From the NCBI GenBank assembly GCA_020437805.1, contig JAGQVV010000016.1:1-35442 (forward strand): a stretch of 35,442 bases of DNA, in the 5' to 3' direction. Below are positions 1 through 35,442 of this stretch, piece by piece. This DNA is from Flavobacteriales bacterium. Its GTDB lineage: Bacteria > Bacteroidota > Bacteroidia > Flavobacteriales_F > PHOS-HE28. Below the pieces are notes generated by a model. That model worked only from the letters and a program-made list of their open reading frames with translations, made no database searches and was not told where the DNA came from. Numbering within the stretch: position 1 is the stretch's first letter; each line of letters starts with the position of its first letter. Made by a program: the position numbers and the translations under genes.

Positions 1-111
1 GAGATCGCCTTCCTCTGGTACAACCTGATCGCACCGGCCATTGTGGTGGTGCTCGCCTTGCTACTTGAAGGGGCTATTGGAACTGGCCGGAACGTGCAGG
101 AACGAACTTGA
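1..111 (+). CDS. C-terminal fragment of a probable sodium:solute symporter (partial)
   Basis: The reading frame is open from the first base of the window and stops at TGA 109-111, giving 36 residues. It begins with a hydrophobic membrane segment (EIAFLWYNLIAPAIVVVLAL), then a short polar tail. The FLWYN start of a last helix followed by a run of valines and leucines is what I know from the end of sodium:solute symporter (SSS) family transporters in Bacteroidota. Only the last helix is visible, so the family call is tentative and substrate cannot be judged. No terminator hairpin follows clearly. Confidence 0.5.
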   Translation, partial: EIAFLWYNLIAPAIVVVLALLLEGAIGTGRNVQERT

Positions 112-340
112 TCGCACGACTCAGGGGCAGGATCACCTTTCGACGAATTGGCCATTGACCCGGTCATGTGAGGTCGATACATCGACGAATATTCGCAAAC
201 CGATCAATAAGCGCCTCCGACCCAGGGATCCGTGGAATAGTGCTTCCAAGAATGGTGCATCGTACGAACGTGACTTCCCACACAATGGCTTGGAGGCCCA
301 CCACCTATTTCGTTCCTTTGTGGGACAACCCTGACACAAC
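112..340. other. intergenic region, 229 bp
   Basis: This stretch separates the symporter tail from the T9SS protein. Open frames crossing it have no recognisable protein similarity and overlap one another on both strands. A TTCCTTTG box at 313-320 partly resembles the Bacteroidota -7 element (TAnnTTTG) and lies 20 bases before the next ATG, but its first two bases do not match. I see no RNA gene or repeat. Confidence 0.4.
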
Positions 341-2218
341 ATGAACAAACTGTACACAAGCGCGCTTGCGCTGGCCTTGGTGGCTGGCGGCGCGACCGCC
401 CAAAGTGGCAACGCAGGCGAACTTCCATTGAAGAAGGTCCGCCAATCGAGCATCCGGAACACACCCAACGTTGTGAACCATGGTGCGAACCGCGAGATCA
501 TCTGGAGCGATGACTTCTCGAATCCTAGCACGTGGGATATCGGTCACTTACCGAGCGCGTTCGATCTGGATTGGCAGATCGGTATCGGCTTGGAGAACAC
601 GGGGTCGTTCCCTTCTGCGACGATCGAAAGCACGACCTACGATAATGGTTGTGCCATGTTCGACTCCGATGGTGGCAACAACACCAGCGGTATTGCGGAA
701 AGCGCGTACATAACCACGGCAAGCCCCATCGACCTGAGCGGCGCGACCAACGTCGTACTCTCCTTCGAAAGCTACTTCCGCAGTTTCAACCCGAACGCCT
801 GCTACGTGGTGATCAGTACGAACAATACCGACTGGCCGAACCTGGATACCGATACAGCCTCCTGGGGTCCACTCCCGAACGTGTGGGTGATCCATGGAGA
901 TGTCGGAGCCAACCAAGCAACGGATAACCCAGAGCTGGTCCGAGTGAACATCTCGGATATCGCCGGTGGTGAATCCGAGGTTTGGGTGCGCTTTCATTAT
1001 ACCGGGGAATTCAGCTACACTTGGTTCGTTGATGACGTGGTCATTGAGGACCTACCGGAGAATGACATGATCATGGATTATGCTTTCGTATCCCAAACCG
1101 GTGCTGGTGACGAGTATGGACGTATCCCGGTGAACCAGTTCTCCTCCACCATGAACGTGGGAGCTGGCATCACGAACTTCGGCTATGGAGAGCAGACCAA
1201 CGTGGAAGTCCTGATGGAGCTGCGTGATGCAAGCAACAACGTGGTGTTGACCCAATCCACCACCTTGGGCACCTTGGCTGGTGGAGCCACGGGCATGATG
1301 GACGAATTCGTGAACGTCCCTGCGCTCGACCTCGGTCTGTACACCGCCACCTTCACCGTTACTTCGGACCAATCCGGTAGCGATGCCAACCCGGACGACA
1401 ACACCTTCCTGCGCAACTTCGAGGTGAACAATGACGTCTACTCGTTGGACGGCATCGGCAACCACCCAGATGGTTACGAGCGCTTGGATGCACTAGGAAC
1501 GGCTTCGTTCATGGATGATTCCGAAGGTCTCATCCTGTTCACCTACTACCGTGTTCGCGCTGAGCTGGAGGTGGAGGCCATCCAATTCGAACTGTCGAAC
1601 AATACCCAAGCCGGCAGCTACGTCTTCGTGTCCATCTACGATTCGTTGACGGTCCTTGACGACAACTTCTCCTCCATGATCAACCAGACCATCGGTGCCT
1701 CCGACGATGCCTACACCATCACCGCTGAGGACATCAGCAGCGGAGGCACGGTCACCGTTCCTTTGAGCGCTTCCACCACGCTTGCCCCAGGTGGTTATTA
1801 CGCGGCTGTGACCCTTTATCGTGACGGAGAAAGCGATATCACGATCTTGGATGACATCACGGTTCCGCAGCCAGGCAATGATGGTCTGCTGTACATTCCG
1901 TCCGATGCGACCGTGTATGGCAACGGCAACGCGCACGCCGTGCGTTTCGTCATGGATGCGTCGGTCTCCGTGAACGACGTGACGACGATCGAAGGGGTGA
2001 CCATGTACCCGAACCCGACGAACGGCATCCTCCGCATCAACACGGAGGATTTCGAGAAATACAACGTGGAGGTGATCAACGTGCTGGGTGAGCTGATGAT
2101 GACCACCAGCTTCAGTGGCAACACCACCTTGGACCTCACCGGCTTCGCAGCTGGCGTTTACAATGTGCGCCTCTCGAACGGCAACAAGACAACGGTACAG
2201 CGTGTGACGCTGAACTAA
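341..2218 (+). CDS. T9SS type A sorting domain-containing exported protein
   Basis: A 625-residue exported protein. Residues 1-20 form a signal peptide (MNKLYTSALALALVAGGATA, then QSG). The region around residues 50-240 (IWSDDFSNPSTWDIG, later VWVRFHYTGEFSYTWFVDDV) looks like a choice-of-anchor/jelly-roll beta domain that often follows signal peptides in this phylum. The middle (about 245-365) resembles a CARDB/Ig-like adhesion module, followed by another beta-rich region. The last ~75 residues are a typical type A T9SS C-terminal domain: VTMYPNPTNGILRI, then VEVINVLGELM, then the GVYNVRL strand and a basic end. The protein should cross the outer membrane through the type IX system and be anchored or released at the surface. 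No catalytic motif was recognised. ATG 341 is the only start that keeps the signal peptide. A strong hairpin follows the stop. Confidence 0.9.
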   Translation: MNKLYTSALALALVAGGATAQSGNAGELPLKKVRQSSIRNTPNVVNHGANREIIWSDDFSNPSTWDIGHLPSAFDLDWQIGIGLENTGSFPSATIESTTYDNGCAMFDSDGGNNTSGIAESAYITTASPIDLSGATNVVLSFESYFRSFNPNACYVVISTNNTDWPNLDTDTASWGPLPNVWVIHGDVGANQATDNPELVRVNISDIAGGESEVWVRFHYTGEFSYTWFVDDVVIEDLPENDMIMDYAFVSQTGAGDEYGRIPVNQFSSTMNVGAGITNFGYGEQTNVEVLMELRDASNNVVLTQSTTLGTLAGGATGMMDEFVNVPALDLGLYTATFTVTSDQSGSDANPDDNTFLRNFEVNNDVYSLDGIGNHPDGYERLDALGTASFMDDSEGLILFTYYRVRAELEVEAIQFELSNNTQAGSYVFVSIYDSLTVLDDNFSSMINQTIGASDDAYTITAEDISSGGTVTVPLSASTTLAPGGYYAAVTLYRDGESDITILDDITVPQPGNDGLLYIPSDATVYGNGNAHAVRFVMDASVSVNDVTTIEGVTMYPNPTNGILRINTEDFEKYNVEVINVLGELMMTTSFSGNTTLDLTGFAAGVYNVRLSNGNKTTVQRVTLN

Positions 2219-2240
2219 GCTTCGAGCCGTTCAGTTTGAG

Positions 2241-2278
2241 CTCCCCCATGGGTCCCGGTCCCGGGACCCATGGGGGAG
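2241..2278 (+). terminator. strong hairpin, likely intrinsic terminator
   Basis: A perfect 16-bp inverted repeat (arms CTCCCCCATGGGTCCC and GGGACCCATGGGGGAG) with a 6-base spacer starts 22 bases after the stop of the T9SS protein. A short run, TTTCCGTTT, follows on the plus strand. Stem strength and position fit a terminator. The U-run is interrupted, so a 3' end stabiliser is also possible. Confidence 0.7.
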
Positions 2279-2284
2279 TTTCCG

Positions 2285-2309
2285 TTTGAGGGACCCCGGC
2301 ATACCTTTC
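2285..2309 (+). promoter_or_regulatory. putative promoter of the SDR gene, very short leader
   Basis: TTTG at 2285-2288 and TACCTTTC at 2302-2309 resemble the Bacteroidota -33 (TTTG) and -7 (TAnnTTTG) elements. The spacing of 13 bases is shorter than the usual ~19-20, so only the -7 box is convincing. It ends 3 bases before ATG 2313, so a transcript from here would be essentially leaderless. Confidence 0.3.
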
Positions 2310-2312
2310 GGG

Positions 2313-3039
2313 ATGAGCCAATGGAACCTGCTCGGTAAACGCGCACTGATCACCGGAGGATCCAAAGGGATCGGGGCCGCCACAGTGGCCGAATTCACGT
2401 CCTTGGGAGCCGATGTCCGCTACGTGGAGCGGAATGGATCTGAAGACCCGCGATGCATGACCGCCGATATCTCCGACCCTGATGGTCGGCAACAAGTGAT
2501 CGATGGTGTAGCTGCCGAATGGGGTGGTCTGGGACATCCTTGTGAACAATGTCGGCACGAACATCCGCAAGACGTGGATCGAGATGTCCGACGAGGAATC
2601 CGCAGCTGTATTCGCAACGAACCTGCACGCACCCATGGAGCTGTGCCGTGCCCTGTTCCCATACCTGAAAAAAGGGAATCGTTCAGCGGTGGTGAACGTG
2701 AGCAGCGTCGCTGCTCGGGTGGACGTAGGTAGTGGTGCTGCCTATGCGGTGAGCAAGGCGGGGTTGGAACAATTCACCCGGGTGTTGGCGGTTGAGTGGG
2801 CATCACATGGTATCCGTGTGAATGCCGTGGCTCCTTGGTACATCCGAACGCCACTTGCAGAGCCGGTGATCAACAACCCCGGTCGCTTGGCCAGGATCCT
2901 TGAACGCACACCGATGGGCCGGGTGGGGGAGCCAAAGGAGATCGCAGCAGCCATTGCCTTCCTTGCCATGGACAAGGCCTCCTTCGTTACCGGGCAATGC
3001 GTAGTGGCCGATGGGGGATTCCTGAGCTCGGGGCTATGA
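2313..3039 (+). pseudogene. SDR family oxidoreductase (tropinone reductase-like), split by a one-base insertion
   Basis: A short-chain dehydrogenase/reductase. The first frame (ATG 2313) reads MSQWNLLGKRALITGGSKGIG, with the glycine-rich NAD(P)-binding motif at residues 15-21, and continues to EWGGL. It then derails at GGG 2531-2533. Removing one G joins EWGGL to DILVNNVG in the next frame, restoring the family's conserved segment. The second part has VVNVSS with the catalytic serine, YAVSK (the YxxxK pair), a PWYIRTPL substrate-loop region, and ends with GQCVVADGG. Restored length is about 241 residues, normal for a classical SDR, and no other damage is visible. The break may be a real recent mutation or a sequencing/assembly error. 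Start 2313 is preferred over ATG 2286 because the family begins just before the LxGKRALITGG strand. The likely product is an NADP-dependent oxidoreductase; the substrate is unknown. Confidence 0.85.
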
Positions 3040-3047
3040 AATGGGAT

Positions 3048-3065
3048 CGCCCTCCGAAGAGGGCG
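3048..3065 (-). terminator. hairpin with CUUCGG tetraloop between convergent genes
   Basis: CGCCCTC and GAGGGCG flank a four-base loop. Read on the minus strand the loop is C(TTCG)G, the hyperstable tetraloop common in terminators. It lies 25 bases beyond the DUF2911 stop and 8 bases beyond the SDR stop, so it could end both convergent transcripts. No long U-tract follows on either strand. Confidence 0.55.
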
Positions 3066-3090
3066 TTCCAAGATCAATACTCGGGTCGGG

Positions 3091-3930
3091 TCATTTGCCC
3101 GCTTTGGTCCATTCGGCGATGCGGTCGCGGTTCATCGTCACGTACGATCCGGCGTCAGCCTCCTGGGCCATCTTCATGCTCTCATTTGCAGTGGCTATCG
3201 CTTCCTTGGTCAGGCCATTGGCGGCTTGCGCACGTGCCAAAGTGTGCAGGTTCCAGTACTTCTTGTCCATGGACACGCTCTTCGTGGCCCACTCCAGAGC
3301 CTCCTTCGTCATCACGTTGCGGTCCAGGGAGAAACGCGCTGCACCATTGTACCCGCCCGCTTTCACGTCCGGCTTGGCCAAGGCTTCCTTGATGTTCGCG
3401 ATGCCCTGTTCGGTCGCGTCGGCCTCCAAGGGTATGTTCACCATGGTATTCGCCCATCGCAGTACCATGTTCGCTTTATCGTCCTTCACATCAGCGAATT
3501 CGACGGTGAAGGTCTCCGTGCTCTCGCACTTCATGGACTCCACTTTCACCTGCAGCACGTCCTCTTCCTCTTTGCGGTCTCCTTCACCCCAAAGTTCAGT
3601 GTTCTTGTTCAAAATGATCACCCAAGCACCTTCGTTCGGAATGGTGAACAGTGAATACGCGCCGGCCTCGACCTTCTCACCTGCGAAGATCACTGGGCCA
3701 TCCGTCTCGAAGATCGTGGCTTTATTGGCACCAGTTCGCCAGACTTTGCCATAAGGGACGAGTTCTCCGAAAATGGTGCGCCCTTTGACACTTGGACGGG
3801 AATACTCCACTTCGATATCGGTAAGACCGACCACCTGCCCAACCTTCCCTTTGGGGCTGGGCTGTGGCAGTTCTTGGGCTTGAAGGGCAACGCTACAAAG
3901 AGCGGCGAAAGAGAGGAATAACGTTTTCAT
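3091..3930 (-). CDS. DUF2911 domain-containing exported protein
   Basis: A 279-residue protein with an N-terminal signal peptide (MKTLFLSFAALCSVALQA, cleavage before QELP). The first ~170 residues match the DUF2911 family as I know it from Bacteroidota: VEYSRPSVKGRTIFG, then PYGKVWRTGANKATI, a GAYSLFTIP strand and WVIILNKNTELWG. The last ~100 residues contain helical pairs (ALEWATKSVSMDKKYWNLHT, then ARAQAANGLTKEAIATANES) that look like TPR units, a common architecture in this family. Its role is unknown; it is predicted to be periplasmic. It lies downstream of clpX on the same strand with a 77-bp gap holding its own putative promoter, so it is probably an independent unit. Confidence 0.88.
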   Translation of the reverse strand: MKTLFLSFAALCSVALQAQELPQPSPKGKVGQVVGLTDIEVEYSRPSVKGRTIFGELVPYGKVWRTGANKATIFETDGPVIFAGEKVEAGAYSLFTIPNEGAWVIILNKNTELWGEGDRKEEEDVLQVKVESMKCESTETFTVEFADVKDDKANMVLRWANTMVNIPLEADATEQGIANIKEALAKPDVKAGGYNGAARFSLDRNVMTKEALEWATKSVSMDKKYWNLHTLARAQAANGLTKEAIATANESMKMAQEADAGSYVTMNRDRIAEWTKAGK

Positions 3931-3982
3931 GGAATAGGGATATTAAGCACGATCGGACCGCGCTGTGGTTCGTGAGGGAGCA

Positions 3983-4012
3983 CGAAGGTAACACCCGGGA
4001 AAAGGGGTCAAG
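3983..4012 (-). promoter_or_regulatory. putative promoter of the DUF2911 gene
   Basis: On the minus strand, CTTG (4009-4012) and TACCTTCG (3983-3990) are 18 bases apart, resembling the Bacteroidota -33/-7 pair. The -33 box overlaps the clpX stop codon. The start codon lies 52 bases further on. Confidence 0.4.
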
Positions 4013-5246
4013 CGACCTTGAGGTTGCTCAATCGTGAACGATCGAACTTTTCCCGCGCATAGCTGAGCGTAACACGCAACTCGGTCGGACGCTCCTGTGC
4101 TCCCGGCATCTCATACATCGCATCGGTCATGATGGCCTCGCAAATGCTACGTAGCCCCCGTGCACCCAAGCGGTAGTCCATGGCCTTTTCCACAATGAAG
4201 TCCAAGACCTTCTTATCGAATGTAAGCTTGACCTTGTCCATTTCGAACAGCTTGATGTACTGCTTGATCAGCGCGTTCTTCGGTTCGGTGAGGATGCGCC
4301 GCAGACTTTCGCGGTCCAGTGGATCCAGGTACGTGAGTACTGGAAAGCGACCGATCAACTCGGGGATGAGACCGAAGCTGCGTAGGTCGGTAGGGCCCAC
4401 ATACTGCAGGAGATGCTCGTCATTGACGCGCTGTTCCTTGCTCGCACTGTACCCCACTGCACTGCTCTTCACCCGGCGGGCGATGATCTTCTGGATGCCA
4501 TCGAATGCCCCACCGCAAATGAACAGGATGTTCTTGGTCTCCACCTGGATCAACTTCTGCTCCGGGTGCTTCCGACCGCCTTGAGGAGGAACGCTCACCG
4601 TGCTTCCTTCCAGCAACTTCAACAATGCCTGTTGAACCCCTTCCCCGCTCACGTCCCTCGTGATGCTCGGCGTATCGCTCTTGCGGCTGATCTTATCGAT
4701 CTCGTCGATGAACACGATACCACGTTCCGCCTTGCTTACGTCATAATCCGCTGCCTGAAGCAGCCTGCTCAGGATGCTCTCCACGTCCTCCCCCACATAG
4801 CCGGCTTCCGTGAGAACGGTGGCATCGGCTATTGCGAACGGCACGTTCAACATTCGAGCGATCGTCTTGGCTAGCAGGGTCTTACCACTGCCGGTCTCGC
4901 CCACCAGGATGATGTTGCTCTTTTCGATCTCGACATCGTCCGCCGTGTTCACGGGTTTCTGAAGGAGTCGCTTGTAATGGTTGTACACGGCCACGCTCAA
5001 CACCTTCTTAGCATCCTCTTGGCCGATGACATATTCATCCAGGAATCGTTTGATGTCCGATGGTCGCTGCAGGATGAGATTCCCCTCCATCTCCGTGCGC
5101 GAGCGCTGGCTCAACTCCTCCGCGATGATGTTCTGCGCTTGCGTGATGCAGCTATCGCAAATGTGCCCGGTGATGCCAGCGATGAGCACATTGGTGTCCT
5201 GCTTGTCACGGCCACAGAACGAGCACTTGATCTCTTTCTTCTCCAT
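4008..5246 (-). CDS. clpX: ATP-dependent Clp protease ATP-binding subunit ClpX
   Basis: ClpX is the hexameric AAA+ unfoldase that recognises tagged or damaged proteins and feeds them into ClpP. This 412-residue copy has the usual length. The N-terminal zinc-binding domain has cysteines 8, 11, 30 and 33 (CSFC and CDSC). Walker A GETGSGKT is at 116-123, the pore loop GYVGED at 149-154, and Walker B IVFIDE at 177-182. A SAVGY segment lies where the ClpP-docking IGF loop is expected, so docking probably uses VGY, which I recall as common in this phylum. Sensor and C-terminal lid motifs ([18 protein letters not shown]) are intact. It follows clpP by 140 bp on the same strand, with two hairpins between. 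It is predicted to be fully functional. Confidence 0.97.
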
Positions 5247-5295
5247 TTCTCGGTATTCGAGGGTTCAATACGTACCCACAGCTTCGCAAGATACG

Positions 5296-5350
5296 GCGAA
5301 GGCCGGAGGAGCACCCGGCCGGCCTTCGCTTTCCACTGAAGACCAGTGGA
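5296..5350 (-). other. tandem hairpins between clpP and clpX
   Basis: Two inverted repeats lie in the 140-bp gap. One has 11-bp arms GCGAAGGCCGG/CCGGCCTTCGC (5296-5306 and 5319-5329). The other has 7-bp arms TCCACTG/CAGTGGA (5332-5338 and 5344-5350). On the minus strand they follow the clpP stop and precede clpX by about 50 bases. There is no U-tract after the larger stem, so partial termination, transcript processing or mRNA stabilisation are all possible. Confidence 0.55.
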
Positions 5351-5386
5351 TTAAGTCTTGAATAAAGGGTCCCGTCCGGGGCGTCC

Positions 5387-6067
5387 CTATTTCGTGTTCC
5401 GCACGAGCAACTCGTCGATCATGCCATAGGCCTTGGCCTCTTCGGCCACCATCCAATGGTCACGATCGCTGTCCTTTTCCACTTTCTCAAAGGCCTGACC
5501 ACTGTGGTTCGCAATGATCTCGTACAGTTCCTTCTTCAGCTTTTGGATCTCGCGCACGGTTATCTCCATGTCGCTGGCCTGTCCCTCGGCACCGCCCATG
5601 GGTTGATGGATCATCACACGGGCATGCTTCAACGCACTGCGCTTCCCTTTGGTGCCGGCACACAACAAAACGGCCCCCATACTGGCGGCCATTCCCGTAC
5701 AGATGGTGGCCACATCCGGGTTGATGTACTGCATGGTGTCATAGATCCCGAGACCAGCGTATACGCTACCACCCGGTGAGTTCATGTAGATCTGGATGTC
5801 CTTCTTGGAATCCACACTTTCCAAGAACAACAGCTGGGCTTGGATCACATTGGCGACCTGGTCGTTGATGCCCGTACCAAGGAAGATGATACGATCCATC
5901 ATCAAGCGGCTGAAGACATCCATGGCCTGCACGTTCAGCTGGCGCTCCTCAAGGATGTATGGTGTGAGGGAGGAGCTGATGCCTGCATTGACATAGCTGT
6001 TGAGGGTGGTACTGCTGATACCGCGGTGCTTCACCGCGTACTTCTGGAATTCATCTGGTGGGAACAT
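5387..6067 (-). CDS. clpP: ATP-dependent Clp protease proteolytic subunit ClpP
   Basis: ClpP forms the tetradecameric serine-protease chamber used with ClpX. The 226-residue protein carries the catalytic triad at Ser129 (GMAASMGA), His154 (MIHQP) and Asp203 (DSDRDHWM). The His-Asp spacing of 49 residues matches E. coli ClpP. NSPGGSV at 96-102 forms the oxyanion/substrate-strand region. About 35 residues precede the conserved core, an N-terminal extension that is probably a processed propeptide. It lies 46 bp after tig and upstream of clpX, the conserved tig-clpP-clpX order. Confidence 0.97.
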   Translation of the reverse strand: MFPPDEFQKYAVKHRGISSTTLNSYVNAGISSSLTPYILEERQLNVQAMDVFSRLMMDRIIFLGTGINDQVANVIQAQLLFLESVDSKKDIQIYMNSPGGSVYAGLGIYDTMQYINPDVATICTGMAASMGAVLLCAGTKGKRSALKHARVMIHQPMGGAEGQASDMEITVREIQKLKKELYEIIANHSGQAFEKVEKDSDRDHWMVAEEAKAYGMIDELLVRNTK

Positions 6068-6113
6068 CGTCTGTGCTTTGTTGTGGTAAAGAACGGGCAG
6101 GTCACGGATCGCC

Positions 6114-7469
6114 TCAAGCCGTCCGGGCCAAGGTTACGAACGCGTCATAGCTCACTTTGTTCTCCTTGGGCTCCAAAAGGGCCTTGAAGTGGGCAATGAG
6201 CTTTTGCTCCACAATGGTGCTGCGGATCTTGCCGATCTGCTCCCGGTCCCCGAGTATCCGGCCGGCCATGGCCTGAAGCTGCTCCCCTTCGGGCGCCGGC
6301 ATCCCATATTGCATGAACTGGTCCGAAACGTAGCGTTTGGCGAAGGCGTCCATTTCCTCTCCCTTCGCCTCCAAGCCATACTTTTCGATCACGCGTTCTT
6401 CCAAGAGCTGACGCTTCAGTCCTTCCGAATACCCTGAATAGTTCTCTTCGATCTGCTCCGGCGTGACCGGGTTTTCACTGGTCTCGCGGATCCAACGCTT
6501 CAGGAAGCTATCCGGCAACTCGAAGCGCGTGGTTTCGTGGAGCTTCTTCATCACTTCACGCTTGAACACCCGATCGCTATCACGGCGGAACATGTTCTCG
6601 AGACCTTCCTTCACCTTTGCCCGGAATGCGGACTCATCCTGTACCGCATCCTTACCATATACCCGATCGTACAGGTCCTGGCCCAACTCGACCGGCTTCA
6701 TACGCTTCACTTCAGCCACGCGGAACATGAACACCTCGCTCAGTCCCGCCAATTGACCCACCTCCACACCGAGCATACGCACCAGATCATCCTGGTCCCG
6801 GCTCACCTTGCGTGGATCAACGGTCACCTCGTCATTCGGAGCCTTTCCCGTCAATGAGGCACGGGTGGCTGCATCCTCGATGTATTCCAGGCTCATCGTC
6901 GCACGGTTCATGACCCCTCCCTCCTTGATGGATCCGTCTTCGTTCAACTCGATCATATCACCGAGCAGCATGTCCTTGTCGCCACTGATCCCGGCATCCT
7001 CAACGCTACCGAAGCGGCGCTGCATATCGGTGATCTCCTTCTGCACCAGCTCATCGTTCACGTCGACCAAGGGGTAGGCCACCCCGAGCTTGCTGCTCAG
7101 GTCGATCTCGAAGGATGGCGCCATGCCCAGCTCATAGGCGAATGTGAGATCGCCGGGGGTGTCCCAATCGTTCTCTTCGATGTTCTCATTCTTCGGCAAT
7201 GGCTGCCCAAGCACTTTGATCGCGTTGCTCTGCAGGTAGTCCTTCAGGTTGGCGTCGATCAGCCGTTCAACCTCGTTCACCAGAACAGCCTTTCCTACCT
7301 TCCTCTTGATGATGGTCATGGGTACCTGCCCTGGCCGGAAACCCGGGAGCACAGCGGTCCTACGTTGCTCCTTCAGGGCCTTCTCAACTCCGGGACCGTA
7401 GTCCTCGGGGGTCAATTTCACTTTCAAGGTGGCGGTAAGCGTACCGGTCTCTTCGCGTTCGATGTTCAT
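6114..7469 (-). CDS. tig: trigger factor, ribosome-associated chaperone/peptidyl-prolyl isomerase
   Basis: Trigger factor binds near the ribosome exit tunnel and shields nascent chains. The start ATG 7469 gives 451 residues beginning MNIEREETGTLTATLKVKL, as expected for the ribosome-binding domain; further upstream the frame runs into the tRNA gene and cannot be coding. PGFRPGQVP at about residues 46-54 corresponds to the ribosome-docking GFRxGxxP signature. A diverged FKBP-like middle region follows. The long helical C-terminal domain (QLLEERVIEKYGLEAKGEEM and onward) forms the chaperone arms. It is the first protein gene of the tig-clpP-clpX cluster and lies directly downstream of tRNA-Leu, with which it may be cotranscribed. 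Confidence 0.95.
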   Translation of the reverse strand: MNIEREETGTLTATLKVKLTPEDYGPGVEKALKEQRRTAVLPGFRPGQVPMTIIKRKVGKAVLVNEVERLIDANLKDYLQSNAIKVLGQPLPKNENIEENDWDTPGDLTFAYELGMAPSFEIDLSSKLGVAYPLVDVNDELVQKEITDMQRRFGSVEDAGISGDKDMLLGDMIELNEDGSIKEGGVMNRATMSLEYIEDAATRASLTGKAPNDEVTVDPRKVSRDQDDLVRMLGVEVGQLAGLSEVFMFRVAEVKRMKPVELGQDLYDRVYGKDAVQDESAFRAKVKEGLENMFRRDSDRVFKREVMKKLHETTRFELPDSFLKRWIRETSENPVTPEQIEENYSGYSEGLKRQLLEERVIEKYGLEAKGEEMDAFAKRYVSDQFMQYGMPAPEGEQLQAMAGRILGDREQIGKIRSTIVEQKLIAHFKALLEPKENKVSYDAFVTLARTA

Positions 7470-7553
7470 GGGGCTTCTAGCATTCGCCAGCGCGATGCCG
7501 ACGTGTTCAGGTCGTTCAGGATGACGGGTCGCCGTTGCTTCAACGGAACCCAG

Positions 7554-7635
7554 TACGGACGGGGGGACTCGAACCCCCACACCTCACGGTACCAGATCCT
7601 AAGTCTGGCGCGTCTACCAATTCCGCCACGTCCGT
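7554..7635 (-). tRNA. tRNA-Leu (anticodon UAG)
   Basis: On the minus strand an 82-base cloverleaf can be folded. The acceptor stem is ACGGACG/CGTCCGT with discriminator A. The D arm contains AATTGGTAGA. The anticodon stem CCAGA/TCTGG closes the loop CTTAGGA, so the anticodon is TAG, reading CUA and related leucine codons. The extended variable arm ACC-GTGA-GGT marks a class II tRNA, and the T arm is GGGGG-TTCGAGT-CCCCC. The CCA end is not encoded. It begins the tRNA-tig-clpP-clpX run. Confidence 0.96.
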
Positions 7636-7650
7636 GCTTGAAAAGGGCTG

Positions 7651-7680
7651 CAAAGATAAACCTTGGACCTTCAACCCAAG
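7651..7680 (-). promoter_or_regulatory. putative promoter of the tRNA-Leu/tig/clpP/clpX run
   Basis: On the minus strand CTTG (7677-7680) and TATCTTTG (7651-7658) are separated by 18 bases, a good match to the Bacteroidota -33 (TTTG) and -7 (TAnnTTTG) elements. The -7 box lies 15 bases before the tRNA 5' end. No other convincing box was seen between the tRNA and tig. Confidence 0.5.
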
Positions 7681-7732
7681 ACGGTTGCGATGGCCCCATT
7701 ACCTTCGCGGCACGCCACACCGGTACAGGACC

Positions 7733-8629
7733 ATGAAACAGGTCGACCCCACCCAATTGAGCATTCCGGAGCTGCACGGCTATCTGGTCGGCGCGGTGGG
7801 CCCCAGGCCGGTCGCCTTCGCAAGTACGATCGATGCCCAAGGACGACCGAACCTGAGCCCCTTCAGTTTCTTCAACGTGTTCGGTGCGAACCCTCCGCTC
7901 CTGATCTTCAGTCCGGCGCGACGTGGTCGGGACAACACCACAAAGCACAGCTACCACAATGTGAAGGCCGTACCGGAAGTGGTGATCAATGTGGTGACCT
8001 ATTCCATGGTGCAGCAGACATCATTGGCCAGTACCGAGTATCCAGAAGGGGTGAATGAATTCGAGAAATCAGGATTCACGGCCGTCCCATCGAAAAAGGT
8101 CCGACCGTTCCGAGTGAAGGAGAGCCCGGTGCAATTCGAATGCATTGTGAAGCAGGTGATCGAAACCGGTGAAGGTGGTGGGGCCGGCAACCTGATCCTG
8201 TGCGAAGTGGTGATGATCCATGTCGACGAGGATATGCTTGATGAGCGTGGCAAATTGGACCAACGGAAGATGGATCTCGTGGGTCGCATGGGGGGCAACT
8301 TCTACGTGCGAGCCCATGGCGATGCCCTGTTCGAGCTGGCACAGCCCAGCACCAAACTCGGTGTGGGGGTGGATGCCCTTCCAAAGGGCACGATCGAAAG
8401 CACCATACTCAGCGGGAACGACCTTGGCAAGCTTGGTGGGATCCTCGCCATCCCGGACGAGACCGCTGTGAACGAATACAAGCTCACGGAATTGAGCGAT
8501 ACCTTCATCACCCTTCAAGAACGACCTAGCGCGCTATTGGAGGCGCTTCATCGCCATGCAAAGACCCTGTTGGACCAGGACCGCGTGGAAGAAGCGTGGA
8601 TGACCTTGCTCGCTTTCAACGAACGATAG
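7733..8629 (+). CDS. flavin reductase family protein (FMN-binding split barrel)
   Basis: A 298-residue protein related to flavin reductase/FMN-binding split-barrel proteins. VGAVGPRPVAFASTID near the N-terminus and NLSPFSFFNVFGANPPLLIF (about residues 40-60) are the family's FMN-binding segments. TTKHSYHNVKAVPEVVINV follows. The C-terminal ~100 residues, with helices ending in LLDQDRVEEAWMTLLAFNE, extend beyond the basic ~190-residue fold, as in the longer Bacteroidota versions I know. It probably binds FMN and may reduce it with NAD(P)H; the partner is unknown. ATG 7733 is chosen because the upstream frame overlaps the tRNA gene. A TACCTTCG box at 7700-7707 may serve as its -7 element. It is divergent from the tRNA/tig run. 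Confidence 0.88.
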   Translation: MKQVDPTQLSIPELHGYLVGAVGPRPVAFASTIDAQGRPNLSPFSFFNVFGANPPLLIFSPARRGRDNTTKHSYHNVKAVPEVVINVVTYSMVQQTSLASTEYPEGVNEFEKSGFTAVPSKKVRPFRVKESPVQFECIVKQVIETGEGGGAGNLILCEVVMIHVDEDMLDERGKLDQRKMDLVGRMGGNFYVRAHGDALFELAQPSTKLGVGVDALPKGTIESTILSGNDLGKLGGILAIPDETAVNEYKLTELSDTFITLQERPSALLEALHRHAKTLLDQDRVEEAWMTLLAFNER

Positions 8630-8674
8630 GCCTCAGCGAACCAGGCCCCATACAAACAACAACTCCCAGTCACC

Positions 8675-9055
8675 ATGGCACAAGTATCCATCACCGGAAC
8701 CATCAAGCAGATCGGCAAGATCCAGGACGTGAGCGACAAGTTCCGCAAGCGCGAACTCATCATCACGGAGCCCAGTGGGCAGCGCTCGCAGTACATTCCT
8801 GTTGAATTCACGCAGGACCGTTGCGGGTTGTTGGACGGTTTCAAGGACGGTGAGGAAGTGACCGTTACCTGCTTCGTGAACGGTCGGGAATGGACCGGTC
8901 GTGATGGGGTCACCAAGTATTTCCTGAGCCTCGCAGGCAACCGGATCGAACGAACAGGGGCCGAGGCCGCTCCTGCCGGCGTACGCTCCGTACCAGCCCC
9001 TACCGCAGCTGATATGCCAGCCGTAGGTGGTGATGAGGACGACTTGCCGTTCTGA
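8675..9055 (+). CDS. DUF3127 domain-containing protein with SSB-like acidic C-terminal tip
   Basis: A 126-residue soluble protein. Residues 1-90 match the Bacteroidota DUF3127 family: ITGTIKQIGKIQDVSDKFRK, then ELIITEP, QYIPVEFTQDRC and EEVTVTCFVNGREW. The strand pattern suggests an OB-like fold. A low-complexity linker rich in Ala, Pro and Val (about 95-117) leads to the end DEDDLPF. Linker plus acidic DD-hydrophobic-PF tip is the layout of bacterial single-stranded-DNA-binding protein, whose DDIPF tail recruits repair and replication enzymes. This suggests, but does not prove, a role in DNA or RNA metabolism. It lies 45 bp downstream of the flavin reductase-like gene on the same strand. Confidence 0.88.
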   Translation: MAQVSITGTIKQIGKIQDVSDKFRKRELIITEPSGQRSQYIPVEFTQDRCGLLDGFKDGEEVTVTCFVNGREWTGRDGVTKYFLSLAGNRIERTGAEAAPAGVRSVPAPTAADMPAVGGDEDDLPF

Positions 9056-9061
9056 CCTTGT

Positions 9062-10207
9062 TCAACTGATCCTACGCCCCTTCCATCGCGGCCGCACCAC
9101 CAACGCCAGCAGTGCGATGAGCGGTGAATAGATGCAGAACGCGAGGTAGGCGAATGCGGAGATCGGCCAAGCGTTGGAGAGGCCGAGGAATGAGCGCACC
9201 TGACGAACGAGCATCAGCACGGGCACAAGCCAAAGGATCCACGAAAGGGCAAGAAGGCTGATCATTTCCGGGCCGAAACCCTTGGGGAGATCAAGGAGCC
9301 GAATGGTACAGGTCCTCCACACCAGCAGCCAGGGCAGGATCACGCCCCACAAGCCGACCCATGGCCCGAGGCCGCGCACGCTGCGCATCTTACCCGCCCA
9401 TCGCAGACGTTGCGCCAGGAAGCCTTTACAGGTCCGCTCAGCTTGAACCACCACGGTCACCCTCGGATCCATCAGGCACCCGATCCGCCTGCCCGCTTCA
9501 CGCATGCGTTGGACCAGGAACACATCGTCACCGCTGGCAAGCTTGTCTCCCTTGAATTCCCCTACCGCTCCGAAGGCGCTCTTCCTGAACGCCATGTTCG
9601 CTCCATTGGCCAACATCGGCCTTCCCAAGAGTGCTTCGCCTGCAGCCATACCAAGCAGTCCGGCCTGCTCCTCTTCCTGTAACCGCCCCAGCGCTCCTAC
9701 GCCGGCCATGGTATGCACGGGCAGGATCAGAAGGTCCGATCCCTCCGCTTCCATGTGCTCCATGATCAAGGTTGTCCGCTTCCGTCCACAGCGCGCATCC
9801 GCATCGGTCAGTACCACGAATTCACCTGAAGCCACGTTCACTCCAGTGGTGATCGCCGCTTTCTTCCCTTCCCCGACGTTCCTGCAAAGGTGAAGTTGCG
9901 GCCATGTGCGTTGCATCGACCGAACGATATCCCCCGTTCCGTCCGAACTTGCGTCATCCACAACGATCACCTCGATCAGTTCCTTCGGCCAGTCCTGCGC
10001 ATGTAGATCCTGCAACAAGGGCACCAGCGTGGCTTCAGCGTTCCGCGATGCCACAACGTGGCTCACTCGACCATTGCGGCTTTCGCTCACCGATCTGTTC
10101 ATGGGCTCGGTCGCGGAACGGATGCGCTCGGTCCATGACCCCAGAACAAGGGCGAATAACAGGCATCCGACGAACACGGCCAGAATGGAAAGTGCCACCG
10201 CGCTCAT
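9062..10207 (-). CDS. family 2 glycosyltransferase, membrane-anchored
   Basis: A 381-residue GT-A-fold glycosyltransferase of the processive/cellulose-synthase-like type. An N-terminal membrane helix (residues 3-24) precedes the catalytic domain. VVDDASSDGTG at 82-92 holds the nucleotide-sugar aspartates, TDADA at 134-138 is the DxD metal-binding motif, GDD at 226-228 is the acceptor-site aspartate region, and QRLRW at 266-270 is the QxxRW motif. Two or three helices follow (WVGLWGVILPWLLVW, ISLLALSWILWLVPVLML, ISAFAYLAFCIYSPLIALLA). It probably transfers sugars to a lipid or polysaccharide at the inner membrane. Its start overlaps the stop of the flippase-like gene by 4 bases, which implies translational coupling. 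Confidence 0.9.
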   Translation of the reverse strand: MSAVALSILAVFVGCLLFALVLGSWTERIRSATEPMNRSVSESRNGRVSHVVASRNAEATLVPLLQDLHAQDWPKELIEVIVVDDASSDGTGDIVRSMQRTWPQLHLCRNVGEGKKAAITTGVNVASGEFVVLTDADARCGRKRTTLIMEHMEAEGSDLLILPVHTMAGVGALGRLQEEEQAGLLGMAAGEALLGRPMLANGANMAFRKSAFGAVGEFKGDKLASGDDVFLVQRMREAGRRIGCLMDPRVTVVVQAERTCKGFLAQRLRWAGKMRSVRGLGPWVGLWGVILPWLLVWRTCTIRLLDLPKGFGPEMISLLALSWILWLVPVLMLVRQVRSFLGLSNAWPISAFAYLAFCIYSPLIALLALVVRPRWKGRRIS

Positions 10208-11181
10208 CCTGAAGCTCTAGTGCGGATGCGGGCCAAGAGCAGGATGACACTACCGACGCAGGCCGGAAAGGCCACGTTGATCGTCCACAAACAAGTGGTG
10301 GCCAACAATACCGCGCTATCGGCGCCTCCCAGTGGACCGAAGACCGCGACGGCGACGGAGCCGCGGACACCGAGCTCAGTGAGCATGACCGTTGGGATCA
10401 ACGTCGCGATCAGGTACATCATCGGAACCCCAAGTAACGCTGCGGTGATCGGAACGCCACCATCGAAAGCCGACAAAAGAATGACGAACTGCCCGGTGAA
10501 CACGAAATAGCGTAACCCGCTGAGGAGCAATACCGCGACCAACGCGTGATCCTTGTGGGAGCCCAGGACGCTGGATGCTCGCTCCAGCCTGCTCAGGAAA
10601 GGCAGATGCATCAATAGTTGCCGCAGCAAGGCCGGGTGCAGATAGAACAGCAACGCGACCAAGGCGCTAAGGGCCGTAAGCGAAACGATGACCCACGTGA
10701 GCCAACCTCCTGGCCAAGGCAACGGGTGACCCGAGACCACGAGGCCCATCATGCCCAGACCTCCGAGGACCAAGGTCACCACGAACTGGGCGATACTGCC
10801 CAACGCGGTCGCAAAGCCTCCCCGGACCCTGTTCTCAGGCTTCAGGAACAGCACCCGCCCTATGAGCTCGCCTGTCCGGTTCACGCTCACCAGGCCCACG
10901 CTCGTGCCCGCGATCGTGGCAACGAAGCTCCGAAGTGGCCTCACGCTCTCCACAGGGCGGATCAGCACGCGCCATTTCGCTGCCTCGATACCCCAGTTCA
11001 GCATCATCAACGCGAAAACGCCCATGAACAATGGGGTGAGGTCCGAACGTGAAAGCAGTTCCTCAATGACTCCAGCAGTGAGAATACCTTTAGGGCCTTG
11101 GAACCTGGATACCAGGAAGGCGCACGCCAACAGGAAGATCCCCCAGCGGAACACAATGAGCAAGACGCGACCTACTGACAT
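10204..11181 (-). CDS. LPG synthase TM-region (UPF0104/flippase-like) membrane protein
   Basis: A 325-residue polytopic membrane protein with about eight hydrophobic segments. GIEAAKWRVLIRP, the GTSVGLVSVNRTGELIGRVL motif and the later LIPTVMLTELGVRGSVAVAVF are characteristic of the lysylphosphatidylglycerol synthase transmembrane-region/UPF0104 family. The soluble aminoacyl-transferase domain of MprF is absent, so this is the flippase-like half only. ATG 11181 fits the first helix; a longer frame to 11331 would run antisense into ruvC. It overlaps the downstream glycosyltransferase by 4 bases, suggesting that the pair makes and moves a glycolipid. The start codon overlaps ruvC's ATG head to head. 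Confidence 0.85.
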   Translation of the reverse strand: MSVGRVLLIVFRWGIFLLACAFLVSRFQGPKGILTAGVIEELLSRSDLTPLFMGVFALMMLNWGIEAAKWRVLIRPVESVRPLRSFVATIAGTSVGLVSVNRTGELIGRVLFLKPENRVRGGFATALGSIAQFVVTLVLGGLGMMGLVVSGHPLPWPGGWLTWVIVSLTALSALVALLFYLHPALLRQLLMHLPFLSRLERASSVLGSHKDHALVAVLLLSGLRYFVFTGQFVILLSAFDGGVPITAALLGVPMMYLIATLIPTVMLTELGVRGSVAVAVFGPLGGADSAVLLATTCLWTINVAFPACVGSVILLLARIRTRASG

Positions 11182-11785
11182 GACACATACCCAAGACGGG
11201 GCTGTGCCCAAAAGTAGGCCTGCTTTGACCGAGCGTATCATACTCGGCATTGACCCTGGGACCACGGTAATGGGCTTCGGAGTGCTTGCTGCGGAAGGGA
11301 GCCGGATCCGCTTGCTGGAGGCTGGTGCCATCCGATTTCCGAGAGGCGATGATCATACGCTGAAGCTTCGCGCCATCTTTCGCGGTACGATGGCCATAAT
11401 CGACCGGCATTTGCCGGATGAATTGGCCATTGAAGCGCAGTTCTTCGGAAAGAACGTCCAAAGCATGCTTAAGCTGGGTCGCGCCCAAGGGGTTGCCATT
11501 GCAGCCGCTCTTCAGCGCGACCTGAGCGTGGTCGAATACGCCCCGAAACGCATCAAACAGAGCGTGACCGGAAATGGGAATGCTGCCAAAGAACAGGTGG
11601 CGGCCATGCTCTTGAGCATCCTTCGGCTTTCGGAATTGCCGGCCAGTACCGATGCAACGGATGCAGTGGCGGTGGCCGTTTGCCATCACTTCGCCAATAC
11701 CGGTCGCGGCGCGCAGGTCACTAGCCGTAAGGGAGGAACGGATTGGGCCGCGTTCGTCCGCAACAACCCGGATCGCACCAGTTGA
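11180..11785 (+). CDS. ruvC: crossover junction endodeoxyribonuclease RuvC
   Basis: RuvC is the Holliday junction resolvase acting with RuvAB. From ATG 11180 the protein has 201 residues. The catalytic acidic residues are visible: Asp25 (ILGIDPGT), Glu85 (LAIEAQFF), and Asp158/Asp161 (TDATDAVAVA), with the E. coli spacing in the last pair. QSMLKLGRAQGV and PKRIKQSVTGNGNAAKEQV are the conserved DNA-binding segments. The first 15 residues are unlike other RuvC proteins, which normally start just before the first strand. TTG 11225 (giving MTERIILGIDPG) or GTG 11204 may therefore be the true start, which would also remove the head-to-head start-codon overlap with the flippase-like gene. The C-terminal ~30 residues are variable. 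Confidence 0.95.
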   Translation: MTHTQDGAVPKSRPALTERIILGIDPGTTVMGFGVLAAEGSRIRLLEAGAIRFPRGDDHTLKLRAIFRGTMAIIDRHLPDELAIEAQFFGKNVQSMLKLGRAQGVAIAAALQRDLSVVEYAPKRIKQSVTGNGNAAKEQVAAMLLSILRLSELPASTDATDAVAVAVCHHFANTGRGAQVTSRKGGTDWAAFVRNNPDRTS

Positions 11786-11786
11786 A

Positions 11787-12176
11787 TCACGCCTGCCGGA
11801 TAAGATCGGCCAAGGCGCTCAACTCCGTTGCGTCCATTTTCAATTTCGCACGACTGAACTCCATGTCGTGCATGCCGTCGATCGGAATGAGGTGTATGTG
11901 CGCGTGTGGCACTTCCAAGCCGATCACCGTAACACCGATGCGTGCGCACGGCACGACCGCTTTGATCTTCCGAGCCACTTCCTTTGCGAAAGGCATGATA
12001 CCACCCAAGGTCCGATCGTCCAGATCGAAGAGTTGATCGACCTCTGTTTTGGGTATCACCAGGGTGTGTCCCGGTTTCAAGGGGTTGATGTCCAAAAAGG
12101 CCAAGTACCGGTCGTCCTCCGCGATCCGATGGCACGGGATCTCGCCCTTGACGATGCGGGTGAAGATGCTGGCCAT
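11787..12176 (-). CDS. HIT family (histidine triad) nucleotide-binding protein
   Basis: A 129-residue histidine-triad hydrolase. The opening MASIFTRIVKGEIPCHRIAE and LDINPLKPGHTLVIPK are typical of the HINT branch, and the active-site triad HAHIHL is at residues 91-96. Proteins of this branch hydrolyse purine nucleoside phosphoramidates or adenylated substrates. The gene follows greA on the same strand with a gap of 2 bases, so the two form one operon; greA-HIT pairing is frequent in Bacteroidota to my knowledge. It converges with ruvC, leaving a single base between the stop codons. Confidence 0.94.
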   Translation of the reverse strand: MASIFTRIVKGEIPCHRIAEDDRYLAFLDINPLKPGHTLVIPKTEVDQLFDLDDRTLGGIMPFAKEVARKIKAVVPCARIGVTVIGLEVPHAHIHLIPIDGMHDMEFSRAKLKMDATELSALADLIRQA

Positions 12177-12178
12177 GG

Positions 12179-12652
12179 CTAACGTGTGATCTCCAAGACC
12201 TTGAACTTGGTGGTCCCAGCCGGGGTGGAAACCTCTGCCACCTCACCTACGGACCGCCCCAACAGCCCTTTGCCGATGGGCGATGACACGCTGATCTTTC
12301 CCGTCTTGATATCCGATTCACTTTCCGCCACCAGTGTAAAGGATCGTTCAACTCCGCTGCCCTCTTGCCTGACCTTCACCGTGGAATGGATATAGGCCTT
12401 GCTCGTGTCCAGTTGTTCGGAGTCGATCACCCGTGCACTGGCCACGATCGCCTCCATTTTGGCAATGCGCGCCTCGAGAAGTCCCTGATCCTCCTTCGCG
12501 GCGTGGTACTCCGCATTCTCGCTAAGGTCACCCTTGTCGCGTGCATCCGCGATCTGCTGGCTGATATGCGGGCGCTCCACGGTACGCAGATGATGCAGTT
12601 CCTCCTGCAGCTTTCGCAGGCCTTCCTCGGTGTAATAGGCTGTCGTGCTCAT
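12179..12652 (-). CDS. greA: transcription elongation factor GreA
   Basis: GreA inserts a coiled coil into the RNA polymerase secondary channel and stimulates cleavage of backtracked RNA. The 157 residues match the family length. The N-terminal coiled coil runs to about residue 75 and includes the tip motif ARDKGDLSENAEYHAAKEDQ, whose acidic residues position the catalytic magnesium. The C-terminal FKBP-like domain has ISVSSPIGKGLLGRSVGE. A promoter-like TACCTTTG box lies about 54 bases upstream, so greA and the following HIT gene have their own unit apart from the PorV-like gene. Confidence 0.96.
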   Translation of the reverse strand: MSTTAYYTEEGLRKLQEELHHLRTVERPHISQQIADARDKGDLSENAEYHAAKEDQGLLEARIAKMEAIVASARVIDSEQLDTSKAYIHSTVKVRQEGSGVERSFTLVAESESDIKTGKISVSSPIGKGLLGRSVGEVAEVSTPAGTTKFKVLEITR

Positions 12653-12679
12653 GGCGTTCGGATAGGTGGTATAGAACGA

Positions 12680-12713
12680 AAGAGGACCCCAAGAGGCCCT
12701 CTTCCCAAAGGTA
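12680..12713 (-). promoter_or_regulatory. greA promoter -7 box and leader hairpin
   Basis: On the minus strand TACCTTTG (12706-12713) matches the Bacteroidota -7 element. A hairpin (AAGAGG/CCTCTT, 12680-12685 and 12698-12703) follows immediately and would lie in the 5' leader of greA. Because it sits 22 bases after the PorV-like stop it could alternatively be that gene's terminator; the sequence does not decide. Confidence 0.4.
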
Positions 12714-12724
12714 ATATGGACGGA

Positions 12725-13780
12725 TCAAAGACTGATGCGCACACCCACACTGTGGATCCCATCGAAGGGGTTCGTGGCACGGTAGGAGTAATCGATCGCA
12801 ATGGCCGATTTCTTTTCCTCACCAAACGGCAGGTCAACGCTCAGTCCCGCAGTGGGTCCGGTATATACCGTGGTACGGTCCTCTTGGCTGGTGATATCCG
12901 CCTCGTACGTGTATCCTCCGCGCAGGTGCACCATCTTCCGGAATGCATATTCCACCCCGATCGCTCCTTGGTCGTTGGTGAAGGAATTGGAAATGAACGT
13001 ACCCGCAAAGCTCACGCGATGCATTTCGTTCACATGCCAATCATAGGATGCACCGATGTTGAGGAGGGAAGGGATCTCGAAATTCGCCGAACGCTGCTCC
13101 AAGGTTAGCTGATCACTACCGTTCACCAAGAAGCCTTGTACGGAAAGGCCATCACCGGAGAAGGCCATCGCTGGTCCCACGTTCTTCAACGCGATGCCGA
13201 AGTGCACGTTGTCCTGCGGACCGGTGACATAGTGGATGCCCGCATCGAAACAAACTCCTGATGTGCGTACGTTGGCGATCGACTCGGACACCATGCGCAC
13301 GAGGAATCCACCGTGGATGCTGTTCGAAAAGCTCTTCGCGTAGGACAATCCGATGTTTGCCATGTTCGGACTGAATGTTCCCAGACCACCGGATGGATCA
13401 TCCACCGTGGTTACCTGCAGATCTCCGAAGCCGATCATGGTGGCTGAAATACCCAAGACACCCGAGGCACCCATCTTCTGACCGAAGCCGATGCTATTGA
13501 TCGTGGTTCCCGAACCACTGAGCCATTGGGTGTTGGCGAACAAGACCTCGGTCTTGTTCACCTGCGCCAACCCGGCGATGTTGCCGAACATGGCCTCCAC
13601 ACCACGCACCGATGCGGAGTTGGCCAAGCCCCAGCCCGAGGAACGTGCCCAAGGATTGATGAGCAATTGTGTGGCACCGGCCGAGCCGGCACGGTCCGGA
13701 TTACCGGCCATGACAGGGCTTGAGGCAAGCGCCAATATCGCTGCCGCCAACATCGCTTTCCGTTCCATCGTTCGCATCAT
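12725..13780 (-). CDS. PorV/PorQ family outer-membrane beta-barrel protein
   Basis: A ~351-residue predicted outer-membrane barrel with a signal peptide (MERKAMLAAAILALASSPVMA). After the cleavage site, GATQLLINPWARSSGWGLANSASVRGVEAMFGNIAGLA is the recognisable opening of PorV/PorQ-type proteins, followed by alternating amphipathic strands and a final strand GIHSVGVRISL. PorV shuttles T9SS cargo from the translocon to the attachment complex. The genome's true PorV is usually elsewhere, and this copy is tied to the large secreted protein and TonB receptor upstream, so it is probably a dedicated paralogue. The start is uncertain among ATG 13780, 13777 and 13768. The gap to the upstream gene is only 29 bases. 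Confidence 0.82.
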   Translation of the reverse strand: MMRTMERKAMLAAAILALASSPVMAGNPDRAGSAGATQLLINPWARSSGWGLANSASVRGVEAMFGNIAGLAQVNKTEVLFANTQWLSGSGTTINSIGFGQKMGASGVLGISATMIGFGDLQVTTVDDPSGGLGTFSPNMANIGLSYAKSFSNSIHGGFLVRMVSESIANVRTSGVCFDAGIHYVTGPQDNVHFGIALKNVGPAMAFSGDGLSVQGFLVNGSDQLTLEQRSANFEIPSLLNIGASYDWHVNEMHRVSFAGTFISNSFTNDQGAIGVEYAFRKMVHLRGGYTYEADITSQEDRTTVYTGPTAGLSVDLPFGEEKKSAIAIDYSYRATNPFDGIHSVGVRISL

Positions 13781-13809
13781 ATCGATTGGTCTTGTGTACC
13801 TGCGTCGGC

Positions 13810-16800
13810 TTAGAAATTCTGTAGGTCTATCGGGCGCAAAGCACCGAACCACTTGATCACTTTTTCACCCACCCCGGGTACTTCCACATGGCAGATGTAC
13901 ACGCCACCGGCGATCGGGATGTTGTTTGCGTTCTTGAGGTCCCAATCCAGATAGGTCAGGGAGTTGTCCTTCTTGAACTTCCGCACCAAGGTGCCGCTGA
14001 CGTTGAAGATCGTAATGGTACAGGACTGGGGCAGGTTGATGAATTTGATCCGGTTGTCCAACCGGGAGGTCTCGTAACCACTGAACGCGTAGTACGGATT
14101 GGGCACCACGTTGATCAGGTCCAGCGCGCTCTTCGCGGTGGAGGCTACGTTGTTCTCCGTGGCAAAGCCGGCCGTACCGAAGGTGTACAATGGCAGTCCA
14201 TTGTTCTGTGTGGGGTCGATGATGGGATCAAGGTCGCCAGGATAGGTGACGTATGGCACATACTTCTTGGTCACGTTCAGCCTGATGCGAACATCGGTAG
14301 CGAGCAATTCCGTACCCTCGATGCCCATCGCACTTCCCACCCAACCGATGCCTCGCAAGACCTTCAGGCGTTGCTGCGATCCGGTGGACTGCAACGTGGT
14401 GTGGATGTAGCGTCCCTCGTCGTAGTACGGAACGCGGTCTGCGTTGTTCAAGACACGTCGGTCGTTCTTGAACACATAGATCCAATGACAACCACCAAAG
14501 TAGGGTTCGCCTTGGTCCGTATACAACTCCGGCGAAGGGTTCCAGATCATGTCGCGACCGATGCCGCCACCCCAGAAGCTGTTCTCACCGAAACCGATGT
14601 TCAAACGCTCGCCAGTGCCGATGTCTATTGCGTAACCCGGGAACCAACCCATACCAGTAGGCTGGGCACCGTCCAAGGTGGCTTCGCTCTCATTGCAGCC
14701 CGGCGTACCGGACTTGCGGCCTTCCTTATCCACACTCGGCGATGCGCGCAATCCCATCCGGAGTGCTCCACCCTCGGAAAGTGCCGAGTTCTGCTCCTGC
14801 TCGAATACCGGCGAACGCGACCACTTGCTCTTATCAGCAGTGATGAACACCTGTACGCTCGGCACATCCTTCAGGGTGCTCAAGGACATGGAGGAGTGCG
14901 GCGTGGCCGCATTGCCTTCGGAAGGTGTTCCGCCTTGGAACTCGGCTTGACCGGCCAAAGGCCAGGGGCACCATGTTCCACCCAGGATGGTCTCATAGGT
15001 CCCATCGGGATCGTAGGTGCGGTCGTTCCAGATCGGGAAGTCCGCACTGGTGTATGTTCCGGAGCGGATCCAGTTCTGTACCACCTCTCCATCCGTATCC
15101 GGGATCCCGGTCAACCAGGCCCGACCGGGATCGGAGAAGACCAAGGAGCCCTCAGCCACAGGTGCGGCATAATCCCCGTTGTACTCGCCTTGCACGATGC
15201 TCACGCTGATGCCCCATTGCGGCAGCAACTGCTCGAATGGCGTGCTGATCGTCTTTTCACTGGACACCTCTTCACCCGTGGTCAGGTTACGGATCACCCA
15301 ATAGGCATCGGTAAGATCGTTCGGTGTGATGCTGTCCATGAACGCCAACTCGAATTCGGCATTCGGGACCTTCAGTGGGTCAACCACCTTGACGTCGATC
15401 GGTCCGGCACCGGTCACGTACGTGATCTCATCCTTCCTGTTGATCCCACTGCTCAGGATCGCGGTCTCCGTTTGCGGGGTCAACTCCGTAACGAGCCCAC
15501 CATTGCCAGTGCCTTCCAAGCGTGTCACCTGCAGACGATCACCATAGTTCGCATTCTGCACCGTGCCATTGGTTTCCGGTGCGGGGGGATGCGGAATACC
15601 CGTGTACTTACGGATCGCACCGAACGCTCCTTTACGACTGGCCACGAACGGGAAGGGCTGGCCTGTAAGCTGCACGGGATCATAATCCTCGAAGTTGTTG
15701 TAACCGTATGCGATCGCCAAGTAGTAGTAGGACTTGAAGTTCACCAAGCGGGGATCGCTCTGGGCGAACTTGTCCTCAAGGACCTGCAACGAACTCACCA
15801 CACCCTCATTGGCACCATTCACCATTTCCGTCGGCACGGGTTGGCCGAGCACATCGCTGTAAGGGTAGTTGATGATCTGTGAGATATCGTCCTCGATATC
15901 CCCTTGATAGACCAGGCGGGCGAGATCGATGTTACCCAGATCGGCCACACTGACCTCGGAGTTCGCCAACTGGTACAACAAATAACCTTGGAAGCGGTAT
16001 TCGCGATCGTAGGGATTGCCATCGGGGTCCAGTTCGGGGATGATCGGATCGAGCTCCACGTAGTCCAATGGTTGTTGCACGCGGTTGTTGCTACCTTGAG
16101 GATTATCGAAATAGATGATCAGCTCGCGGTCAAGCTCTTGGATGGTCAGGTCCGGTGCGTCCGGTCCGTCGAGGATCTTGAAGCAGTTGTCGAACAAGGC
16201 CTGCGCCTTATCATCCGCTATCTTCAGCGTACCCACGCTCGCTGTCGCACCACCATTGGCCGCACGGGAGTAGACCACACCCAAGGTGATGTTGTTGTAC
16301 GCGCCGGGCTCCAAGGTGAACGGACCGGCACTCTGCACGAAACGGCGATCCTGCGGAGCTTGTGTGCTCTCCCTCCAGTCCGGCTGAGGTGCACAGTTGG
16401 TACCCCAACCCACCGGATCACTGTCCCACGGGAACATGTAGCGTGTTTGGATGGCACCCGGGCTTTCGTTGTAGCCCGAACCTCCCCAGGTCATTGGAAG
16501 GTTGTTCTTCCAGACGCTGCGCAGGTAATTATAGAAGTGCGCCGCAGTGGACGGGTCGTTCGTATTGGCTGAACCTTCACGGTTCCAATACAGGAAGGCG
16601 CGCATTCCGAAACGCTCGTTGTCAGGGAAGTCATCACCGTATCCGATACCGATACCCTTGTAAGGGATACCGTTCTCCTGTTGGGCGGTGACACAATCGA
16701 AGACCTCGATGTTCGTTTGTGGGCCAGGGTTATCCACCCCATCCGCATCCTGGTACGGCCCCTCGAAGAAGTCCACACCTATAGCAGGTGGTTGGGCACC

Positions 16801-17895
16801 ATAGCCCGGAGCGCCCAGGCAGGCCTCGTCATTGTCATCCCAGTTATAGGCGAACCCGAGTCCACGCTGAACATCACATCCAACGAAGTCGTCATTGGAG
16901 CAGCCGAGATCGGGATCTATGAAGCTGCCGAAGTAGGTGTTCAACAGGGTCTGCGTGCCTTGGTTGATGACCACGTAATTATAGAAGGTCATGTTATTGA
17001 TCTCGTTGTTCGAGCTGAAGGCGAAGGCCTGCGCACGCACTTCGAGACCTATCGGTTGACCCAAGGACTCGGTGTGGGCATCTCCCTTGTCGTTGAAGAT
17101 CCAGAAGATGTTGTAGTCACCGAACAGATTGACCGGGTCATCGCGCTGACGATTCTTGCACTCCTCCACAGAGGTATCGAACCCGTAATCCGGGTGATCG
17201 CCCGCGAACGGATCGTAATTCCCGTCGCCATCGTAATCGACCCATGGCGCGAGGTATAGGTCCTGGCCGGCATCCACGTTACCGATGGCAGGCCATGTCA
17301 CGAAGGAGGTCGGGACCGAATAGCCGTTCGGGAAGAGCTCTTCCAGGTCGCAATCGGGATCCTCCTGACATTGGATCCACTGTATATGCGCCTCGACTTG
17401 GGCCCGCTCGGTCACCCAGAACTGGTTGTATTCGTCACACACTTCCTGGGTCACGGAAGCATCACCCGTATTGGTCAAGGGGCCGGGCCAAAAGTCATTC
17501 CCATCCGCACGGAACAGCACGGCGGCCAATTTGAGCTGGTTGTCCGGGCTCAGTCCGCCCATCCACAGACCACCCGCGTAGATCGCGTTCGGTCCAGTGA
17601 AATCCGGGGTCTTGGGGATCTCGTAACCCGAACGGCTGTTACCTCCACGACGGGTCCACATGTTACCTCCGTTCTCGATCACCGCACGCACGTTGTTGAA
17701 CGCGATCTGTGTGACGGCCGATGCCGGCGAACAGGCCATGGCCTTCGGTCGGACGGGCGCCTGCCCGGAACCGGGCGGGCGGTTGGGTTTCATGGCGCTG
17801 GCCGGGATGGCCATCGACGCAAGGAGGCTCAGAGCGAAGGTTCTGGTCAGGAGTGCTCTTTGTATGCCTTTCATGGTATTGCGTTGTGCGTTCAT
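13810..17895 (-). CDS. large secreted protein with FlgD/T9SS-like C-terminal domain
   Basis: A 1361-residue exported protein of unknown function. A signal peptide occupies about residues 8-34 (MKGIQRALLTRTFALSLLAS, then MAIPASA). The N-terminal region has FNNVRAVIENGGNMW, YEIPK and IYAGGLWMGG, a theme I know from a family of giant Bacteroidota surface proteins. DYDGDGNYD at 220-228 looks like a calcium-binding loop. The remainder is beta-rich with many Asn, Gly and aromatic residues and several cysteine pairs. The last ~100 residues (NVVPNPYYAFSGYE, then CTITIFNVSGTLVRKF, LDWDLKNANN, GGVYICHV, ending RPIDLQNF) form a FlgD/Por-secretion-like Ig domain but end differently from type A sorting domains. 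Start ATG 17895 overlaps the TonB receptor stop (TGATG); ATG 17874 is an alternative. No enzyme motif was found. Confidence 0.88.
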   Translation of the reverse strand: MNAQRNTMKGIQRALLTRTFALSLLASMAIPASAMKPNRPPGSGQAPVRPKAMACSPASAVTQIAFNNVRAVIENGGNMWTRRGGNSRSGYEIPKTPDFTGPNAIYAGGLWMGGLSPDNQLKLAAVLFRADGNDFWPGPLTNTGDASVTQEVCDEYNQFWVTERAQVEAHIQWIQCQEDPDCDLEELFPNGYSVPTSFVTWPAIGNVDAGQDLYLAPWVDYDGDGNYDPFAGDHPDYGFDTSVEECKNRQRDDPVNLFGDYNIFWIFNDKGDAHTESLGQPIGLEVRAQAFAFSSNNEINNMTFYNYVVINQGTQTLLNTYFGSFIDPDLGCSNDDFVGCDVQRGLGFAYNWDDNDEACLGAPGYGAQPPAIGVDFFEGPYQDADGVDNPGPQTNIEVFDCVTAQQENGIPYKGIGIGYGDDFPDNERFGMRAFLYWNREGSANTNDPSTAAHFYNYLRSVWKNNLPMTWGGSGYNESPGAIQTRYMFPWDSDPVGWGTNCAPQPDWRESTQAPQDRRFVQSAGPFTLEPGAYNNITLGVVYSRAANGGATASVGTLKIADDKAQALFDNCFKILDGPDAPDLTIQELDRELIIYFDNPQGSNNRVQQPLDYVELDPIIPELDPDGNPYDREYRFQGYLLYQLANSEVSVADLGNIDLARLVYQGDIEDDISQIINYPYSDVLGQPVPTEMVNGANEGVVSSLQVLEDKFAQSDPRLVNFKSYYYLAIAYGYNNFEDYDPVQLTGQPFPFVASRKGAFGAIRKYTGIPHPPAPETNGTVQNANYGDRLQVTRLEGTGNGGLVTELTPQTETAILSSGINRKDEITYVTGAGPIDVKVVDPLKVPNAEFELAFMDSITPNDLTDAYWVIRNLTTGEEVSSEKTISTPFEQLLPQWGISVSIVQGEYNGDYAAPVAEGSLVFSDPGRAWLTGIPDTDGEVVQNWIRSGTYTSADFPIWNDRTYDPDGTYETILGGTWCPWPLAGQAEFQGGTPSEGNAATPHSSMSLSTLKDVPSVQVFITADKSKWSRSPVFEQEQNSALSEGGALRMGLRASPSVDKEGRKSGTPGCNESEATLDGAQPTGMGWFPGYAIDIGTGERLNIGFGENSFWGGGIGRDMIWNPSPELYTDQGEPYFGGCHWIYVFKNDRRVLNNADRVPYYDEGRYIHTTLQSTGSQQRLKVLRGIGWVGSAMGIEGTELLATDVRIRLNVTKKYVPYVTYPGDLDPIIDPTQNNGLPLYTFGTAGFATENNVASTAKSALDLINVVPNPYYAFSGYETSRLDNRIKFINLPQSCTITIFNVSGTLVRKFKKDNSLTYLDWDLKNANNIPIAGGVYICHVEVPGVGEKVIKWFGALRPIDLQNF

Positions 17896-20800
17896 CAGAA
17901 GTCGAATCGAACTCCCAGTCGAATGGTACGAGGGGCGCCATAGTTGAAGGGGGAGTCCACCTTCAAAGCGTAGAGATCAGCGAAGGAAGCAGGGTCGGTC
18001 TGTGCCACGATCTGCGCTTGGGACTGTGCCGAGGCCAAGAATCCGTCGTTATTGGGTGAACCCGTATAGCGATAAACACCCGTGATGTTCTCCGTGTTGA
18101 ACACATTGGTGATCAGCAGGTAGATGTTCAGGTTCGCGCTCTTGACCTTATCCCCTTCTCCCTTACCGAAGGTGAGGGGAATGTCGCGGTCGATCTGCAT
18201 ATCCGTGGTGAACTGCCAAGGCAAGCGAGCACCGTTCAAGGACCCGTCCAAGAGATAGTTGTTCGCCCCTGTCCCTTCACTCACAACTTGGCTGCTGCGG
18301 CTGTAGGGTGTACCGCTTCCCAGGATCCCCACCACGTTCACACCTGTCCGTTGGAAGACCGGTGAGTCGAACAGCATGGGGCCATTGTAGTCCTTGCCTC
18401 CACCATACCGGAAATCGAAGGTGGTGGTGAAACGGTGGCGTTGATCGAAGTCGAGCGGGCTGATCGTTCGCAGGTTCGGTTGGCCGGAGTTGATCAGGTT
18501 CAGCCCCGTGTTCGGACCGGAACCCGTACCGTCAGCGAACTGAAGGGTGTAGGTGGCACGCATCCAAACGTTGCCCGTGCGCCGCAGGTCGAAAGCGGCC
18601 GTGAACCCTTTAACCGTACCGAAATCGAAGTTATCATAGGTACGGTAGTCGCGCGGCCATGCGTTCACCACGTTGCGGATCTGGATCTGATCGCGCAATT
18701 CCCGGTAGAACACCGAGAGCTTCAACGACGAAGCTTTGGTCAAGACCTGTTGGAAACCCAATTCGTAGTCGATCGTCTTGGTCGGCTTGAGGTTGGGGTT
18801 CGAAAGGATGTTCCCACTGTTCTGGATGTATGCATAGTCCACCAGGTTCAGACGCGATTGACCGGAGTTCGGTCGTTGGGTCAGAACGTCATAGTGGGCG
18901 AAGAACACGGCTTCATCCGAGATGGGGAAGGAGAAGGCCACGCGAGGCATGACATTGATCGCTGGGGTATAATCGGTGAACGCTTCCTTGCTCAGATCGG
19001 AACCGGGCAGATCACCACCCTCACCACGCTCGATCAGGTAAGGGCGGATCTGACCGGCCTCCTGTAAGGACGATCCATCGGTCAACTCCGTACCATCACT
19101 GGCGTACCATACATCACCATCGCGGTATCCCTTCACCGTGTTCGGTGCCGCGTAGTTGTCAACGTACACCACGAAATCATCCCCGATATTGCTTGGACGG
19201 TTCGCCAACTGCTGCCGGATACCATTGTCCGCCACGGCCGAGCCCGCGGTGTAGGCCTCCTGCCAGAGGTACTTGTCCTTCAGCACATTCTGGTTGGCAT
19301 CATAACGATCAACACGCACACCCACGTTGAAGATGATATCGTCGAAAGCGAACTTGTCCATCACATAGCCGGCCATGTAGATCGGCTCGAAGGGAGCTTG
19401 CAATCGCGTGGCGTTGCCGTTCGCATCGGTGGCCTCGAAGAAGGAAGCAAAGCTCGGCTTGCTCGTCAAGCGGTTACCGAGGAAATCGTACCCCACGTAG
19501 TTCACGAGGTTGTTACCGTTGTTCAGCAATTCATCCGGTGAGAACATACCGAGCGAATACACCCCCGGATCGATGGCGTCCACATCGATGAAGTCGAGTC
19601 CATTGGGATCAAGACCCAAGGCCGAGCGCAGGTTGCGATCGAATGTTGTCTGACCAGCCCCGTAAATGCGCGAGTAGTAAACGAACGGCAAGGTGCTGCC
19701 CGGGAGCTGCACAACGTCCGTCGGGTCGGTGTCCTGCCACTCGCGGATATGGAAGTTGGTGAGCGAACGTGCCCGGGTCCAAAGGCCGATCGGCGCAAGG
19801 TCGTACTGTCGCTGGGTGTATTGTTCATACTCCACACCAACGGATACCGCATGCGCTCCGATGTCGGCACTACCCGATGCGCTGAAGCGGATCTGATCGT
19901 TCAGGCGGTTCCTGTATTCCGCGCCGTTCGGGTCGTCAATGAAGCCGATGTTGTTCCAAAGGTTGTACAAGGAACGTGGGCGCTCGCCATTCCACAGCAC
20001 TCCTCGTGATTGTGTCTCGATCAGGTTCTGTCGGAAGCCTTGGTAGTTCGGATCGGAACCGGAAGGTGCGCCGAAGAGCTGCGCTATCGGGAACGTTTCC
20101 TGCGGGAGGTTGTTGAAGTAGAAGGTATTGATCGAAGCCAGGTCCGGGTTCTGCGTGCCGGGTGTGAAGCGTACCAAGGTGTCCTGTTCACCGATCTGCG
20201 CCCATTGGTTCTGGCGAAGTTCGAACTGGGCCCCGCGGAAGGTCTCGAACTTCCCAACGTAGCCATAGTCGAAAAGCCGCTCTCCGTGCTCGAAGTCGCG
20301 TACCTCGCTCGAGTACTGTGAGTAATCCAACTGCAAGGTGTAGAAAGCATTCTGGATCGTGGCCTTCTTCTCCTCCTCTTGCGTTCGGTTCGTGAAGCGT
20401 TGTGTGAACTTCACATAGGTACGCCAAGTGGACTCCTTGAACCGATAGTTGTTGTCCGCATTGAGCAAGGAATTGTTCCTGTTCCAATTCTGCCGGTTGT
20501 CATAATCGACCGATCCACCGAGGGTCAAGGTCACATTCGGAGTGGTGGCGATATCGATCTTGCCGGATGCCAAATAGCTCGTTCTTCCGGCGTTCTGGCG
20601 TGTGTCCAACTGCTCAATGTCCGAAGTACGTAAGTAATCACTGCTGTATGCAAGAATGAAATCGCTCGTACCGCTCGGGCGGAGCACGGCAGGCGTAGCA
20701 AGCAATTGGTCGCGGACATCGGAACGAACACGGAGGTCACCCAAGTAACTGGGAGACCCGTCCACCACATTGGTGAACTGCCCGGACACGAAGAAGCCCA

Positions 20801-21665
20801 ACAAGGGATTGGTCTTGTTCCCCAAGCTGTCCTTCCTGAATAAAAGCGGACCACTGAGGCTCGCTTCCACCTGATTGAAGGCGTATTTGTCCAAGCCATA
20901 TACCTGGGTGATATCCTCTCCAGTCTTGAACCCGGAGGTCAGATACTCCACGCCACCGAAGAAACTGCGGCTCGGACCACGGGTGGTGATGTTCACCAGA
21001 CCACCGGTCACGTCACCGTAGTTGGCCGGTACACCACCGGTTATCACCTGCACTTCCTCGATCGCGCTCTTCGGCAGTCCTGTACCCGCACCGGCCGGCA
21101 CCTTTACACCGTCAATGTAATAGTAGGTATTCTCGCTACGTGATCCACGTATGCTGATGCCACCTCCGGTTCCAGCCGTACTGGCACCAGCCACCGTGGT
21201 GGCGATGGAAGCTGCGGAACGACCCGGCATTTTCGCAATGTCCTCGCGCGTCACTGTTCCTCCGGAAGCACCACCGTCCCGATCGATGAGGGGAACGGTG
21301 TACTGGACCACCTCGAACTCGGTCAACTCGATACCCGCGTTCAAGCCGATATCCAAGAAGGTGATCTTGTTGCTGTTCACCACCACACCGGTCTGTTTGT
21401 ATGGTTGGTAGCCCACGTAGCTCACCACGACATCATAGGTACCCGGGTCAAGGGGCTTGATGAAGTATTCGCCGTCGAAATCCGTGGCACCGCCAGAGAC
21501 CTGGGTGCCTCGGTTCTCGACCACCACGTTCACGAAGGGGAGCGGTTCGCCGCTCTTCTTATCGGTGATCTTGCCTTTCAGGCTGCCGGCACCCACTTGG
21601 GCATTCACGGCGGCGATGGCGAAAAAGGAAAGGGCGATCGAGGAGAATAACCTTCTCAACATCAA
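17895..21665 (-). CDS. TonB-dependent receptor with carboxypeptidase-regulatory-like domain
   Basis: A 1256-residue outer-membrane receptor, long for the family. The signal peptide spans residues 1-22. A carboxypeptidase-regulatory-like Ig domain (SLKGKITDKKSGEPLPFVNV to about residue 110) is followed by the plug: REDIAKMPGRSAASI, ISIRGSRSENTYYYIDGVKV (170-189), AIEEVQVITGGVPANYGDVT (201-220) and GGLVNITTRGPS. The remaining ~1000 residues are barrel strands and large loops, ending in the aromatic strand APRTIRLGVRFDF. No SusD-like gene is adjacent, so it is not a classical polysaccharide system. It leads the trio with the large secreted protein and the PorV-like barrel and overlaps the next gene by one base. 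It imports, or forms a surface complex around, an unknown ligand. Confidence 0.93.
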   Translation of the reverse strand: MMLRRLFSSIALSFFAIAAVNAQVGAGSLKGKITDKKSGEPLPFVNVVVENRGTQVSGGATDFDGEYFIKPLDPGTYDVVVSYVGYQPYKQTGVVVNSNKITFLDIGLNAGIELTEFEVVQYTVPLIDRDGGASGGTVTREDIAKMPGRSAASIATTVAGASTAGTGGGISIRGSRSENTYYYIDGVKVPAGAGTGLPKSAIEEVQVITGGVPANYGDVTGGLVNITTRGPSRSFFGGVEYLTSGFKTGEDITQVYGLDKYAFNQVEASLSGPLLFRKDSLGNKTNPLLGFFVSGQFTNVVDGSPSYLGDLRVRSDVRDQLLATPAVLRPSGTSDFILAYSSDYLRTSDIEQLDTRQNAGRTSYLASGKIDIATTPNVTLTLGGSVDYDNRQNWNRNNSLLNADNNYRFKESTWRTYVKFTQRFTNRTQEEEKKATIQNAFYTLQLDYSQYSSEVRDFEHGERLFDYGYVGKFETFRGAQFELRQNQWAQIGEQDTLVRFTPGTQNPDLASINTFYFNNLPQETFPIAQLFGAPSGSDPNYQGFRQNLIETQSRGVLWNGERPRSLYNLWNNIGFIDDPNGAEYRNRLNDQIRFSASGSADIGAHAVSVGVEYEQYTQRQYDLAPIGLWTRARSLTNFHIREWQDTDPTDVVQLPGSTLPFVYYSRIYGAGQTTFDRNLRSALGLDPNGLDFIDVDAIDPGVYSLGMFSPDELLNNGNNLVNYVGYDFLGNRLTSKPSFASFFEATDANGNATRLQAPFEPIYMAGYVMDKFAFDDIIFNVGVRVDRYDANQNVLKDKYLWQEAYTAGSAVADNGIRQQLANRPSNIGDDFVVYVDNYAAPNTVKGYRDGDVWYASDGTELTDGSSLQEAGQIRPYLIERGEGGDLPGSDLSKEAFTDYTPAINVMPRVAFSFPISDEAVFFAHYDVLTQRPNSGQSRLNLVDYAYIQNSGNILSNPNLKPTKTIDYELGFQQVLTKASSLKLSVFYRELRDQIQIRNVVNAWPRDYRTYDNFDFGTVKGFTAAFDLRRTGNVWMRATYTLQFADGTGSGPNTGLNLINSGQPNLRTISPLDFDQRHRFTTTFDFRYGGGKDYNGPMLFDSPVFQRTGVNVVGILGSGTPYSRSSQVVSEGTGANNYLLDGSLNGARLPWQFTTDMQIDRDIPLTFGKGEGDKVKSANLNIYLLITNVFNTENITGVYRYTGSPNNDGFLASAQSQAQIVAQTDPASFADLYALKVDSPFNYGAPRTIRLGVRFDF

Positions 21666-21916
21666 CGGTAGGTTTTGCGTTCAGCGTAACAGGGCAACGA
21701 GGGGGCGCTAATATAGAAACATCCACGCTCCGCGAATACGACGAACATTGTTGAAGGAAAAGGTCCGGTCACAGGAACCCAAGATTTGCGAGATCGTGGC
21801 TGCAAGGCGTGATGCGGGTAGTGGTCCATCTTGCCCGAAAGATATCGGCACAAGGGTGCATCCTGGTTCCCGAGAACGAGCAAAGGTCGATGCCGGTATT
21901 GCAGCGGTGGACCGGA
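21666..21916. other. intergenic region, 251 bp
   Basis: It lies between the TonB receptor start and the end of the small lysine-rich protein, both on the minus strand. A minus-strand TATATTAG near 21709-21716 preceded by TTCG might be the receptor promoter, but the match to TAnnTTTG is poor. Small overlapping open frames show no family resemblance. I see no RNA gene. Confidence 0.35.
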
Positions 21917-22213
21917 TCACGATCCGAACATCCTGCGGAAGAAACCGTCCTTGTGCGTGTTCGATCCGTTGCGATCCGCGCGTTTATTGTGACGCTTCAA
22001 TCGCTTCCGCGTGGCTTTGTCCTGCAATGAAAGGTGTCGCTTCCGATCGAATTTCTCCTTCTTCGCTTTGGCCTTCTTGTCCTCCTTGGCCTTCTTCTCC
22101 AACAACTTCTCCTGCTTCTTCCGTGAGATGCCCCCATCCTGCGCAGCAGCCGATACCGGAGCGGCGGTCAATGCGAGCAGCAATAGGACAGGGACAAGGA
22201 AGCGCTTCGGCAT
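21917..22213 (-). CDS. small lysine-rich exported protein of unknown function
   Basis: A 98-residue protein with a signal peptide (MPKRFLVPVLLLLALTAAPV, then SAAAQ). The mature part of ~73 residues is extremely basic: blocks such as KKQEKLLEKKAKEDKKAKAK, then FDRKRHLSLQDKATRKRLKRH, with only a few acidic residues. It should be helical and may bind an acidic surface, nucleic acid or lipopolysaccharide; I recall similar short proteins in Bacteroidota but no assigned function. A TAGCTTTG box lies four bases before the ATG. Its coding nature is supported by the intact signal peptide and strong strand-specific composition. Confidence 0.78.
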   Translation of the reverse strand: MPKRFLVPVLLLLALTAAPVSAAAQDGGISRKKQEKLLEKKAKEDKKAKAKKEKFDRKRHLSLQDKATRKRLKRHNKRADRNGSNTHKDGFFRRMFGS

Positions 22214-22217
22214 GCCA

Positions 22218-22225
22218 CAAAGCTA
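22218..22225 (-). promoter_or_regulatory. putative -7 box of the lysine-rich protein gene
   Basis: TAGCTTTG on the minus strand matches TAnnTTTG exactly and ends four bases before the start codon at 22213. The implied transcript would have almost no leader. No good -33 box was seen. Confidence 0.4.
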
Positions 22226-22259
22226 CATCCTTGCGAACGGCGCTCCTTGCCATGTACCA

Positions 22260-22267
22260 TACCTTTG
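22260..22267 (+). promoter_or_regulatory. putative -7 box of the Rieske-like lipoprotein gene
   Basis: TACCTTTG on the plus strand matches TAnnTTTG and lies 22 bases before ATG 22290. It is divergent from the lysine-rich protein box at 22218-22225, so the two genes appear to share a compact divergent promoter region. Confidence 0.42.
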
Positions 22268-22289
22268 TATCCTGCGTTCCACTTCGGCA

Positions 22290-22721
22290 ATGCGCACCGC
22301 ACGCACCATAGGCATCCTGCTCAGCTGCACGCTCTTGTGTTTCTGCACATCGTGCAAGAAGGAACGCCCTTCCGGGGTTCCACTCTCCCCTTTGGACATC
22401 AGCATCAACGTGAACAATCCAAGCTACGCGGATATTGCGGTTCCCGGTGGATGGATCTATCTCTCCGGTGGCTCCATGGGCTTGATCGTCTATCGTTCAG
22501 GGATCGATGAATTCGTGGCCATGGACCGGCATTGCCCGTACCGCACCGCCGAGCTCTGTCGCGTGTTCGTTGATGATTCGGAGATCATCGCCACTGATAC
22601 GGCCTGTTGCGGGTCCCGCTTTCTGGTGACGGATGGCAGCGTTGTGGAAGGGCCCGCGGCCTTGGGTCTGCAGCGTTACAATACCACGTTCAACGGCACC
22701 ACGCTGCGGATCTACAACTGA
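22290..22721 (+). CDS. Rieske-fold-like lipoprotein lacking canonical 2Fe-2S ligands
   Basis: A 143-residue lipoprotein: signal segment IGILLSCTLLCFCTSC with lipidated Cys22. The mature region resembles a Rieske domain in its order: ISINVNNPSYADIAVPGGWI, FVAMDRHCPYR, CCGSRFLVTDGSVVEGPA and LQRYNTTFNGTTLRI. A canonical domain needs CxH and CxxH ligands. Here the first site is C82-P-Y and the second TACC, so both histidines and one cysteine appear to be replaced. Cys82, Cys90, Cys106 and Cys107 remain and could form disulfides or bind another metal. Such degenerate Rieske-like lipoproteins are, to my knowledge, widespread in Bacteroidota and often annotated only by fold. Start 22290 is chosen for the signal peptide. 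Confidence 0.8.
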   Translation: MRTARTIGILLSCTLLCFCTSCKKERPSGVPLSPLDISINVNNPSYADIAVPGGWIYLSGGSMGLIVYRSGIDEFVAMDRHCPYRTAELCRVFVDDSEIIATDTACCGSRFLVTDGSVVEGPAALGLQRYNTTFNGTTLRIYN

Positions 22722-22792
22722 TCCCGCGTTCGACCACTTTCCAAAAAGGCCGTTCCGCTCGAACGAACGTGGTCCCCACCTTTGTCCCGCTC

Positions 22793-23731
22793 ATGATCGT
22801 CCATACCGATATCGCTTCCCTACGGTCCGTCCAACGTCCGGTGCTTACCACCGGTACGTTCGATGGAGTGCATAAAGGCCACCTCGCGATCCTGGAGCGG
22901 TTGATCGATCGTTCCCGCAAGGAACATGGCGAAAGCGTGCTCTTCACCTTTCACCCTCATCCGCGCATGGTACTGTTCCCTACGGACAACGACCTGAAAC
23001 TGTTGAACACCCAGCAAGAGAAGATCGCGTTGTTGGAGGCGGCCGGACTCGACCACCTGTTGGTGATCCCCTTCTCCCGCCAGTTCTCGCGAATGCATGC
23101 GCTCGACTACGTGCGTGATGTGCTCGTGGGCGGCATTGGTATACATGCCGTGGTGATCGGTTACGATCATCGTTTCGGCCGGAACCGTGAAGGCGATCTG
23201 CACCTCCTGAAGCGGACCGGCGATGCCTTCGGTTTTCTCGTGGAGGAGATCCCTGCACAAGAGGTCGACCATTTGAAAGTGAGCAGTACGAAGGTGCGCC
23301 AAGCCTTATTGGACGGGCAGGTGGCCCACGCGAACGAGTTGCTGGGGTACCCGTATCCCGTCTCCGGGATCGTGGTGAAAGGCGATGGTATCGGGCGCAC
23401 CTTGGGTTATCCGACGGCGAACATCGGCGCGATCGATCGGTACAAACTGGTCCCCGGGGATGGTGTGTATGCCGTTACGATCGAATTGAACGACGGGATG
23501 CATGGCGGAATGCTGTACATCGGCGACCGCCCTACGCTGAAGTCCGGACTCCCACGTCGTGCTGTGGAGGTCAACATCTTCGATCTGGATCGCGACCTTT
23601 ACGGTGAGATGATCACGGTACGCTTTGTGGAGAAGGTGCGCGGGGACATGCGTTTCGCGGACCTTGATGCGTTGAAGGAACAACTGCACTTGGATCGTGC
23701 AACGGTACGGGAACGCTTGGCCGACATCTGA
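22793..23731 (+). CDS. ribF: bifunctional riboflavin kinase/FAD synthetase
   Basis: RibF phosphorylates riboflavin to FMN and adenylates FMN to FAD in the cytoplasm. The protein has 312 residues, the usual length. The N-terminal nucleotidyltransferase domain has TGTFDGVHKGH at 20-30 (HxGH) and SSTKVR at 164-169 (ISSTxxR-type motif). The C-terminal kinase domain has GDGIGRTLGYPTAN at 197-210 (PTAN) and ends with helices after FVEKVRGDMRF. ATG 22793 is chosen because the family starts about 20 residues before TGTFDGVHKG. The stop overlaps the start of the LRR gene (TGATG), so at least three genes are translated as one operon with pnuC. Confidence 0.96.
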   Translation: MIVHTDIASLRSVQRPVLTTGTFDGVHKGHLAILERLIDRSRKEHGESVLFTFHPHPRMVLFPTDNDLKLLNTQQEKIALLEAAGLDHLLVIPFSRQFSRMHALDYVRDVLVGGIGIHAVVIGYDHRFGRNREGDLHLLKRTGDAFGFLVEEIPAQEVDHLKVSSTKVRQALLDGQVAHANELLGYPYPVSGIVVKGDGIGRTLGYPTANIGAIDRYKLVPGDGVYAVTIELNDGMHGGMLYIGDRPTLKSGLPRRAVEVNIFDLDRDLYGEMITVRFVEKVRGDMRFADLDALKEQLHLDRATVRERLADI

Positions 23732-24339
23732 TGCAACGGACCACTACCATACGCCTCCTGCTTCTCTGGACGATGACGACCTCGCTCCCCGTGCAGGCCC
23801 AACTCCTGGATGCAGTGGCACTGGATTCGGTCAGGACATACCGCAGCATCGAGAGGGCCATGAGGGAACCGGACCAAGTGTTCAAGCTCGACCTCTCCGG
23901 TCAGAAATTGAAGGAACTGCCCGAAGAGCTCCTTCTGCTAAAGAACCTGAACGCCTTGGACCTGAGCAACAACAAATTGAAGGTCCTTCCTGAGCGCTTC
24001 GGTGAACTCGTCCACATACAGGACCTACGGCTATCCCGCAACAAGTTGGTGGACTTCCCCGGGAGCATTTGCCACATGACGCACATGAAACGGTTGGACA
24101 TGAGCCGCAACGCCTTGGTCGGTCTGCCTCCGTGCATCGGCGCCATGACGGAACTGACCTCACTGGACCTTTGGGACAACGACCTCGGGGATTTCCCTGA
24201 GGAACTTGAACGGCTAACCTCCCTTCGCTTCCTCGATCTACGTGCGATCCAGTTCGAGCAACCGGAAATGGAGCACATCCAGAACCTACTGCCCAGGACG
24301 AAGATCTATTTCAGCCAGCCGTGCAATTGTGGCATGTGA
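23731..24339 (+). CDS. leucine-rich repeat exported protein
   Basis: A 202-residue protein with a signal peptide (MQRTTTIRLLLLWTMTTSLP, cleavage near VQAQ). After a short helical start it contains about six 23-residue leucine-rich repeats: FKLDLSGQKLKELPEELLLL, LNALDLSNNKLKVLPERFGE, IQDLRLSRNKLVDFPGSIC, MKRLDMSRNALVGLPPCIG, LTSLDLWDNDLGDFPEELE, LRFLDLRAIQF. The LxxLPxxLxxL consensus is of the bacterial/plant-like type. It is probably a periplasmic or surface protein-binding module. It is sandwiched between ribF and pnuC with TGATG overlaps on both sides, although nothing in it suggests a vitamin role. Confidence 0.9.
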   Translation: MQRTTTIRLLLLWTMTTSLPVQAQLLDAVALDSVRTYRSIERAMREPDQVFKLDLSGQKLKELPEELLLLKNLNALDLSNNKLKVLPERFGELVHIQDLRLSRNKLVDFPGSICHMTHMKRLDMSRNALVGLPPCIGAMTELTSLDLWDNDLGDFPEELERLTSLRFLDLRAIQFEQPEMEHIQNLLPRTKIYFSQPCNCGM

Positions 24340-24932
24340 TGGCATTCGTATTGAGCCCCGAAAGCACCTCTTTTCTGGAGTGGACCTCCGTTCTGTTGAA
24401 CATCGGTTTCACCATCCTGATCGGTATTGAGCGTCGCGTGGGTTGGCTGTTGGGTATTGTAGCCTCGCTCATCGCCGTATTGCTGTACGCGGTGGAGAAC
24501 GCTTGGCTGATGGGGGCGCTGAACGGCTTCTACACGCTCATGGGCTTGTATGGCTGGTGGACCTGGGGCCGATCGGGCGGCTCCGGGCCGATCATCACAC
24601 TTTCCTGGGGCTCGCACGCCACCGCGATCGCGATCGGGCTCTTGGGCACGGCGCTCCTTGTGGCATTGATGCACCTTGTGAAGCTCCCCGGGCGGTTCCT
24701 ATGGATGGAAGCCTTCATCGCTGCTTTCGCCATCGTGGCCACATGGCTAATGAGCAGAAAAGTGCTGGAGAACTGGATCTATTGGACCGTGGGCGATGTG
24801 GTCGCAGTGGCCTACAACCACTGGATCGGTTACGATGGCTATGCATTGCTGATGGTGGTGTACATCGTGCTCGCCGTGGTGGGCTACCTCAAATGGTCCA
24901 AAAAATACCGGTTGCACATTCCGGTAACTTGA
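24339..24932 (+). CDS. pnuC: PnuC family vitamin permease (nicotinamide riboside or thiamine type)
   Basis: A 197-residue inner-membrane protein with about seven helices. GIERRVGWLLGIVASLIAVL, LNGFYTLMGLYGWWTWG and ENWIYWTVGDVVAVAYNHW are PnuC-family landmarks. Family members facilitate uptake of nicotinamide riboside (PnuC), thiamine (PnuT) or riboflavin (PnuX), driven by intracellular phosphorylation. Sequence alone does not fix the substrate. A P-loop kinase of the NadR/RNK type and a TPP-riboswitch-controlled receptor lie 2.8-6 kb downstream, favouring thiamine or nicotinamide riboside; linkage to ribF leaves riboflavin open. ATG 24339 overlaps the LRR stop (TGATG) and removes six extra residues of the longer frame. 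Confidence 0.88.
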   Translation: MAFVLSPESTSFLEWTSVLLNIGFTILIGIERRVGWLLGIVASLIAVLLYAVENAWLMGALNGFYTLMGLYGWWTWGRSGGSGPIITLSWGSHATAIAIGLLGTALLVALMHLVKLPGRFLWMEAFIAAFAIVATWLMSRKVLENWIYWTVGDVVAVAYNHWIGYDGYALLMVVYIVLAVVGYLKWSKKYRLHIPVT

Positions 24933-24940
24933 ACGCAGGC

Positions 24941-25654
24941 CTACCCCGGATCCGCTGGAGAAAGATCACCGTGCCCACGGAACAGGGTCCGCTCGTAAAA
25001 GGTGATCGTGATGAGCAGCATCAGAAGGAGGTACACGGAATCCTCGATGGGGATCGTGTTCAGTCGGATACCGAGGTTCTCCGCATCGTCATACCATACG
25101 ATCGGCTCCGGCAACAACCAACCCGTGAGGATCCCGTTCACAACAAGAAAAGGCACCAAACTGATGGCATAACCGACGTAGAACCGACCCAACCATGGGG
25201 TTCGGGTGTATACGTGGTACGATAGGAAGACCGCAGTCGCAATGAAGGTGATGCATGTGTAGGACCTGTCCAGGTTGAACAAGCCCACTACCAGCAGGAT
25301 AGCCAAGAGAACGATGCTTAACGGGCGAGCGAAGTCCCTGAGCACATCACGCCTGATGAAGTAGCGCATGACCTCATAGAGGAAGACGCAAGAGTACGGT
25401 ATGAAGAGGAAGAAGAGCCACTCCTCGACGGGCATGCCGAACAGATAAAGCCCGACCAGATAGCGCGGATTGAAGCCCCAGACCCCCAACGCCGTGAAGA
25501 GACCATCCCACAGAAGGAACAGCACGGACATGACCATCAATCCAGTGAACAGCCCGGGCCATTTCGACCTGAAGCGCAAGCGCTTGTCGAAACTCGCCAA
25601 CAGCGGGAAAGCAACGCTGAGGACATCAAGCGCCAAATAGTAATACCGCTCCAT
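24941..25654 (-). CDS. lycopene cyclase domain-containing membrane protein
   Basis: A 237-residue protein with about seven helices belonging to the CrtY(c/d)-type lycopene cyclase domain family. The two internal halves each carry the family's acidic motif: GVWGFNPRYLVGLYLFGMPVEEW, with PVEEWLFF at 75-82, and later LGIRLNTIPIEDSVY, with IPIEDSVY at 201-208. These enzymes add beta-ionone rings to lycopene. Both half-domains are fused here, as in Bacteroidota and haloarchaeal forms. No other carotenoid gene (crtB, crtI, crtZ) is present in the window. ATG 25654 is chosen over 25672 because the family begins at MERYYYLALD. It converges with pnuC, leaving 8 bases. Confidence 0.9.
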   Translation of the reverse strand: MERYYYLALDVLSVAFPLLASFDKRLRFRSKWPGLFTGLMVMSVLFLLWDGLFTALGVWGFNPRYLVGLYLFGMPVEEWLFFLFIPYSCVFLYEVMRYFIRRDVLRDFARPLSIVLLAILLVVGLFNLDRSYTCITFIATAVFLSYHVYTRTPWLGRFYVGYAISLVPFLVVNGILTGWLLPEPIVWYDDAENLGIRLNTIPIEDSVYLLLMLLITITFYERTLFRGHGDLSPADPG

Positions 25655-25708
25655 TCTTAGGCAAAGGAACACGGCAGCGCTGGAATTGTGCGCCCTGGGA
25701 AGGCAAAG

Positions 25709-25741
25709 AAGCGCGCTGCCCTTTGAAGGAGCAGGGCGCTT
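25709..25741 (-). terminator. hairpin downstream of the propeller T9SS gene
   Basis: An inverted repeat (AAGCGC-C-CTGC and GCAG-C-GCGCTT on the minus strand, one mismatch, 11-base loop that is itself partly self-complementary) starts 14 bases after the stop codon and is followed by TCTTTG. This fits an intrinsic terminator separating the T9SS gene from the lycopene cyclase gene. Confidence 0.65.
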
Positions 25742-25755
25742 CCCCGCTTTACCCC

Positions 25756-27573
25756 TTATTCCTTCACGAATCGCCCTGTGACCGTTCTCCCTTGATCCTC
25801 CAGTTCCACTAGGTAGGCGCCTGAGGCCAAGCCACGAACATCAATGCGCAACACCTCGGCAGTGCGCTCGACCGGTACATGCACCATCCTTCCATGCATA
25901 TCGATCACACGTAGCGCTGCGTCCGCACCGAAGCCGTTCGAAAGGCTGATCCGATCCACGGCAGGGTTCGGTACGATGGTCAACAACGCGTCGGACCCGT
26001 GATCATTGATGGACGTCGAGAGATCGGTGGTCGCGATGTGCGGCAGCCCTGCGTTGAAATCCCCTCCGATCACGATGGTGTTCCCTTGCACGTTCAACGC
26101 ATGCACAGCGCCATTCATCAGGCCCGTCAAGGGCTCGAAGCCCATGTCCTCAGCATGCCACAAGGCAGTGTTCATGCCCAGAAGGCCAAAGTCGATGAAG
26201 GAGAAATCCCCTCCGAACACAATGTCCGACCCGCGTCGGGCAAGGGCGTGGATAGCGGCCGGTCCAACATTGCTCGATAAATGGTCCTCGTGGCCGGGGA
26301 TCAACTCCTCCCAATCCGATGCACCACTGTTGAAGCGAGCCATCCCGAAGGTGGGGACGATGTTCTCGAACAGCTGCCCCCCTGCAACAAGGGCACCGTC
26401 CATCTCCATCAGGGCATGCACCGCGGCGTCCAGGCCGTTGCCGAGCTGCGACCATGAGGTACCTGCCAGTGTGGCCACGTGATCCAGAACGGGATCCGTC
26501 GGTCCATCGATCCCGGTGAACGCTCCGGCCGCCACGAGGAAGCCATCGTGCGAAGCCAAGGCATGGACCGTATTGTTGAACACCTCACCTACCGCTTCCC
26601 AACCATTGTCCGTCCGCTTCATCACCACATCGTCGATCCCGGCGAATCCCGAGAACGCGCCTGCGGTATACAATTCACCTTCATGCACATGCAACGCATG
26701 GATCAAGGGGTACTTACCATCGAACACGGAACTGAAGCTCCATTCCGAACCATCCCATATCGCGAGGTCCGAGTACCCCTCCATCTCAGCACCGCCGAGA
26801 ACAATGTTCCCATTGTATTCCACGGCCGCATTCACGTACCCATGGACACCTGCGCCCAGCGCGTTGTACGCAGCACCATCCCAGATCGCCACACTGTTCA
26901 ACTCCAAGCCACCCGGTCCATTGAAATCACCAGCCACCAGGAGGTCGCCGTTGTCCAGGCGCAGCAATACCCTTACCGGACCATCCAGCCCCGGACCCAA
27001 CGGGAACCAAGGGACCGGTGGGGCGTAGGCCGGTTGGATCCAAGCGAGCTCATCCGCGGTGAAACCCTGAACACTCGCCCACTCACCGATCTCCGGCAAA
27101 TGCATATCGCGGATGTAGGCCAACTCGAGTTCATCATCGATCCGTGCCGCAAGGTCCGAGGCGCCGCTCTCGATCATCAAGTGCCCCACGGCACATGCTG
27201 TTCCGTACGGGTCGATGAAGACCGGGTTCCGATACGGCAGGACCTCGTTCTTCGGGAATCTCCGGGCATCCGCGTATCGATCGAGATCCTCCAACGAGGC
27301 AATGCGCCGTGCGGCCTGGTCGGCGGATAGCTCCCCGGCGGTGCGTGATGCGAGCTGCTCCTTGACAAGCCTCAGGTGCATCGCGATACGATCGGTTTCG
27401 TCCGTGAACGACACAGAGCGATCGGCGTTCTCGAGGTGCGTTGCGTGCGAGCGCCACTCGGCGTTCACCTCGATCAAGTGGTCCTTCAACGGGGCTTGCG
27501 TTTGAGGCGGCAACTGGCCGAAGGAAAGGGTGGAAATACCGAGGATCGTGGGGAAGAGTAGTATACGTTCCAT
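25756..27573 (-). CDS. T9SS type A protein with seven-repeat beta-propeller
   Basis: A 605-residue exported protein from ATG 27573. The signal peptide is MERILLFPTILGISTLSFGQ. Residues ~20-200 form an uncharacterised N-terminal domain with PYRNPVFIDPYGTACAVGHL and GFTADELAWIQPAYAPP, which I recall from several surface proteins of this phylum. Seven repeats of a (V/I)HAL...G.LV.AGxF pattern follow (VRVLLRLDNGDLLVAGDF, VNAAVEYNGNIVLGG, IHALHVHEGELYTAGAF, VHALASHDGFLVAAGAF, VHALMEMDGALVAGG, IHALARRGSDIVFGGDF, VHALNVQGNTIVIGGDF), suggesting a seven-bladed propeller. The C-terminal ~80 residues (IVPNPAVDRISL, VIDMHGRMV, GAYLVEL) form the type A T9SS sorting domain. The longer frame to 27636 has no signal-peptide logic. 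Confidence 0.88.
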   Translation of the reverse strand: MERILLFPTILGISTLSFGQLPPQTQAPLKDHLIEVNAEWRSHATHLENADRSVSFTDETDRIAMHLRLVKEQLASRTAGELSADQAARRIASLEDLDRYADARRFPKNEVLPYRNPVFIDPYGTACAVGHLMIESGASDLAARIDDELELAYIRDMHLPEIGEWASVQGFTADELAWIQPAYAPPVPWFPLGPGLDGPVRVLLRLDNGDLLVAGDFNGPGGLELNSVAIWDGAAYNALGAGVHGYVNAAVEYNGNIVLGGAEMEGYSDLAIWDGSEWSFSSVFDGKYPLIHALHVHEGELYTAGAFSGFAGIDDVVMKRTDNGWEAVGEVFNNTVHALASHDGFLVAAGAFTGIDGPTDPVLDHVATLAGTSWSQLGNGLDAAVHALMEMDGALVAGGQLFENIVPTFGMARFNSGASDWEELIPGHEDHLSSNVGPAAIHALARRGSDIVFGGDFSFIDFGLLGMNTALWHAEDMGFEPLTGLMNGAVHALNVQGNTIVIGGDFNAGLPHIATTDLSTSINDHGSDALLTIVPNPAVDRISLSNGFGADAALRVIDMHGRMVHVPVERTAEVLRIDVRGLASGAYLVELEDQGRTVTGRFVKE

Positions 27574-27694
27574 GTCATTCATCGTTTGGTCCATTAACAT
27601 CGTGACGACCTTTGGACATCGAACGGGTGCGACCACGCTGCCTGTTCGGTGACGGAAAGTTACAACTGTGACCGACCTTCATTCCTCCACGACC

Positions 27695-28246
27695 ATGGCA
27701 CACGTTGAGCCCATCAGGATCGCGATCACCGGCCCGGAAAGCAGTGGAAAGACCACGCTCACCAAAGCCCTTTCCGTCCATTACGACGTACCGTGGGTAA
27801 GTGAGATGGCACGGGAATTCCTTTCGCGAACCCAAGGGAATTATGCGGAGCACGACCTTGTGCGGATCGCCCGTGCACAATTGGAAGAGGAACGTCGTGT
27901 GAGCCTCGATCTGAAAGGAAGAGCACCGATCCTGCTGTGCGATACCGATATGATCACGATCCGGATCTGGGGCCAGGAGAAATTCGGTGAAGCGGCCCCG
28001 GAGGTGGAGGCATTCGTGCAAAACAACCCGTACGACCTTTCCTTGCTCTGTCGACCTGACATGCCATGGGAAGCAGACCCGTTGAGGGAGAACCCCCACG
28101 ATCGGGATCGGCTGTTCGATCTGTATGAAAAGGCCTTACGCGAACTGCAGAGACCTTATTCCCTCATTGAAGGTCCGCATGAACAGCGGGTCGGTGCAGC
28201 ACTCGCTGCGATCGGATCGATGCTGAAGGATCGGCCTATGCGCTGA
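27695..28246 (+). CDS. NadR/RNK-like P-loop kinase (AAA_28 family)
   Basis: A 183-residue cytoplasmic P-loop protein. Walker A GPESSGKT is at residues 13-20, followed by VPWVSEMAREFL and ILLCDTDMITIRIW, the layout of the ribosylnicotinamide-kinase half of NadR. The adenylyltransferase half is missing, so this is a stand-alone kinase. In Bacteroidota such proteins occur beside PnuC-type permeases and thiamine TonB receptors, as far as I recall; trapping of a vitamin by phosphorylation is the likely role, with nicotinamide riboside or thiamine as substrate. ATG 27695 is preferred; a GTG at 27668 would add nine residues. The stop lies about 20 bases before the TPP riboswitch, which controls only the next gene. 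Confidence 0.85.
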   Translation: MAHVEPIRIAITGPESSGKTTLTKALSVHYDVPWVSEMAREFLSRTQGNYAEHDLVRIARAQLEEERRVSLDLKGRAPILLCDTDMITIRIWGQEKFGEAAPEVEAFVQNNPYDLSLLCRPDMPWEADPLRENPHDRDRLFDLYEKALRELQRPYSLIEGPHEQRVGAALAAIGSMLKDRPMR

Positions 28247-28264
28247 ACCGTCATACCTTCGGCC

Positions 28265-28348
28265 CATCTTGCAACGGGGTGCCCTACCGAATGGGCTGAG
28301 ATCATACCCGATGAACCTGCGCAGGTAATGCTGCGAAGGGATCCGCTC
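28265..28348 (+). promoter_or_regulatory. TPP riboswitch (THI element)
   Basis: All conserved blocks of the thiamine-pyrophosphate aptamer occur in order: GGGGTGCC (28276-28283), the GGGCTGAGA junction, ATACCCGATGAACCTG, and the GCAGGTAATGCTGCGAAGGG block. The P2 helix (GGGG with CCCG), P3 (GCCC with GGGC) and P5 (GCAG with CTGC) can be drawn; the closing P1 is weak. It lies in the 148-bp gap before the TonB receptor, so thiamine pyrophosphate should repress that receptor. Boundaries are approximate. Confidence 0.95.
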
Positions 28349-28358
28349 ACGTGGTCGG

Positions 28359-28389
28359 GGCACCTCCGGGCAAGGACAACACTACGGAG
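28359..28389 (+). promoter_or_regulatory. possible riboswitch expression platform sequestering the ribosome site
   Basis: CTCCG (28364-28368) is complementary to CGGAG (28385-28389), which contains a GGAG ribosome-binding site five bases before ATG 28395. GGCACCTC (28359-28366) can instead pair with the aptamer's own GGGGTGCC. The two pairings exclude each other, as expected for a translational switch. There is no U-tract that would indicate transcription termination. Confidence 0.5.
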
Positions 28390-28394
28390 TACGC

Positions 28395-30782
28395 ATGAAG
28401 CAACTCGTTACCCTGGTCTTGGTGCTGTGCCAAGTTTCCACCATCCATGCACAGGTCCGATCCGTTGGGCAGGTCCTGGACGAGAACAATGCCCCGGTGG
28501 CCCTGGCCAACATCGTGGTGGGAGATGATCAGGCCTTCGGTACGACCACGGACGAACAGGGACAATTCGTGTTGAACGGGCTTCCGGAAGGGGAGCATCG
28601 GGTCCGCATCAGCCATGTGGGATACGCGCCATTGGACACCGTTGTGCTCATCGACCGGACCAGCGCTCGGAAGGTGTTCACGCTGTACGCGGATATCCTT
28701 GAACTGCGCGCGGCGGAGATCACCGCTCTTAGAGTGGGCGACCAGCTTCCCTTTGCAAGGTCCTTGATCACCAAGGAGGAGATCGAGCGCGTGAACACCG
28801 GCGTGGACCTCCCCTACCTGTTGGACCTGCAACCGAGCGTGGTCACCACCAGTGACGCCGGCACAGGGATAGGCTACACGGGTATGCGCATCCGAGGCAC
28901 CGATGCCACACGCACGAACATCACCCTGAACGGCGTGCCCTTCAACGACCCGGAGAGCCAGGGTGCATTCCTAGTGAACCTGCCGGACCTGGCATCCAGT
29001 GCAGAGGACATCGAAGTACAGCGCGGGGTGGGCACCAGCACGAATGGCCCCGCCGCGTTCGGTGCCACGGTGAACCTGCGCACCACCACGGTGAAGCGCG
29101 ACCCTTGGGCCAGTGTCGGGTGGAGCGGTGGCTCGTACAACACGCAGCGCTACAGCCTGAGCGCGGGCACCGGCCTGTTGCAAGAGCACTACAGTTTGGA
29201 TGTGCGCCTGAGCTCCATCACCAGCGACGGGTACATCGACCGGGCGACCGCCGATCTGAAGAGCTATTTCCTGCAAGGCGCCGTGGTGGGCAAGAAGCGT
29301 TCTCTGCGCTTCATCACCTTCCGGGGCATGGAACGGACCTATCAGGCATGGGCCGGGGTGCCGCGTGAAGTGATCGATACGAACCGGACATTCAACGAAT
29401 ACACTTACGCCGATGAGGTGGACAACTATGACCAGACACACTACCAATTGTTGTACGAGGAGAAGCTCGGAGCGAACACCACCCTCAATATCACCGGCTT
29501 CCGTGTGGATGGGCAAGGCTATTTCGAGAACTACAAGGCGGACCAGGAGAGTCCCGGTTTCTACCCGGACCCGGTGATCATTGGAAGTGATACGGTCGAC
29601 AACAGCGACTTCATCATTCGACGCTGGCTGGACAACACCCTGCTGGGAGCGAACGCATCGCTCGTCCACTCCTTCAGTGGCCATGATCTCGTGCTGGGCG
29701 GCAGCTACAGCGATTATCGCGGGGCGCATTTCGGAGAAGTGATCTGGGCACAGTATGCCGGGCCATTCCCGAAGGACTTCCGTTACTACAACAACGATGC
29801 GCACAAGAGCGATGCCAACCTCTTCGCCAAATTGAACTATGAGGTGAATGGCTCCTTGCACCTTTTCGGTGATGCCCAGATCCGCACCGTGAACTACGAT
29901 TTCCTCGGATTCGACAATGAACTGAACAACATCACCCAGAACACGACATACAGCTTCTTCAACCCCAAGGTCGGTGCCGACCTGCGGATCAAGGACCACA
30001 CCCGGCTCTATGGAAGCGTTGCCTTTGCCAACCGTGAACCGAACCGGGACGACCTGACGGAGACGACCCCGAACAGCAGGCCCACGAGCGAGCGCCTGGT
30101 GGACTACGAATTGGGCCTTGAAAGCCGCTCTTCGCGCAGGGCAGCGGGCATCAACCTGTTCTTCATGGACTACACCGACCAACTGGTACTGACCGGTGAA
30201 TTGAACGATGTGGGCGCCGCATTGCGCACCAACGTGCCCCACAGTTACCGCGCCGGAGTGGAACTCACCTGGGCGCTGCAACTGACCGGGCGCCTGCGCT
30301 GGAAGGGCAACGCCACCTTCAGTCGGAACAGGATCGTGGACTTCGATGAGTACGTGGACGACTGGGACAACGGAGGGCAACGCACGGTGCACCATGATGA
30401 GGCACCGATCGCATTCAGCCCGGAGGCCATTGCTGCAAGCGAGCTAACGTATCGTTTGTGGCGAGCGATCGGCAAAGGTGAGGCCGATATCACGCTCGTC
30501 ACCAAGTATGTCGGTGAGCAGTTCCTGGACAACAGTGGGAGCCCGCAACGTGCGCTGGACGCCTTTTTGGTGAACGACCTGCGATTGAACGTTGCGCTGC
30601 GATCATTCCTGAGGATCCCACATCTTGACCTCAACCTTACGGTACGCAATGTGTTCAGCGAGTTGTACGAGAGCAATGGTTGGAGCTACAGCTATTTCCT
30701 GGACGATCGTCGGCAGGAATTCGTCGGCCTGTATCCACAGGCACCGCTCAACATCCTTGGTGGACTGACGCTGCGGTTCTGA
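28395..30782 (+). CDS. TPP-riboswitch-controlled TonB-dependent receptor (probable thiamine uptake)
   Basis: A 795-residue outer-membrane receptor. The signal peptide is MKQLVTLVLVLCQVSTIHAQ. A carboxypeptidase-regulatory-like domain (VGQVLDENNAPVALANIVVG, GQFVLNGLPEGEHRVRISHV) is followed by the plug, with IGYTGMRIRGTDATRTNITL and VPFNDPESQGAFLVNLPDLA, then the barrel, ending in NILGGLTLRF. The plug's GMRIRGTDATRTN wording is as I recall for the thiamine-type receptors (Omr1) of Bacteroidota. Control by the upstream TPP riboswitch argues that its ligand is thiamine or a thiamine compound. It is a single-gene unit; the usual permease (pnuC/pnuT) and kinase partners are 3.5 kb and 150 bp upstream and outside the riboswitch's reach. 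A good GGAG site lies before ATG 28395. Confidence 0.93.
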   Translation: MKQLVTLVLVLCQVSTIHAQVRSVGQVLDENNAPVALANIVVGDDQAFGTTTDEQGQFVLNGLPEGEHRVRISHVGYAPLDTVVLIDRTSARKVFTLYADILELRAAEITALRVGDQLPFARSLITKEEIERVNTGVDLPYLLDLQPSVVTTSDAGTGIGYTGMRIRGTDATRTNITLNGVPFNDPESQGAFLVNLPDLASSAEDIEVQRGVGTSTNGPAAFGATVNLRTTTVKRDPWASVGWSGGSYNTQRYSLSAGTGLLQEHYSLDVRLSSITSDGYIDRATADLKSYFLQGAVVGKKRSLRFITFRGMERTYQAWAGVPREVIDTNRTFNEYTYADEVDNYDQTHYQLLYEEKLGANTTLNITGFRVDGQGYFENYKADQESPGFYPDPVIIGSDTVDNSDFIIRRWLDNTLLGANASLVHSFSGHDLVLGGSYSDYRGAHFGEVIWAQYAGPFPKDFRYYNNDAHKSDANLFAKLNYEVNGSLHLFGDAQIRTVNYDFLGFDNELNNITQNTTYSFFNPKVGADLRIKDHTRLYGSVAFANREPNRDDLTETTPNSRPTSERLVDYELGLESRSSRRAAGINLFFMDYTDQLVLTGELNDVGAALRTNVPHSYRAGVELTWALQLTGRLRWKGNATFSRNRIVDFDEYVDDWDNGGQRTVHHDEAPIAFSPEAIAASELTYRLWRAIGKGEADITLVTKYVGEQFLDNSGSPQRALDAFLVNDLRLNVALRSFLRIPHLDLNLTVRNVFSELYESNGWSYSYFLDDRRQEFVGLYPQAPLNILGGLTLRF

Positions 30783-30805
30783 TAGGCGTTTGTAACCAAG
30801 GTTCT

Positions 30806-30837
30806 ATTGTGGTTCGTCCCTGGTCCGGATAGATTTG
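30806..30837 (+). promoter_or_regulatory. putative promoter of the 30857 T9SS gene
   Basis: ATTG (30806-30809) and TAGATTTG (30830-30837) are 20 bases apart, a close match to the Bacteroidota -33/-7 pair. The -7 box ends 19 bases before ATG 30857. Confidence 0.5.
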
Positions 30838-30856
30838 GCACTCAGAACCACGATCC

Positions 30857-31831
30857 ATGCGCGCACTTGTCCCCTTGCTGGCCACGCTTTCGCTTTCTTC
30901 GACCTGCACCGCACAAGCCACCCATGATGCACGTATCGTTCAGTATGTAGGCACCACTTACGCATGCGATGGAACGGTGACACCGGTGATGAAGATCATC
31001 AACAACGGCACGGAGACCATGATCGGTTGCGTGGTGGAGACCTGGAAGAACGGCCTGTTGGACAACTCCTTCGATTGGCAGCTGCCTTTGCCCGCCGCTG
31101 AAGGGCAGGTCCGCACGCCGGCTTTTCCTGCCGTGGATGCGGACACGGGCGACGAGCTCGAGTTCCGCATCATCAGCGTGAACGGGGTTCCCGATGAAGT
31201 GGCTGACGGTAACAGCTACTCCCTTGACGTTCTTCCGGCCTTGATCGCCGCATCGCCGGTAGTGCGCTTGGGCGTCACGACCGATGATGCTCCGGAGGAA
31301 ACGAGCTGGACCGTCCGGAATGCGGAATACGTCGAGGTCGCGAGCGGTGGACCCTATACAGCGGCCAACACCTATCACGAGCATTGGCTCGAACTGGACC
31401 CGTTCTCCTGCTATCTCCTGGAGGTGACCGATGCGGCCGGCAACGGCCTCAACAGCGGGTTCGTCGGCGTTTACAGCGCGGACCAACCGGTCCTTGAGCT
31501 CATGCCAGAGCCCTTCGCCTTGCATTCGGATGGCTTCGTCACCGGTGATGCCGCAGGTCTCATCGATCCACCCACGGTAGGACCGTTGAGCCTGTTCCCC
31601 AACCCCAGTGAGGGCCAGATCACGCTGGACCTGCCGAAGGACTTCGGAAGCAACATCCACGTGAAGGTGATCGACCTGAGCGGGAGGACCGTTGCCACGC
31701 TCAGCTCCTCAGCATCCAACGGACCTTTCGTGATGGACCTCTCGGGTCTCGCGGTCGGCGGATACCACATCCAAGCGAGTGATGCTAACGGACGCATGGC
31801 AGCAGGCTTTGTCGTCCGTACGGACCGATAA
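30857..31831 (+). CDS. T9SS type A sorting domain-containing exported protein
   Basis: A 324-residue protein with signal peptide MRALVPLLATLSLSSTCTAQ. The mature part begins with an Ig-like domain (TVTPVMKIINNGTETMIGCV), resembling domains that often precede T9SS tails. A second beta-rich region (about residues 135-225, with TSWTVRNAEYVEV and CYLLEVTDAAGNGL) recalls the pre-peptidase-like/adhesin modules of metalloprotease tails, but no protease domain is present. The C-terminus (LSLFPNPSEGQITLDLPKD, VKVIDLSGRTVATL, GGYHIQASDANGRMA) is a type A sorting domain. Function unknown; export by the type IX system is expected. It converges with the cyclase gene. Confidence 0.87.
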   Translation: MRALVPLLATLSLSSTCTAQATHDARIVQYVGTTYACDGTVTPVMKIINNGTETMIGCVVETWKNGLLDNSFDWQLPLPAAEGQVRTPAFPAVDADTGDELEFRIISVNGVPDEVADGNSYSLDVLPALIAASPVVRLGVTTDDAPEETSWTVRNAEYVEVASGGPYTAANTYHEHWLELDPFSCYLLEVTDAAGNGLNSGFVGVYSADQPVLELMPEPFALHSDGFVTGDAAGLIDPPTVGPLSLFPNPSEGQITLDLPKDFGSNIHVKVIDLSGRTVATLSSSASNGPFVMDLSGLAVGGYHIQASDANGRMAAGFVVRTDR

Positions 31832-31927
31832 GCAGCAGCCCGACCGCTCACCGCTCCAGGCCCTTGCTGAAGGAGCTCGCACACCGACCTGGTGCATCAC
31901 GTGCCATGGGGCCACTACGACCCCAGG

Positions 31928-33916
31928 CTATCGTCGTTCCACGAAGAACATCTCCATTTCACCTTTGCCCTTGGCTTGTACCATTCCTCTCGGGACAAAG
32001 CGCAGATCATTCGAGTCCTTGATCAGTGCATACGTGGCGCCACTGATGTTCACGTGGTCCACTTCGCCACTGCTTTCCATCCGGGCCGCTGTGTTCACGG
32101 CGTCTCCCCAGATATCGTACTGGAATTTGCGCGCACCGACGATCCCGGCCACGACATCACCGGTATGGACCCCTGCGCGCATACTGAAGGCAGGTAGGCC
32201 GAATGCGGATCGTTCCAAGCGACGTTGGATCATGAACTCCTGCATCTCCAAGGCGGCCTGGACCACGTGCAACGCGGATCCCTCACGCGCTTCAGGGATC
32301 CCACCGGCGGCCATGTATGCATCGCCGATGGTCTTGATCTTCTCGATCCCATAGCGGCCGACGATCCCATCGAAGGCATGGAAACATGCGTTGAGCTCTT
32401 CCACGAGCTCGGCCGGGCCGAGGCTGCCCGCGATCTCCGTGAAGCCCTTGAAATCCGTGAACAGCACCGTCACTCGATCATGGTGCCTGGCCACAGCGGT
32501 GCCCTTGTCCTTCAATTCGAGCGCCACTTCCGCTGGTAGGATATTGAGCAAGAGGCTCTCGCTGCGGTCCATTTCCCGCTGTACCTCCGCCCTGGACCGA
32601 CGTGTGTAACGCAGCCGGTTCCACAACCCGCCTGCCAGGGCCAAGACCCCTAACCCGATGAACAGGAAGATGTTGCGCTGCTCACGTTCCCGGCCCAGCT
32701 TCTCGTTGTATGCCAGTTCGTCCTCGTATCGGGTCCGGACGTTCGCCAAGCTGTCCGCCAGCATCCGTTCTTGGAAGGTCCGGGTCACTTCCAGCCGTGT
32801 CACCTCCTTGCCGTTGTTGAGCTCCAACAAGGAATCATGCACCATCAGGAATTCCCTTTGCGCTGCGTGCGCCTTCCGGAAATCGCCCGACCGTGCATAG
32901 GCATCCTCCATGCACTGCAGGCACTCCTTGCGTTGCAGCAGCAACCCGTTGGCCACCGCGAGATCGTGCCCCCGCTCACACGCTTTCGCCGCGAGCGCGA
33001 TACGCCCCTCGCTCAGGTGCACGGTACCCCGGTTCAGGTAGGTCCGTGCCAACTGTCGAACACTTCCAAGCTCCAACAGGATGACCTCGGCGGTATCCAA
33101 ATAGGCATGGGCCAATGCATACTTGCTCTGAAGACCGTAGGTCCGGCCCAAATTGTTGAAGGCGATACCCATCTCGAGCTTCCTACCCAGCTCCTTGTAG
33201 AGAGCCGCACCTTCGATGAACTCTTGTTCCGCCGTATCCAACGCACCCATCTGCATGTGCGTGTTCCCCAGGTTCAACAGCGCTTGTGCCCTGCCTTTCG
33301 GGTTGTCGAGCTCGTCCGCCATGGCCGCGCTTCGTTGGTAGTTGGCCAAGGCCTTGTCCAACTCACCCAATTCCGTGTGGATGTTCCCGATGTTGTTGTA
33401 CGTACCGGCCAAGCCTTCCTTGTTCCCCAATCCGGTATCGATGCGCAAGCTTCGCTGCAACTGCTCCAAGGCTTTGGGGAGATCACCCAGGTTGCGATAC
33501 ACGTTACTGAGGTTGCTGTACGTGTTGGAAGCGCGCTTCCGGTCGCCCATCTCGTTCGCCAAGGACAAGCTCTGTTGCAACTCGGACAATGCAGCGGTGT
33601 ACGCACCTTTCATGCTGTTGCCCACGGCCAATGTGGTATGTGCCTCGTATTGGGCCTTTTTGTCATCCGCTTGTACGGCGAGGGCCAGTTGGGCATTGGC
33701 AAGGGCCACGCCGCTGTCCGGTTGCTCGAACACGGCTCTCCACGCCAGCGTCTGGACCGCCCGAAGACGTGCGCTGTCCGGGGCGTTCGGATCCTTCCAA
33801 ATGGCCCATAGGTCCTCCATCTGCGCATGGACCATCAAGCTGGAGGCCATGAAGAGCCCCAGTATCACACCCATGAAGCGGAAGGGTCCGGGCCGAATGT
33901 GCCTTGGTGGTCGCAT
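31928..33916 (-). CDS. TPR-containing class III adenylate cyclase, membrane-bound
   Basis: A 662-residue sensor-type cyclase. A signal/anchor segment (about residues 15-31) is followed by six or so TPR units (such as YSNLSNVYRNLGDLPKALEQ, YNNIGNIHTELGELDKALAN and FNNLGRTYGLQSKYALAHAY), a membrane helix at 415-435, and a class III cyclase domain from about 480. Metal-binding aspartates are Asp488 (LFTDFKGF) and Asp532 (IGDAYMAAGG). Lys528 and Asp601 (KFQYDIWGD) occupy the adenine-specifying positions, and Asn608 and Arg612 the transition-state positions, so the product is predicted to be cAMP rather than cGMP. The TPR region is predicted periplasmic. GGAG seven bases before ATG 33916 supports this start. 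It follows the GGGP-synthase-like gene by 15 bases. Confidence 0.92.
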   Translation of the reverse strand: MRPPRHIRPGPFRFMGVILGLFMASSLMVHAQMEDLWAIWKDPNAPDSARLRAVQTLAWRAVFEQPDSGVALANAQLALAVQADDKKAQYEAHTTLAVGNSMKGAYTAALSELQQSLSLANEMGDRKRASNTYSNLSNVYRNLGDLPKALEQLQRSLRIDTGLGNKEGLAGTYNNIGNIHTELGELDKALANYQRSAAMADELDNPKGRAQALLNLGNTHMQMGALDTAEQEFIEGAALYKELGRKLEMGIAFNNLGRTYGLQSKYALAHAYLDTAEVILLELGSVRQLARTYLNRGTVHLSEGRIALAAKACERGHDLAVANGLLLQRKECLQCMEDAYARSGDFRKAHAAQREFLMVHDSLLELNNGKEVTRLEVTRTFQERMLADSLANVRTRYEDELAYNEKLGREREQRNIFLFIGLGVLALAGGLWNRLRYTRRSRAEVQREMDRSESLLLNILPAEVALELKDKGTAVARHHDRVTVLFTDFKGFTEIAGSLGPAELVEELNACFHAFDGIVGRYGIEKIKTIGDAYMAAGGIPEAREGSALHVVQAALEMQEFMIQRRLERSAFGLPAFSMRAGVHTGDVVAGIVGARKFQYDIWGDAVNTAARMESSGEVDHVNISGATYALIKDSNDLRFVPRGMVQAKGKGEMEMFFVERR

Positions 33917-33931
33917 GGCCGCTCCTTCGGC

Positions 33932-34672
33932 TCAGCCGTGAATGGCCTCGCTCATGTGGAAGATCCGCTCCGGGTCCTCTTCGAAGGCGGTTCCGATCAC
34001 AAGCACGTCGGCCCCGGCCTCGCACAATGATCTGGCGCTCGCCGTATCGCGAATGCCACCTCCAACGATGATGGGCAGGTCCACAGCTTGCCGAACGGCG
34101 GCCACCATGGCCGGATGGACCGTGCGTTGCGCACCACTACCGGTGTCCATGTATATGGTCCGTAGGCCGAGCAGTTCGCCCGCCAAGGCCGTGCACGCAG
34201 CGATGCCCGGCTTATCGTGCGGTATCGGTAGGGTCTGGCTCACGTAGCTTACGGTGGTCGGGCGACCGTTGTCCACCAACATGTATCCCGTGGGGATGGC
34301 CTCCAGGCCCATCGCACGAACAGTGGGTGCCGCCGTCACATGGTGCCCGATCAGCAACTCCGGGTTCCGTCCGCTGATAAGGCTCAGGAACAGCACCGCG
34401 TCCGCGTGTCGGCTCAATTGGGCGGGACTGCCAGGGAAGAGCACGACCGGACGATCGCTCCAGCGCTTCACCAACTCCACACAGTGGTCGAAGGCCGCGG
34501 TGGTCAAAAGGCTTCCGCCCACGAAGATCATATCCGCCTTGGCCATGCAGGCGTTCTGCACGGTACGCTCCAACAAGGCTTGATCCGCGCCCATATCGGG
34601 ATCGATCAGAACGGCCAGTTGCTTGCGACCCGAACCTTTTGCCGCTTCGATGGTTTGTAGTACCGTACCCAC
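33932..34672 (-). CDS. geranylgeranylglyceryl/heptaprenylglyceryl phosphate synthase family protein
   Basis: A 246-residue TIM-barrel prenyltransferase. LAVLIDPDM near residue 20, VGGSLLTT, VVLFPGSPAQLSRHADAVLF, PTGYMLVDNG, TIYMDTGSGA and IIVGGGIRD with ADVLVIGTAFEED form the recognisable family pattern, with phosphate-binding loops at the C-terminal strands. In archaea this enzyme joins glycerol-1-phosphate to geranylgeranyl diphosphate for ether lipids. Bacteroidota carry homologues whose physiological role is less clear. The start is GTG 34672, since an in-frame TAA lies ten codons upstream and the next ATG would cut into the first strand. It forms an operon with the downstream cyclase. 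Confidence 0.92.
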   Translation of the reverse strand: MGTVLQTIEAAKGSGRKQLAVLIDPDMGADQALLERTVQNACMAKADMIFVGGSLLTTAAFDHCVELVKRWSDRPVVLFPGSPAQLSRHADAVLFLSLISGRNPELLIGHHVTAAPTVRAMGLEAIPTGYMLVDNGRPTTVSYVSQTLPIPHDKPGIAACTALAGELLGLRTIYMDTGSGAQRTVHPAMVAAVRQAVDLPIIVGGGIRDTASARSLCEAGADVLVIGTAFEEDPERIFHMSEAIHG

Positions 34673-34676
34673 GTTG

Positions 34677-34684
34677 CGAACTTA
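34677..34684 (-). promoter_or_regulatory. putative -7 box of the GGGP synthase-like gene
   Basis: TAAGTTCG on the minus strand fits the TAnnTT(T/C)G pattern and ends four bases before the GTG start codon, again implying a nearly leaderless transcript. Confidence 0.3.
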
Positions 34685-34790
34685 CGGAGCCGGACGCGGC
34701 CGAAACACGAACCCCTTGATGACGCTTCAGCGCGCCTCCGGTCAGGCTTGTGCTTCAGGCACTTCCATTGCACCAGGAACGCCCGGCCTC

Positions 34791-34822
34791 CTTGCCCCAC
34801 AACACGGATAGACCTACCTTTG
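34791..34822 (+). promoter_or_regulatory. putative ahcY promoter with very short leader
   Basis: CTTG (34791-34794) and TACCTTTG (34815-34822) are 20 bases apart, a close match to the Bacteroidota -33/-7 elements. The -7 box ends seven bases before ATG 34830, so the transcript start would fall at or next to the start codon. Confidence 0.5.
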
Positions 34823-34829
34823 CCGCCTC

Positions 34830-35442
34830 ATGAACACGACCATGCCCCAGACGAAAGAGCAGCTCAAGTACAAAGTGAAGAACATGGACCTCGCCGATTG
34901 GGGTCGCAAGGAGATCGAACTGGCCGAGGCGGAGATGCCCGGCTTGATGGCCCTCCGTGAGAAATACGGCAAGGACCAACCCTTGAAAGGAGCGCGGATC
35001 GCAGGTTGCCTGCACATGACCATCCAGACCGCCGTGCTGATCGAGACCTTGAAGGCGCTCGGCGCGGAAGTAAGCTGGAGCAGTTGCAACATCTTCAGCA
35101 CACAGGACCATGCTGCTGCCGCGATCGCCAAGGCAGGCATACCGGTGTATGCGTGGAAGGGAATGAACAATGAGGAGTTCGATTGGTGCATCGAGCAGAC
35201 CCTTTTCGCTTTTGAAGGCGGCAAGCCCCTGAACATGATCCTGGACGATGGTGGTGACCTCACCAACATGGTCTTCGACAAGTTCCCCGAACTGGTGAAG
35301 GACATCAAGGGCTTGAGCGAAGAGACCACCACCGGGGTGCTCCGCCTGAAGGACCGCGAGAAGAACGGCACTCTCGTGATGCCCGCCATCAACATCAACG
35401 ACAGTGTCACCAAGAGCAAATTCGACAACAAGTACGGCTGCA
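34830..35442 (+). CDS. ahcY: S-adenosylhomocysteine hydrolase, N-terminal part (runs off the window)
   Basis: Adenosylhomocysteinase reversibly splits S-adenosylhomocysteine into adenosine and homocysteine, relieving product inhibition of methyltransferases. The first 204 codons are present. [65 protein letters not shown]-type [12 protein letters not shown] and [14 protein letters not shown] are signature segments, and [20 protein letters not shown] is the conserved motif before the NAD-binding domain. ATG 34830 gives an N-terminus of normal length; ATG 34842 is a possible alternative. Confidence 0.96.

Follow-up and report, generated by a model that had tools for sequence, protein, structure and literature searches.

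A TonB-dependent receptor, a giant T9SS-type protein and a PorV-family barrel conserved as a unit across Bacteroidota: a candidate outer-membrane uptake complex

Several described outer-membrane systems resemble parts of the locus analysed here. SusC/SusD (RagA/RagB) joins a TonB-dependent receptor carrying a CarboxypepD_reg domain to a dedicated surface protein, has expanded into multiple copies and occupies glycan-use loci, and in these respects it is like the present unit; however, the receptor described below is not of the SusC family, its partner is a type IX secretion system (T9SS)-type protein that is neither SusD nor a lipoprotein, and there is an extra PorV paralogue. BtuB–BtuG and other TonB receptors have surface lipoprotein lids (cited in PMC12578637). 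They share with the present locus a dedicated external subunit on a TonB receptor, and differ from it in their lipoprotein anchoring and in having neither a T9SS-type C-terminal domain (CTD) nor a PorV paralogue.

Precedents also come from the T9SS, where PorV holds PorU and PorQ holds PorZ (PMC5562754) and where type B cargo has its own dedicated barrels (PMC12618676, PMC9143113). The PorU–PorV and PorZ–PorQ pairs of the T9SS attachment complex, like NCBI's PorU2–PorV2, unite a surface protein bearing a PorU/PorZ-like CTD with a PorV/PorQ-family barrel, but the surface protein at our locus is neither a sortase nor PorZ, its barrel falls under the equivalog cut-offs, and a TonB receptor is added. 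Type B cargo with PorP/SprF, such as SprB–SprF of Flavobacterium johnsoniae, likewise couples one cargo to a neighbouring barrel that determines its surface fate; here, in contrast, the barrel is of the PorV/PorQ family, the CTD is not type B, and the described type B operons lack a TonB receptor. Barrels for type B cargo and PorV-family partners of PorU and PorZ are already known, and what is new, within the papers searched, is the coupling of a TonB receptor to such a pair. In those papers we found no description of a TonB receptor–T9SS–PorV unit, in agreement with the preliminary description of this DNA, which had called its function undescribed; the Melioribacter genome paper mentions SusCDE and not the trio.

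The locus lies in a 35,442-nucleotide stretch of DNA from a Flavobacteriales bacterium, the whole of which is referred to as the window, and comprises the following features, listed with two neighbours:

17895..21662, minus strand: TBDR, a TonB-dependent receptor of 1255 aa with an ATG start
13810..17895, minus strand: SEC, a giant surface protein of 1361 aa (surface location predicted)
16174..17724, minus strand: predicted supersandwich domain of SEC, residues 58-574 (AlphaFold model and fold search)
17212..17238, minus strand: acidic loop DYDGDGNYD of SEC, residues 220-228, calcium-loop-like by sequence, without binding data
13813..14178, minus strand: T9SS-type CTD of SEC, residues 1240-1361, ending RPIDLQNF
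12725..13780, minus strand: PORV, a PorV/PorQ-family barrel, likeliest start the ATG at 13780
12179..12652, minus strand: greA, a neighbour kept within the window's class and outside the system
11787..12176, minus strand: HIT/HinT-family gene, also kept within the window's class and outside the system

TBDR ends in TGATG, its TGA sharing one base with the start of SEC, and the ATG of PORV lies 29 bases past the SEC stop, so that the layout given in the preliminary description (one strand, a one-base overlap and a 29-base gap) is borne out by the sequence. A longer PORV reading frame opening with GTG at 13852 would overlap SEC and is unnecessary, and the ATG is preferred as the most likely start. 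The remark that the trio has no adjacent SusD partner also stands, and SusD_RagB (PF07980) has no match at E<=1e-5 anywhere in the window's genome (3.2 Mb, 85.6% complete). Because the gene order is kept across the phylum, the trio is not a chance arrangement. Rfam returned no riboswitch or other element hinting at a substrate in the window or in five homologous loci, and a sequence search of solved structures matched neither SEC nor TBDR, and PORV no better than by chance.

Elsewhere in the window are two more proteins with T9SS type A tails (341-2218 and 25756-27636; 625 and 626 residues) that lack domains of clear function, a further TonB-dependent receptor of 795 aa outside any trio (28395-30782), an adenylate/guanylate cyclase with TPR repeats (31928-33916), and overlapping genes for a family 2 glycosyltransferase and an LPG_synthase_TM (flippase-like) protein (9062-11331), a pair kept downstream of the HIT gene in many relatives.

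The identity of TBDR as a TonB-dependent receptor is met by Pfam matches over cut-off to both the plug (PF07715, 39.2 bits) and the receptor barrel (PF00593, 33.3 bits), with a CarboxypepD_reg domain (PF13620) at the N-terminus, where no STN signalling domain was found by Pfam. The NCBIfam model for SusC/RagA, TIGR04056, does not match the window's TBDR at E<=1, and the receptor of one paralogous trio (L233) reaches only 59 bits against a cut-off of 368. The receptor family alignment is designated A3.

SEC begins with a Sec-type signal peptide, with no lipobox by eye, and has no Pfam match. Its CTD scores 17.7 bits (E 0.0025) against the type A model TIGR04183, below the cut-off of 23 bits, and the RPIDLQNF ending is typical of its own family (RPxDLxxF), which upholds the earlier view that this tail is unlike type A. 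The type B model TIGR04131 is not matched at E<=1, the partner barrel being of the PorV family and not PorP/SprF, and NCBIfam gives weak matches to PorZ (E 8.5e-4) and to PorU. The CTD consensus in the family alignment (A1) runs through NPYY..S.YE...., a G.LVR strand and WDLKN..NIPIASG.Y to the near-constant end WFGVMRPxDLxxF. With a length of ~98-107 residues and, by eye, a WDLKN..NIPIAGG insert, it is similar to the CTDs of PorU and PorZ, which are longer (~96-108 residues) and carry an extra hairpin in loop b5-b6 (PMC11285876). The CTDs of PorU, PorZ and PorA stay uncleaved, and cleaved and uncleaved CTDs are indistinguishable by such sequence features (PMC11285876). The DYDGDGNYD loop singled out in the preliminary description is present and partly conserved in alignment A1, most SEC homologues retaining an acidic loop.

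An AlphaFold model of SEC residues 46-1240 (mean pLDDT 89.4, pTM 0.70) was submitted to a fold search, on the strength of which residues ~58-574 are predicted to form a supersandwich as in GH94, GH15 and GH116 enzymes. The best matches are to 9ju0 (Z 18.6), 8xi1 (17.8) and 1ug9 (17.7), and the top-ranking ones include dextran dextrinase, cellodextrin phosphorylase, glucodextranase and GH116 enzymes, at Z ~16-18.6 over 231-274 residues. The predicted secondary structure of SEC shows no evident run of helices that would make up a catalytic (alpha/alpha)6 barrel after the supersandwich. The second half (residues ~575-1240) was barely covered by the search and was not searched as a model of its own. 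It is important to stress that the supersandwich fold alone proves neither function nor sugar binding.

PORV has no Pfam match, and meets the curated cut-off of the PorV/PorQ family NF033709 with 135.6 bits against 90. Its assignment as the PorV, PorQ or PorV2 equivalog was rejected, the scores being 50, 60 and 39 bits against cut-offs of 250, 220 and 325, respectively. Separate genes in the window's genome pass each of these three cut-offs, with the canonical PorV adjoining PorU, and PorQ and a PorV2–PorU2 pair encoded as well; since the genome thus has its own PorV, PorQ and PorV2, PORV is a fourth member of the family. The PorV2–PorU2 pair (L004:1393-3975) is another pairing of a PorV-family barrel with a CTD protein in this genome, besides PorU–PorV and the trio. 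On the model of a PORV homologue, the barrel is predicted to have the FadL-like fold of PorV, with Z 33.4 to 8gl6_F and 32.7 to 6h3i_F (PorV) and FadL next at 29.

One homologous locus (L007) made it possible to model the CTD and the barrel in a single chain: there PORV follows the SEC stop in frame, so that reading the TAA as a residue yields CTD, linker and PORV in succession. AlphaFold gave this read-through chain a pLDDT of 84 and a pTM of 0.83, from an input of 45 alignment rows, 12 of them fused. The barrel accounts for 328 of the 483 residues, from which alone we estimate that a pTM of ~0.7 at most would be expected if the CTD were unplaced; the observed value exceeds this, and the CTD is therefore confidently placed relative to the barrel in the model. 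Docking of a SEC-type CTD with PORV is thus a confident prediction, albeit one made on a continuous homologue chain, with no non-cognate control and with the coordinates uninspected.

Co-occurrence of the three families in this order across Bacteroidota had been named beforehand as a test of the unit, and its absence as a refutation; the test was run and passed. SEC was detected in 55 of the 58 genomes searched, the window's own counted, including nearly all representatives of other families in the window's class. Almost all loci with room have TBDR directly upstream and PORV directly downstream of SEC, followed, within that class, by greA and the HIT gene; cultured carriers of this arrangement are Crocinitomix catalasitica ATCC 23190 and Brumimicrobium oceani. 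Among the 116 loci of a long SEC for which both flanks are available, 88 have the order TBDR–SEC–PORV and the remainder lack PORV (3), TBDR (1) or both (24), in a set that includes related genomes and some genomes counted twice. In a further 20 loci from other classes or distant families (18 from other classes), the trio is present in 19 and the twentieth is cut by the fetched region. Only the two window-class loci among these 20 have greA and HIT beside the trio, and the idea that these genes belong to the system was dropped, as they are not adjacent in loci of other classes.

In multi-PORV genomes of other classes each PORV adjoins a TBDR and usually a SEC-like protein, with up to ~10 units per genome, and loci that had appeared to hold PORV without SEC, or with a weak SEC, proved to be complete trios with a divergent SEC in all eight checked. 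The PORV profile had a hit in every SEC-positive genome (40/40) and in no SEC-negative one (0/20), the SEC-negative genomes coming mostly from a few families, while SprA, the T9SS pore, is present in 59 of the 60. Within genomes, pairwise distances among PORV, SEC and TBDR correlate at r 0.85-0.90 (35 complete trios, five genomes), a value that none of 1000 permutations reached, and the units therefore duplicate together. A single deep split between branches contributes part of this signal, and neither the permutation figures nor the enrichments given below take account of kinship between genomes. The proposal that SEC has a dedicated PorV-like partner gains support from the co-occurrence, the paralogue distances and the CTD–PORV prediction; the stricter wording, that the barrel serves one specific partner, cannot be taken strictly, because 24 long SEC copies are without a barrel of their own, the five of them that were checked being in genomes with a complete trio.

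There are also departures from the standard arrangement. A second full-length branch of SEC has no linked TBDR or PORV (L042:5803-9894, L046:8402-12427, L048:7141-11343, L054:7880-12016, L055:5963-10252), and the first of these has a short SEC relative directly downstream. Since each of the five genomes has a complete trio as well, these orphans could be served by it in trans. Where a short SEC relative has no PORV linked to it, its tail, unlike that of long SEC, is of the ordinary type A-like kind, as in L065-L069 (about 600-660 aa) and in L073:5810-13318, which has three in tandem. A split arrangement occurs on contig PACT01000037.1 (L112 and L113), with TBDR–SEC tens of kilobases from SEC–PORV–greA–HIT. 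A SEC-like protein of 705-707 aa lies two genes upstream of TBDR–PORV in L235 and L242; L210 and L221 have TBDR–PORV with no SEC between, L213 has the rearranged order TBDR–PORV–SEC, and outside the window's class window-type trios have a GWxTD-domain protein after PORV (L214, L230, L236). The trio or a long SEC was also found on metagenome-assembled contigs labelled Chryseobacterium gleum, a doubtful label (L115, L131, L132, L137, L184).

What the unit might handle is suggested by its paralogues outside the window's class, whose neighbours were assigned by Pfam. Relatives of the trio sit in starch, cellulose and laminarin-type gene clusters, beside a GH16 with a T9SS tail and a GH3 (L211), GH94 and two glycoamylases (L220), GH94 (L239), a GH9 cellulase with a T9SS tail (L233), GH97 and a rhamnosidase-like enzyme (L212), a sugar ABC binding protein with two permeases and GH130 (L207), a sugar-type ABC binding protein (L246) or NAGLU (L219). 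In a repeated arrangement (L249, L250), PORV is directly followed by a T9SS protein with CBM48/CBM20 starch-binding modules, one of the two also having CBM53, and in L249 a LacI regulator and a CBM48 protein lie further on. In ten genomes, 11 of 27 GH16 genes are at most 10 kb from a PORV, against 0.9 expected, as are 8 of 52 GH3 (1.8 expected) and 2 of 15 GH94 (0.5 expected), under a simple Poisson model with genomes that are related. Along nearly their whole length, glycan-linked and window-type SEC proteins are homologous (hhalign E 2e-57, 883 columns). Several paralogues have neighbours without a link to glycans (amidase, PPIase, PLD, patatin, M16 peptidase), and the unit may accordingly handle a wider range of ligands; in the window's class neither its own trio nor the other single-copy ones have sugar or catabolic genes nearby, as far as annotated. 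The part foreseen for the TonB receptor gains support from its constant presence and, in the paralogues, from this sugar-gene context, the three-way complex itself being a prediction.

A simple rule by which the trio replaces SusCD found no support, presence of PORV and of SusD not being significantly exclusive (p 0.2, ~295 genomes). In terms of copy number, 41 of 55 genomes with at least four PORV have no SusD, and PORV occurs in only 9 of 79 genomes with at least six SusD (70 without), a tendency that may reflect descent and not replacement.

Since it is conserved as a unit phylum-wide and has relatives in glycan clusters, the trio looks like an undescribed nutrient-uptake machine paralleling SusC/SusD. 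The reading we favour, and consider rather probable, is that of a TonB-dependent outer-membrane uptake complex in which a T9SS-exported, PORV-anchored SEC takes the place of SusD. TBDR would be the energised channel, and SEC would be exported via Sec and then the type IX pathway, for which the window's genome encodes PorU, PorV and PorQ and close relatives SprA, the export of SEC itself being inferred. The CTD would not be discarded and would stay docked with its own PorV paralogue, much as PorU does on PorV and PorZ on PorQ, keeping the supersandwich body over or beside TBDR as a ligand-capturing subunit, the job of SusD lipoproteins. Outside the window's class repeated duplication of the trio would have given rise to copies devoted to individual glycans, and the window copy would represent an older branch, single-copy and linked to greA, with an unidentified substrate. 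The conserved unit, its co-occurrence and co-diversification, the folds, the predicted docking and the glycan context of the paralogues were computed here, and secretion and anchoring of SEC, retention of its CTD, contact with TBDR and uptake are inferred, without an experiment or a TBDR–SEC model.

Other outcomes can be envisioned for SEC once it is exported. PORV may be only a transient shuttle dedicated to SEC, which would then be cleaved and attached to LPS or released, delivering ligand to TBDR in the manner of a haemophore without a stable complex. PorV does shuttle type A cargo, type B cargo has dedicated PorP/SprF shuttles next door (PMC12618676), and PorU, PorV and PorQ are all at hand in the window's genome; yet the ordinary route would require no barrel of SEC's own, and the CTD falls under the type A cut-off and resembles those of PorU and PorZ, which are retained (PMC11285876). 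We regard such a shuttle as unlikely, and it stays open because PorU-cleaved and non-cleaved CTDs cannot be separated by sequence. Less plausible still, to the point of being quite improbable, is that SEC serves in adhesion or as a structural protein of the surface and that TBDR is a signal transducer or ligand-gated regulator instead of an importer. The great size of SEC, the N-terminal CarboxypepD_reg domain of TBDR and the lack of annotated catabolic genes near the window-class branch could all be accommodated in this way, but no N-terminal STN signalling domain was found in TBDR, paralogues sit with degradative enzymes and ABC importers, and SEC is predicted to have a supersandwich fold.

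It could also be argued that three unrelated outer-membrane genes have merely been held together by slow rearrangement, given that the surrounding greA–HIT block is itself conserved in the window's class. This can practically be discarded and is already contradicted, as the order persists in other classes without greA–HIT and in genomes with as many as ~10 paralogues, the distances match, and presence and absence agree fully in the sample.

The uptake complex remains the preferred reading, and there is a real chance that it constitutes a distinct transporter class. A wider proposal, on which we judge the evidence to be evenly poised, is that of a phylum-wide class of nutrient-uptake systems in the outer membrane, where a TonB transporter gets its external, ligand-capturing subunit through the T9SS and not through lipoprotein export, a PorV paralogue is retained as the anchor of that subunit, and the whole serves as the main glycan importer in several lineages without detectable SusD. 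If true, the T9SS would be part of transporter building in many Bacteroidota, beyond secreting enzymes and adhesins, and polysaccharide uptake in SusD-less lineages would be explained. Many genes now labelled merely "T9SS protein", "PorV/PorQ family protein" and "TonB-dependent receptor" would gain a joint function, and the question of why the CTDs of PorU and PorZ are retained could be put to the test with the many cognate pairs that nature provides.
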